Part shown: positions 1-64,000 of the stretch, in pieces
How positions within the stretch are numbered: position 1 is the stretch's first letter
How the letters are laid out: every line of letters begins with the position of its first letter
Assembly: GCA_902728285.1 (NCBI GenBank)
Contig: CACVBU010000821.1
Span: forward strand, 62,001 to 126,000
Source of the DNA: Clytia hemisphaerica
Lineage: Eukaryota > Cnidaria > Hydrozoa > Leptothecata > Clytiidae
DNA: 64,000 nt
Reading direction: 5' to 3'
Made by a program: the position numbers and the translations under genes
Notes under the pieces: generated by a model
Databases searched by the model: none
Seen by the model: the letters and a program-made list of their open reading frames with translations, nothing else
What the model was told of the DNA's origin: nothing

Positions 1-168
1 TTAAAATGTTCTTATTTTCAGCATTTTTTGAGCATTTTGATGTAATTTCTTAAGAAAATGCATGTTTTTAAGTCTCCAAAGCCTTAGAATGTTCTTAGAA
101 TGTTCTTAAATTTTTAGGCCTCGAAGCCTTATGTTCTTATATAGTTTGTTCTTATAAAAAAAAACGTG
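1..168 (-). mobile_element. Right end of a TA-flanked MITE (family A), cut by the window edge
   Basis: The stretch reads, in reverse, as the terminal region of a repeat seen again at 5517-6403, 11393-11568 and 14141-14320. It shares the segments TATAAGAACAAACTATATAA and GGCTTTG..GACT. It ends in ACGTG followed by TA at 169-170, like the other copies. The TA border suggests a Tc1/mariner-type non-autonomous element. Its other end lies outside the window. Confidence 0.7.
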
Positions 169-170
169 TA

Positions 171-1089
171 TGGCAATGGAGACTAAAATGCAGCTCATGT
201 GTAAATTTGAACAAGATTGGAACTTTTTCCATGATGTTTCCCTGTTCTAAGAAATGAAGAAAGGGAGAATTATCCTTGTTGACTTATTTTTCATTGTGTT
301 TTGTTCGACGCAGTAAAATTTTAAATCCTTTGGCCATCCCTTTCCTGGGGGAAATTTGAAATCCTGTTAAACATTTTTTGGAATTTTTAGAAATTCCGAA
401 ATTCGCGAAAATCACGCGCAAAAATTTCACTTTTGCTGGGCCTTCACGCCCAACGGGCTTCTTGTCTATGGACTTAAAAGCTCAAAGTGACCAAAAAACA
501 CAAAAAAGACTCGTATACACTCTCCTTTATAAGAACAATGAGGCTAAGAATTGATAAAAATAAGAATAATGCTTGAGCCTGGCTCAGTTCAATTCAGATA
601 AAGAAATAAGAACTTTCCAGTACATTGCTCTTATTTCCAATGAGCAATAACTGAGATTACCCAATACGTAATACAAACTCTATCATCAATCCAAGAATGT
701 CTGCATGCAAAACATTTCCGACCGAGCTAATCCGAAACATAAAAGGTTCAAGTGTTGAGGATTCTTGAATAATATAAAAACACACAGAGTATCAGTCTTA
801 CTGAAAAACTTCATTCACTTTTGATAAATACTTCGGATTGTTATCATCACGTGATAGTATGTTCATAATATCCTCCTAATTACATCTCCTTGCTTCCTTC
901 TTTTCTTCTGAAAGCGCTATCAAAAGATAATTGGCCAGTTTTTCATACAAATTGTTGCCATCAATCATGTAGCAATTAGACTGACTTAAAGATAATGGTT
1001 CCATCATCACATTATAGCTTTTAGAGCAGGCCAGTCGTCAAGCAGCTTACCTAATTTTAGATCAATTTTTAATCAAATCAAAGTTATAA
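171..1089. other. Non-coding, no recognised feature
   Basis: No convincing coding region, RNA gene or complete repeat is seen. The part around 520-640 has scattered TAAGAAC-like words that resemble degenerate family A MITE sequence. Confidence 0.4.
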
Positions 1090-1091
1090 CT

Positions 1092-1264
1092 ACAATCTTT
1101 TGCAAAATATGTGAGACACTTTACAAAAAAGCAACCCCCCCTCCCCCAAAACAATGTTGTTTATGGAATCAAGCTGTTACTGCACTCAACATTGTTTTGG
1201 GGGAGGGGGGATCTTAAATTTGCTATATTTGCAAGGTGTCTCATGATATTTTGCAGAAGATTGT
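1092..1264. repeat. Left 173 bp self-palindromic terminal repeat
   Basis: Outer arms begin ACAATCTTTTGCAAAATAT and end ATATTTTGCAGAAGATTGT as an imperfect inverted pair. Inside is a 24 bp perfect GC-rich stem, CCCCCCTCCCCCAAAAC..GTTG with its complement, around a loop of about 27 nt. The unit is identical, base for base by eye, to 5261-5433. It could extrude as a cruciform or hairpin, and the G-rich strand has runs of five and six G. Confidence 0.9.
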
Positions 1265-1614
1265 CTGAATTTTTTCAGATATGGACTTAGTAAATTATGC
1301 GAAAATTTTTTTTCAAAACTTGAACTTTTACACGTTGCAGACTCTTTAAGTCATATCTATGGAGTGTTGCTCTGCAGAGGGGGCATGAGAATACCTCTGC
1401 CACATTGGTCCCCAGTGTGTTGTAGAAGTCAACTGATGGGGACTACAAATGGTAAACAGATGTGTATAGTATAATAAAGTTTCTTTGTAATAAAATACCT
1501 TTAGCGATTGGAAAAAAAATCATTTCATGAATTCATAAAAAACATCAAAATACTAGAAAACTTCTGTAAATAAAATGCTAATACTTATACAATGCATTAT
1601 TTTGTTTACAAAAT

Positions 1615-1735
1615 ATTACAAATAACGCGACTTAAACAATTTCCCGTAAACAGTATTTTTAAACATAAAAATGTTATAAATAACGCTACTTATCAATTTC
1701 CAGTAAACGACACTTTGAAAAAATTATAACGCGAC
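1615..1735 (+). repeat. Pair of imperfect direct repeats upstream of the transposase
   Basis: Two related blocks of about 55 to 60 bp read AATAACGC.ACTTA..AATTTCC.GTAAAC, followed by a third partial ATAACGCGACACGAC. They lie inside the hybrid element, 130-250 bp before the transposase start. They may be transposase or Rep binding sites, but nothing in the sequence proves it. Confidence 0.5.
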
Positions 1736-1865
1736 ACGACACAATACACATCTTTTGTCATTTGTTTTTAAACTTTAATACGGAGTTATCATTTCCTTAG
1801 TTATACTGTTTGATATAAGAATTTCATTTGTTATAATGTTATATTCTTTTCACATTAGAAAAAAA

Positions 1866-2954
1866 ATGAGTACTAACACAAGTAACAAAGTAACCGAAAG
1901 AGAATCACTTTATATGAGACTTTTGTACAAAGAGCAAAAACTTTCAATACCGCAGATCAGAAAACAATTTCCTCAGTATAGCCGCGCTACAATATATCGG
2001 CATGTTAATCGCTCGTTGGAGGACAAAGCTGACAAGCGCCATGAAAATAAAGGGAGACCGTCCAAAGTTACCGACCATGATAGACGTCAGATTCTCCGGA
2101 AGGTGCCCCAGCTACGACGAGATATTGGAACATTCACTGTAAAGCGACTACAAGTGGAAGCCGGAGTTATGCATATGTCGCCAGATACTGTTAGAAGAGT
2201 CCTGAACAAAGCCGGTTATAAGTATTTACAGTCGCGGAAAAAAGGCTTGATGACAGCCAAGGACTTGCGCAAACGCCTTAAGTTTGCTCGTCAGAACATG
2301 CGCAAGAGCAAAGAATTTTGGAGGGAAGAGATAGGCATGTTTATCGATGGAACATCATTTGTTTTTAAAACAAATCCACATGACCAAGCCCGTGCACCCG
2401 GGGCAAGAAACTGGAGAAAACGGTCTGAGGGCCTTGATATTGACTGCACAACTAAAGGAAGGAAGTCGGGTAACGGAGGAAAGTCAGCCGCCTTTATGGT
2501 TGGCATATCGCACAACTCAGGTGTCGTATTATGTGAACAATACGAGGGAAAGCTCAACGGGGCTAAGCTCTCACAGATGATACGGAGAAAATTCCCAGAA
2601 GCATTATCACGCTGTTCTAATAAATCGAAACTTATATTACAGGACAATTGTCCCGTGCAGACCTCAAAGGCAGCCGGAAAAGCCTTCGCTCATATCGGTT
2701 CAGAGTTATTTCCAATACCTGCGCGGTCACCTGATGTAAACGTTATTGAAAATTGCTTTAAGATCTTGGCGACAAATTTAAAAGAGGAAGCACTTGCGAA
2801 AAGGATTGTAAAAGAAACTTTTGAAGAATTTAGTACACGAGTAAAGAACGCCATAATGAACTTGAGCCCGAACTATATAAACAAAACTATTGAATCACTA
2901 AACAAGCGGATGATGGAAATTGTGAGAAGAAAAGGTCAGAGAATACGTTATTAG
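1866..2954 (+). CDS. Tc1/mariner (IS630-type) DD34E transposase
   Basis: A 362-residue protein. The N-terminal third holds two helix-turn-helix-like segments (about 14-50 and 75-120) with a basic GRPSK linker near 63-67, the usual paired DNA-binding layout of Tc1/mariner transposases. The catalytic domain has D161 in FIDGTSF, D260 in LQDNCP and E295 in PDVNVIEN, with 34 residues between the last two acidic positions (DD34E). The C-terminus is basic. Family function: cut-and-paste excision and insertion at TA. I chose the ATG at 1866 because a T-rich acceptor (CTTTTCACATTAG, AG at 1857-1858) sits 7 nt upstream; the in-frame ATG at 1836 would fall before that acceptor. The frame is intact, so the enzyme may be active. 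The gene converges on the Rep gene with 364 bp between stops. Confidence 0.9.
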   Translation: MSTNTSNKVTERESLYMRLLYKEQKLSIPQIRKQFPQYSRATIYRHVNRSLEDKADKRHENKGRPSKVTDHDRRQILRKVPQLRRDIGTFTVKRLQVEAGVMHMSPDTVRRVLNKAGYKYLQSRKKGLMTAKDLRKRLKFARQNMRKSKEFWREEIGMFIDGTSFVFKTNPHDQARAPGARNWRKRSEGLDIDCTTKGRKSGNGGKSAAFMVGISHNSGVVLCEQYEGKLNGAKLSQMIRRKFPEALSRCSNKSKLILQDNCPVQTSKAAGKAFAHIGSELFPIPARSPDVNVIENCFKILATNLKEEALAKRIVKETFEEFSTRVKNAIMNLSPNYINKTIESLNKRMMEIVRRKGQRIRY

Positions 2955-3044
2955 TTTTTTTTTAACTTTTTGTTTAGTGCTGTCCCAACCAATGAGTAAA
3001 CGCCTTTGCGGTTTCCGTAATTCTTTAATCAGAAGCAGAGAGGA

Positions 3045-3278
3045 CATTTCTCCAAACATTTCTCCAAACATTTCTCCAAACATTATAACACTGACAGAGG
3101 GCAAGTTGCAACATTTCTCCACATTTCTCCACTGCTATTTTTAAGTAAGGTTCCAATTATAAGGTTACTATATTTAATGTCGGAGAAATGTGGAGATATG
3201 TCTGTGAAAGGTTGCAGTACCAATACTTTTAATGGAGAAATGTATGGAGAATTGTGTGGAGAAATGTATGGAGAATTG
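3045..3278. repeat. Mirror-image iteron array between the two transposon genes
   Basis: The 9-mer CATTTCTCC occurs at 3045, 3057, 3069, 3112 and 3122. Its complement GGAGAAATG occurs at 3182, 3234 and 3258, with close variants at 3192, 3246 and 3270. Spacing is exactly 12 bp in the left trio and in the right quartet (3234/3246/3258/3270). The array is roughly symmetric about 3160 and fills most of the space between the convergent stops. Phased short repeats of this kind are typical of Rep binding sites at rolling-circle origins; that role is inferred here. Confidence 0.85.
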
Positions 3279-3318
3279 GGATGAGAAATAATCTTTTTAT
3301 AAGTTAGAAACAACAGAA

Positions 3319-4704
3319 TTAAAGTTCTCCCGTTAAAACAAGTTTTGCAAAACAAACACCACACGGTGGAGTGACAACTTGCTCATGTTTAGAAAAAATG
3401 TGCGTAAACGTAATGTACTTCCAACGGCTGTCCATCATATCCGTTGCCATTATGTCCAACCTGTTTGCACGATCCACTTTTTCAATTTTTACCCCGGATG
3501 TTGCAAAGACCGGAATATCTGTAACAAAGAATTCATCCTTTGCTTGCTGATTTTTTGGTGCCGGTAAGTGAAGCTTGGCACCCTCTAGCAGTAGTAAAAA
3601 AGATTTCCAAGTAATAAGTTTTTCAGTAAACTCAAAATCCTGCATCAAAATGCACTCCTTATCATTAACCCCTACCCAAGCATATTTATCAGCAGCAGGA
3701 TTCAAAAAACAATCAAATAAAACATCAAGGGGCTGCAAAATGAAGGATTTGGCGGTGTTCGACTCACCAAGTATCATTAAGTTGTTGAATTTTGACCGTC
3801 CAGCTATAAGAAGGGTGCGAACGGCATCTGCAAAAATAACTTCATGGATGTGATTTTTATGTAGCAGGTCCAGAGCGAGTTCTAACCACCTGCCATTACA
3901 TTCAGGAGAACAAGCTTGAATTGCTGCTAATCTAATCACATCCATGCGGTTGCGCTTCTTCTTGGCAATTTTAGCTTTTGCATTGCGCGCACGCCAAGCC
4001 TGCTCAAAAATGCTTTCAAGCTGTGCTGAGGTTTTCCCTGCGCAGAAGTCAGCGAGATCTCTCTGACCCTGTACTCGTTGCTCCTCACCCAAAGCAAGGA
4101 GTTCATCTGGGCTATTCATCCCACGGTCACAAATAAGAACCTGGACATCTAAAGGGCGCAATGCATTCCGGCGACTATTTCTATGACGGGTTCTTTTGGC
4201 CGGTGGATCAGCTGAAGTTGATTTGGATGAACAAGGAACTTGTCCATCTCCTTCCCGCCTTTTCTTTCGATGCGCAGCTATGGCCTTTTTGGTTTGCGAA
4301 GGGCGTACGGGTTTCTCGGGGTGATCATTGCTCGTAATAAATTGCTCGTCTTCCTTCGTTACATAGTCGTACGCGTCCCAGTAATCATCATGACCGTCAC
4401 TAAAATGGAGTACAATTCCATTGTGCTCCATCAATTGGTTCTTCACACTAAGCCACCTTTTCTTTGTAGAAAGTTTAAGAACCAAATGATAGTGGACTCC
4501 AATTTCTTTGTGGGGTTCACGGCAACAAGCCCACTGCATCACACTGATCTTAGACCCAAGGGCAAACGCATGGACAACTGTCAGTGCAAATGATTCTCGG
4601 CTTGGGAATTTTTCCAGGTTTGCTCTTGAATAGGTGACAAGATACACTTGCCGTTGAGCTCGGTCATCTAGTGATTGTGATTGAAAGCGGTCATTGGGAT
4701 CCAT
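3319..4704 (-). CDS. Rep-like protein: HUH endonuclease plus SF3 helicase
   Basis: A 461-residue protein. Residues about 18-120 look like an HUH nicking domain: VYLVTYS (20-26), the metal-binding pair HYH at 71-73, and YVTK at 114-117, with the candidate catalytic tyrosine and lysine of the CRESS-DNA Rep pattern. A basic linker (about 140-180 and 248-253) could be a nuclear signal. Residues about 300-405 look like a superfamily 3 helicase: Walker A GESNTAKS (313-320), Walker B around D356 and a motif-C-like DIPVFATSG (396-404), in which the usual final Asn is Gly. Family role: nicks an origin, stays on the 5' end and unwinds DNA. Starts at ATG 4704, 2 nt after an AG acceptor on the minus strand (4707-4708). 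The frame is open, unlike most endogenised viral Reps. It could be a captured viral gene or an element-specific replicase. Confidence 0.83.
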   Translation of the reverse strand: MDPNDRFQSQSLDDRAQRQVYLVTYSRANLEKFPSRESFALTVVHAFALGSKISVMQWACCREPHKEIGVHYHLVLKLSTKKRWLSVKNQLMEHNGIVLHFSDGHDDYWDAYDYVTKEDEQFITSNDHPEKPVRPSQTKKAIAAHRKKRREGDGQVPCSSKSTSADPPAKRTRHRNSRRNALRPLDVQVLICDRGMNSPDELLALGEEQRVQGQRDLADFCAGKTSAQLESIFEQAWRARNAKAKIAKKKRNRMDVIRLAAIQACSPECNGRWLELALDLLHKNHIHEVIFADAVRTLLIAGRSKFNNLMILGESNTAKSFILQPLDVLFDCFLNPAADKYAWVGVNDKECILMQDFEFTEKLITWKSFLLLLEGAKLHLPAPKNQQAKDEFFVTDIPVFATSGVKIEKVDRANRLDIMATDMMDSRWKYITFTHIFSKHEQVVTPPCGVCFAKLVLTGEL

Positions 4705-4708
4705 TTCT

Positions 4709-5260
4709 AAATTTTGTTAAAAACGCTCCGTTAACCTCTCAGCCTCTGGATGTTTTTACTGTACTTTACATTGTAAATAATAACGCATACTTTATTCATA
4801 TTTACATTAGGACATAGTATTCTATTTATAGGAGTTGTAGGAAAGTGTCTTCTGCTTTTATTTTATTTAGGATAGATTTTAGGAAGAGTGTACATAATTT
4901 TATTAGGAGATTTTATTTGTCTTTTTTAAACGTTCAGATTTTAAGGCGTAAAAGTATTGCTTGCTTACCTTTTTGCTGTGATTTCTCTGTGGTTTGTTTT
5001 GGACTTCCCGCTATTTTTGTATTTGTTTTGATTCCATGTAATTTATACACGAAATAAGAAAACGGAATAAGATTTGGATAAATTCGGGAAATCGGGAAAA
5101 TCGGGAAATCGGAATAAACAAACCACGTGGAAGCTGCAGGCAGGCCCCAAATTGATGCCAGAGTGTAAATGAGCTATGCAGGCACTGTAGAAAGCGTTTT
5201 CAAAAATTTTTGGACCAATGGTAAGGGCCTGCCCTTTTCAATTTTTTTTTCAAAATCAAG
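4709..5260. other. Upstream region of the Rep gene, no other feature
   Basis: AT-rich sequence between the Rep start and the right terminal repeat. A GGGAAATCGGGAAAATCGGG run at 5086-5113 is the only local repetition seen. The Rep promoter presumably lies here, but no motif was recognised. Confidence 0.4.
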
Positions 5261-5433
5261 ACAATCTTTTGCAAAATATGTGAGACACTTTACAAAAAAG
5301 CAACCCCCCCTCCCCCAAAACAATGTTGTTTATGGAATCAAGCTGTTACTGCACTCAACATTGTTTTGGGGGAGGGGGGATCTTAAATTTGCTATATTTG
5401 CAAGGTGTCTCATGATATTTTGCAGAAGATTGT
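5261..5433. repeat. Right 173 bp self-palindromic terminal repeat
   Basis: Same sequence and same orientation as 1092-1264, with a 24 bp GC-rich stem inside and the ACAATCTTTTGC / AGAAGATTGT outer arms. The outer side is followed by TA-containing host DNA (GATTG-TA at 5433-5434). Confidence 0.9.
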
Positions 5434-5516
5434 AGTATAATTTTTGGGACTATTTCTAGCTTTGTCATTCATACGGACGGCATTCGTGATCCAAAAACTA
5501 CACGTCTTCTTTTTTA

Positions 5517-6403
5517 CACGTTTTTTTATAAGAACAAACTATATAAGAACGTAAGGCTTCGATGGCAAAAATGTTAAGAACAAGTAAGAACATTTTAAGG
5601 CTTTGGGGACTCAAAAACACCCGATTTCTTAGGAAAATGAAGCTAATAATTTAAACTTAAAAATGGTCTTACCACAGGGGGGGTCAGTACTAAAATGTAA
5701 GACATACATGAGTACTAAAAGGATTTTCGCTAACTTTTGACATACCCCCACCTATTTTTCGAAAATGTTATTTTAGTACACATGTACTAAAATTATGTTG
5801 AGCAATTTAACTTAGATACCACCCATTTTTTGCCCTTTTACGGCTTTAAATTTACCAAAATGGGGTCATTGTTACAAACCTAGTCGAATTTAGTGTATCA
5901 ATCTGCAAAATAATATAATTTTATTACTAAACTGTGCTGAACTGTACATAAAAATATTTTTAAAAAATACTTAAAAAATTGGAAAAATTCTTAAAGATTT
6001 CTGAAGATTTTTTCGAAAATTTCTGAGAAAAAAAATCAAATTTTTTCCAAAATTGTTAAGAAAATGCTCCATTTTGGCTGATTTTAGAACAAAATACTAA
6101 GATTTTTCAAAATTTTTTTTAAGGGACCACCCTTTTTGGTATTTTAGTACACATGGTACTAAAATTATTTTTGAGCTTTTTTGCAGTACCACCACGTCAC
6201 TAAATGTCATGATGTCTGAGATTTTAGTACCGACCCCCCCTGCTTAACATGTTCTTATTTTCACCATTATGTGAGTATTTTTGTATAAGAGATCGGGTGT
6301 TTTATAGTCAACAAAGCCTTAAAATGTTTTTAACTTGTTTTTATAACATTTTGGCCATTGAAACTTTATGTTCTTATATAGTTTGTTCTTACTAAAAAAA
6401 GTG
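5517..6403. mobile_element. Family A MITE, full length, TA-flanked
   Basis: Inverted ends: CACGTTTTTTTATAAGAACA at the left and the complement of a closely related end (CACTTTTTTTAGTAAGAACA) at the right, each followed by about 130 bp of further inverted similarity. TA flanks both sides (5515-5516 and 6404-6405). No coding capacity. A second element is inserted in the middle (5675-6242). Probably mobilised in trans by a Tc1/mariner transposase. Confidence 0.75.
5675..6242. mobile_element. Nested non-autonomous element with CAGGGGGG ends
   Basis: Inverted ends CAGGGGGGGTC.GTACTAAAAT at both sides, inside the family A MITE. Flanks read CTTACCA on the left and CTTAACA on the right, a possible 7 bp target duplication with one mismatch. 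The interior repeats AGTACTAAAAT-like words. No coding region. Ends starting CAG and a 7-8 bp duplication would fit a hAT-like element, but this is tentative. Confidence 0.6.
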
Positions 6404-6405
6404 TA

Positions 6406-9400
6406 AAGAGAAATTACAGTTGTGTTTAATCAAAGTTAAGATAAAAGTCTGAGCTATACCAGAACCAATGACTTTCTCAATTTTTTTAGCGAATTAAAAA
6501 AAAATCCTCATATTTATTTCACTCGAAAGGGATAAAAGAGAAAGCTTTTCAATTCAGGTAAAGGCTGCCATTTTTAAAGCCTCCAGACTCCCCCAAAGTT
6601 TCAACTTTTTGGCGCAAACCAAGAGGACGTGAAAAAGAAACGTGTATTCACTCGTTCATTCCAAGGAATGAGAAGTAACTCTTCGAGAAATTTCATACCA
6701 TCAAAAGTTTTCGTACTATAAGCACGAGCTATTGCATCATATATAAACCAATCTAAACTTTTTCCTTCTCTGCCCTATCTTTGGATCATATTTCTTTCAA
6801 CCTGTTTCGTATCACCGGATTGATATCAAAAATATTTTGCGATAATATTCCTGTGGAATGCTAAGAATTTTAAGACTTCCACCAAATAAGGAAAAAGTTA
6901 GAGTATGAGATCAAGCAAAATAAATCATTTCCATCTTAAAACATACAATATATTTATACACCAAACCAAGAAATATTATGAAGTCATGATGAAAGTCGAA
7001 ACGGTAAATAGTATAGCACACGCTGAACTACTGACGATGAAAAAATATTCCAAGATAAATTTTTCATTTCAAAATCGAAAGAAGAGGGAGAGAAGAATAG
7101 GATAAGGTATATTATTGAAATCGAAAAATAAGAAATAATTGAAATTGAAAATAATAAGTGATCCGAAAAACATGAGAATAAATAACAGGAGACATGGAGA
7201 GAATGAAGAGAGGGGAATCAATGGACGAAAATAAAAAACTCATTCTCCAAAACCATCTCATTGAAATTCAAGAAGAAAAGCCAACAAATCAATAAAAAAT
7301 CGATGTAAAATGACAGAGTTGAAAAAGTGGAAATAGCATGTAAATCACCACTCATCATTTCCTGAACTTGCAAAAAAAGTCATTTGGCTTAATGGAAGAT
7401 CTACAGCTTTCAATCCTCTTTGACTATCACACCTCTGTGTCACAGACCTGCTGGGACCCCAGCCCCACAGGAAACTTTGGCAAAAATTTCGTCTCCGGTA
7501 GGAAAATACCTGGGAATTTCAGCCCCACCGGGAAATTGACTTTGATTTCATCCCCATCCGAAAATTGATGTTTAAAAACTGAACTCCAAAACCATCCCCA
7601 CTGGATTTTTTAACCTTGGAACAATAAAATTTATATCCGCACTGGGAAAAAAGTTCAACCGGAGCTGTGAGACAGGGGTGTACTATCTACTATTCTTTTT
7701 ACTAAATGTACTTTCGCAGAGATAAAATTAATTCAAAATGATCGCGAAATCGTGAAATTCTCCAGTAGAATCTCAAGTGATTTAACCTGTTTTTCGGTTT
7801 TTGAATTAATCCGCGCGTAAAGTTCACAATAAGCAATCTTTGCTGCTGACGAATAAAGCATTGTCTAAAAAAGTACTATAAGGATGTACTAAGAGAGCAA
7901 GGGGTTGAAAGTTTGAAGAATATCACACTGAGGAATATGGTGTAAAAGCTAGACAAAATAAACCATGTTAAAAACAAAATATCATCTATGTATTACAAAA
8001 GCGAAAATAACAAAAGAAACTTCTGTAACCGCCGTGTTTATCAATTTCAAAAAATCCCCATAACAACTTCAAAACCAAGGTTAGCTCAAATTTCAAAATT
8101 CATCTAAATTAAAATTGTGATGAAAGTCACGTTGCCACGAATGACGAATACACAATGAAAAAAAAATCAAAACGGAGGTATCAAAATTTTATAAGCCGGC
8201 GGTTTGCCGTGATGGAGATTAAATGTACCAAACACCGCAGATTTAACTAAAATTAGTAGAAACGTGAAAATAAACAATCAAATTAACAATTTAAATTGAA
8301 TAAAATTTTGATGACGTTGGCAAAAAGAGGTTTTGAGTACCAAGGTAACAACTAATGAATGAATAATTGAAAGAACAAAACTGTAACGTAACTAAAAAAC
8401 CGAAACTTTTGGCTGATAGCCAAACCACGGCAAATAGCCTTTTAAGAGCGGGTTAAAGGGGACATGATATGAAAAATACCATTGTTTCTTATGACCTCGA
8501 TGAGACATTATCAATACAAAAAGTATTCCTTCCTACTAACCTTTTGGCAGTCCTGGCATCAATTTGATTGTTTCACCATTCATCACAATCAAATCATTTT
8601 GTGCTTTGTCGTCACATTTTTTTTACTTTTTTTTTCTGAAAAGACACAAGTTAGTGATAAACGATTTTCTCAATAAGACGTGTTCATTTCAATGTAAAGG
8701 TTTTGGTTCAGAATTTAAAGCTTGAAAATCCTCAAGTTTTATTCAGAACCATCACTATCAAATTGAATGAATAAGGTCAATTGTCAAAACTTTCAATGTT
8801 TTCTTTTTTTTTCAAACCAATGCAGTCCATGGCCGAGTTATAAAAGAGGGACTAGCTAAAAAGCCAAAATGAGAAACCAAAACCTGCTACCGACCAACGA
8901 AACCAAAAATCCTACAACGTGTTTTCCGAGAAGTATGACATAAGACACTACTCTTTTAGGTTTCAAATAAACAGGAGTTTTTGAAAATTAACAAGCGGGG
9001 GGAGGGGGTGCTTATTTGGAACCTAAGAGCATACACCATAATGTATAATTTTGTGCTTGTCGTTTCACCAATAAAGAGATATTCTCATAAATAAATCACG
9101 AAGAATAGTTCTAGTTTTCAGGTAGTGTTGTCACTATTCCAGCAAATATAAATTTTGTGATTCTAGGTATGAATATTGAGAAACGTTAGATGCATTCTCT
9201 AAAGCACACAAGCATAATTGACATCGGGGTGAGAGGGGCTTAAAAATTCAACCCCTAAAAACAGACATTTGGTTTGAATTGTAATTTAGATAATCAATAT
9301 AAAAATTTACATAGAAAGTTTAAGATCACTGCAATGTTCTTCGATGGAAAAGATTTCTTACACAAGAACTTAAAAACTTCCATCATCACGTAGAATGAAT

Positions 9401-10168
9401 GTACAAAAAAACTCTCCACTGTTTTTTTTCCCCAAAAGTCGATGATTTATTAAAGCCAGTGTCTCCAATGAAATTGGCTTATCAAAAAGAGGGAAATTTT
9501 CTCGTTCTTTTTTCTTCATCTCTTTCTTTGTCAATACGTCACTGAGGTTTTCTTTTTCATCTTCGCGGTTTTTTTTTGTTGTAAATTCTGTCTTCTGTTC
9601 TATACTTCGAGTTTCATGTTTTTTTTCCATCTCTACCTCACCCTCAAGTGCCTTGATAGGGGATTAGGGGATTGTGTTGGAAAAAATAGGCCATTTAGAA
9701 CAAAACAAGGGGGAATTCTCTTGGCAGCTAAAAATGTTTTCAAAATTAATAAACGACGGGGTTCTAATGATGGTACAAGTACACTTATCTTAATTCTTGC
9801 ACCAAAGATGACGCGGGTTAAGTTCGATTATTATATTAGGGTCAAATAAAGTAAATTGTCTGTCATTGCACCGTCAATTCGACATTTTGACACCAATCGT
9901 CCCATGTAAGCTCGGAGCCATTCCTTTTGTGACGTAAGGGTTGATAAATGCTTATCAACAAGAGCCAAGATACCTATCAATCCTTGTTCCAAAAAAACAG
10001 CAGGTTAGAGCGGGCTTAGAGCTTATCTGGGTTGAATGAAATCCATTGGCCGATTGCATTACGACGCCATTCAACCTATGTAAACTTGAACCCAAGCTTT
10101 TTGTGGCATAAGGGTTGATGAGGCCAATAAAACTGAAAATTGCTCCTGTGAGATCGTAGTCATGTAAT
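6406..10168. other. 3.8 kb without a recognised gene
   Basis: AT-rich non-coding sequence. The items seen are degenerate GGGAA..CCCCA-type repeats at about 7450-7680, a small foldback at 8951-9030, and two related blocks of about 55 bp at 9900-9950 and 10065-10125 sharing GTAA..AAGGGTTGAT. The last block is just downstream of MED21 and may be part of its 3' UTR. Confidence 0.4.
8951..9030. repeat. Small foldback repeat
   Basis: CTCTTTTAGGTTTCAAATAA and TTATTTGGAACCTAAGAGC pair as an imperfect inverted repeat around a G-rich loop. Probably a short MITE or a remnant of one. Confidence 0.55.
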
Positions 10169-10645
10169 TTAAGAGTCACTGATTTTACCACTAGTCCTGG
10201 AGCTAAGTAAATTATTAGCAATTTGCGATGAGGCTGACCTGATCTCTTCCAAAAGAGATTCTCCTTCAGCAACAGCTTTCTGCAGTTCTTCATAAGCAAC
10301 CTCATTTTCATTTTCAAGCTGTTTAAGGCTTTTCATTTGAAGTTCCGTGGTTGATTTCTCACTTGGTAAAGCATCTATTAAATGATCAATATCTTTGACA
10401 GTGCGTGCAATCATGGATGCGAAAAATTGGGAATAATTTTCTTCAGGTTGTGAAGGTTGTTGTGGATCAGGAGGATTGTTTGGATCTATTGGCTTGTTGT
10501 TTTCATTTGTTTGTTGTTGTGGAGGTTGTTGTTGCTGTTGTTGGTTATTCGGATGAGCAGTTTGCTGTATTACACCAATGCTATCACAAAAACACTCAGC
10601 CAATTTATTCACTTGATCTTGAAGTTGCGTCAAACGATCAGCCAT
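10169..10645 (-). CDS. MED21: Mediator complex subunit 21
   Basis: A 158-residue protein, complete in one exon. It begins MADRLTQLQDQVNKLAECFC and contains the conserved ARTVKDIDHLIDALPSE block (80-96) and a C-terminal coiled-coil helix, matching animal MED21, a subunit of the Mediator middle module that bridges transcription factors and RNA polymerase II. Animal MED21 is about 145 residues; the extra length is a Q/P/N-rich insert at about 32-66. The start at 10645 matches the conserved MADRL; a longer in-frame extension (to 10720) lies upstream of an AG acceptor at 10659-10660 and is not homologous. The 5' leader would be 13 nt of nearly pure A. Function is nuclear. Confidence comes from the match along the whole length. 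Confidence 0.95.
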   Translation of the reverse strand: MADRLTQLQDQVNKLAECFCDSIGVIQQTAHPNNQQQQQQPPQQQTNENNKPIDPNNPPDPQQPSQPEENYSQFFASMIARTVKDIDHLIDALPSEKSTTELQMKSLKQLENENEVAYEELQKAVAEGESLLEEIRSASSQIANNLLSSRTSGKISDS

Positions 10646-11259
10646 TTTTTTTTTATTTCTAAACTTTTTTTTGTATAACCTATATAATGAAAATAATGGA
10701 ATTTTAAATACGAGTGACAAATTTCATTTCCAAAAAATCATCAATTAAAATGCTGAAATGACAACGACTGTTATACTAAATATTGTCCAAGCATTATGTA
10801 ATGAACCCCCGGGTGACTCAAGCTACCTACCGTAGGTGCAGCCCTGAGGGGTACGTTTCTCAGGCAAAGTGCACTGTAAGGGTGTAAAAAGAAAGTTTTC
10901 AAGAAAATGCATCGTAAGAACCTTTTTTTCGCCCTAATTCGAAAAGTTTCCTCTACACTGTAAAGGGTCCAAATTCGTCCCGCACATACGGTAGTTATCA
11001 GATCGATTGTTTCCCCCGGACTATGGACAAGTTGCCAACAATGCAACAGCAAAGAAAATATTTGGGTAACCAAACGTATTAGTACAAAAAATGATGATTA
11101 TCATAAAATCAATATTTCATTACATAATAAGATTGATATTACGGGCTACATAATTAGTTTAAATACAAAATATATAAAACAAGTGATAAAATGAAAATGA
11201 TAATAAATAATGCTGTAACATGTTTATAAATGAATGAATGAGTAAAGTGAAATGAATAA

Positions 11260-11337
11260 AATGATAAAAATTAACAGAAGCATTTTTTTATTTTTGTTAA
11301 AAATAAAAAAAAATGCTTCTGTTAATTTTTATCATTA
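11260..11337. repeat. Near-perfect hairpin
   Basis: AATGATAAAAATTAACAGAA is followed, after a loop of about 6 nt, by its reverse complement. The arms are about 34 bp with at most one or two imperfections. It lies in the intergenic space upstream of MED21 (minus strand) and downstream of the first oxygenase paralogue. It could be a tiny foldback element or a transcribed hairpin. Confidence 0.8.
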
Positions 11338-11392
11338 AGTTTCTGGCCCGATTGAACATATTTTTACATATCGAAATGAATAAATGATTAAA

Positions 11393-11568
11393 CCTTTTTT
11401 TATAAGAAAAAACTATATAAGAACATTTTAAGGCTTTGCAGACTCTAAAACATTTCCGATTTCTTAGGAAAATGGACAAAAATACTCACAAAATGGTGAA
11501 AATAAGAGCATGTTAAAAACATTTTTAGGCTTAAAACTCCAAAAGTTAAGAACGTGTAAAAAAACGTG
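11393..11568. mobile_element. Family A MITE, short deletion copy
   Basis: The left part (TTTTTTTATAAGAAAAAACTATATAAGAAC) matches family A ends, and the right side ends in an ACGTG+TA border (TA at 11569-11570). Both ends are within 176 bp, so the interior is deleted. An extra AACGTGTAAAA precedes the final AAACGTGTA, a small duplicated end. Confidence 0.6.
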
Positions 11569-11967
11569 TAGAGCTGGTAATCACGAAAAACTTCCTGAAC
11601 GAAAAGATTGCGTTGACTAAAAAGAAAATCCCTTCCCGATTCTGTCATTCATAATGGCCACCACATTGAATGTCCCAAAAATTTTCAGTTTTAACCTTCC
11701 ACGGCCATTTTATACGGAATTTTATACAAAGGGAACTTTCCCAATCGAGAAAGTATACCAGTAATTAACAAAGGTAAACTACACTTCAAGTGCGACAAAG
11801 TCGATAATGTATACGTGACAAGTGAAATTAATTCAGCAATGTATAAAATATAATTTTACTGTTATATCGTAACAAATTGACGTTCGACAAATTCACACTC
11901 ATAACATTTCGGTTTGAGGGAAAATCAAATAATCGTTTTTCCATGAAATTGCTTTAATGAGAATTCT

Positions 11968-14106
11968 TCAACCAATCGTTGACGGTTTAATTTTGCTGAA
12001 GTCAGCAAGTAAGTACAACAATGGTGACATGGTCGATCGATCGAGTTTTCTGACGATGGTTGATCCTGGCTTCGGTACATTTGGAACATCAATTTTAGTA
12101 GCAGAATATGTTGGTGGAAATGTTTCACATTGAGAAAAGAAATCGTTGAAGAATTCATCTCGCGCCTCGTCAGTGTACGTTATACATTGAAATTCTTCTG
12201 ATTTCAAAGCATACAGATCTAATTCTGATTGAGAATTTGATCCCTCTGACGATTCAGGCTCTGGTATATCTTCTGTGTCGGGTGGTAACTCATTTTTACA
12301 GTATTCATAATATCTGTCAATAGCATTGAGAATATATCGTCCATGAAAGTCTCTTGACTTGTAAGATTTCCACTTGCCAATGTTTGAGAAGTAATCCTCA
12401 CAATCGTCATAGTCAGAATCAAGGCCAGAGCTGGATTCACCATCGGATTCACCACCAGATTCTTCATCATCAGATTCTCGACCAAGCCTCGTGACATGTG
12501 ATCTGATTTCAGATTCTACATCAATGCCTATATCATCTCGATCGAAATGTGTTGACATGAATTTCCTATCAACACTATGGTACAAATCTTCATTTGGATT
12601 CTTGTTAGCTTTTCTTTGAGCTACTTTGAAGATGGTACCGTGAACAGATTCCTCAGCAAATACACCATAAAGAAGATCTCTCAACTGTACAGTTGTTGCA
12701 CTCCTTGTTTCTCTATCATAATTTACCAAATAGTGTTTATCATTGGGTGCATTTCCGAGTAAACAAATTGAATGCACTGCTGCAACTTTAATGCATCTTT
12801 CCAGATTGGCTGTGACAAATTCTCCATTTTGAAATGAGAATTTGGTGAAAACTCCACTGTGGTAGTCAACAGTTGGCATGAATCTACTGGAAAGCACTTT
12901 CCGTTTTTCTGTATTCAAAGATGGAAAAACTTCACATAAGCTTTGTAAAGATTTGTCATCCTGCAGGTAGACCATGATCTTATGCCAAACCTCTTGAGAG
13001 AAAATGTTGAATGGGTTCGTTATAGGAGCAGATGAGTTGGTGGACAAAGTTGATATTTGTGAATTTGATATGGAATGGTCTTGAGAGATTGGTAATTCCT
13101 TTGGCAACACAGGTTCTGAGACAGCGTCAAAATGTTGTGGGTAGTTATACCTCAACGAGAGACTTTTCTCATAACATTCATTTGCTCTCTTATTGTCCTT
13201 TTCCATTTCAAATTGCTGTGCTTGGCGAAATAATTGTAAACATTTCTGATAATCATCAATCTCATCTTTGGGAGGGCAGAATCCCAATTTGACATCCACA
13301 CGTTCAACCATAATGTCTGTTTTGATGACAAATTTGTAACTTTTGTTTGGTGTAAGTTTACAACCTTCATGGATCAAGTTTTGTTTGAAAATGAGACCAC
13401 AACCAGTTTCTGGAGAGACAGAGAAACAGTCATACCCTGAACGTAAACTTCTATGTCTCTTGATTTCTTCCTTCACAGTGCATCCTTTGGTGTCAATAGA
13501 TGAGTCTTTTGGAACATAAAATTTTGTCTGTCCGCCACAAAAATCATCATTCAAATAAATGAGCATAGTATACAATGATCTCATATCACCATTGGGACAG
13601 AATGGAGCATCTCTGTGGGGACCGAAAAACTCTTTCCTTTTTCCACTGTATCTGTTCAAACGCATGGCTTGATTGACACAAGATAACTTCCAATGGCCTC
13701 TAGCGGCGTCGAAACCGAATGGATGAATTTGATCACTTTCAAGTTTGTTTATAAACTTCTCAGAAATATTATTCCAAAGAAAATCAGCAAATGTTTCATC
13801 AAATAAAACTAGTCTGGAATTGTTTCGTTCCTGTGCGTAACAACAAAGTTGCATGTTTAATGTATTTGCTTTACCAATGATCTCCTCACATTGTGATTCT
13901 GTCAAAAGGTTTCGCACCAAATAAATATCACTTGCAATTTCATCAATTTCTATGTCTGGTTTAACATCTGCCATCTTGTCACCAAGAAATCGAAAATCTT
14001 TTCCCCAATCAGTTGTACGTAAAGAAGTTTCTGCCAGGAGATATGGTTTTCCAATCATGTCAGGAGTGACATCATTTCTTATTATGTTTTTTACGTTCTT
14101 ATACAT
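11968..14106 (-). CDS. Oxygenase/F-box paralogue 1, C-terminally truncated
   Basis: A 712-residue protein and the first of five tandem paralogues. The N-terminal oxygenase domain keeps the iron ligands in PHRDAPFC and NLIHEG, GGQTKFY between them, and the lysine-rich YKFVIKTD strand. The helical hairpin (ECYEKSLSLRY region) and the F-box-like IFSQEVWHKIMVYLQDDKSL follow, then the unrecognised conserved domain (VNYDRETR..HSVDRKFM) and an acidic Ser/Asp/Glu stretch. Compared with paralogues 2, 3 and 5 it lacks about 30 residues holding the CxC..NCSxH motif and stops right after DFSKIK, losing the last roughly 100 residues including ACQC. A family A MITE begins 19 bp upstream of its splice acceptor (AG at 14121-14122). 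Either a shortened functional form or an early pseudogene; the oxygenase part is intact. Confidence 0.78.
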   Translation of the reverse strand: MYKNVKNIIRNDVTPDMIGKPYLLAETSLRTTDWGKDFRFLGDKMADVKPDIEIDEIASDIYLVRNLLTESQCEEIIGKANTLNMQLCCYAQERNNSRLVLFDETFADFLWNNISEKFINKLESDQIHPFGFDAARGHWKLSCVNQAMRLNRYSGKRKEFFGPHRDAPFCPNGDMRSLYTMLIYLNDDFCGGQTKFYVPKDSSIDTKGCTVKEEIKRHRSLRSGYDCFSVSPETGCGLIFKQNLIHEGCKLTPNKSYKFVIKTDIMVERVDVKLGFCPPKDEIDDYQKCLQLFRQAQQFEMEKDNKRANECYEKSLSLRYNYPQHFDAVSEPVLPKELPISQDHSISNSQISTLSTNSSAPITNPFNIFSQEVWHKIMVYLQDDKSLQSLCEVFPSLNTEKRKVLSSRFMPTVDYHSGVFTKFSFQNGEFVTANLERCIKVAAVHSICLLGNAPNDKHYLVNYDRETRSATTVQLRDLLYGVFAEESVHGTIFKVAQRKANKNPNEDLYHSVDRKFMSTHFDRDDIGIDVESEIRSHVTRLGRESDDEESGGESDGESSSGLDSDYDDCEDYFSNIGKWKSYKSRDFHGRYILNAIDRYYEYCKNELPPDTEDIPEPESSEGSNSQSELDLYALKSEEFQCITYTDEARDEFFNDFFSQCETFPPTYSATKIDVPNVPKPGSTIVRKLDRSTMSPLLYLLADFSKIKPSTIG

Positions 14107-14140
14107 TTTGTTTTATTTATCTAAAATGAAAAATAATATA

Positions 14141-14320
14141 CACGTTTTTTATAAGAACAAACTATATAAGAACATAAGGCTTTGATGGCCAAAATGTTAA
14201 GAACAAGTAAGAACATTTTAAGGCTTTGCGGACTCGAAAACACCCGATATTTTAGGAAAATGGGTAAAAAAATCACAAAATGGTGAAAAATAAGAACATA
14301 TTAAGAACATTTTTTAGGCT
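14141..14320 (+). mobile_element. Family A MITE, single-ended copy in the 5' flank of paralogue 1
   Basis: TA at 14139-14140 is followed by CACGTTTTTTATAAGAACAA and about 170 bp of family A sequence, then similarity stops near AGGCT at 14320. No second end is visible. It lies 35 bp upstream of the ATG of paralogue 1, so it must replace or form part of that gene's promoter or outron. Confidence 0.65.
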
Positions 14321-14561
14321 CTAATAATCTTTAAAATAAAATATAATTATATTTGGATAGTTTAAGGGATATTATTTCCACTGATTGGTGAAGATAGATA
14401 TCAACCTTTTGGCAGTTTGTTAAAAAAAGTTTTATTCGAAACTTGCTATCTACAATGTTTTGAGATAAAACTATTTACTGTGATATATATTTGAGTGAGC
14501 TACGAAAACAAAAAAACTGAAGCTTGTATGTGCAAATAGGATCATAAAACAAAATAATTCA

Positions 14562-17003
14562 TCATAGAGCAGTGATACCATCATACTCCGTATAGATATA
14601 AACTTCGTTTGAATCCTTTTTATTCGTTGCCACGACAACAGCAATGGTATCTAACATTGGATAGTTGGACAAATTGACATAATCATTAACTTTGTAATTT
14701 GGGAACATACACTGGCACGACGCATGATTGAAAGAAGAGAACACTTCTTCCATTTGCCTGATATTTACACGGTATGTTATCAACTCAAAATCTCCATCAT
14801 CACAAAAATGTTCAATCCATTGGGAAAATTGGTAAACTGAGTTCAAATAATCAGCAGCTAATTCTACCGCCAGTTTCGTTTTGCTGAAATTAGCAACAAT
14901 ACTATTAAAAAGATGAGTGGAGCAGTTTTCAGTCAATCTACTACCAACATCTGCAAAAACACAAACACAGCTCTCTCCTCTCATATCATCAATTGGTTTA
15001 TTTAGTTTTCGGAAGATTGCACAACTTGGTTCTAATGAGGTAGGAACATTCATCCTGGTTACATGATAGTTGTAATGGTCTTCAGGGACTAATTTTTCCA
15101 GTAGTTCGTTTCGTTGATCTTCTGGGTACGTAATACAATCATATAAACAAGCAGATGATTTATAATAATCAGCCTCGTCAGCTGACTTAGGTGGAAACTT
15201 ATTTCTACAATATCGGTAATAGTGGTCAAAACCATCTAAGGTTATACGATTGTGAAAATCTTTTATAGGATATGGTTTATCTTTGGCATTATTGTAGAAA
15301 TCTTTCTTCGTGAATTCATCAGTTTTTCCTTCTCGGTCACTTTCCTCAGAATCGCTGTACTCTTCATCATCACTGTCCTTATCATATATCGTGAGATGTG
15401 ATCTAATTTCAGATTTTAAATCAATACCAATATCATCTCGATCAAAATGTGTTGACATGAATTTCCTATCAACACTATGGTACAAATCTTCATTCGGATT
15501 CTTGTTAGCTTTTCTTTGAGCTACTTTGAAGAATGTTCCTTGGACAGGTTCCTCAGCAAACACCCCATAAAGAAGATCTTTCAATTGGGCTGTAGTAGCA
15601 TTTCTAGTTTCTCTATCATAATTCACCAAATAATGCGAATTTCTTTGCTCATTACCAAGTAAACACATTGAATAAACTGCTGAAACTTTAATACACCTTT
15701 CTAGATTTTCAGAAACAAACTTTCCATTTTGAAATGGGAATTTGGTGAAAATTCCACTATGATGGTCAACCTTTGGCACAAATTGATTGGACAAAATCTT
15801 CCTTCGCTCTGAGCTTAAAAAAGAAAAAACTTCACAAAGGCTTTGTAAAGCTTTGTCATGTTGCAGGTAGACCATAATTTTATGCCACACCTCTTGAGAA
15901 AAAATGTAGAAAGGATTTGTATTTGATGAGGTGGAGAGAGTTGATATTTGAGAGCAAGGTAAAGATTCTTGCGATTCTGCAACATTGTCAGTCAATAATT
16001 GTTCTCCTTTTTGATAAATACCACCATCAAGATTCTGAGGGTAGCAATACCTCAAAGAGAGACTTCGTTCATAACACTCGTTAGCTTTATCATAATTACG
16101 TCCCAATTCAAATTGTTGTGCTTGGCGAAATAATTGCAAACACTTCTTATTATCATCAAATTTTTCCTTAGGAGGGCAGAATCCAAGCTTTTTTCCAACC
16201 CGCTCAGTCATAATATCAGTTTTGATTACAAACTTGTAACTCTTTGGTGAAAGCTTGCATCCTTCATGAATCAGATTTTGTTTGAAAATAACTGCTTGCC
16301 CTGTCTTTGGTGCAATAATATGGCAGTCATATCCTGAACATAAACTTCTCTTTTACCTCCTCCTTTATAGTGCAGCCTTTAGTGACAATTGTTGTGTCTT
16401 TTGGAACATAAAATTTTGTCTGACCGCCACGAAAACCATCATTCAAATAGATGAGCATAGTATACAACGATCTTTTGTGACCATTGGGACAAAATGAAGC
16501 ATCTCTATGAGGAGCAAAAAATTCTTTCTTTTTTCCGCCATATCTATTCACTCAGGCGCATTGCTTGATTGACACAAGATAACTTCCAATGGCCCCTAGC
16601 TGCATCAAAGCCAAATGGATGAATACGAGCATCTCCGATTTGCTTTTCAAATTGGTTGGAAATATTATCCCAAAGAAAATCTGCAAATTCTTCATCAAAT
16701 AAAACTAATCGAGAATTCTTTCTTGTTTCATCATAGCAACATAACTGCAAGTTTAGATTTTCAGCTTTACCAATAATTTCTTTGCATTGAGGTTCAGTCA
16801 ACAAATTCTTCACCAAATAAATATCATTTGCAATTTTTGTCAATTTCTATGTCTGGTTTAACATCTGCCATCTTGTCATCAAGAAATCGAAAATCTTTTC
16901 CCCAATCAGTTGTACGTAAAGAAGTTTCTGCCAGGAGATATGGTTTTCCAATCATGTCAGGCGTGATGTTATTTCTTATTATGTTTTTCACATTGTTGTA
17001 CAT
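14562..17003 (-). pseudogene. Oxygenase/F-box paralogue 2, frameshifted
   Basis: The reading frame follows the paralogues from an ATG at 17003 to a normal C-terminus (ending YDGITAL at 14562) but breaks three times. By comparison with paralogue 1: a 1 nt insertion near 16838, a 4 nt insertion near 16551 (before NRYGGKKKEFF), and a small deletion near 16355 (between EEVK and RSLCSGYDC). The remaining long open segments are 14562-16211, 16327-16551 and 16544-16843. The HRD and IHEG ligands are still encoded, and so are the C-terminal CVCVF..NCSTH and CQCMFP motifs, so the breaks look recent. An AG acceptor (17019-17020) is retained 15 nt before the ATG. As written it cannot make the full protein. 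Confidence 0.85.
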
Positions 17004-17020
17004 TTTGGTTTCTTCTATCT

Positions 17021-17957
17021 AAAATATAAATATACATTATTAAAAAAGACCCAAAGACATTCAAATTCTCTCTTGTAGAAAAAATAAAAGTTAAAATAGT
17101 ACCTCGAGACCATGCATCCTTTTTCACAAGGCTCGTATTCAGGGAAAGGAAATAAAGCACACGAAAACATTTTCTATAACTTTATGACTATAAAAATAAT
17201 CTCTATATAGAACATTACGTGAAAAAAAAATATTGTAACATTAATACTTATCAAAACCACAATTGTTTAGAAGCTAAATAATAATTGTTATCAAGGACTG
17301 ACATCATCTACTTTTTCATGATTTTTGTTTGTGAAGCTTTTCAAGTGGTTTAAAATTATTTTCAAAATTTCAGCACACTTCCTACTATGGTACTGTATGG
17401 TGCTTCACAAACTAAGAAATAGTAGGCCTGATTGGTGTAATTACCGTGCAAATTTGGAACAAAGCAACAAATTTGGACCTAATACCCTATGGATTGATAT
17501 CAGAAGGGCGGCCCAGAAAAATTCTAAGGGTCGCCCTTATTTTTGGGCTCATTATTGAAAACCTAGGCTAAAGCCAAAGGGCCCAATTTATATGGAAATT
17601 TCAAACTCATTTTAGGCCAAAACAAATTATAGAATCTGAAAGCTCTCTAGAAAAGCTATATAGAAAAACTATATAGAAGACTTTTAAGCAAGTATGATCG
17701 ATTTCTGTACTGAACGGGAGTTATTTGATGAAGAAGTGGTGGTTTCCCCCTCGTTTTGGTCATAAATCGCTTATAAAATGACACTTCTACATCAAATAAC
17801 TCTCGTTCAGTACAGAAATTGGCCATACTTGCTTAAAAGTCTTCTACATAGTTTTTCGAGAGAAAAACACTTCTACCCCTTAATGGAGTCAATTCCAAAA
17901 AAAGACGCGCCTATCATTCAAATTTAACAATAGCTTAATAATAGTATATTAATGTGC
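17021..17957. other. Spacer between paralogues 2 and 3, with a foldback
   Basis: No gene is recognised. The 17663-17858 inverted repeat (listed separately) is the only clear structure. Confidence 0.5.
17663..17858. repeat. Foldback repeat of about 196 bp
   Basis: The arms, of about 80 nt, contain GAAGACTTTTAAGCAAGTAT and TTTCTGTACTGAACG..AGTTATTTGATG, with complements on the right around a loop (GTGGTTTCCCCCTCGTTTTG). Some mismatches exist. Likely a foldback MITE. Confidence 0.75.
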
Positions 17958-20561
17958 TCAAAGAGCTGCAATACCAGCATAGCCAGTGTAAATATGAACT
18001 TCACCTGGATCGATTTTGTTCTTTGCCACAATTACAACAATAGTATCCAACATAGGATAGCTTGATAAATTGACATAATCATCGATGCGATATCTTGGAA
18101 ATAAACATTGGCATGCTGCATGATTGAATGATGATAATACGTCTTCCATTTCATTGATATTGACTTTATACATTTCAAAGTCGAACAAATCCTCAGCAAA
18201 ATGTTTCACCCATTTCAAAAGAGATGCCATGCTTTTTTGGTCAGGAGTACCATAAGCATAGGCAATTTCGTTTTCGATTACAAGCTTTATCTTACTGAAA
18301 TCAGCAATAACATGATTGAAGGTGTGTGTAGAACAATTTTTACTTAATGAACCACCCACTGCTTTGAAATTACAAATACAGATTTCTCTATCATCCATTA
18401 TGACTGGTGCATTGGTTTTGCGAATAATTGCTGCACCAGGGCCGGAATAGGAAGATGGTACGTAAATAGGGTAATAATCAGGAGACTCCATTGACGCATA
18501 ACCACTAAAGAACTCGTGCCATTGATCTTCAGGTTCATTAACAATATCAAAATTACAAGCATTCAGATCATATGGATCTCCTTTTTCTTGGTACGGTAAT
18601 TCATTTTTGCAATATTCATAATGAGTATCAAATGTTCCAAGGTAATACCTACTGTAATAATCTTTCAAGTAGTATTGTTTGTCACGACAAAAGTTCCAAA
18701 TATCTCTTTCTGTGAGCTCAGGTTCATCATCACTTTCAGAATCAGTGGAGCTACTATTATCACTCATTGAATCAGATTCAGAGTCAAACTCATTGTTTTC
18801 TTGGGAAACACCGATTTCTTCAACCTTAACATCAACATCCTTTCCATTCGTTATGTTTACTTGCTTTTCCTCGTCTTCATTTTCAATTAATTCTTCATTT
18901 TCAATTAATTCTTCATCTTTATCTTCTTCATCACTATCAAGATCAAAAAACTTCAAACTTGATCTGATCTCAGATTCTATATCAATACCAATATCATCTC
19001 GATCAAAATGTGTTGACATGAATTTCCTATCAACACTATGGTACAAATCAGTATTGGGTTTTTTGTCTTTTTCTCTCCGAGCAACAGAGAAAATAGTTCC
19101 TTGGACAGGTTCATTGGCAAACACACCATAAAGAAGATCTCTTAACTGAACAGTTGTTGCATTCCTTGTTTCTCTGTCATAATTCACCAAATAGTGTGAA
19201 TCTTTTGGTGTATTACCAAGCAGGCACATGGAATAAACAGCACAAACTTTAATACAGTTTTCAAGGCAGCCATTTACGAAATGCCCATTATCATACGAGA
19301 ACTTAGTGTAAATACCACTGTGATGATCAACCATTGGTGCGACTCTTTGAAAAAGAATCCTTCTCTTCTCAATATTCAACAAGGGGAAAACTTCACACAA
19401 ACTGTGAATTGATTTATCATTTTGTACCAAAACCATTATTCTGTTCCAAATATTTTGAGGAAAGATGGTAAATGGGTTGGACCGAGAAGGAATGGAGGAA
19501 GTTGACGTCATACTTATCTGGGAATCAAATGTATTGGGATCATCAGTGCTAGCTTTGTTTAGTTCATCGGAATTACTAATCAATAAAGATGATGGATAAT
19601 AATAACGAAATGATAAGCTTTTCTCATAGCATTCATTTGCTTCTTGGTTCTGCCCCCTCATCTCATGTTGTTGGGCTTGACGAAATAACTGTAAACAGTT
19701 CTGATAGTCATCAAATTCTTCCTTGGGAGGGCAGAATCCAAGTTTTTTGCTGACACGCTCAACCAAAATATCAGTTTTAATTACAAACTTATATTTACCA
19801 TCTCCTGAAAGTTTGCATCCCTCGTGAATAAGATTCTGTTTGAAGATAACAACACTTCCTGCTTTTGGAGACACAGTGAAGCTGTCGAAACTGCCTTCCA
19901 AACTTCCATGCTTTTCTATTTCCTCTTTGATTGTTAAACCTTTGGTGTCAATAGAGGGGTCTTTTGGTGTGTAAAATTTTGTCTGACCTCCTTCAAAATC
20001 ATCATTCAAATAAATGAGCATAGTATACAAGGATCTTTTGTCACCATTGGGACAAAATGGAGCATCTCTGTGGGGAGCAAAAAACTCCTTTCTTTTTCCA
20101 CTGTATCTGTTCAGACGCATTGCTTCATTGACACCAAATATCTCCCAATTGCCTCTAGCAGCATCGAAACCAAATGGATGAATTTTAGAATCTTGTATTT
20201 GTGTTTCAAATTTCTCAGAAATATTATCCCAAAGAAAATCAGCAAATTTCTCATCAAACAGAACTAAACGAGAGTTATTTCTTTCTTCGCCATAACAACA
20301 ATATTGTAGATTCAATTTTTTTGCTTTATCAATGATTGTTGCACATTGGAATTGAGTCAATACATTTTCAACCAAATAGATATCCTTAGCAATTTCATTT
20401 ACATCAATTTGTGAGCTGTCATCATGATAATAATTGTCAAGAATTTGAAAATCTTTTCCCCAATCAGTTGTACGTAAAGAAGTTTCTGCCAGGAGATATG
20501 GTTTTCCAATCATGTCAGGAGTGACATAATTTCTTATTATGTTTTTCACATTATTGTACAT
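17958..20561 (-). CDS. Oxygenase/TPR-like/F-box protein, paralogue 3 (most complete)
   Basis: An 867-residue protein in one coding exon. Residues about 55-270: 2-oxoglutarate/Fe(II) dioxygenase of the prolyl-4-hydroxylase type, with iron ligands H164, D166 (PHRDAP) and H246 (LIHEG), GGQTKF at 191-196 and Lys in YKFVIK (258-262) as the likely 2-oxoglutarate anchor. Residues 285-320: a helical hairpin resembling TPR or MIT repeats (NCLQLFRQAQQ..ECYEKSLSFRY). Residues 363-402: F-box-like (FTIFPQNIWNRIMVL..SIHSLCEVFPLL). Residues about 405-530: conserved domain of unknown type. Residues 540-640: acidic, with a tandem ELIENE duplication. The C-terminus has CICNF..NCSTHTFNH and ACQCLFP. No signal peptide is seen, so cytosol or nucleus. 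F-box proteins recruit substrates to SCF ubiquitin ligases; the joint role is inferred. Splice acceptor at 20579-20580, 17 nt before ATG. Confidence 0.8.
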   Translation of the reverse strand: MYNNVKNIIRNYVTPDMIGKPYLLAETSLRTTDWGKDFQILDNYYHDDSSQIDVNEIAKDIYLVENVLTQFQCATIIDKAKKLNLQYCCYGEERNNSRLVLFDEKFADFLWDNISEKFETQIQDSKIHPFGFDAARGNWEIFGVNEAMRLNRYSGKRKEFFAPHRDAPFCPNGDKRSLYTMLIYLNDDFEGGQTKFYTPKDPSIDTKGLTIKEEIEKHGSLEGSFDSFTVSPKAGSVVIFKQNLIHEGCKLSGDGKYKFVIKTDILVERVSKKLGFCPPKEEFDDYQNCLQLFRQAQQHEMRGQNQEANECYEKSLSFRYYYPSSLLISNSDELNKASTDDPNTFDSQISMTSTSSIPSRSNPFTIFPQNIWNRIMVLVQNDKSIHSLCEVFPLLNIEKRRILFQRVAPMVDHHSGIYTKFSYDNGHFVNGCLENCIKVCAVYSMCLLGNTPKDSHYLVNYDRETRNATTVQLRDLLYGVFANEPVQGTIFSVARREKDKKPNTDLYHSVDRKFMSTHFDRDDIGIDIESEIRSSLKFFDLDSDEEDKDEELIENEELIENEDEEKQVNITNGKDVDVKVEEIGVSQENNEFDSESDSMSDNSSSTDSESDDEPELTERDIWNFCRDKQYYLKDYYSRYYLGTFDTHYEYCKNELPYQEKGDPYDLNACNFDIVNEPEDQWHEFFSGYASMESPDYYPIYVPSSYSGPGAAIIRKTNAPVIMDDREICICNFKAVGGSLSKNCSTHTFNHVIADFSKIKLVIENEIAYAYGTPDQKSMASLLKWVKHFAEDLFDFEMYKVNINEMEDVLSSFNHAACQCLFPRYRIDDYVNLSSYPMLDTIVVIVAKNKIDPGEVHIYTGYAGIAAL

Positions 20562-20580
20562 TTTTTTTCTTGTTGTTTCT

Positions 20581-20996
20581 AAAATAAAATAAAAAGTTAT
20601 TAAATACTATAACGAACACTAAAAATTATTACTAATCAAATTGTGTGAATAAACAACTCGAAAGTATTTAGAGGAAAAAATTTCTCCGGGAAATTTAAAT
20701 TCTTTTAATACAGGTTTTGCAAATTTGAAAGATTATTGTATATGGGGTGTGTATGAATATTGGATCATCTTTAAACAATCAAAGTAAATATCTTTAAGTT
20801 AAAGTCCATTCCTCTTCAAATGTTCTATGGATTGACAATAATTCAAAATCACTGATATAATCAATCCTTTATTTGCAAGATAAAAATTAATTAAAGCTGC
20901 AAAAAGATTTAGGTATTCTATTAAATACTGTATGTTTAGATAAATTTAAAAATATTGAAAATATGAATTATTGTAATTATTAAATGTATATAATTA
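20581..20996. other. Spacer between paralogues 3 and 4
   Basis: About 415 bp of AT-rich sequence. It must hold the 3' flank of paralogue 4 and the 5' flank of paralogue 3. No motif was recognised. Confidence 0.4.
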
Positions 20997-23477
20997 TTAA
21001 ATTTCAGTGATATTACCAAAAGTTGTCACAACAAAAGCTTTGTCAGTGTCGCCATCTCTTTTAACAAATGTGACAAATACTCTTTCTATGACAGGATAAC
21101 TGGACAAATTAACATAATCCTTAATTTTGTAGTCTTTAAACGAGCAACCACATCGATTTCCTCCATAGCGTCCAGGAGAATTTGTATGATGTCGAGATCT
21201 GGATTCTTTTTTTTTCGTTCTATTGAAAAATACAACATAATCCTTTCTTTCATCAACATATTTAGTGTGGCGTTGATCACAAACATCCTTAAGATCATTA
21301 TATGTTTGAGAGTGATGCATAAACCAGTTCTTTGAGAAGTTTTCATCATAGAAACCAACAAAGGACAACTTGGTTTCATCAAAATTATACACAAGATGAT
21401 TGAACTCAACTGTAGAACTGTTTTTACTCAAATCTCCATTTATTTTACCATTGAAGCATAGACAAGAGTCAGATCTCATAGATATGGATTGATTCAACTT
21501 GCGAACCAAGGCAACACTGGGCAGATAATTATGTTTTTCTGAAAGTTGGAAATACTTAAAACGTTCTGAGGATGGAACAAAAATAGATGAACTTAACAAG
21601 CTCCAAAAGTTATTTTTATCAAAGTAGTCTTTTTTATTGTACACATGTTCAGGTTTTTTTAAATCTGGATGTTTTTGTGTATGTTTACCAAAGAAAAGTC
21701 TGTTACGTTCACATGTTTCATAACACTTATCCCAGTAGTTCAAAGAGTCCAACTCATCAAAGTAAGAGAAGAAAGGATAACCAGAATCATCTTCTTCAGG
21801 GCAACATACCTTTGAGCGGATTTCAGATCTAACATCTACACCAATTTCAGCTATTCCTAAATACTTTGCAAGGAAATGCCTATCCATGCTATAAAAGAAA
21901 TCCTGCCATAGATCTTTACTTGAACTCTGTTGCTTGATCTTGAAAACCATTGTGTCTGGAACTCTCTCAGAATGAAATACAGAATATAAAATATCCTCAA
22001 GTGCTTCTTCATGTAATTCTTTTGTTTTCTTGTTGAAACTTACAAGATAGTAATTCTTATCTTTTAAATCGTTCCCAAGCAGTATGGTTGCATAGATTGA
22101 CAAAACTTTTGCGATCTTCGACTTATTTTCATAAACAAACTTCATGTCTGTAAATGAAAACTTTCCATAAATCCCATTACTTTTTTCAACAGTTGGTATG
22201 ATTTTCTTTAAAAGAATCTTTTTCATGATAGGGTTTAGACCGGGGAAAGCTTTGCAAAGACTTTTCATTGATTTAGGATCTTCAATATGCCTCATTATTT
22301 CGAACCAAATTTCAACCGAAAAAATATTAAATGGGTCACTGTTTGCTTCATGATTCATAATTTCTCCCAATATTGATACAGTCTCTGGACTACACGGAAT
22401 AGGAGTTTGCGAAAAGTCATAGTCTTCGAAATTAGTTTCAAGTGGTTGTATACCCCTTTGATAAGAGTAGAGAATAGATAGATATTTTTCATAGCATTTG
22501 ATTGGGCCAGTATTATCAAAGTCTACATCAAATTCCTCATCAGATTCTAACTTCTTGGCTTCACAAAATAGTTCAAGACAACGGTTATAATCATGTTGTT
22601 CTGTCGGTGAAAAAATTGGTAATAATGAACAAGTTTCCGTGCCAATACGTTCCATCATTATGTGCATTTGAAGAACATAGCCACCAGTAGATGTGGAAAT
22701 TGTGTTGTCAAGGTTTTCATCTCTGAAATCATTAATAATTTGCTCATAAATTACATTGTGTTTAAAAATAACAGCATCACCGCTATTTATATTTAGCCCA
22801 ACATGATGATAACTTGTGTACAAATCACCATGAGAAATTATTTCATCTTGTAAACAAACACCTTTAATTGATTGAGGTGCTTTCGGAATTTGAAATATAA
22901 GTTCTGCTTTTTTATTAACAAAGATTAGGCCTGTATGAATAGATCTTTGGTTTCTATTTGATATAAATGGTGCCTCTCTACGTAACAAGGGAAAGTTCTT
23001 CCTAAATTTCCCCTCAACTAGAGGGCTAACCAGTATTGCTTCGTCAACTCCTTTTACTATCCATTCTCCATCAGAAGTATCAAAACCAAACGGTTGTACA
23101 TTATTTCTACTTGTTGCCTCGAGAAACTTGGCAGAAAACTTGTTCCAAATAAAATCTGCAAATTTTTCGTCATAGATTACAAAATCATCTTCATTCCTGT
23201 GAGGTTGTGAATGATGAATATTCATTTGATCAATTTTGTTGAATATCTCTTCTTCTTGATTTCTTAGCAATAAATTTGGGACACAGAAAACATCAGATGT
23301 CAAATTCCTAAATTCTTTAAATTCATTGCTGGAAGAACCTTCAAGAAATTGAAACTCTTTACCATCAATATGATTTGTTGGGCGTAATGGATTGCTTGCA
23401 TGGAGATATGGTTTTCCAATCATATCACTACTAACGGTACAATCCTTCCAACTCAACTTTTTTACATTTTTATACAT
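20997..23477 (-). CDS. Paralogue 4: pseudo-oxygenase with retained F-box
   Basis: An 826-residue uninterrupted protein, the most divergent of the cluster. It aligns with the others along its whole length (DMIGKPYL near the start, PFGFD, the F-box-like NIFSVEIWFEIMRHI..SMKSLCKAFPGL, and KDYVNLSSYP near the end). Every oxygenase key position is changed: the HxD site reads LRREAPF (His to Arg, Asp to Glu), the distal His position reads NVIYEQ (Tyr), and the YK strand reads YVLQMH without the lysine. The first Cys/His motif is also altered (NCSTH to NSSTV), while CGCSF is kept. It should not bind iron in the usual way, so a scaffold or decoy role is likely. The long open frame implies selection on the rest of the protein, unless it is very recent. 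Acceptor at 23498-23499, 20 nt before ATG. Confidence 0.78.
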   Translation of the reverse strand: MYKNVKKLSWKDCTVSSDMIGKPYLHASNPLRPTNHIDGKEFQFLEGSSSNEFKEFRNLTSDVFCVPNLLLRNQEEEIFNKIDQMNIHHSQPHRNEDDFVIYDEKFADFIWNKFSAKFLEATSRNNVQPFGFDTSDGEWIVKGVDEAILVSPLVEGKFRKNFPLLRREAPFISNRNQRSIHTGLIFVNKKAELIFQIPKAPQSIKGVCLQDEIISHGDLYTSYHHVGLNINSGDAVIFKHNVIYEQIINDFRDENLDNTISTSTGGYVLQMHIMMERIGTETCSLLPIFSPTEQHDYNRCLELFCEAKKLESDEEFDVDFDNTGPIKCYEKYLSILYSYQRGIQPLETNFEDYDFSQTPIPCSPETVSILGEIMNHEANSDPFNIFSVEIWFEIMRHIEDPKSMKSLCKAFPGLNPIMKKILLKKIIPTVEKSNGIYGKFSFTDMKFVYENKSKIAKVLSIYATILLGNDLKDKNYYLVSFNKKTKELHEEALEDILYSVFHSERVPDTMVFKIKQQSSSKDLWQDFFYSMDRHFLAKYLGIAEIGVDVRSEIRSKVCCPEEDDSGYPFFSYFDELDSLNYWDKCYETCERNRLFFGKHTQKHPDLKKPEHVYNKKDYFDKNNFWSLLSSSIFVPSSERFKYFQLSEKHNYLPSVALVRKLNQSISMRSDSCLCFNGKINGDLSKNSSTVEFNHLVYNFDETKLSFVGFYDENFSKNWFMHHSQTYNDLKDVCDQRHTKYVDERKDYVVFFNRTKKKESRSRHHTNSPGRYGGNRCGCSFKDYKIKDYVNLSSYPVIERVFVTFVKRDGDTDKAFVVTTFGNITEI

Positions 23478-23499
23478 TTTTCTTTTTCTTGGTAAGTCT

Positions 23500-23869
23500 A
23501 AAAACGAGAAAATAAATAAATTTATAGCAATATAGTGATAGACAAAAAAAGAAGAAATTTATGATAGTGGCAAAAGGCTTTAGGATTCTATTTGAGATTG
23601 AGATATTGCTACGAGAAAAAGGGTAATAACAGGAAGCACTTTAATGATTAAATGAACAACAAAAAGCAAACTAATTCAAATATAATTCATCATAAACTAA
23701 GATGATGTTTCTCAAAGAATTATCATGTTTGATTCGAAAACTAATTTTCTGAAACCTCAGTCAAAATAGTATTTGTGTAGAGGAGTGTCTTGTGTATTTT
23801 TTATGCAAGAGCACATGAAAAAGTCAAATATTTGAAATAAAGGTAAAAATTTACAATTTCATAAATATA
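23500..23869. other. Spacer between paralogues 4 and 5
   Basis: AT-rich intergenic sequence with no recognised feature. Confidence 0.4.
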
Positions 23870-26356
23870 TTATAGAGTTACAATACCACTATAAACTGTG
23901 AACATATTAACTTTTGAGGAATCCTCTTTGTGCTGGGCAAAAAATACAATAATTTTACTCAACATCGGGTAGTTTGATAAAGTCACATAATCATCAATCT
24001 GGTAATCTGGAGTGCAGCATTGACATGCAGCATGGTTGAACGGTTTTATGACGTCTGACATAGGGCATATGTTTACACTAAAAGTTTTATAGTCATAATC
24101 ATCACAAGGACAAAAATATTCTGCCCAAGCCTTTAGTTTTCTTGAGAAAAAATCATCAATAGTAATGGGGCAAACCTTCAGCTTAATTTTACTGAAATCT
24201 GCAACTAAATGGTTAAACACGTGGCTAGAGCAGTTTTTACTGTGCTTACCTCCCAAATGTTGAAACATAAAACAAGTACAATAGCCATCTTCTTTTGAAA
24301 TCTTTGTAGGTTCATTCATTTTTCTAATAATAGCTGCACCTGGAAAACAATCTTTCTGTATTGTAATGTTTTCATCGACCAATTTTTGCTTCTCAATCTT
24401 TTGAAATGGGAAGTCTTCACCATCAGAATCATCATATATATTACTTCTCCAAACAACACTTTCTTTATCACGATCTTTATAGCAGTCAAGATCTCCCTTA
24501 TTGCATTCAACCTGATCATCTGGATAAAAACCATCATCTTCAGAATAAGTTACGAGTTTGAAATCTCTAGCTCCTTTCTCATAAAGTTCATCATGTGGTT
24601 CATCACGAGGAAGCTCATTTTTACAATATTCATAATAGCGATCATAGGAATTCAGCATATTCCTCACTTCTAGATCCCTGACAGCTAGTGGTAAGTCTAC
24701 AAAGAGGTTATCTCTATCGTCTCCATCTCCTGTTTCAGACAAAATTGTAATCTTTGATCTAAATTCAGATTGCATATCTATCCCAATATCATCTCGATCA
24801 AAGTACTTTGCCATGTAATTTCTATCAACACTGTGATACAAATCTTTATTTGGATCTTTTTCCTTTTTTCTTTGTGCTACTTTGAAGATGGTACCGTGGA
24901 CAGGTTCCTCAGCAAATACACCATAAAGAAGATCTCTTAACTGAACAGTTGTTGCACTCCTTGTTTCTCTATCATAATTCACCAAATAGTGTTTATCATT
25001 GGGTGCATTTCCGAGTAAACACATTGAATACACTGCTGCAACTTTGGCAAATTCGTTCATATTGTTGTTAACAAAGTTTACATTTTGAGATATTGAAAAA
25101 TTTGTATAAACACCACTACTGTAAATAGTCTCAGGAACAACTCTATCAAAGAATAGCTTTTTCTTCTCAGACTTCAAGAAGGGAAACACTTTACAGAGAT
25201 TGTTCAAAGACTTGATGTCAACAATATATTTCATTATTTTAAGCCAAATCTCTTTCGAAAAAATGTTTGGTAAAGACAAATTTTCAATAGCCTCCATTGA
25301 ATTATTATCCTTGTCAGGGGCTGCAACATCTGAAAAATCCCTATGTTGCCTGGGTAAGTTTTCCTCAAATTGTTCTTGGTTAGGGTAATTATATCGAATA
25401 GACAAGCTCTTTTCATAGCAGTCATTAGCTCTTGCTGTATTTTCAGCTAATTCACATTGCTGAGCTTCTCGAAATAATTGAAGACATTCAAAATAGTCTT
25501 GAAGCTCTGCCACAGGTGGAGAAAATCCAAGTTTGACAGGGCGCTCAACCATAATATCAGTTTTAATAATATATTTATAATTGGTACTTTCTGAATGTAA
25601 AGGGTAACCTTGATGCAGAATATTTTGTTTGAAGATCAAACATGTACCTGTTTGTGGTTTAATGGAGATGTGGTCAAATCCATGAAAAATATTACCATGA
25701 AATTGAATTTCTTTACTGATTGTTTGACCTTTGGTATCAGTTGAAATGTTTTTTGGAAAATGTAAAATTGTTTGACCTCCTTCAAAATCATCATTCAAAT
25801 AGATGAGCATAGTATACAAAGATCTTTTATCACCATTAGGACAGAATGGAGCATCTCTGTGCGGACCAAAAAATTCCTTATTTTTCCCACTGTATCTGTT
25901 TAAACGCATGGCTTGATTAATTCCAGATAATTTCCAATTGCCTCTTGAAGCATCAAAACCAAAAGGATGAACTGGATTATCTCCTAATTTATCTACAAAT
26001 TGTTCTGACAAATTTTTCCAAAGAAAGTCAGCAAAGTTCTCATCAAACAAAACTAGACGAGAATTATTTCTTTCTTCGCCATAACAACATAGTTGAAAAT
26101 TTAATTTCTCTGCCTTTGTTATTATTTTTTTACACTGACTTTTTGACAAAAGATTCTTGCAAGAAAATACACTAGGGTGAATCTCATCCAATATCGTGTT
26201 ATTGAAAACAGTGTTTCCAAGTTCAGTGTTATCGAGGAATTGAAAGTGTTCTCCCCAATCAGTTGTACGTAAAGATGTTTCTGCTAGGAGGTACGGTTTG
26301 CCGATCATGTCAGGAAAAACATTGTTGTGGTGTATACTTTTGATATTATTATACAT
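23870..26356 (-). CDS. Oxygenase/F-box paralogue 5
   Basis: An 828-residue protein with one coding exon. Same architecture as paralogue 3: the conserved N-terminal DMIGKPYLLAETSLRTTDWG, oxygenase ligands in GPHRDAPFC and NILHQG, GGQTILHF, YKYIIKTD, the ANDCYEKSLSIRYNYP hairpin, the F-box-like NIFSKEIWLKIMKYIVDIKS, the unknown conserved domain, an acidic Asp/Glu-rich middle, then CTCFMF..KNCSSHVFNH and ACQCCTP. All catalytic residues are present, so it is predicted active. It is the most upstream copy in the transcriptional direction. A block of about 160 bp (about 24885-25045) is nearly identical to paralogue 1 although the flanks are diverged, suggesting gene conversion. Acceptor at 26378-26379, 21 nt before ATG. 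Substrate unknown. Confidence 0.8.
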   Translation of the reverse strand: MYNNIKSIHHNNVFPDMIGKPYLLAETSLRTTDWGEHFQFLDNTELGNTVFNNTILDEIHPSVFSCKNLLSKSQCKKIITKAEKLNFQLCCYGEERNNSRLVLFDENFADFLWKNLSEQFVDKLGDNPVHPFGFDASRGNWKLSGINQAMRLNRYSGKNKEFFGPHRDAPFCPNGDKRSLYTMLIYLNDDFEGGQTILHFPKNISTDTKGQTISKEIQFHGNIFHGFDHISIKPQTGTCLIFKQNILHQGYPLHSESTNYKYIIKTDIMVERPVKLGFSPPVAELQDYFECLQLFREAQQCELAENTARANDCYEKSLSIRYNYPNQEQFEENLPRQHRDFSDVAAPDKDNNSMEAIENLSLPNIFSKEIWLKIMKYIVDIKSLNNLCKVFPFLKSEKKKLFFDRVVPETIYSSGVYTNFSISQNVNFVNNNMNEFAKVAAVYSMCLLGNAPNDKHYLVNYDRETRSATTVQLRDLLYGVFAEEPVHGTIFKVAQRKKEKDPNKDLYHSVDRNYMAKYFDRDDIGIDMQSEFRSKITILSETGDGDDRDNLFVDLPLAVRDLEVRNMLNSYDRYYEYCKNELPRDEPHDELYEKGARDFKLVTYSEDDGFYPDDQVECNKGDLDCYKDRDKESVVWRSNIYDDSDGEDFPFQKIEKQKLVDENITIQKDCFPGAAIIRKMNEPTKISKEDGYCTCFMFQHLGGKHSKNCSSHVFNHLVADFSKIKLKVCPITIDDFFSRKLKAWAEYFCPCDDYDYKTFSVNICPMSDVIKPFNHAACQCCTPDYQIDDYVTLSNYPMLSKIIVFFAQHKEDSSKVNMFTVYSGIVTL

Positions 26357-26734
26357 TATTTTAATTACTTTCTCCTCCTAGAAAAGATTAATTCACTTTA
26401 ATAAGAGTGAGAATCAGCTAACTTTTGCCTTAACAAGCAACACACTGAATGGACCTACCTGATGAAATCAAACCATGCTAAATTCTGGGTATAAACATAG
26501 AAAGTCCTTTCCACCCACCGCACCATGTATAGATAACTCAAGAAAATCTAATGAAGCAATTTTGACAAAAGCCCAAAATTTGGCCAAAATTTGCCAACAT
26601 TTTTGAGGATTACAAACAACTATGCATCATTCTGTAAAATATCAGAAAAAAAATTGAGAAGATTGTTACTAAAATCCAAGAAATTTTCCACTAATCCTAT
26701 TCATTCTTTTTTCGTTATCGGAATTAAACATCCT

Positions 26735-27012
26735 GAACCTCCCACAGCTAAAAGTCATTGGAGAAGTGTACAAATGACAAAGATCAAAGGAATCCATCTC
26801 CCGGACCTCCCAAACCTCCCACAGCTAAAAAGTCATTAGAGAAGTGTACAGAGATCAACGGGATCATCTCCCGGACCTCCCAAACCTCCCATAGCCAAAA
26901 AACCTCTGGAGAAGTGTACAGAGATCAAAGGAATCCATCTCCCGGACCTCCCAAACCTCCCACAGCTAAAAAGTCACTAGAGAAGTGTACAAAGATTAAA
27001 ACTTCTCTGTGT
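26735..27012 (+). repeat. Tandem repeat, unit about 66 bp, four copies
   Basis: The unit contains GATCAAAGGAATCCATCTCC, GGACCTCCCAAACCTCCCAC and AGAGAAGTGTACA. Copies differ by a few substitutions and one short deletion. An inverted copy of part of the unit occurs at about 27919-27965, on the far side of an inserted MITE, so the array was one arm of an inverted repeat. Confidence 0.8.
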
Positions 27013-27029
27013 ACACTTCTCTAATGACT

Positions 27030-27917
27030 ACGACCCTCAACATGGCCCGAGAATTCTCGGGCCAAAACTTTTATTGGAATTCGCGTAAAGCCCGAGAGCT
27101 GGCCCGAGAATTCGGGCTGTGTTCGGGCCACACGCGGGCCACGCACGGGCCAATTTTTGAAAACATGATTTAAACAGGCGTGTAATTTCAGAACTGAATT
27201 TTTTTTACATTTTCTTTGAGAAAAACTTGGTTTCTCTTAATTATATTTTAAATATATGAATGTTGTAAATTCATATATATAAATATTAAATGTCTTATTT
27301 GGTATGAAAACATAGTTATATTATAAATATACTTAGGGTGGAAATATTTGCTAGTAAACTGGTCCTGGTTTTAAACTGAAGCGTGTCCACGCATTGAGTT
27401 TAAAGCCCGAAGGGCTAGAGTTCAATCTCTAACCTTTCTCAGGCAAGAAAAAGTGAAGCCTTAAAAAATGCGCTGCATTTTTGATGACAGATTGAATCTA
27501 GCAATTCCTTTGTTTATGATTGATATTTTTTTCGAAATTTAGCGGTAAATTTTAGTTTCAATCTGTCATTTGTGTAAAAACCAGACGAGCCGCTCAAGGC
27601 CGCACAACTTTGGTAGGATTTGTTGGCTTCAAATCCTACCAAAGAGATTGACTTCTAGCCCTTCAGGCTTATACTTCATTGTGTCCACGGGAAGCTCGTA
27701 AAGTTTTTTTGAGCGATATAAACAAAACAGATATTTTGTACTTTTTTGTTTGACTGGACATGCTGAATCAATTTAAATATGGAATCTCCTGACATGGCCC
27801 GAACATGGCCCGAATGACTCGGGTCATATGTTCGGGCCAAAAGAATTGATAGGGTCTCTCGGCCCGAACATGGCCCAAAGAGGCACGAGAATTCTCGGGC
27901 CATGTGGAGGGTTGTTA
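27030..27917. mobile_element. hAT-like MITE with GGCCCGAG palindromic ends, copy 1
   Basis: Ends ACGACCCTCAACATGG and the complement of ACAACCCTCCACATGG, followed by the palindrome GGCCCGAGAATTCTCGGGCC or a near match. Flanks TAATGACT (27022-27029) and AAATGACT (27918-27925) form a probable 8 bp target duplication with one mismatch. The interior is rich in CGGGCC words. A 290 bp element is nested within (27391-27680). It sits in the tandem/inverted repeat of 26735-27965. Confidence 0.75.
27391..27680. mobile_element. 290 bp MITE nested in copy 1, with 8 bp target duplication
   Basis: GTGTCCAC flanks both sides (27383-27390 and 27681-27688). The related element at 30805-31380 has a single GTGTCCAC at 31161-31168, which is the empty site. 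Imperfect inverted ends contain AAGCCCGAAGGGCTAGAG and AAGCCTGAAGGGCTAGAAG. No coding region. Confidence 0.85.
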
Positions 27918-27925
27918 AAATGACT

Positions 27926-29662
27926 TTTTAGCTTCGGGAGGTTTGGGAGGTCCAGGAGATGGATTAAATTAACAAAAAGTTTCTTCAAAAGTTTGAAATC
28001 CCGGCGACCAATTAGAATAGATGTACAATGTTACAAACCTGCCAGTATGCAGCAGTCCAGTATGCAGTAACGTGTGATGAACACTTTTCTTGATTCTCAT
28101 ATAGACAGATAGATAGACCTATCCCAAGCTTTAAACTCCAGAGAATTAACACAGATTAAAAAAAGGCAAAGGCAAAGCTTGGCAGGCCAAACTAAAAACA
28201 ATTGAATATAAAGCTAGTTAAAAAAAGTGCAAACTCATCACTTTCCGACTTTCTTTCTTGCATTTCTTGCACCATCATCCTTTTTGAAATCTAAAATCAT
28301 TATGTTTTGTGAATAATCGCACGATGAGTTATTTTTTCTTCTTTGGCGCGCCTTCAAAGAGAGCAATTAATCGTTAATTGCATCCTGTAGAGAGCATTTT
28401 TTTGCATCGAACGTTTTAATTGCATTCAAAATTTATTTTGTGAGAAAGAAAATCAATAAACAACAATAAAAGAAAGACATAAAGAGAAGAGAAAAATATA
28501 AAACTCTCAGTGTAATTTCTGTAACTTACTTTCCTAACTGGGAAAAAGTAGTGAAAGCCATTGTGCGATTAGCTCGTAATCACATAATAACTCGTACAAT
28601 TCGAAAATTGCACTCGTAGCGAAATTTCTGATTATACGCTGGCAGCCATTTTCCTCTTGGCCTGTTGGCGATTGCTTCTTCGTAAAAGCGAATAACACAA
28701 ACATATTTTTCGGATCCGGCATTCGGCATTCAGGAATAGTCACCAGTCAAGAACAGTATGTCACTATATAATACCTTAGACCATCCAAAAATTTCAAACT
28801 CCAGGAAACTCCAGATCAAAGATAGAAATATACAAAATCTACTCTCGCCCGTACGAAGAAGTCAATACTAACTAAAGCCACACAGCCACAGTCGGGTTTA
28901 GTCTAAAACGATTGCTAATATGCTAATATCCCGGCATAATATAATATTGCATACTATTGCATGTAGTTACATCACGGAGTTTTTTCAGGATTGTGTAATA
29001 TGATAAATAGGGAAGCGTGTATTACAGCTGTAATATAATTTAAGTATGGAAGTGTATATTTAAGTCGATTCCGACTGTAAGCGAAGCAAAGGGAAATTCA
29101 TAATGAACACGGTGGGTGATCATCAAAAGAAAACCAAAGAGTAACCAAAGAGTTGCTTAATTGCATAAACTGTTGCCTAAAACAACCTGGTCTAAAGTAT
29201 ATTTAAGTTTATGAATTAGTGTTATATGGTATGGTTTTCATTATTCTATGTCAATCTACTACCATCGTTTTTGTATAAGTTTCCCGCGATTTTTCGCACT
29301 ACTAAGTTAAGATTTTGTCACTTTTCTAAAATCTTTCCGATATTTTTCCCCAGGCTAACCGACATGAGATTGGAAAAGGTTTGCTTCTAAAGGTAAAGGT
29401 TTGTTTTTAAAGGTACGGAAAATCCTGTGCTTACTCATCCAAAACTGCCTATCTTTCTGAACACTGAGGCTTATTTATTTCTCAACTACCCGGAAATCCT
29501 GGTCTTTTTCTGCTAGAAAAGTGGCTAAGGAATCTTAGTGTGTATCCGGAAATTGGACTTTTATCCAAAACGACGGTGCGGTCAGTGTTTTTTTATAGTG
29601 AAAGTCAGAAGTCCCAAGCAGTCTAGTCTAGTCTAGACTTTAACTCCTTAGTTAGTAGTTTA
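27926..29662. other. Non-coding stretch
   Basis: No gene is seen. Contains the end of the 26.7 kb inverted repeat (to about 27965) and otherwise unremarkable AT-rich sequence, with CTAGTCTAGTCTAG near 29620. Confidence 0.4.
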
Positions 29663-30626
29663 TATATATATGTCGGTGTTTTTTACACTTTTGGCAAAAA
29701 CATGACATTAAATTTTCTAAAAAACGGTTTTTCTTGAATAAAATGAATTTGAAAGAGCATTTTGGGATGAACAGTTAGTCACACTAGCGTCCCGCCAAAA
29801 TGAGTATCAAAGATTAATGCTGCGAAAACGCTATATCGTTTACTTGAATCTCAAGCAAAAAAATGCGCCGCAAAACTTCTAAAGGGATTCATGAAAAAAT
29901 AACCCGGCGCTTTTTAATGAAATTAACATTTTCAAAAACTTTGAGAAATTGCCTAAAATTTGAGCCATAGATGAAAAAATTAGAGCCAAGCCAACCTTGA
30001 AAACTAATTTGAAGATCAACTTCCCAAGAAAAAGATCTACGGGGGAGGCGGAATCCACCTAGATCCGCGCACCGCCGGATAGGCTAGGTATCTCCCGGAA
30101 ATTTTGCCGGACCTCAAACAATGACCCATTTACATGTGCGGAATTGTTTTTAATTTAGCGTATAAACAAGGCCTTAAAAATCGAAGCGCTGTCTCGGGAA
30201 TTGAATGACAAATTTTGGTTGGTTGATTTTGGCTGCTGCACGTTTTATTTTGTTTCCAACTTTCAAGTTTTAATTAATATTGTCTTGCGAACTTGATTCA
30301 GGTAACTCTCATCCTTGTTGTTGAAATGTATCCTGTAGATGACTGATGTTGTTTTTTCTGAAAGCTTAATTTCCTAGTGTGACTAACTGATGAAATCTTC
30401 CAAAAAGGTGTAACACGTCACACGAGCTTAGAACTTTTGGTTCTGGTCCCAGGAGCGAAGAAGGATCCAATATTCCAAAATATTAGATTTTAGGAATTTT
30501 GGAATTATGAGAGTTAAGTGGCTCTTGAATTGATTCTGATGGTCTGAACTTGTTACATGATCTCTATATTTTATGAAACAATGATGAAGAGCACTTTTGG
30601 ATCCGAAATTCCATCCGTAAAACATC

Positions 30627-31925
30627 CAGTCGAGGATTATGCCCTAAATAAGAGGATACCCAAGTTAGAGGATTACCTTATTTAGGAGATTTTCAGTCTC
30701 TTATTTAAGAGAACGTTACCTAAACTAGGAGAATTCTGTACGTTTCACAAATTTACCACAGAGCAGACTATTTGCGCAATAGCAAAATAAGATCACGTGA
30801 AAGAACGACCCTCGACATGGCCCGAGAATTCTCGGGCCAAAACTTTTATTGGAATTCGCGTAAAGCCCGAGTATGGCCCGAGCTGGCCCGAGAATTCGGG
30901 CCGTGTTCGGGCCACGCACGGGCCACACTCGGGCAAATTTTTGAAAAATTGATTTAAACAGGCGTGTAATTTCAGGACTGAATTTTTTAACATTTTCTTT
31001 GAGAAAAACTTGGTTTCTCTTAATTATATTAAATATATGAATGTTGTGGAATTGAAATTCATATAAATATTAAATGTCTTATTTGGTATGAAAACATAGT
31101 TATAAATATACTTAGGGTGGAAATATTTGCTAGTAAACTGGTCCTGGTTTTAAACGAAGCGTGTCCACGGGAAGCTCGTAAAGTTTTTTTGAGCGATATA
31201 AACAAAACAGACAAATCTTATTTTGTACTATTTTGTTTGACTGGACATGCTGAATCAATTTAACATTTAATATGGCCCGAACATGGCCCGAATGACTCGG
31301 GTCATTTTCGGGCCAAAAGAATTGATAGGGTCTCTCGGCCCGAAGAGGCCCAAGAATTCTCGGGCCATGTCGAGGGTCGTGTGAAAGATCACGTTTCCGT
31401 GATTCCAATGACTCAAGAACCAAAATAAAATACCTTTTCATTCTTTTTCAAACTTCGAAAAACCATAAATAGCCTCTTTGCATGTGTTGACGTAATTTTT
31501 AAAATAATGAAGAAACACCCTTGACCTTCAAAACGCGTTTTTTCTCAATTCCCCCTTATTTAGGAGAAGAGCAACTCACTTTCTGTTTGACCCGCGTTTT
31601 GATCGCGCTTAAACGCGTTTCTTAAATATGGCCCGATCTATATTATTACTTTTCACAAAATTCTCATGATGTAGATCGGCCTTATTGATAGACCCTAACC
31701 ATCCTAGGTCCACAAAACAAAAGCAGAACTCAACCAAATTTTGCTAGAAGGTAGAAAAAAACGTGCTGAGTCGATCTATGAAGTTCAAAACTTGCGCAAA
31801 ATGATGAGAAGGCCAAAAATTAACGAAGAAAGAAAAGTCTCCTAGTTAAGAGAAAGAAATCTCCTACTTAAGAGACCTTCTCTTAAATAGAGTATATCTC
31901 TTATTTAGGGCATAATCCTCGACTG
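30627..31925. mobile_element. Middle element of the nest, ACATC target duplication
   Basis: Inverted ends CAGTCGAGGATTATGCCC and its complement. ACATC flanks both sides (30622-30626 and 31926-31930), suggesting a 5 bp duplication. Sub-terminal inverted repeats are rich in TCTCTTATTTA and TCTCCTA.TTAAGAGA words. Confidence 0.75.
30805..31380. mobile_element. hAT-like MITE with GGCCCGAG palindromic ends, copy 2
   Basis: Ends ACGACCCTCGACATGG and the exact complement, each followed by a GGCCCGAGAATTCTCGGGCC-type palindrome. GTGAAAGA is duplicated exactly on both sides (30797-30804 and 31381-31388). Length 576 bp. It lacks the 290 bp insertion present in copy 1 and so shows the empty site. Confidence 0.88.
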
Positions 31926-32510
31926 ACATCTCTGAACTTGAACAATTATAAAAGATGCATTTCATCGTTGAAAATCTTATTTTCGTGTTCTTAAGAGCCT
32001 AAACCTTCCAAATAGTTAAATTTGAACTACTTAATATCAAATAAACATACTACAATCCTCAGTTTAAAAAGGCTTGAACTCAAAGAAAAATTAGGAATAA
32101 ATGATCCCAAACTGCTCCCAGCTGGAAGTTTTTTTATTTAGGAATAGAAAATACATAAATGCTCCATCCTGCCAAGTTTCAGTTCTAAAGCCCAATTAGA
32201 TCAAAAGTTATTGCTCATGGAATCCATAATCCATTTTCATTATGGAATCGTTTAATCCTAACGTGCTCCTAACTTTAAGAGGTTATAAGTACTGGTTTAG
32301 TTTCTCTAGAAGGCTCGGGAAAAATGGAATGGAATCTTCAATCCTTTACCGATCCCCTGATATCATATTAAGAAAAGGTGCATTTTGTATCTATTTTAAA
32401 ACCTGTTTAAAAAAACTTCACGTTTTTGCCAAAAGTGTAAAAAACACCGACATATATCAAGATTTACGGGATTTGGAGTGCGGGCCGATTTTACTTTCAT
32501 TTTCTACTCC

Positions 32511-33192
32511 AGACCAGATCAATCGAACTTGTCGAACTAATCGAACTCCATCGAACGATTAAAGTTTGATTAAAAAAATTAATCGAACCTAATCGAACAC
32601 TCACAATTTTTGAAGCAATAGCAGTTCGATTAGTTCGGTCACTAAAAAGTTCGATTAGTTCGATGATATTAAAATCCTCATATCTTCCCTCGCTTGCAAA
32701 AACCTTGTCCTGGCACACAATTGCCAATTTCGACAGTTCCCGGACTTAACAGCTTGATGTTTATTGTACCCGGATATTTTTCTATCCGGAAAAAAAGTCT
32801 GTAGCCCCTCTGTTGCGATTTTGCGCGCGGCCGAGTGGCGGAATACTACGCCCGCCCCAACAAACCACTTCTTCTGGCGCTAAAAGGATACAGGAAAAGT
32901 GTGTAATCCGTTATCGGAAGTAATTTCCCGATTTACATTCCGAATTTGGCTTTGAAAAGAAGCTAATATACGGTGGCGGAGCAGCACAAACTTGTTGAAC
33001 AAAATTGGTTTATCGAACTGATCGAACCGAAACCCATTGATTGAACTTAATCGAACACTCACAATCTTTTAAAAAATCTTAGAGTTCGATTAGTTTATTT
33101 AATCGAACTTTAATCGTTCGATGGAGTTCGATTAGTTCAATTAGTTCGATTGTTCGATTGGTTTGACAAGTTCGATTGATCGGGTCTGGTCT
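32511..33192. mobile_element. Inverted-repeat element rich in TTCGATTAG words
   Basis: Left end AGACCAGATCAATCGAACTT and right end its near complement (GATCGGGTCTGGTCT). Both arms, of about 100 bp, consist largely of repeated TCGAACTAA/TTAGTTCGA units. No clear target duplication and no coding region. Confidence 0.65.
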
Positions 33193-33196
33193 ACTA

Positions 33197-34402
33197 TGGC
33201 GCGCAGAAGCGCCAATAAATACTATCTTGTTTAAAACGAAACTATGTCATTTTAATAACCGATACTATCTCGTTTAAAAAGAAACTATGTTTCATTCAGC
33301 GGATACTATTTCCCTTAAAAAGAAACTAAGTTCATTTCAGGAGAAACTATCTCATTTAAAACGAAACTATCTCATTTAAAACGAAACTATCTCATTTAAA
33401 ACAAAACTATCTCATTCAAAACGAAACTATCTCATTCAAAACGAAACTATCTCATTCAAAACGAAACTATCTCATTCAAAACGAAACTATCTCATTCAAA
33501 ACGAAACTATCTCATTCAAAACGAAACTATCTCATTCAAAACGAAACTATCTCATTCAAAACGAAACTATCTCATTCAAAACAAAACTATCTCATTCAAA
33601 ACAAAACTATCTCATTTAAAACGAAACTATCTCATACCTTTCTTGGACTTCCAAAGTCCCACTAAGGGTCGGGGAAAAAAAGGAAAATTTCAACTTTTTA
33701 CTCCCTGAAAGATCGAAATTTGATCAAAATTGGTCAAATTTGTCCCGCAAAGCCAAAGGGTCATAAAATTCCCAATATTTTCCTTTATTTTCTTCTTTTT
33801 AGTCCCGGTAAGGGTCCAAAATTTGAAAGTCGGGCAGCACCCCCCGTCAGCTTGCAACCCTAGTACCTCCGGGCTCAAGCCCCCCTCCCCGCCAAGATAT
33901 GCGAAGGGTCAAGCTCTATCTTGAAAAAGGGTTGTTTGTTGAAAAGGAGGAATAGAAACTTTGAAGAAATGGCCTCTTTGTCTAGTTCTTAAAAAAGCAC
34001 GCTTTTTTCTTCTAAGCTCGAGTTACAACTCTTCCTTACTCGGCTTTTTGATAAAACAGTATTTATAACTCGTTTACTGTAACTCGTCTTTTCTGGACGT
34101 AAGTTTCGGATGAACTCGTTTAAAAACGATAGTTTCTTTTTAAACGAGATAGTTTCTTTTTAAATGAGATAGTTTCTTTTTAAATGATATATAGTTTCTC
34201 TTTTAAATGAGATAGCTTCATTTTAAATGAGATAGTTTCGTTTTAAATGAGATAGTTTCGTTTTAAAACAAGATAGTTTCTCCTGAAACGAACTTAGTTT
34301 CTTTTTAAGTGAGATAGTATCTGCTGAATGAAACATAGTTTCTTTTTAACAACATAGTTTCGTTTGAAACAAGATAGTATTTAATGGCGCTTCCGTGCGC
34401 CA
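33197..34402. mobile_element. TA-flanked MITE carrying mirrored 20 bp minisatellites
   Basis: Ends TGGCGCGCAGAAGCGCCA and the complement of TGGCGCACGGAAGCGCCA, then TAAATACTATCTTGTTT on both sides, with TA outside (33195-33196 and 34403-34404). Next to the left end, about 15 or more copies of a 20 bp unit (ACTATCTCATTCAAAACGAA) run from about 33350 to 33640. Next to the right end the complementary unit (GAGATAGTTTC.TTTTAAAT) repeats about 8-10 times (34120-34380). The central 480 bp is unique. Confidence 0.8.
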
Positions 34403-34404
34403 TA

Positions 34405-35406
34405 TTCTACAGTGGTTTCACTTTCGGGATAGAAAGTTTTCCAAATCTCCTATTTCGATGTAACCAATAAGAAATGAAATTTTTCCATTACACTTTTTAC
34501 CAGTTCCTAAAAATGAAAATATTTACTAGGATTTTAAAGTTCTATTGAATGATTTATTACAGTATGGCACTTTTTTGAAAATCTAACTCTCGCACCAAAT
34601 TTCCCGCTTTGAAAATTGAAGATGAGAAAACACCTAAGCCTTAGGATCACGGATTGAAACAAATATATTAAGGGTGATATTTTATAGCCGCCTTTTATGC
34701 AAGGTTACTGAGAGGCCAAGGGTGCCAAAAAGAAGGGTCGTGTGAAATGCGACAATCTTATTGGTGGAAATTTAATAAACTTACCCATTTAGCCTAGGGC
34801 ATTTGTTACTGAAAGAGCTGTTTTTTAAGCCACAAAAAATGGCATAATATCTTCGGAACCACTTTTTTCTCACATTTTTTACCCTTTTTCAGATGGACCC
34901 ATTTTCAAAGTGATTAGATGAGTTTGAAATTTTGCCCTGACCTCCCTAATACAGTGAGGCTAACCCAAATCTCGCAACCTCTTTACCTTAAGGAAGATCG
35001 AAATTAGAGTTTTTCAGCGTTCCAAAAAAAAACGCTTCTTTTGGTCTTTGGGTTTGTTTCTGACGTTTTCCTTCAAAGAATGTCGATCACTTTCCTTTTC
35101 CCTTTAAGCGCGCGAGAAAAAATGATTGGCTCGCGTTTTCGTGCGGGCGAATAAAGATGAGGCAGAAATCTTACACTGAGGGTGCTACTTAGTTTCCGCC
35201 CTATTCTGCGCCCACGATAGAATGGTCCAAACACGGGGGTATTCCAAATGATAAACTATGTCGTTCTGTAAGTGTTGATTTTCGGAGAGATACAAATAGT
35301 ATATTGAGTACTATTAACTCATTTATTTAAGTATTTTTGAGCACAAATTTGAATATTATGGTTTAAAAACATGCGCGCTCATAAAAAACAAATGATAACA
35401 GTTCTG
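34405..35406. other. Non-coding stretch
   Basis: No recognised gene, RNA or repeat. Confidence 0.4.
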
Positions 35407-37041
35407 GACATGTTCATTAAAAACGTCAAGTTTTGTGACACCTTAAAAAATGGTAAAAATCACTTTTTTGTTAATAAGTCATGTTTTTGTGGGATCTAAG
35501 TAATGAAATTTGGTGGATAATTCCGTAACAATGTCTCTTAAAAGCTTGTATGGTCAAAATATTGAGGTTTTCATTATATAACAAGATCTGGATAATAATG
35601 TAACTTTTTTATCCACAGCAAGCAGGCAATAAAAATTTTGACTTTTTCAAAACCCAACCTATTCTATACTGAAGAATAAGATGTTGCCTAGCAACTGTTG
35701 TTATTCGCAAGAGATTACACAAAGGGTTAACTACATATTGGATAATGAAGTAACACATGTGTTAAATAGGTGAATGTTGATAGAATAAGTTAGGAACATT
35801 ACTAAGAGCTAAAAATTGAATATAGTACAACCATACATAATCATCAATTTAATGTTAAATTCTCTTTTTTGATCAGAAATTCATTATTTCACGCTCTATG
35901 GATAATATTGTAACAAAGTACAATATGTGACCACGCAAGGATATAGGCATCTATATTTTACTTTATTGCATTGGTTTTAAAGCAATGGAGTAAAGAAATA
36001 TTAGTCAGCTTATGTAAGTATACTTCATCCTTAGCTAATAGACAGTACTTGGATAACTTGTAACATGTAGCAGTGCTCTCTAATGTCACAGTCTTAAAAT
36101 CGCTGAAAATAACTCAATTATTGAGCTTATTTAAAGGTATATTATATGAAACTATATATGGCATATAATAGTAGAAACTCCATAATATTTTATTCACTCT
36201 AAGCTCTATATTTTATAGTTATTTTCTCATTTTGGATAATCATCGAATCATAAAGACCGAGAAATCAGAAAAAATCAGTGTTTCTAAAATTTTGTTACAA
36301 ATTATCCATTTATTGTCAATTATATCAATTCCAAGGTCTTGTCTATAGTTTGTATTAAAACTTATAACTCATCACCTGTCCTGAGACAATGTATCAGGTT
36401 TAAATATGAAGTAATAAACATGTTAATAGATTTTGATGTTCGCCATCAATTAATAGGCCCTTTGGAAGGATCTTGAAAATGACCTTGTTTTGATGTTACA
36501 ATGTTATCCAAGACAATGAAGTATACTTGAAATAAACATTAGAAACCATACACTTGTTTTAATGATGAAAAATTGGTATCCTTATTTTAGCAACATGTAT
36601 GATATTTATTGCCAAAAAATGGATAACTTAACCCTCTGTCTTCAAGCTTTGACCCATGTTACAGCGTTATCCGGTAGCTCTTGTAACAATATTTCTTGAA
36701 AATTATATGGGCGAAAACCCCTTAATTGATTGCAAAAGGTTCCAGTACCCCATGTCAAAGGAATATTAAGTTCTGGGTAACATTATCCAAAAATTTGAAA
36801 AGTTTAGATGTTACATCATTATCCAAAGCTTGGCAAGCTTCTTTCAATCGTTACCTGATGACTTAGGTAAAGAGTATAGAAAAACTGTCACAAGATTATC
36901 CACCTCCTGTCTATCTACTTAACCATCATTTAGGTTGATTTTCCATATCATATAGTATTAAAAAGTTATGGATAATTTTGCAACATGAGTTAAAAATGTC
37001 ACAAAAACCTTGAAAGTTTGACGTTTTTAATGAACATGTCC
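35407..37041. mobile_element. Element with TTCT duplication and dispersed GGATAAT..GTAAC motifs
   Basis: Inverted ends GGACATGTTCATTAAAAACG at 35407 and the complement ending at 37041. TTCT flanks both sides (35403-35406 and 37042-37045). The 1.6 kb between contains about a dozen copies of GGATAATnntGTAAC, mostly in this orientation in the left half (35590, 35740, 35900, 36051) and as GTTACnnnATTATCC in the right half (about 36294, 36495, 36658, 36811). No coding region. Confidence 0.7.
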
Positions 37042-37045
37042 TTCT

Positions 37046-40000
37046 GTTTATTCCTCAAACCCCCAGGAAAAGTTTTTTTGCTGACTTAGCTATTTTACAA
37101 ATCTCGGAAAAGAACTCCCATAGGAATTGTGATACCTAACCCGATTGGTCAGGATTGGTTAATTTCGGAATGGCTCCAAGAAAGTCATAATGGCAGATAA
37201 TTTTAAAAGTTTTGAGGAAATGTGTGTAATTTATCGATGTTGATGGCTTGTTGATCCTTTAAAGAAAAAAGATAACAGGTATAGCTTGATTCTAATCCTG
37301 GAATATCGAGGTTCCAGCTACACTGTAATAAACAGCCTGTGGAGGAGCGCCAGGAAGCAATCAGTAGAAGAGAACAGATTTTGCAGATTTTGATACAAAC
37401 TTCTAGCTTGGGGATTACTTGTCAATACACTGTGTCAACTTGTCAGCATTGTATTGTTGCAAAGGAAAAGATAAAAGAGGTAAGACTAGCCTAGTTTCTA
37501 ATCCTGATATAGGAGTTTAAGTCTAGACTGCCAAGATAAAACAGAACAACTTTTGTTTTGAAAACAGTTCAACAACAAGAATCTTGTTGTGCGCCGGAAA
37601 GTTAAAAACTGATACCACAGCGCCCTATTCATAAACACAATCACGCAACTTTGTTGTTGTTCCTAGTCCTTTTTGACGAACGCGATCCTTACAATTTCAA
37701 GATTGTTATGTTTTCACATATCCCTTTAGAGCTTCAGCGTGGTGTGCACAGAATACATTCACAATCTGATCTCACGTTAGTGGTGTGTCAATCAAGCAAA
37801 CCACAATGTTCGAATTGATCAGGGGAAAAGTTTGACTAAGCATAAGAGACGCTTTAAAAGTTACAAAGAAAACAAGTTGATAAAACTAAGCATAAACAGT
37901 GCGTCACAAAGTGCGATATTACGATCGCACGGAAGCGCTTCAAAACACCAGCTTTTTTCGAGTTTTGTCTCGATTACCCAAATGCTTCAATCTCGCGTAG
38001 GCTTAAGGCCCAAGACTAGAACCCCCAATACGAGACATTTGGCTGACCGAAAAAAATTTATCATCATCAATTTTGTCAATTGTCATAATCGTTTACTCAC
38101 TCGAAATACGCAACTTTTGGAAGTTTAATTTTTTTTTCGGTTGTGCTTCATTTTAAAAATAACGAAGATGAAAAGTTACCATTGATCCTGCAAGTAAAAA
38201 GAGGTATTCCAACTAGTCTACGAAAATGTGCTCGCGCGCAGCGAATAGAATATCTCGCAAATTAATATATGCATATAACTGACAAATTCTCTTCTTTTTT
38301 ATTCTTAGGTGATGTCACCATTGATCCTGACTTGATAGTAAGAACAATGAAGAACCAAATTTGGTAATACATAATTATTACGAACGGCGGAGAAAATTTG
38401 TGTGACGCAAAATTTGCTCGATAAACGAAGCGCTAGAAAAATGCCCACTGAAAATTGAAACTAGGAATTTATTGAATATTTCACTAATGAAGCATCAAAC
38501 GTTTTGTTTTTAGTACTTATTATAAATTCATAGGTTTTAAATACAATTTTTTGAAAGTCAAAGGACAATTAGAAATTTTTTACTTAAAGAATAACCTGCT
38601 GTGTTTCTTCGACACTTACCCTCGGATTGTTGTAGTAGGCACTTCATTCACGTGACTAAAAATCGCATATATGTTGAACCCGACTGACCAAAAGAGCAAT
38701 TACATAAATTATTGTAGAAGTGAACGCTTGAAACGAATGTTTGGGAAATCAAAAAGACAACTTTTGTAAGGATATGTTGAGTTTTGTGTATTATCCCACT
38801 TTGTGATGCACTGATAAAAGATGCTTGTAAAACTTACAAAGAAAAATATATTGGTAAAAGTGTGCATTAGAAACACTAGTGAAGTTTATGAAGAAAACAA
38901 CAAAGCTTTAGAGAAGCTCTACATACAAACGGATAGGCTAAAGAAAAATTGTGGCTAAAAACAATGGTGTTCTGTTTCTTAAGAAGTCTCTTATCCATCA
39001 TGTACTCATGCAACCTGCTCTGTGTTTAGACATTTTTGTTTATAAAAATTTGGACACTTATAAACACTACAATGACTTTTAAGTTGTATCGATAAAGTTT
39101 TATCACAAATTTTTTATCGTTATTGATAGGTTTCTATCACTAAATTGCACTGCAATGACTTCTTTCAATAATATTTATTGTTAAGTTTTCATTGAAAAGC
39201 TCCTATGGCTAACATATTTTCTTATGGCTAACATTCTGTCCCCCCCCCCCTTAAAATAAGGGGGGAGCAAAAAAATTGCATTCTGAAAAAGGGGGGATTT
39301 TTGTCATTTTTTTTAAATAAGGGGGATTCTTTATCAAGCGCTGCAAGAATCTATCAAAATAAGAAAAAAGGGGGGACTAAAATATTTGGTTTTATTGATA
39401 ATAATTTTCTTTCTAATAATATCTTCTTTCCCGTTTTTGTGCTCGCAATCTCATGCCCACTATTTTGCAGACCATGCTATATTGAAAGTTATGTACATTA
39501 GAACAACCTTTAACAGACCAAATCAAACCATAAAAACTATCATTCTCCCCAGTTAGATAACGTTTTAAAGTGTTTTCAGGGTGTAAAAAGCGAAAAAATT
39601 TCCTTCGTCGCCCAGCCGTGGGCAACATTTTCTTCCTAAATCTTGCCCCCTCCACTCAAATGGCTTGCCGGGGCCCATGAATCTGCATCCTCTCTTCTCT
39701 CTCTCTCTATTGTAAAAATTGTTTGCTGAAGGGTACAATGATTTTCTTGAAATAGTCGGTCGACATCAATGATCTTTGACATTAATGATCTTTGAGTTGA
39801 CATTTTTAGCTCTGTCACATCAAAAATCAATGTCATAAGCATAAAATCTTACTTGTGTTTTACTGCCTAAATTCTCTACTTGGGAAGACCACTTGCTTGA
39901 CCTAACTTAAACTAGGAATACAATCAGAAAACATTCCCAGTTTAAATCTAATGATAAAGATAATTTACAAGGTCTAAGATATGAACAAAACACAACTGTT

Positions 40001-41423
40001 ATACCAGATACTGCATCTTTCGTTTGGTTTTATTCATACAAAGTTTTGTTTGTATCATTTGATTATAGGATCCAGTTTATTTCCAATGATTTCTTTTTAT
40101 TGAATTTTATTTAGTTGGATCTCATTATGTACCCAATATAATGTTGATGGCATTGATATCAAACCAATCGTTGTACTTTGTTATTGTCAAACTCTAAAAA
40201 TAAAAATCTGAGGGGGGACTCCTCTTTTTTTTCATTTTAAGTGGGGATAGCTGGCTGGGGCGGCACATCTGTCAGACAATAACGCAGGTGTCCTAAGGTG
40301 AGCTCAATGAGAACGGAAATCTCATGTAGAGCAAATATATTATCTACAAACTGTAGACATTGTTTTTCAGCAGTTAGGTAATTCGTAAAATGAATTTCAC
40401 ACGTTCCAATTCGATTTCTGGGTCAGCAAAACAACAAGGCAAGATAGGATTTGCCGTTTGGATAGAGTAATTCATTTATGAGTCTAACAAGGGGTACTGG
40501 TAATTTTTGTTCGATTTAAGGGGGAAGTTTTCTTTAAGGGAAAAATTGCATTTTAAGGGGGGATTGAAAAAGTAGGTAGAAACCATGGGTTAGTTATCTA
40601 TCGCTATTTTTGGATCGTTAAATTCTTAATAATAATAACAATAAAAAAATAAAACAACAAATGTTTTAAGTGGCTAGCTCCGAAAAATCTTTGAGCTTTT
40701 AGAAAGCTCAAGAATTGTTTCCACGAAGGGCCACTATGAACAGAACAAGAACAGTAACAAAAAGGAACAGAAAAATTGGATAAATAATTGGAGAATTAGG
40801 TGAAAAAATTACACTATCGATTCAGCATCACGGCATTCACTTGGTAGATTATTCTTATAGATAAAAGTCTATAGGCCTATGTTATGTATCGGTAGGTGTA
40901 TCGAGAATCCATAATTTATCCTTATCGATAAAGTGTTGAAAACAAAAGTGATCCTTTTCCCATGGAATGTCACATATCTTGTTCAAAACCATGAAAATAG
41001 ACTCAAGTTAATATTTTTTTGAAAAATTCTTTCTCGTTGCTGAGATATGGACCCATGAAATTTGTCTCAAAACGGTCAAATTTTTGGGTTGGAAATTGAA
41101 AAGGACTTTTAAGTCACCATTCATGACTAATCAAGCATTCTTTACATCAGAAACCACCTTGTCATGGTACTCTGCCATGATTTCTGATCAGGATAACTAA
41201 TTTTCAGACGTTTTACTCATTTCCTTGTCTAAGAAAACAAAAAATGCCTAATCTTTGAAGACAATTTCACCAAGAAGCAAGAGGTTGCACATGGATGATT
41301 TTGAATGATTTGGAAGACAGCCCTACATGGACTGTTAAAGATGTAAAAAAAATTATGTGCGACCTCACGTTTTCAGGCAATGACCTGCAAAATAGGTATA
41401 ACTACATTATTGTTTGTATTTTT
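37046..41423. other. 4.4 kb without a recognised gene
   Basis: AT-rich. A run of C followed by several GGGGGGA stretches lies at 39240-39375, and a second cluster of AAGGGGGGA words at 40520-40565. Upstream sequence of the SS18-like gene is at the right end. No other structure was recognised. Confidence 0.4.
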
Positions 41424-41445
41424 AGTTTCAAATTCATAAAAAAAC

Positions 41446-42687
41446 ATGTCTGCATCAGCTTTTGCAGCCAACCAAATGGCAGGAGGGAAAAGGGAACCCA
41501 TTACTCAAGCAACTGTTCAGAAAATGCTTGATGAAAATACACAATTGATTCAGGCTATAATTGAATATCAAAATCAAGGCAAATTACGCGAATGTGCTCA
41601 ATACCAATCGATTTTACATAGGAACTTAATTTTTCTTGCAACGCTGGCTGATTCCACATTGAATCAACAACAAGGAGGTGGACAGCCACAAAAAGGGAAT
41701 ACCCAGCAACAAGGAAACTCCCAACAACAACAGCAACAACAAATACAAGGAGGTATGCCAAACATAATGCAGCAACAACAACAGATGCAACAAACACAAA
41801 TGTTAAAACAACAACATCAACAACAACAGCAACAAACACCACCAACACAACCACAGACAAATCAAATGCCATCTCAGCAACAAAATATGCAAATGCAACA
41901 AGTTCCAAATCAACTTCAACAACAACCACCAAATCTTCAAGCTAAACCACCACAACAAACTCAACAACTACTACTGCAACAGCAGCGCCAGGCCCAGCTC
42001 AAACAACAGCAACAACAACAACAACAACAACAACCTCAAGCTCCAACGACAACACATTCTCCATTACAAAACCAACAGACTCTCTCTCCCCAACAACAGC
42101 ATAATGCTCCCCAATTATCACCTGCTGTTCAAAATGTAGCTAGCCCTGCATCAGCAGGAACTCCTCCAAACAATACATTGCTTCAAAATAACACAGCTGA
42201 TTCAACTAACTCTCCCTCGTCAGCCCCATCACAATCACCTGCCCCATCTACAGTACCTAATCCTTCTTCTTCACCGCTAACACAGCCAACTGCAGCAACA
42301 GTTACCATGAATGGGACAGCTTCAGTGAATACAAACGTTGCTACTCCAACAACATCGAACACTTCCTTACCTAACCAAATACAACCTCAGGCTAATCCCA
42401 TGAATCAGATGCCAATGATGGCAGGTTATGGTCAGCCTCCCATGGGTATGATGCCAGGCATGCAAGGGATGCGTGGGATGATGCCACCTGCAATGATTCC
42501 TGGTATGCCACTAGGAGCCCACCCTACTCCTGAAATGATTCAAAATATGATGATGCAGCAACAAATTGCAGCACGTATGGCAGCTCCCCAACCTGACGGC
42601 TCTGGTGGGTTTCCACAAGCCAATATGATGATGACTGCAACAAATAATAGTACACCAGCCACCACAGCTCAAAATTTTAATGGATAA
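41446..42687 (+). CDS. SS18: SS18-like (SNH domain) BAF chromatin-remodelling subunit
   Basis: A 413-residue protein in one coding exon. Residues about 1-70 are the SNH domain, recognisable by ITQATVQKMLDENTQLIQAI, GKLRECAQYQSILHRNLIFLATLAD. The rest is low complexity: Q-rich (75-215, CAA/CAG runs), S/T/P-rich (215-300), then a Met/Gly/Pro tail (330-395) rich in MMPGM words. SS18 and SS18L1 are about 400-420 residues and are subunits of BAF (SWI/SNF) complexes that remodel chromatin in the nucleus; the SNH domain contacts the complex or its partners. Only one copy is in the window, so it may stand for both vertebrate paralogues. An AG acceptor (41424-41425) lies 20 nt before the ATG. The poly-Q tract is encoded by near-pure CAA/CAG and could vary in length. 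Confidence 0.93.
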   Translation: MSASAFAANQMAGGKREPITQATVQKMLDENTQLIQAIIEYQNQGKLRECAQYQSILHRNLIFLATLADSTLNQQQGGGQPQKGNTQQQGNSQQQQQQQIQGGMPNIMQQQQQMQQTQMLKQQHQQQQQQTPPTQPQTNQMPSQQQNMQMQQVPNQLQQQPPNLQAKPPQQTQQLLLQQQRQAQLKQQQQQQQQQQPQAPTTTHSPLQNQQTLSPQQQHNAPQLSPAVQNVASPASAGTPPNNTLLQNNTADSTNSPSSAPSQSPAPSTVPNPSSSPLTQPTAATVTMNGTASVNTNVATPTTSNTSLPNQIQPQANPMNQMPMMAGYGQPPMGMMPGMQGMRGMMPPAMIPGMPLGAHPTPEMIQNMMMQQQIAARMAAPQPDGSGGFPQANMMMTATNNSTPATTAQNFNG

Positions 42688-43224
42688 AGAAAAATAGTAT
42701 ATTAATTTGGTTGTTGTTTTTAAAGCTGGAATGCTTTTTATAATCAGATTGAAAGTGCATTTTATACCTGAGTACTACTATGGAAAGAACATGGAAGTTT
42801 ACTTTCAAGATAATTTTTAAAGTAATTTTAACATTGCTTTTTAGAGAAAAAACAGAAATGAGAATAACATTGTTTTTTAACTGTAACATATTATCACCAA
42901 AAACTATGTAACAAATTTTGCAAATTTTTTATTGATAAATATAATCTTTGTGTCTTGTTTGTACTAATACAGCTGAATCTGAAGGTCAACTTACTACAGT
43001 CACAAAATAATCATGTAAATATAAAACAAGCATCTCTGTATTTCATTGCAATGTTATGGCTTGTTAACTGGGTTTCTTTCATTGTTATTGGGCCATTTTT
43101 TGTAACTATATATGCCTGGGTGTTAACAAGAGTTTCAAAAGGTTTTCCTTTCCTTGACTTTTTTCATGCCCACTGTGCCATCATAATATCGGTATATAAC
43201 TTTTTTTTATCTATTTATTTTCAG
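42688..43224 (+). other. SS18-VCPIP1 intergenic region
   Basis: No AATAAA is seen between the SS18-like stop and the acceptor of VCPIP1 (TTTATTTTCAG ending 43224). Together with the short distance and shared strand this is compatible with a polycistronic unit resolved by trans-splicing, but separate promoters are equally possible. Confidence 0.4.
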
Positions 43225-43253
43225 CAAACAAATAAAAAAGATACAACAAGAAG

Positions 43254-46200
43254 ATGAAAGTATTAAGCGGGGCTTGCCCTGACTCTGCATGCCAGAAACA
43301 GTTGTTTTTCTCTGAAGAACACACAGCAACAATTGAATGTTCAAATTGTGGACAGCGTCACGAAATCAAACACCTTGTTAATGTAGAACAAGTGTCTGAC
43401 CCAGGACATGCGCTTCGTGGATTACTCCATAGCCTTGTTGAAGGACACATCCCTAGTCATGTTAAAAAATCAAGTGAATTTGTCAAGGTTAAAGGATTGT
43501 CAAACTTTGGTTGCAAACTAATTTCTCCATTACTTACAACTTATGGTTTAAAAGGACAAGAAGTTCGTCTTTTGAAAGACATGAACCAAGGTGAAACATT
43601 TGACTGCTCTCACCTGGCTGACCGAGCCTTCTTAATTGAAGAGCAAAATTTATTGATTCCAGGTTACGGTAAAGATACAGCTGCTAGTTACCTCCATGAC
43701 ACTCTGGATGAGATTGCCAAAGTTAATGATAATGAGGAGAGATTAATACCAATCCATGCAGATGGAGACGGCCATTGCTTGCCACATGCTATCTCCAGAG
43801 CTTTGGTTGGTCATGAATTATTTTGGCATCCATTACTAACCAACTTGAAATTACATTTCATGAACCGCTTAGAAGACTATAAAAATTTGTTTAAAGATTT
43901 CATTGAGATTGAGGAATGGAAAGATATTATAGATGAAAGTGACCCTAATTTTGTTCCAAAGTATGGTGAAATGCACGGTTTAAGAAATATTCATATCCTT
44001 GGACTTGCTAATATTCTGCATCGTCCAGTCATTTTGATTGACAGTTTGGAAGGTATGAAATCGAAAGGTGATTATAGTGGAGTGTTTCTCCCAGGGCTAG
44101 TTCCTATCGAAAAGTGTAGAAACAAAAATGGCAAGCTTCATAAACCTATTGTTATTTCTTGGAGTAGCAAAGGTCGCAACCATTTCATTCCACTTGTTGG
44201 CATCCAAAACAAGGAATTACCACGATTCCCAGCTAAAGTGTTACCTAAAGTATGGGGTCTTTCCCAAAATCTTTTAACGGAGTATATCGATTTTGAGGAT
44301 GAAGCTTGCATTATTGGTGGTAATAACAGTCTACAGGAGAAATATTTGATCAAACTGACTCAAGCTATGGAGAGACAATTTCTTCTGTTGAAAGGTGTAG
44401 CAACTAGTGTCGTCACAGATGTCTATCACCACCTTTTTCGATCATCTGGTCTTGTAGGGCTTCCTCCGCAAACAATCACTGAAGCAGCTTTAGGTTTGAC
44501 ACGAGAGGAACGTCTTTATAAATGTTTATATTGCCATGCGGTCATGGAAGAAAAATTGCCGTGTGCTCATTCAATGTTGGAACCAGGTGAGCATTTCTCA
44601 ACTTTTTCATTTTTGATTTATTTTTGATGGGCTTGTGAATAAAAAACTAGCTCCGACGAATTTTAGATTCTAGGTGGGCAAATTCTTAGCAAGCCCGTGA
44701 AGAGGTGGACCGAAATTTTAGACTCGTGAATTGTTATTTTATTTGTGCTTTGGACTGGTGATTTTTGCCGTCCGCTGAGCCTAAATAAGACCCCGGGATG
44801 TTATTGTCATAAACACTAAATCCTAATTTATTTTGAAACTTCAGACACATTTATTGATGACTTGACGTTTTCTAATGTGAATTGCGAGTGTTTGATTTTA
44901 TACAAACTTTAATATTCTTTAGGGGGTGAACTCTTCCAAATTGCGATCAAAACACATGGGGTGCTGAAAGATAAATTCAAGTATAGATTCCCAGTTAACG
45001 ATATTATATGCCAGTATGATAAACAATCAAACAGGTTGAAGTATGTACACACACCAGAATCATTGTCGTGCCCACACTGTAAAGGAGCTTTAAGGAAAGT
45101 CAAACTTGATGGCAATCTGGAATATATGAATGGTGATCAACTATCCAAGTTAGCTAATAACAGTTCTTGTGGTTGTGGTTACAAGCATTATTGGGACGGA
45201 AAGGAGTATGATAACCTCCCTATCAAAATCCCTCTCGAACTTGAATGGGATGATGAAACAGTTGATGATCACGTCTATTGGTTCCAAAATGAATCTGATC
45301 CTACTCTCAACTCAAATGCTTTTGAACTTGCCCGAGAGAAAGTCCAAGAACATTTCCCAGGGACTTTCGGTAGTGAGAGATTAGCTGAGAAAATAGTGGA
45401 TACTATTTTTGAGTATACTACTGCGTATTACAAGGATACATCAGTCGAACCAGAGGCAATGGAATTAGATGCACCAACATGTATCCCAACCAAGATTATC
45501 TTAACTGGAGAAAAATCCAAAACTCTACACAAAGAAGAATTGGGTACCAGTCGTACTGAACGAATTATGAAAAAGAAAATCGAACATAAGGCGCCGATTC
45601 AACAAAAGAGAGCAAGCACCTCTAATCAAATGGACAAAGGTAATGAGACTAATGCTGTCAGTAACTCAACATCCAAATTATCCTCTGTGAAGGATCTAGG
45701 TGATTCGCCTACCAGAGAAAAGGTTAAGAAATCTGAGACTACGATAAATAAAATTCGTATTTCTTGCCAAGACAAAGGGAACACCATGTTCACATTAGAA
45801 TCAACGACCTCCTTTGACAACTTGGTAAAATTTATCAAGAAACATTTCGACATTGAGAATGAAGATATTACTATGAAATATGGGTTCCCTCCAAAGCCTC
45901 TCAATCAAAATGAAAATAATCCTGAGGAACCTCTAACCATGCTCAAAGCTGGAGATCGAGTTAATGTTATCATCGTCAAGAAGGTCAGAAAGGAGGACCC
46001 TTTACCATCGAATGATACACGATCGAATCAGCAGAAATCAACACAACAACCTACAACAGACAAAATGAGTCAATTCGCCAGCCAATTAGCTCAAATCATG
46101 GGTCAGGACTTGTGGGAATGGGCTTGCTCCCAACGAAACATGTTCCAAGTTAATGGTTGGATTTACAAAATGGCTTTTCGTGATCTGGGTCTTCTAACTG

Positions 46201-46610
46201 ATGACCAGCATTTGTCATTACCTTGTTTCCCCAAGAAGATCTTTGTTTACAATAAGAAAGAGGATGAAATTTATCTATGTCTTGGTAAACATCATATTTT
46301 TGTTCAACCTCTTACTCGCAAAGAAGAGGAGTTAGCGGCAGAGCAAGCTGAAACTAAAGCTCATGAGCTGAAACCATCCATTCATCATCAGTTGAAACAA
46401 CCTGCAAATCAACAACCAGAGACTGATAATTCACCGAAAGTGAACAATTTTTCAGGTGAAGGTTATATGTTAGCTAACAATGAGAAAGCACCTGAAAATG
46501 TTCGGACCATTCGACAAACAATTGATTTTGCAACTTTTGGACGCGAGGATAAAACTATTGATGATGAACCCATGGTCGAGCAGAAGGAAAATGAGTCCAT
46601 GGATACTTGA
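43254..46610 (+). CDS. VCPIP1: Valosin-containing protein-interacting deubiquitinase VCPIP1 (VCIP135)
   Basis: Two coding exons, 43254-44586 and 44923-46610 (donor CCAG|GTGAGC, acceptor TTCTTTAG), joined in frame to about 1006 residues; vertebrate VCPIP1 is about 1220. The N-terminus has a Cys-pair zinc-like motif (ACPDSAC..CSNCGQRH, 7-36). The OTU cysteine protease domain spans about 165-320, with DGDGHC (catalytic C175) and NHFIPLV (catalytic H310). The second exon carries CxxC pairs (SCPHC, CGCGYKHYWDG), KIILTGEKSKTLHKEELG, and a ubiquitin-like fold at about 713-793 that would contact p97/VCP. Function: deubiquitinase acting with p97/VCP in Golgi and ER reassembly and in DNA-protein crosslink repair. 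Acceptor 29 nt upstream of the ATG. The C-terminal tail is shorter than in vertebrates. Confidence 0.95.
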
Positions 46611-46936
46611 GTAGATTGTGGAAATTTATGTTTGTTTGATATTTTGATATTTTGAAATTATATAATAATTTATGATGAAGTAGTTAGGGTACTATTATCT
46701 TTGCTACTTTTTAGTTCAAACAAGACTATCTGATATTCTTCTGCCTAATCATTGTAATCAATGTAAAAGTAATTTTGCACCTTCCACCCACTGTGTACTG
46801 AATACAATTTTTCTACAAAGTACTTTTCATTCTAATTTGTTCAATTCATTGTTTTCTTTTTGTAAATAGTTATTTGAAATAGTTTCGTTCACAGATCTCT
46901 ATAACATTATAATGAAAAAGGATCTTGAATTGTTCA
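46611..46936 (+). other. 3' flank of VCPIP1
   Basis: AT-rich sequence, probably 3' UTR. GAATACAATTT near 46798 is a weak polyadenylation-like signal. Nothing else is seen. Confidence 0.35.
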
Positions 46937-46940
46937 TTAA

Positions 46941-48408
46941 CCTTTTCAGCCCGGCAGACGTGTATACACGTCGAGCATACGTTCCGGCAGACGTGTATAC
47001 ACGTCTTTTTGACATAGTGATCTTCTAAGCTATATTTCTCCCATTGGCTTCTTTGCTAGCCGTAGAAGTAAAGAAAAACGGAAAGTAGAGGTTCTAAGCT
47101 TTCTTTTGATATATGGTGATGTAATGTTTTGATCACGTGGTGAGGCAGCAGATTTCATAGAAAAAGTAGAGAAAAACACTGAATCAAGATGGCGACCAAG
47201 AAATGGGTTTTTCAAACTTACTGCTAAAGCTCTTGGATTTTTTGACTGGTTTAGGCCACTTTTCTTCATGGAAACATTGTTTTTATAATGGCAAAACATC
47301 CAGTAAGTATATCCTATATTTTTTGTTTTGTTTTTAGCATAAAAATTCCATTTATTTGTCATTTTGACCACTTTTCTCGACAAACCATAGGCGGGTCGAC
47401 CCAAACTTACAGTACTTTTTACTTTTTCTTCAGGTTGGAGCATGGAAAGTTGACAAATCCAATGCAAAAGTGTTTTCTGCAACTCATATATTTCAAAGGA
47501 GCACCAAACAATTTGAAAAGCCTGGATTTATGTTGAATTGCACTACTTCTTTCACTCCTCTCCAAGCACCAGCGACGGTCGATCGATCCCCGAAATTCTT
47601 GGCTCATAACGATGTCCTGATTACAGCTTATATGGATCAAAATGATAGCAGGAACCACATAACAGCCACATGAAATTATTATGATGACATTTAGCATCCC
47701 TTATGGTCAAAAGAGACCAGATTTGATAGCAATGAGTTTGCCTCAAAAGGCTTACGGTTTTTGGAAACTTTGCAACTGTCGCCGACTATGCCATCTAGTT
47801 TCACGGTAGCCGATACCCTTCAAAAGCTTCAGGAGCTAAGAATACTGACTGAAAGTGTTGCTTAGATAGTTGGGAAATACTTTTACACCATTTTTGATGT
47901 TGTAGCTGCTTCTAGAAACAGATTATCATCAAAATACTTCAAAATTGTATGTATTGGATTTTTTTAGCCGAAAATCGTGATTTTTGGCAAAAGTGACCGA
48001 TATTTGGGCGGCTGGTGTGACACATACAGATTTTTCTGGATGCTGATTTTTGGTATATTACTTCAAAATGATGTATAGATTGATAAATAGCCAAAGACAG
48101 ATTTTTTAATTAACTTCCCCCCACTTTTTTTTGCTCTAGAAGTGAAAAATGCAGAAAAAGTGACATTACCGCAAAACGTGAAAAAAACTGTGGTTTACGT
48201 GATGCTACCATTTTTGTTGGAATATTCTATTTGGATTGGTACCTGGTCTAAAAGTTGTAGAATTTAGTTAGCTTTTCAGGGATACCTTACTTTTTTTCTA
48301 AAGATTCCTAGTTCTTGAGTTATGATAAAATAACTGAACATGTCTATTTTCTGAAAAAATGTTGCGCGCTGACAGTGTGAAAATTTAAAAAGTTGCGCGC
48401 TGGAAAGG
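46941..48408. mobile_element. piggyBac-like non-autonomous element
   Basis: TTAA flanks both sides (46937-46940 and 48409-48412). Inverted ends are CCTTTTCAGCCCGGC and CCTTTCCAGCGCGC. The left end holds two copies of CCGGCAGACGTGTATACACG, each containing the palindrome GACGTGTATACACGTC; the right end repeats GTTGCGCGCTG. No transposase frame is recognised in the 1.47 kb. TTAA targeting and CCYTT ends are the hallmarks of piggyBac elements. Confidence 0.82.
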
Positions 48409-48412
48409 TTAA

Positions 48413-49017
48413 GCATTATAAGTTTCATCAATTCAAATTTATAATTATACCTTAATTTATTTTTAAATCTATTGGTATTTTATATATTGGTTAATTTTTT
48501 TTTGTTACAAAATAAGTAAAAGAGTGATTTTTTTGTTCTGCTTTGTTCATTCTATTCATACTTTTACGTTTAAAACGTTTCTAGACATAGTTCTCAACTT
48601 CAGCTGAGTTATGTAGAATCTCAGAATGTTTGTTTGTATGTTGTCTGCAAACTTTGGCGGAATAATTTGTTTGCGGAGCTGAAATTTGGCACACAGCTTC
48701 CTTGGGAGATTGGGGCAATTTTTTCATCTTTTTAAAATTTGGATTCTTTTCGTTCACGTTTCTTCACGTTACAGTTTTTCGACACGTTTCAGACATTATT
48801 TTCCCAAAAAACTCGGAAAATTAATATTTCATTTCTTTTTCCCTCAAACACTTTCTTGAGAAAATGCGGTACATATTTTTTTTGAAAAATTTATACCCCT
48901 CAACATTTTGATATGTTCATGTTTTCATTATCTTTCATTTTTCGTTAGATTAAAAAAAACAATTTGAAAAAAAAATGAAAGAATAATTGCTATGGTGATG
49001 AGCAGTATTGGTGGAGG
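48413..49017 (+). promoter_or_regulatory. 5' region of MBTPS2 with acceptor and short upstream frames
   Basis: The acceptor-like TTTTTCGTTAG ends at 48948, leaving a 69 nt leader. That leader contains ATG at about 48975 (MKE, then stop) and ATG at 48992, which reads for 29 codons and overlaps the main start in another frame. Either the leader represses translation or a closer acceptor is used. Confidence 0.45.
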
Positions 49018-52000
49018 ATGTTGGTCACAGACACTGGTTTACTCTTCGTTATCACTTTTTGGATTTGTCTCTTTTTCATAAACTTATTGTTAAAGGTTTG
49101 TAAACACATTTGCTGTCCTCTCTATCTTATAGAGGTCTTCAAAGGTTTGGCAAGATTTAACGTCGTGGGAAATCAGCTATTTTAAGAAGGTGAAAACCTC
49201 TATAATTCGATACTGCCCAGTCTTTAAAAATTTTCAACAGATGTCATTCTTATCCATATCGAGAAAGAGAGTGTATGATTTTCACATTGAAATTTGGCGA
49301 CCAGCTCTATTACAGTCTCATGGTCACCCTATTTATTACGAAGGTCTGTTCCATTCGAACATTTCTTTTGAACAATTTCCATCAATAATCTTCTATACTA
49401 AATGAGTTTATGAAAAATGTCTGTAACGCTAGCCCAGTAACATATTAAAGTTTCTAAAATTTGAACGCCGCGGCTGGAAAACCTATCCTCCTTCGATACA
49501 AAAAGTCTCGCGCTAAGTTTGACAAGCGTAGAAAACTCGGATTAGAGAAGACTCTACACTGCTATTTGTAAACGAAAAAAGTTCTGACGTCAATTTCATG
49601 AAAAAGTACTGCGACGTCACAAAGTTTCAAATAAAAAGGTGTGGCATTTTTGTTGCACGATTTCGAATTATTTTATATCAACACACGCAACAAAATCCAA
49701 CATTGTTGTTTGATGATTAAACTTCGTCTAACATTATTTAAAAAGGTTTCAATGTTGGTTGCATTGCATATGCGCCGGTCTTAAGCTGTCCGCATGTGAA
49801 GCCAACAAACGGGAAAACCTTCAGTGCTCAATCGCAAAGCGCGAGCCTCTCCTTCACAAAGGCTTTTTCTTTCCTAGAAGCAACCCTCTCACCACCTCAG
49901 ACACCTTTGGGCGTCTGCAACGACGGGTACCCTCGATAATTTTGACAGGGTCACTATGGCATTTCATTGAACACAAACTTCCGTTATCTTAAAAAGACAT
50001 ATCATCGAGGCTTACAGACACAAAATTTTGACTAATGTAGAAAGTTTAGAAGTATAACTTTTATTATTGTATTCGGCATTTTAAGCCAAAACGATGTCAG
50101 GAATTAAACCACATTATAGTATTTTAAAAGCTTTTGATGTGCAAGCAAAACCGTTAACCGGCGTTTGCGACGACGGGAACCGTCTAGTCTTTACTATTGA
50201 TTTTGTCGTATATATTTTTTCTTTGGATTGATTTGCTAGTTTTGGGTTCAGTTGTGAAACATTTTCTTTTGGAAAGGTAGGTTTTGGCCTTTATGGACAG
50301 CTCTGTATTGCTTTCTCATGTGGTTTAAGCAAATGAGGTCATTATTACAAATAATAGGCTTCGTGGTGAAAGATTGAAAATTGTTTATGACTAAACCTTA
50401 TGCAATTTTTCTTTAGAGTTCTCAACGTTATGGATTCTTGTACACTGAGACCTTGGTATCCTTTGGTGTAACATTCTCATTATGCCAGATCCGTTGGCAA
50501 ACATCCCTCTTCAATAAACTATTCAGCAAGATCGGCCGGTACAACCCAAAACTGTCGCTACTATGGTTTACACTTGGAGCTGTATTTGCCGTCATTTCTA
50601 TGGTCTCGTCTGTGGTCATTTTGACGTTGATGCTGTATCGATCTGTCAAAGATACCAAAGCTGATAAACTTCTTCAACCGGTGGTAAGATGAGATTCATT
50701 TGATGAATGTGCTTTCTCCTTCGGTGATAAGAATAGCGACGGAGACGGTTAGCTTCTGTTTTGTCTAGATCCTGATCAACTGAGGACGACGGTAACTAAG
50801 CACTTTTACCGTCCTCTATTTTGCTATTGTTCCAAATCGCTTCAGCTACTCCGCTGTCTTCAAAACTGCAAATATATAAACTCGGTAATATGGACGCGAT
50901 AGTAAGGAATGAAGATGACTTGAACAGCAAAACAAAATTTTACAATGACAACTACTATTTTGCAACTGTGATTGATTTCTTTTCAATTCTGAATCGTCAT
51001 CACTGAAAATCTCTTTATTTTCAGATGCCGGGAATGAATCTTCCATGGAATCAAGTAGCCTATTATTTGACGACTCTCATCATCTCTGGAACTTTTCATG
51101 AAGTAGGACACGCCATCGCTGCAGTCAGGTATTATTCTCAAAACCAGTCAGTTGGTTTATTGAGTTCTATGTGTGATAAAGTCCATCTCTTTTCTAAATA
51201 AGCTGGTCACGTGTACAAAGCACACTCTTCTCGGACACATTAACAAACTGAAAAATTAATAGAAAAATTAATAGAAAAATATATCAGACTTACAATATAA
51301 CATATTAAAGGTTTTCTTTTTGCATAACTCTTCCCGTTTCATATCAGACACATGTTTCATATCAGAACAGTGTCTGCCTATTGTTATACTGTGCTGATAA
51401 GCAAAAAAAAGAGTTTCGGTTTTCCTCTTTCTGACCAAGCTTGCTCCGCATCCGTGTCAATTTAATATTAAAAAGCTTGTAAAAATCTAAACTGATGAGT
51501 AAGCAAACAAAAAACCTTTAACTTTTAACTATAAATTTGGAAGTAAGAGTGCTGATGCTTCCTAAATATTGATTTTGCTTGAGATATCTTGTCAGTTGTA
51601 TTCTTGAAACTGGTATACTTTTATGTGTTTCGAAAAAAGTGTCTATACGAGATGGAGATGTATGTTATCACTTCCATTATTTTGTTAGTGTTAACTCTTC
51701 ACGTTAGTTTATTTTGAAGAAAGGAAGATAACATTAATTCTTTTTCTTCATATAGAGAGAACGTGCGAGTATTGAGTTTCGGAGTATTCGTTCTATTCAT
51801 GTACCCAGGAGCGTTTGTCGAGTTACACACGGATCAACTCGACATTATTACACCCTTTCGAAGACTGAGGATTTTTTCAGCGGGTGTGTGGCACAACTTT
51901 ATTCTAGCGGTTGTAGCGTACATACTTTCTACTAGCCTGCCGATGTGGCTGTCTCCTCTCTACACAATGGGTGACGGTGTTTTGGTAACTCACGTTGCTC

Positions 52001-52827
52001 AGCAATCATCAATTGTCAACCGACTACCAGTCGGTGACGTCATAACTTATATCAATAATTGTCCGGTGCGAAAGACCGAAGACTGGTACCTCTGTTTACA
52101 AAAGATACAAACAAATCCAGTGGATGGATATTGTGGACCATCCAGCTATACTAAAACACACAACATGTCACTACCCACGCTAGTAGAAAACTTTGGGGAA
52201 CCTGATTGTTGTAATGATACAAGTGCGTATCGATTTTGTTTTTGGTATAAGCGACACCCGAAAGCAATGTCTTTAAGTCAAAAACTTTTCAATGCCAATA
52301 TATTAGTTCGTACCTCTTTAGAATATAATTCCAAATTCACGGAACATGCTTGTTTACCAGCGCGTCATATTTTATCGGGGAAAATGTGCAAGACGAATTT
52401 AGATTGCGCTTTGAAGAATGCTACGGAGTTCAGTTTATGTCACATACCGTTAACAAAAAACACGACAAGGGTGATACGAATCGGTCATAAGAAAGGGCAG
52501 GAAGTTTTATTTGTTGGTGAGCCCAGAGAGCTGAGTTCCACAATCATGCTCTCGGACTACATACCAATTTATAATACACCGCTTCTGAATCTACCGAAAC
52601 ACATTGAAAGTATGTGTTTGTATTTAATATCCATTTCAGCAGCTTTGGCACTTTTGAACATGGTACCTTGTTTTTATCTGGATGGTCACCACACTTTGGA
52701 GATTCTTCTGGAGATACTGTTACCTCACCAGCATAAATTAAGATTGCAGATTCAAACGGTGATTTTGATGCTTGGATCTTCATTGTTGTTGGTGAATGTA
52801 CTTATTGCCTTATCCACTTTATTCTAG
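49018..52827 (+). CDS. MBTPS2: Site-2 protease (membrane-bound transcription factor peptidase, site 2)
   Basis: Four coding exons: 49018-49095, 50417-50683, 51025-51128 and 51756-52827, all with GT-AG borders and matching phases, giving 506 residues (vertebrate protein about 520). The zinc-metalloprotease motif HEVGH is at 140-144 (FHEVGHAIAAVR, created across the exon 3/4 junction region), and the second conserved LDG aspartate is D459 in VPCFYLDG. Hydrophobic helices occur at the N-terminus (4-25), around 70-100, at YPGAF..WHNFILAVVAYI, and near the C-terminus. Between them is a luminal Cys-rich, PDZ-like region (DCCND, ACLPAR, CKTNLDC). Function: intramembrane cleavage of SREBP and ATF6 in the Golgi, after site-1 protease. 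The vertebrate poly-Ser insert before the active site is absent. Exon 1 was found from its hydrophobic start and the shared LLLK|SS junction. Confidence 0.94.
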
Positions 52828-53499
52828 TTTTGAGATTATGATGTTTAAACGGTTTTTAGCAGTTGAAACGGGGATACTTTTTATTGTGACACTCTCGTCA
52901 TTTTTTTATCGACACAAATTTTTAATTTTAGATTTAGAATATTGAAAACATCGCTTGAGTTACAATTTTTCACAAGTTATAGTTATATAATTTTAAATAG
53001 TTACGCGGAGAATCATTTCACCATGTTTAATTTTTTTTAGAATTTCGTTTTATCTTTAATTGTACATAAGATTTTTGGTATTTTTACATCAAATAGCTCG
53101 AAAAACACTGTAAATATGGAAATATTGGTCAGGATAATTTCAAAAAACCTTTGCTTTGCTGCTTCGGATTGTCTCTTTAAGCAGTTTTAAAGCTTTGGTA
53201 ACCTCTGTTTCAGCAACTTTCTTTGCCCTAATATTGTTTCCTTGCCCACGATCATCATTTGATAAAAATGGCCTGATCGTTTGATATGATACACATTCAT
53301 TATCAAGAAACAGAGAACTAACTTACAATTGCTACAGATGGTGTTTCTACACAAGCTTTCGCAATCTCCAGGCAAATTAGTGAATTGTAGATTTTTAGCT
53401 TGTTCTTTATTTCTCGATATTTCGCTCGAATATTCTTGTGCACTTTGTGATTCTATTTATTTCACTGCCCACATTCATTGTAACTCTATTTTTCGTTAC
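52828..53499 (+). other. MBTPS2-RWDD1 intergenic region
   Basis: AT-rich. Presumably the 3' UTR of MBTPS2 followed by the upstream region of RWDD1, which ends in an acceptor-like CGTTACAG at 53501. Nothing else was recognised. Confidence 0.4.
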
Positions 53500-53538
53500 A
53501 GTAATAAAAATACAACATAAACAAAAAAATAAACAAGA

Positions 53539-55628
53539 ATGGATTACAAGGAAGAACAAATTGGAGAAATTGAAGCTTTAGAGGCTATTTATTCGGAAGA
53601 ACTCGATAGTAAGCCTTTTTTCTCACGTTATCCTACATTAGCTACAACAAAAACTACATTCAAAGTGAAAAACCCATTCAATTTATTTTGGGGATTGAAT
53701 ATTTTTTGACTGAACAATACTCCATCTAAACCATTCTCAACTAATGAGTTTTCAGGGTTTTTCTTTATTTGAAAATGTGTTGCATTTTTCTAGACACACT
53801 GTATAGTCAACGCTTTCTAATTCGAACCTCCGTTCCTAAAATTATTTTGTAACGCACTGTTACGAAGAGCTCACCGTAATTTGTATCCTTTTACTGTTGT
53901 TTTTTTCCTCCCACAGTAATATCTGACGACCCGCACACGTTGGATGTGTTTGTTTGTGGTTCCAATGAAGAAACGAATGATGATACAAAAGTCACAGGTA
54001 CCGTTTCATCAAGCAACTGACCTTTATATACCCTAGACCAAGCTATATCCGCCATCTTTGATTGGAGTATATTGAAAAGTGGTACCCTAATGCTAATGGT
54101 AGCACTACTCAATGTGAATCAATTTATAATTCGATGAAATTGATGAATCATTTTTTCACCCAAATTGAATAGTTCTACGTTCTACTATTAGGGTGCCACT
54201 TTAACAAAACTCCGATGAAAGATTTTGCTTTGCCGGTATCGAGAAACTTTGTCCAGGCTACAAAAAGCTCAGTGGTTTTAACCTTTAGGAGAAGATTTCT
54301 CCCTTAGTGATACCTAACTAGCTGTCAATTAAATTGGTCGCAATAAAAAGCCTGTTTATTAGATTTCAAAGGTCGTAGTGATGGCAAAAATAGCTGCAAA
54401 GATATTTGTAATTAGCTAGAATATCCTTTAGAGATTTCGTCCTCCGAAAGAGGAGCCTCCGAGCCGACTCCGTCTGTGGTCACAAGCCTCACTTACTAGA
54501 CACGACGGAGGTGGCTCACATCACTGAATACAATAAAATTTTCGTTTTCCATTCTTCAGTGTCAGCAACGATACGATTCACCATGGTGGAGACTTACCCT
54601 GACGCTTCTCCCTTGATGGAAATCATGGAAAATACAGACAATCTAACGGAAGAACTTTCAGAAGCTCTCATTGCTCGTCTAGAAGAAGAGGTAAAATGGT
54701 TTTTACTAATTCTTCCAATATTAAAATCTAGATTGGCCTGTCTTTGTATTAGTTTTAATTTTCCTTTGAGTTATTCATTCGGTTAAGTTTTTTAAATGTG
54801 ATTTGAATTCTGCATACACTAGAAGTTCGAGTGAATTATAAAGCTAAAGTAAATTACACCAGCCGAAATTGTACTGAAACTGAAATTACGCACATCATTT
54901 TTCAGGCTACAGAAAATTTGGGTTGTGTGATGATTTTCACCCTGGTATCGGCTGCACAAGATTATATGTTACAACTGGTTGAAGATATCAAAAATGGGAT
55001 AGAAGAAGAGAAAAAGAGGAAAAGGGAAGAAGAACTCAGACTTGAAGAACTTAAAGTAAATATATTTTCCATTTTGGCTTTCTTTGGTTGAGTTTACTTT
55101 GGTGTGCCATGTTTTATATTTGGAAAGGTCTTAGGAACAAAAACGACTCCTGAATTGATTTTGAAGGAAATATTTCTATCCTTCTTTCTTTTCTTTTTTT
55201 CCTCCTCTTTTGTGAGAAATGATCGGCTTACCTATCTCAAGATCCTTCGAGAGAAATTGTTCGTGGAAAGCTTTCGCCGCTTACTGAAAATATTTTACAT
55301 ATTTTATTGTACTTGATAAGATTTTCATTTCATATTTTCTTCTCTCATTCAGTACAAAGGTACACCTGTTACACTGGAGAACTTCTTGGCTTGGAAAGTT
55401 CGCTTTGATGAAGAAATGATTGCTTGTGGGCGTCGTAAAATAACCGTCAAAGAAATTAAAAAAGATAAATTGACTGGAAAACAGTTATTTGAAAGAGACT
55501 CAACCTTAAATGAATCGGACATTAAATTTTTAACGGACACGAGTTCAGTCAAAGTTGACGAATCATTATTTCAAGACCTTGAAGACTTGGATCTTGATGA
55601 TGAATTATTAGAATTAGAAGATGAATGA
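53539..55628 (+). CDS. RWDD1: RWD domain-containing protein 1
   Basis: Five coding exons: 53539-53608, 53917-53997, 54560-54690, 54906-55055 and 55353-55628, with GT-AG borders and consistent phases, giving 235 residues (vertebrate about 243). The RWD domain spans about 1-115, with EIEALEAIYSEEL near the start, TYPDASPLMEI and ENLGCVMIFTLVSAAQDYM. A charged coiled coil (EEEKKRKREEELRLEELK) follows, then the DFRP part with GTPVTLENFLAWKVRFDEE, KLTGKQLFERD, VDESLFQDLEDLDLDDE and an acidic tail. RWDD1 (DFRP2) binds and stabilises the GTPase DRG2. An AG acceptor (53500-53501) is 37 nt before the ATG. A small MITE lies in intron 2. Confidence 0.94.
54077..54201. mobile_element. 125 bp MITE in intron 2 of RWDD1
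   Basis: Imperfect inverted ends: AGTGGTACCCTAATGCTAAT on the left and the complement of AGTGGCACCCTAATAGTAG on the right. No coding capacity. No clear target duplication. Confidence 0.55.
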
Positions 55629-56988
55629 ATGGATAAATAAATGAATAAATGAATAAAAAGGGAAATTTTTATATTTTAGGTGATAATCTTCAAATTGTGT
55701 TTGTAACCTGATGTCATTCACAGGCCTCTTAGAGTCTTATTACGGGCTTACACCCAACCTTCTTTTGCGAGAAAATTAGGCTCTGCGTCTCAATTTTACT
55801 CGGAGAATCTTCAGTTGGCTTCAGTTTCTCATTTTCTTTATTTTCATATTGATTATATACAAAATAGATATTTATTTTTTACTTGGAATAAATTTTATTA
55901 CTTTCTTTCAAAAACTTTCTTGGTGACAGGGACATTATTATCATCATTATTGTGATAATAGATCATACTTAATAGATATTAGAATTGAATTGCAGAAAAA
56001 TGTAAAGTTCTTAGAAATTGCATTTTCCAAAGTTGAGTTAAGGATCCTCAAAAAGTCCCTGTTGCGGACGGGACAAAAAGTTTTTCACTCATAGCAAGTA
56101 CATGTAAAGTCAAGAAAAAGAATACTGCTGCAAAAAGCATGGTTTATTGGCTTGATACAGTTAGAACATTGAAGTTGTCTCAAAAAATGAGAAATTAAGA
56201 CTTCTGTGCCGTTGCGGACGGGACAAATTTTTGGACCGTATTAGTTTTTACCAGTTAAAAAATTCAGAATATATTATTGAAAGGCAATAAATGGCTTTAA
56301 CGGAAGAAACCATTTAGTATGTCACAACAAAACAAACATGGCTCGCACCCCCCCCCCCCCGCCTGAGCGGTGGGGAGCTACACTTAAAATTTGCCATATA
56401 AGAGGTGGGAGCTGCTTGTTTTTCCCGACAGGCGGGGGAGCTCTATCTTGGGGGGGGGACCTGCATTAGTTTATGTAACTCTGGGGGCTAAATAACACTT
56501 CCTAAATATTTTTCTTTACTGTTGGTTTTTAATTTTTCTAAACCTTTATGTTTTCATGCAAAGTGTGATCTGATCCTTAAAATGCAAAAATGAAGACATT
56601 CTATTGCATTCTCTAAAAGTGCACACACATGTAAATAGAGCTTTGTGAATGCCATAAAATTTTTCCTATACTGGGCCTAAATTTGGCGGGGGGACCTAGA
56701 ACCCCAGTCGGAGCCATGACAAAAATGGGGGTTCTCTAGTTCCCAGGTCTTGACTTGAAAGTATAAATGGTGCTTTTATTGCGGACGGGACATTGTATGA
56801 TTTTTCTGCAATTCACCCAAATATCTATCTTAGCCTATCTAAGACCTTTCCTCGTTTTAAGGCTTTCGCAACTATATGTCATTTATCCCATTCTTGGTTT
56901 GGTTTCAACTACTAACATACACGCCATGTTTCTAAATACATTAGAGTAACAAAAACATTTTTCATGTTGAACATATTTTTATTTCGTT
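55629..56988. other. 1.36 kb between convergent RWDD1 and ShK-trypsin genes
   Basis: Non-coding. The 14-mer TTGCGGACGGGACA occurs at about 56062, 56212 and 56779. A C-run and G-rich imperfect inverted stretch lies at 56347-56462. AATGAATAAATGAATAAAAAG right after the RWDD1 stop supplies AATAAA signals. Confidence 0.5.
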
Positions 56989-59207
56989 TCAGTTTTTACT
57001 AGTAATAAAAGATTGAATCCAATCAATATATTGGTTGACTGGTGTGTATGCTGTGTAACTATGGCAATAGCTGTAAACAAAAGATAAAACGCCCTCCCAT
57101 TGATAACGCCCATCACTTCTTCGACACACTAATGGACCACCCGAATCACCACGGCAACCATTTGGATATTGTTTACCGTCCGACATTTTGCCATGTCCGT
57201 ATCCCACACATACTGCTTCTTTGTTGTTATGGCAACCTTTGTGTGGTGATTTCACGACAGGAAGTTCAGCTTGTTGTAAAGTATGGTACACACCACCTGG
57301 ATACTTCGTGTAACCCCAGCCTAAAAGAATGGTAAAGGTATGTTTATTTTTATATTCTTTTATTTGCGTCCAGCTGTTAAGGGGGGGGGGCTGGAGGGAA
57401 TTTCTAAATTCCCTGAGAAGAGAAAAACCATCTGCTGTCTGCAAAATTTTATTTGTCAATTTCAAACAGATGAAAATCTTCACATCGCAATTTCTGGGCA
57501 CCTAAATATAATACGAACATAAACGCCTTTGTACTACTGAATGCCAAATCAAATTTAAATTCAAAGAAACTATTTAATTAGAAACTGTTCATCTAAAAAT
57601 CCCGATTTACCAATTTATGCTAAATACAGGCAGTAAAGGGTAAGTTAAAGAAAATTTTTTTTTGAATTAAGATACGGGAGGAGTCCTAAGAGATTATGGG
57701 ATGGGGAAAATCAAAATATTTACAAGTGGGAAACTGTTGTTTGAATACTTGAATACTATTTTTCCAAAAAAATGAAAACATTATGTTCACATTCCCGAAA
57801 CATCTTGGTAAGGCAAGCGAAAGAAAGTACAGTTGACACTCTTTAACTTGATTTTCAAGGGAATGGGATCTTCATCGAATAATGGAGGGTATCGAATAGT
57901 AGTTGGTTGAATTGAAGAGTGTCAAATGTATAAAGTAAGAGTATAATTCAATTGGTGTCCGCACATCAGAATAATGATAATTTTTACCTGCAACAACGCA
58001 TTTCTTTCCTGGAGCTGGATATTCACCTTTCTTGGGTAAACAAGGTAAAGCAACTCGACTGTTCAATTTAGCCGGTCCGTAAAATTCCACCATAGCAATA
58101 TCAGCGTTTAAAAAATACTTTGGGTGAATGATAATTCTTTTGAGGTTATATGTTTGTGTGGAGGCTTCCACTTGACGGTGATCGTGTGCACCAAGCTTTA
58201 TCAACCAGTAAGGCACTTGATGGGGTTTTATAAAATCAACACAGTGAGCTGCTGTAACTGCCTGAAATTTCAAAGGTATTGAAATGATTAAAAAAGGCAT
58301 TGGACTTTTCACAAGACAACAAAAAGCAGCTTTTTTGTATTATTTTCAAGGTATTACAAATCAGTTCGGTCGGATTGTATGATATTATAGAATAATGGAA
58401 TGATGTTATCAGCTCGAAAGGCTCTGAGACTTTCAGGAGAGGAAGGGATATGAAAGTTTGGAGTCAATGCCGTGGTCACCACTACAACACATGATGATGG
58501 CATTTAATACGGTGTCTTTTTATGAGCTTAATGGAATGCATATCCAGTTGGGCGCAACCAAGGTGGCTCCGCAGAAGTGTTTGCCGTACATCATGATTGA
58601 AGCCATCCATGGATAAGCACCTGGCACTGCATCTTTTCCATTCACCACCCGCCCTTGGGGTGCAAACGAACGGCCACAGGAACCACCATTGCCGCTACCA
58701 CCACCACCGCCGCCATTACATTTCCCACAAGTCTTTGCGCAATATTGATCAGCATCTGGTCGATTGCAAAAGTTACTGGTGTCTTTCCAGCTTTTACAAT
58801 TTCTTTCCCCGTCTTTGTCGTAACAGGATGCCCCTGTAAATTCAAAGTGAAGGAATTGGGATTCGTACTAATGTCATGTAAGAAGCATTTTTTACATAAG
58901 AGATGAGCATAAATATAGTACAAAGAAAGAATTTTGAAACCGCAGGCTAAAGATTCCCAAAAAAAACAGTCAAAAGACTGACATGGCAATTTTTAATGGC
59001 AGAAGATTCACTTTTAAATAATTTGCTACTAAGACGCTGCATGCTTCTCTAAAGCCTTTATGGATCATATTAAATCTAACGTTTTAAATGTCGGAATATA
59101 GAATCAACTTTCGGCTTTCATACAAGATACAAGTGAAATGAATAAATTTTGGAAGTCTACCTACATAGGCATGTCACCAATGAAAGCGTCACCAAAAGCT
59201 TCAGCAT
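56989..59207 (-). CDS. Secreted ShK-chymotrypsin-like serine protease
   Basis: Four exons on the minus strand: 59165-59207, 58544-58833, 57988-58261 and 56989-57320, giving 312 residues. Signal peptide MLKLLVTLSLVTCLWA, then a six-cysteine ShK domain (C18, C27, C37, C46, C50, C53), a Gly-rich linker and an S1 protease with activation site at R76-VVNG. The catalytic triad is H117 (VTAAHC), D165 (NADIAM) and S262 (GDSGGP). The residue at the bottom of the S1 pocket is N256 rather than the Asp of trypsin, so specificity is unlikely to be strictly tryptic. ShK plus trypsin is a combination known from cnidarians and other invertebrates. Exon 1 was chosen for its signal-like start and phase. The exon ending at 58544 has no GT donor where the frame requires it (AT instead); a GT alternative 5 codons earlier would drop VAPNW. 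Activity and site of expression are unknown. Confidence 0.82.
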
Positions 59208-60212
59208 ATTGAATTGGTTTGTAAAGAACTGTTGCAGTCAAACACAACTCGTAGCCTTTTATACTCTTATTTGTCTCGATGTCTTGTTTGTTTGGCTCAA
59301 ACAAAGTAATCGAGCAAAATTCTCGACTGCAAATTCATGTTGCATATTTTTTTTGTATTACATTGTTGGTGTTGGGAAATGCGTGACTTTTCCCATTTCA
59401 TTGGAATCAATATTTTGAGTCAAATATTTTCTCCAGTATCGATTTTCAATCAACCTAATTAAATAGACATGAAATTAATTCGCATATAATTGGATTTTAA
59501 ATATCTGCTGATACTCTTAAGAATAGAAACGATGTATAACTAAAAAATTTATTTGAAAATTTTAACAAAACTGTCTAAACAAAATAATTGAAAGGTTCAA
59601 AAATATGTCAGTCAGGTCAAAGTTCATTTTTCTTTGACAATAACCATTGATGTCTATCAACTACGAAATCGCTTGACGCTCTCAAATATTGAAAGTCACC
59701 GTCCTCAAGAGCCTCACGACGCTCTACTATTCGATTAGCCCGGGCCACATTGCTTTTTAATAGACTGGATGGCACTGATAAGTGGCCCGGTGTTAATTGG
59801 CCGACTCGACATGGTAGCAAATCCGTGCCATTAGATCCAGTCCCTTTTTAAAGAAAAGCAAACAGAAAACCATGACCAATATAGACCAGTTTCTTTTTTC
59901 AAATTTAGGAGGTATTTTCATATTTTTATTATAGTCTCATAAACTTTGATGGGGTTTTAATATTTTAGTTAACTTATAATTTTTAAAACAAAATGAAAAA
60001 ATTCAAGATTGCCGTATTCTCCAGTCTACTTTACTGGACTCAGCGCCAGCAAAATCATCAGAAAGCAAAGTTCAGTCAGAAGTAGACTCTAGTCTACTAT
60101 TTGATACGCTTACTTATCCGTTAAAAATCAAATTTCCCTTGAAAATCGAGTTAAAGAGCGTCAACTTAACTCCTCTATCGTTCATTAACCAAAAGATCTT
60201 TCCGTACGGATC
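59208..60212. other. Intergenic region between the two proteases
   Basis: Upstream of the ShK-trypsin gene and downstream of the astacin gene. AGTCTACT-containing imperfect repeats occur at 60020-60105. An open frame at 59617-59820 (minus) looks mildly protein-like but matches nothing I recognise. Confidence 0.35.
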
Positions 60213-61627
60213 TCACGTGTATCCAAATCTCCAAAGTACATTCACCAACAGTGAAAGAAATAAGCTACTGAATGGTGCAAACAGTGTTATTGCTTTTGAA
60301 GGTGTTGGTGGCTCGTCTCCAAAGAAAGACGATCGTGTTGTGGCCAAAAGTTCTGTTGAATTTGAACCACTGCATTCTTTGTTGCACGATTTGTTACATA
60401 TTGATCGGATATATTCACTTTTGTTGCACAACCCGTGTGTTGCGAGCTCTGTGCAACATGGGTTCATGTCTAAACATGTATTGTTTCCTACTCCCCTGGT
60501 AGTCGATGTCGTCGTTGGAAGGGCAGTTGCAGTCGATTGGACGGCCGTTGTTGGAGTAGATATGGTCGTTGTTGTCTCAGGAGGAGTTGTTTGTGTAATG
60601 ACGGCCCGTGTAGAAGAAACAATGGTAGTTATTGTCGTCTTTGTTTGGATGGTCGTAGTTGCCGTAGGAATTACTTTCGTTGTAGGGAGACTTCTTCCTG
60701 TCGTATAGGACGTTGTTGTATTATTTGACATGGTTGTGGTTAAAGAGGAAACCGTTGAAGACATTGGAGGATTCTCGCTAGTGTGGCAGAAGCCACAACT
60801 TTTCTGACAATACTGTTGAGTCCTAAACTGTCCACACATGCTTGTAATAAACTCACAGCCGAACATATGATCTGCACATGGACAGCTGTAAAATTTGTTC
60901 AATTGTCGAACGTCCGTGTCGGTCATTTCAAATCCTCCGAGAGATTCTGAGGCGTTGGATTTCGATGAGATCGTCATTTTGCTTTCGTTGACCGCGAAGA
61001 TGTAACTGAAAAAGAATTCCCATATTTTTTGAAATTTAACCACAGAACCACACCTCCTAGGTTTATTAGAAAGAGATCAGTTATATCTTTGTTTGACTTT
61101 TTCTTTACTCTTTACTCGTCAATAAATGATGTCAATGAAGTCAAGACAATATTCAATGATTCTGATAGTTTCACTTTCGGTCATGATTATAAGTCATACA
61201 AAGGTATTCCAATAATTTGGTAAAAATAGAAAAATTTGGCAATTTTCCGTTAGTTTATCTTACTTTGAGTAATGCATGAGAGATTTTGTGTCGTAGTGTT
61301 CATCTAAATGTGATGCTTCACCCAACCCATACTTCTCGAAATTGTGTTCTTTTCCTAAAAAATCAAAGTATACAATTCTTGAAACCATCAGAATCATGAA
61401 CTCTTGCTTGTTGCATATTGCAATAAACGGAATAAAGTAATCCTGGGATTGCTTGCTGACCAGCCACCAGATTCCTCAGAAAATTAACGGATCCAGTGAG
61501 ACTTGAAATTATAACCACTTTAAGGTCCCGAAGAAACGTCTCCCCCCTGTTTATTTATTTTTGAAAATAATTTCATCTATCACAAGCTGAATTGCTCTTA
61601 AAAAAACCTGGTTTGAGCTTATAATAA

Positions 61628-61660
<33 letters not shown>

Positions 61661-63029
61661 GGAGGGGGGGGGGTTTAGAGAAACTATTTCCGACCTCCTC
61701 GTTTATTAGATTTTGAAAAGATTTCGGACCCTATTTGGGACCTTAAAGTATACAAACTGCGTTTATTTGCTCCGTTTGACTCATTGGAATTCTGCGAACT
61801 TTTGTTCACTTGATTGAGAAAGGGTGTTGTTTTGAAGAAGCGCGTTGTAAATCAATTGTATGGAAAGTTCAATGGGAAGCTTGCTCATACCTTACACATT
61901 ACTTTTTCCAAACCTGACATTCTCATTCTCACCTTTGATAATATTATCCCAGTGCACGGTAACAAAATAATCTCTTTCTAGTCTCGATTGTTCATGAAAG
62001 AAACCAAGGGCGTGCAATAATTCGTGTTGAATAATCGAATCTGAAAGACAATTGTCTCCGAGAGATAACGTCTGGTTCGAGCCACGTCGACCAATGGATG
62101 AATAACACCTGGAGAAAAAGACATTGTTTTATCGGTTTTATTTTAAAAAATATTTGCTTTTCTTTTAATCCAGTATTTTAGACGACTAACTCGGACAAAT
62201 TGAAAAATAGGCAAAAAATAATGGAAGGTATAAATTAGGGCCGATAAGGTATCTGGTATTATCCCGTTACAATGATCGTATTATTATAGTTACCCATATT
62301 AATGTGTTAGACGGATTATAATTTATAAACGACTCCAGTCTACTTTTCTTTCAAAAGACCCTAAACTTTGACTGAGACATAGATGAACGTGTGACGGGGT
62401 GTGACGACATAATAAGCAGATATTCAGTAGGTAAAAGTTGGTTATTGAGATTTATTAACCCGAGGTGATGTAATATTCAACGAGGCGAAGCCGAGTTGAA
62501 TATTTATCACCGAGGGTTAATAAATCCAATAACCAACGTAAACCTATTGATTTAAAGTCATTCAATTGTTCACGAAATTCACAATTGAACTCTTTTATTG
62601 TCTCTCTTTAATAGCAACAAAATAAAAGTGACAAAAAATCAAGTTTCGAAAAAAAGTTTGAAAAAAAAATTCTACTGTGGTATAATACCGTGGTATATCA
62701 GGAATTATTCAATGGCTGTTTTTGCCTACGGGTATATAATAATAAAAAATATTTCACTGATCTCATTTGGGCTATCAAAATTCATCAATTAAATCAGACT
62801 GTGTGTTTACTTACTGTGTACCGTTGACGATTTTGATGTAATCTTTCTCGTCAGTTCTTTCAATAAATTGAACACAACTGACTTTTTGAATTTCATCCAT
62901 GGACGATCTCACCCAAAATTTACTGAACTCGGCTGAATAGAATGAATAATGAGTGTCAGAAAAATGAATATCCTCTGGAAAGTTTCTCAGGGAATCGAGC
63001 GCAAGAAAGATACTTGGATCGCCTGAATC
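60213..63029 (-). CDS. Astacin metalloprotease with two ShK domains, C-terminal part
   Basis: Four exons on the minus strand: 62815-63029, 61933-62108, 61264-61354 and 60213-61005, in consistent phase, encoding 424 residues; the signal and pro-peptide exons are not found and may lie beyond 64000. Numbered from the first visible residue: SCVQFIERTDEKDYI (51-65), the zinc site HELLHALGFFH with ligands H100, H104, H110 and catalytic E101, and the Met-turn SLMHY at 156-160. After the catalytic domain come a first ShK-like domain (CPCADHMFGCEF..CQKSCGFC), a Thr/Ser-rich mucin-like linker of about 90 residues, a second ShK-like domain (CLDMNPCC..CNKSCNKEC), and a hydrophobic C-terminus that could be a GPI signal or membrane anchor. 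Astacins are secreted endopeptidases acting in digestion, matrix or development. Surface anchoring is inferred. Confidence 0.87.
61631..61671 (+). repeat. Poly-T followed by poly-G tract in an astacin intron
   Basis: About 30 T then GGAGGGGGGGGGG. A low-complexity stretch likely to be variable or mis-assembled. Confidence 0.9.
62436..62536. repeat. Foldback of about 100 bp in an astacin intron
   Basis: GTTGGTTATTGAGATTTATT and AATAAATCCAATAACCAAC pair; so do GGTGAT.TAATATTCAAC and GTTGAATATTTATCACC, around the loop GAGGCGAAGCCGA. Nearly perfect, so recent or maintained. Likely a foldback MITE. Confidence 0.8.
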
Positions 63030-64000
63030 CTGGAAGAAACCGGAAAACTTGATATGAAATCCTATCTTGTAAATAGTATTAAAGTATAAACTCGACCCCA
63101 AAAGTGGTAGAAGTGGTGAATACGGTTCCTTACAGTATACGGCCCCCAAAACGGAGACGGCCCCCAAAACGGAGGATTTCATTGAAATGAAGATTCTGAC
63201 TTGTAGATTTATCAGAATTAAACGATTTTTGTTTATTTTGAAAGAATGATGGGTATACTTAAAAATGAGCATGTTTTTGCTGGTTTGAGACAGATTCAAA
63301 ATAAAATATTTGCGTCTAAAGGAAATATTTTAGCACCAAAATTAGATTAAAATTGCATATAACTCACTCTAGCTCCTTGGATATTGAAAATAAGTTATGA
63401 AAACGGGGTATAGAAAACTTGCTACACCTAATGCCGTTCAGAAAATGCAAATACATCTGTGACTTTAGAGGCTGGGTAAAAGATATAGCATCTTGAAGGT
63501 CAACCAGTATTTTGGAGCCCTAGAATCAGCATTGACAAAACCGAAAATTCTAAATATGAGAAAAAGCAAAAAATCTTGGAATTCTACTCCTCCCACCTTG
63601 ATGAGTTAATAGTTTATAACAAAAAATTAACATTATATATAAGATTTTTCGTTTGAATCAGCAAAAAACCGGCAAATTCTGTCATTTTTTTTGCAAATAT
63701 AGGAGAAAAATATCTTTAAAGCTTAATATTTTTCAGTTTGAGTTAAGCTTTTTTTTCTAAAATTTTCACAGCTTATTCCATACATAAATGGAACTATTTC
63801 AAAAAGAGATTTGTTCTCAAAAAACTTGATTAAGACGTTGTTAAATCAAAAATTGTCATTTTGAAAATTTCTAAATTTTCAGTTTGGACTTTTGCAATAT
63901 CAAAAATCTTGAAATATTTCATAAAAATCATAAATTTTACATCCATCGGGTCGTAAATTTAAGGGAAAACACAAATATGTTCATAGTTTTTCCCCCTATT
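63030..64000. other. Upstream part of the astacin gene or intron, no exon recognised
   Basis: AT-rich. A duplicated ACGGCCCCCAAAACGGAG occurs at 63138-63174. The missing 5' exons of the astacin gene should be in or beyond this stretch, but no signal peptide or pro-domain exon is convincing. Confidence 0.4.

What the first reader, a model, noticed from the sequence alone, without database searches (positions are those of the whole stretch)
1092..5433. A transposon that pairs a DDE transposase with a rolling-circle Rep protein
One TA-bordered unit holds an intact Tc1/mariner-type transposase (D161, D260, E295) and an intact HUH nickase/SF3 helicase (HYH, YVTK, GESNTAKS). The two enzymes are of unrelated origin: one cuts and pastes double-stranded DNA, the other starts single-strand replication. 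An element that replicates by Rep and integrates by DDE chemistry would be a new kind of mobile replicon, between a transposon and an ssDNA virus. I know of no named family with this pair, but could not search.
Basis: partly seen in the sequence, partly recalled or inferred. Interest (0 to 1): 0.9.

Follow-up and report, generated by a model that had tools for sequence, protein, structure and literature searches.

The report
Transposon with its own replication gene
In an animal genome we find a family of small mobile DNAs that carry both a cut-and-paste enzyme and a virus-like DNA-copying enzyme, and whose head-to-tail arrays between short duplicated target bases suggest that they copy themselves as circles and then paste the copies in.

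Summary
Confirmed. Window 1093-5432 is one 4340-bp insertion between TA dinucleotides, with an open Tc1-type (DD34E) transposase and an open, convergent Rep (HUH nuclease plus SF3 helicase) between two identical 171-bp hairpin units (U). It is no nested accident: in the same 417-Mb animal genome Rep matches collapse to 90 copies at 60 loci, and 26 of 30 Rep loci read carry the transposase on the opposite strand. Insertions run from U to U and hold 0 to 4 head-to-tail monomers; of 17 with both ends at U borders, 15 have the same dinucleotide on both sides (12 TA/TA). Sixteen loci are same-strand arrays; none has inverted neighbours. A second palindrome lies between the genes in 13 of 13 loci measured. 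Best reading: Rep makes circles or concatemers and the transposase pastes any U-to-U stretch into a 2-bp target. Replication is not shown; unequal crossing-over between Us could make the arrays, one array looks partly so made, and the control could not be run. The nearest published case found is a truffle repeat (Liu et al. 2011) with broken Rep and transposase frames.

The parts
1091..1092 (.). TA target duplication, left copy
1093..1263 (+). left unit U: 171-bp near full-length palindrome; begins CAATC, ends GATTG; inner right flank TCT
1136..1210 (.). inner hairpin of U: 24-bp perfect C-rich/G-rich stem with CAATGTTG/CAACATTG, 27-nt loop; the core recurs in several other subfamilies
1866..2954 (+). 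Tc1-type DD34E transposase, 362 aa (an upstream ATG at 1836 is in frame)
3044..3280 (.). intergenic palindrome V with 12-bp-spaced iterons (ACATTTCTCCA / TGGAGAAATGT), between the 3' ends of the two genes
3319..4704 (-). Rep: HUH nuclease domain (about 14-129) plus SF3 helicase (about 180-461), 461 aa
5262..5432 (+). right unit U, identical to and in the same direction as the left one; inner left flank AGA
5433..5434 (.). TA target duplication, right copy

Best explanation
A self-replicating DNA transposon family. Shown from sequence: Rep and a Tc1-type transposase are encoded together, convergently, in a monomer of about 4.0-4.4 kb that holds one U per unit; insertions start and end at U borders, duplicate a dinucleotide (mostly TA), and hold 0 to 4 monomers head to tail. 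Inferred: (1) Rep nicks in a palindrome (U or V) and drives rolling-circle copying, giving circles with one U and head-to-tail concatemers; (2) the transposase binds the inverted ends of U, cuts at the left border of one U and the right border of the same or a later U, and inserts that stretch at TA; (3) from an integrated monomer, copying from one U to the next releases a circle again. One circle has only one U, so a full insertion needs a dimer or concatemer: the transposase would depend on Rep, which would explain why the two genes stay together.
Against: No circle, nick or copying step was seen, and the arrays were not checked against raw reads. Unequal crossing-over between direct U repeats gives the same structures; on C254 monomers 2-4 are identical and monomer 1 is 98.8%, which fits later local amplification. 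Within-array likeness is only slightly above that between insertions in two of three cases: C248 100% against 99.93% to C597, C924 99.97% within one array against 99.90-99.93% to the other. Of 18 Rep loci whose two ends I compared, 7 did not give two U-bounded ends. One open Rep (C441) has no transposase in its locus. Congruence of the two genes is not significant among 8 deep lineages (r 0.28; 2113 of 20000 permutations as high) nor among the seven distant public pairs (r 0.42, 378 of 5040). C854 lacks one inner U and C254 has two fused, so the unit structure is not perfect. No control on arrays of other repeats was answered.
Confidence: 0.62

Rival explanations
1. An ordinary Tc1-like transposon with a passenger Rep gene that no longer replicates anything. 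Arrays and lone Us arise after insertion by unequal crossing-over between the direct U repeats.
For: Gives the same U-bounded arrays and lone Us. The C254 array is not star-like, and likeness within arrays is in two cases barely above that between insertions. No replication intermediate seen.
Against: Rep frames are kept open: 45 of 90 copies cover at least 386 residues without a stop, 30 of them in arrays; key residues are invariant or nearly so across 35 Reps; 16 of 60 loci are arrays, which seems high for 170-210 bp of homology (inference, no control).
Confidence: 0.2
2. An integrated, capsid-less or helper-dependent ssDNA virus: U-bounded genomes are replicated, perhaps packaged by a helper, and the transposase is its integrase.
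For: Rep fold nearest parvovirus, papillomavirus and geminivirus proteins.
Against: Apart from the two genes no unspliced frame above 118 aa lies between the Us. Pattern scans of IMG/VR with the Rep and with a 35-row alignment found no relative.
Confidence: 0.08
3. A parvovirus-like provirus that replicates by rolling hairpin from its terminal hairpins.
For: Terminal hairpins of 171 nt, AAV Rep68-like fold, 4.3-kb size.
Against: Us are in direct, not inverted, orientation, with no flip/flop in the insertions read; neighbours in arrays are all on the same strand, inverted ones 0.
Confidence: 0.06
4. Chance: a Rep gene inserted separately into a Tc1-like element in this one place.
For: None beyond the unrelated origins of the enzymes.
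Against: 26 of 30 Rep loci held carry the transposase on the opposite strand; shared contig lengths in public data 11 against 2.3 expected.
Confidence: 0.01

Closest known systems
Tc1/mariner (IS630-Tc1) transposons such as Sleeping Beauty
   Same: DD34E catalytic triad, Tc3-type HTH, TA target, inverted ends; Sleeping Beauty is the top PDB match of the profile (E 1.2e-16); IS630 model E 1.3e-22, below its curated cut-off
   Different: Second gene (Rep), direct terminal units of 171-213 bp that are themselves hairpins, tandem multimers between one pair of target duplications
Geminivirus-like transposon of Tuber melanosporum (Liu et al. 2011, PMC3198968; section 8 and passages read)
   Same: Rep-like frame plus transposase frames in one repeat with inverted ends
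   Different: There: a consensus with an interrupted Rep frame, one interrupted and one truncated transposase frame, geminivirus-type Rep, 37-bp TIRs, no obvious target duplication, a microsatellite; no arrays or hairpin units described in the section read
DENSOV_HM (Hydra) and acorn-worm parvovirus-like repeats, as described in Liu et al. 2011
   Same: Repeated NS1-like genes with parvovirus/papillomavirus-type helicase in simple animals; DENSOV_HM may be related to this Rep (sequence not compared)
   Different: Described as virus-like integrations; no transposase mentioned for them in the section read
Parvoviruses / AAV
   Different: No capsid-sized frame, direct Us, head-to-tail arrays, dinucleotide duplications, DDE transposase
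Helitrons and Replitrons
   Same: HUH enzyme in a eukaryotic transposon
   Different: Helitrons (recalled) use a Pif1-type helicase and make no target duplication; Replitrons have 5-11-bp direct ends and no TIR (passage of PMC10741241); I know of neither carrying a DDE transposase
Teratorn (piggyBac-herpesvirus fusion; passages of PMC10175614 read)
   Same: DDE transposon fused with virus-type genes
   Different: 180 kb, herpesvirus, piggyBac

Membership tests
Tc1/mariner | DDE/D triad with 34-residue last spacing and HTH domain | tested here: met
Tc1/mariner | TA target duplication | tested here: met
   window TA/TA; 12 of 17 U-bounded insertions TA/TA, 2 CA/CA, 1 TG/TG, 2 unequal
Tc1/mariner | single-gene element with terminal inverted repeats only (recalled) | tested here: not met
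   two genes and 171-bp direct hairpin units
Parvoviridae | HUH plus SF3 replication protein | tested here: met
Parvoviridae | capsid gene | tested here: not met
   no other unspliced frame above 118 aa between the Us; spliced genes not modelled
Parvoviridae | terminal hairpins with flip/flop and inverted replication forms (recalled) | tested here: not met
   Us direct in the insertions read; inverted neighbours 0
CRESS-DNA viruses | circular ssDNA genome replicated by rolling circle | not testable with these tools
   only same-strand arrays as an indirect sign
Helitron | insertion without target duplication (recalled) | tested here: not met
   same dinucleotide on both sides in 15 of 17
Helitron | Pif1-type (SF1) helicase (recalled) | tested here: inconclusive
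   the helicase part matches SF3 structures; a Pif1 match was not tested by itself
Replitron | no TIR, 5-11-bp direct ends | tested here: not met
   171-bp units with inverted ends; definition from a passage
Tuber melanosporum Rep transposon | Rep plus transposase between inverted ends | tested here: met
   paper section
Tuber melanosporum Rep transposon | geminivirus-type Rep with related sequence | not tested
   truffle sequence not at hand

The most novel reading that the evidence does not exclude
A new class of eukaryotic mobile DNA with a two-enzyme cycle: rolling-circle copy-out by a viral-type Rep and paste-in of monomers or concatemers by a Tc1-type transposase, with a hairpin unit that serves as transposon end and perhaps also as origin, so that transposition of a full copy depends on replication.
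Probability: 0.45. Interest if true: 0.92.

Novelty: new variant of a known kind. Interest (0 to 1): 0.84.

Why it matters
Cut-and-paste transposons gain copies only indirectly, and how rolling-circle viruses and transposons convert into each other is open. Here a DDE transposase and a Rep are found together in lineages of one genome whose Reps are only 34-38% identical to the window's, and the insertions come in counted multimers. That makes a replicative cycle for a Tc1-type element directly testable, and gives a concrete intermediate between transposon and ssDNA virus.

Tried and rejected
Rep relatives in IMG/VR by pattern scan: none with the protein or alignment A1. Transposase alignment A2 found 4 viral loci at 23-28% identity, L001-L004, not used further. 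GTDB genomes by pattern scan: no Rep relative. PDB by sequence: no Rep hit with the protein, 3 weak ones with the alignment. PHROGs: nothing at E <= 0.01 for either protein; NCBIfam: nothing for Rep. The DNA search of the own genome missed the 99% copies on C854 that the protein search found, so its list is a lower bound. Rolling-hairpin replication was set aside because of U direction and same-strand arrays; chance nesting because of co-occurrence. C491 (16,098 bp) has both contig ends inside the array, but its ends do not match each other, so I do not claim a circle. Of the 18 Rep loci with both ends compared, C353, C625, C784 and C827 did not end at U on both sides, C441 and C360 gave no shared terminal repeat and C850 only a short one. 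Of the 11 lone-U pieces, 6 align to U over all 171 positions; the other 5 (C240, C904, C110, C234, C883) have unclear or missing ends and are left out of the tally of 17. In public proteins, pairing by equal contig length is indirect: about 2 of the 11 pairs may be chance; one pair (4000 bp) has a transposase close to that of another pair but a distant Rep. Host: VCIP135, M50 peptidase and ShK domains and trypsin-like frames seen by eye show an animal; named VCIP135 hits do not settle which.

Not done for lack of an answer: transposase search of the own genome (sent 30 times), unit-U search of the own genome (3 times) and an LTR-integrase control, PF00665 (once).
Full report
What is there. The window is G000:C564:62001-126000 of a 417-Mb assembly in 951 contigs. 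It holds animal genes: VCIP135, an M50 peptidase and ShK domains by Pfam, and trypsin-like frames seen by eye. At 1093-5432 lies a 4340-bp insertion flanked by TA on both sides. Two identical 171-bp units (U) at 1093-1263 and 5262-5432 bound it, in the same direction. Each U starts CAATC, ends GATTG and is a palindrome over nearly its whole length; as single-stranded DNA it folds at -54.4 kcal/mol, z -11.9. Between the Us are a transposase on + and a Rep on -, converging; no other unspliced frame there exceeds 118 aa.

Co-occurrence in public proteins. Rep has 266 and the transposase 302 relatives at E <= 0.001, of which 120 each are listed. Of 120 Rep and 119 transposase clusters with a stated contig, 44 and 42 have a longest contig of 3.5-5.6 kb. 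Eleven pairs share the exact length of their longest contig, with 2.3 expected and at most 8 in 5000 jittered trials. Distances of these pairs plus the window correlate (r 0.72, 0 of 20000 permutations as high), though among the seven distant pairs alone only weakly (r 0.42, 378 of 5040). Pattern scans of IMG/VR and of GTDB genomes found no Rep relative.

Co-occurrence in the host genome. A Rep search gave 98 matches, which collapse to 90 copies at 60 loci, 45 of them open over at least 386 residues; 92 of 264 candidates were scored, so these are lower bounds. Of the 30 Rep loci held, 26 contain a transposase match on the opposite strand. The four without are fragments or broken copies (C928, C62), one with six stops (C193) and one open Rep (C441); the loci reach 1.5 kb to each side. 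For 15 loci with both genes the Rep and transposase distances correlate at r 0.94 (some of these are near-duplicates), for 11 subfamilies at r 0.85 (both 0 of 20000), but for 8 deep lineages only at 0.28 (2113 of 20000). So the pair is stable over moderate time; older history cannot be read.

Insertion anatomy. I compared the two ends of 18 Rep loci. Eleven have U at both outer ends: monomers C564 (window), C597, C885 and C564:553942 (all TA/TA), C224 (TG/TG) and C386 (TA/TT); dimer C907 (TA/TA); trimers C248 and C303 (TA/TA) and C854 (CA/TA); four monomers on C254 (TA/TA). Seven did not resolve. Eleven lone-U pieces were read; six match U from end to end, four with TA/TA and two with CA/CA. 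Together 15 of 17 U-bounded insertions have the same dinucleotide on both sides, 12 of them TA. Inside, U is flanked by AGA on the left and TCT on the right in subfamilies with 34-38% Rep identity to the window (C885 has CCT on the right). So U borders look like cutting sites, and the same U is an outer end in one place and an inner joint in another.

Arrays. Sixteen of 60 loci have two or more same-strand Rep copies within 9 kb, 46 copies in all; 28 of 30 spacings are 3.75-4.40 kb, the others 6.5 (C625) and 7.1 kb (C748). Inverted neighbours: none. C248 holds three monomers of 4190 bp with one exact self-match of 8452 bases. Over about 3 kb per monomer, C854 monomers are 99.7-99.9% alike and 98.9-99.1% like the window; C248's are identical and 99.93% like C597; on C924 two monomers of one array are 99.97% alike and 99.90-99.93% like one of the other array; on C254 monomers 2-4 are identical and monomer 1 is 98.8%. 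So likeness within arrays exceeds that between insertions clearly in one case and slightly in two, and C254 looks locally amplified. C854 lacks U between monomers 1 and 2 (spacing 4025 instead of 4173; no U match there). On C254 the right end has two Us fused with loss of the last three bases of the first. The arrays were not checked against raw reads.

Cis-elements. U is a hairpin in 11 of 11 units tested from 11 loci (C303 and C885 are probably of one subfamily), z -3.5 to -11.6. Its inner stem is C-rich/G-rich with CAATGTTG/CAACATTG in the window and several other subfamilies, with other stems in C303, C907 and C254. A second palindrome, V, lies between the 3' ends of the two genes: in 13 of 13 loci measured (10 subfamilies) the self-complement score is 66-232 against a maximum of 34 in 100 shuffles each; C748, the fourteenth, could not be measured. 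In the window V is made of iterons in opposite directions. Either U or V could be the replication origin.

Mechanism. From established knowledge, HUH-SF3 Reps nick an origin and drive rolling-circle copying, which gives head-to-tail concatemers and releases circles from tandem origins; Tc1-type transposases cut at inverted ends and insert at TA. Put together, this predicts what is seen: U-bounded insertions with 0 to n monomers, constant inner joints, single target duplications, same-strand order only, and like monomers within an array. A monomer circle has one U, so inserting a full copy needs a dimer or concatemer. The copying step is inferred. Unequal crossing-over between Us is the main rival and probably acts in C254; I could not run the control that would weigh it, because the genome search did not complete.

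Known or new. Ten literature searches in open papers were judged from their listings, some of them capped; passages of four papers and one whole section were read. I recognised one comparable case: Liu et al. 2011 (PMC3198968) describe a truffle repeat with an interrupted Rep-like frame, one interrupted and one truncated transposase frame and 37-bp TIRs, and virus-like repeats in Hydra (DENSOV_HM) and acorn worm. Repbase and subscription journals were not searched. I therefore call it a new variant of a known kind, with a fair chance that it deserves a class of its own.

Noticed in passing
window 11968-26377 (-): Cluster of about five related large frames in a row, on the same strand; Pfam 2OG-Fe(II) oxygenase in two of the three tested.
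   Followed up: no
window 1-163, 5513-5631, 6244-6407: AT-rich inverted and direct repeats on both sides of the element (82-90% alike), perhaps MITE-like or fold-back repeats.
   Followed up: no
L045 (G000:C254:3397200-3399400): Two U units fused directly at the right end of the C254 array, with loss of the last three bases of the first; could be an end-joined or microhomology joint.
   Followed up: partly
L068, L069 (G000:C491, 16,098 bp): Contig whose two ends both lie inside the array; unresolved chromosomal array or extrachromosomal DNA.
   Followed up: partly
window 3044-3280 and the same place in 12 other loci: Second palindrome between the genes, nearly perfect over about 230-256 bp on C254; function unknown, a candidate origin.
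   Followed up: partly
L049, L051 (C285, C472), L028/L047 (C224): CA/CA and TG/TG duplications instead of TA/TA, so the target may be looser than TA.
   Followed up: no
protein P0034: A Rep cluster with 259 member sequences, longest contig 824,872 bp, suggesting high copy number in another genome.
   Followed up: no
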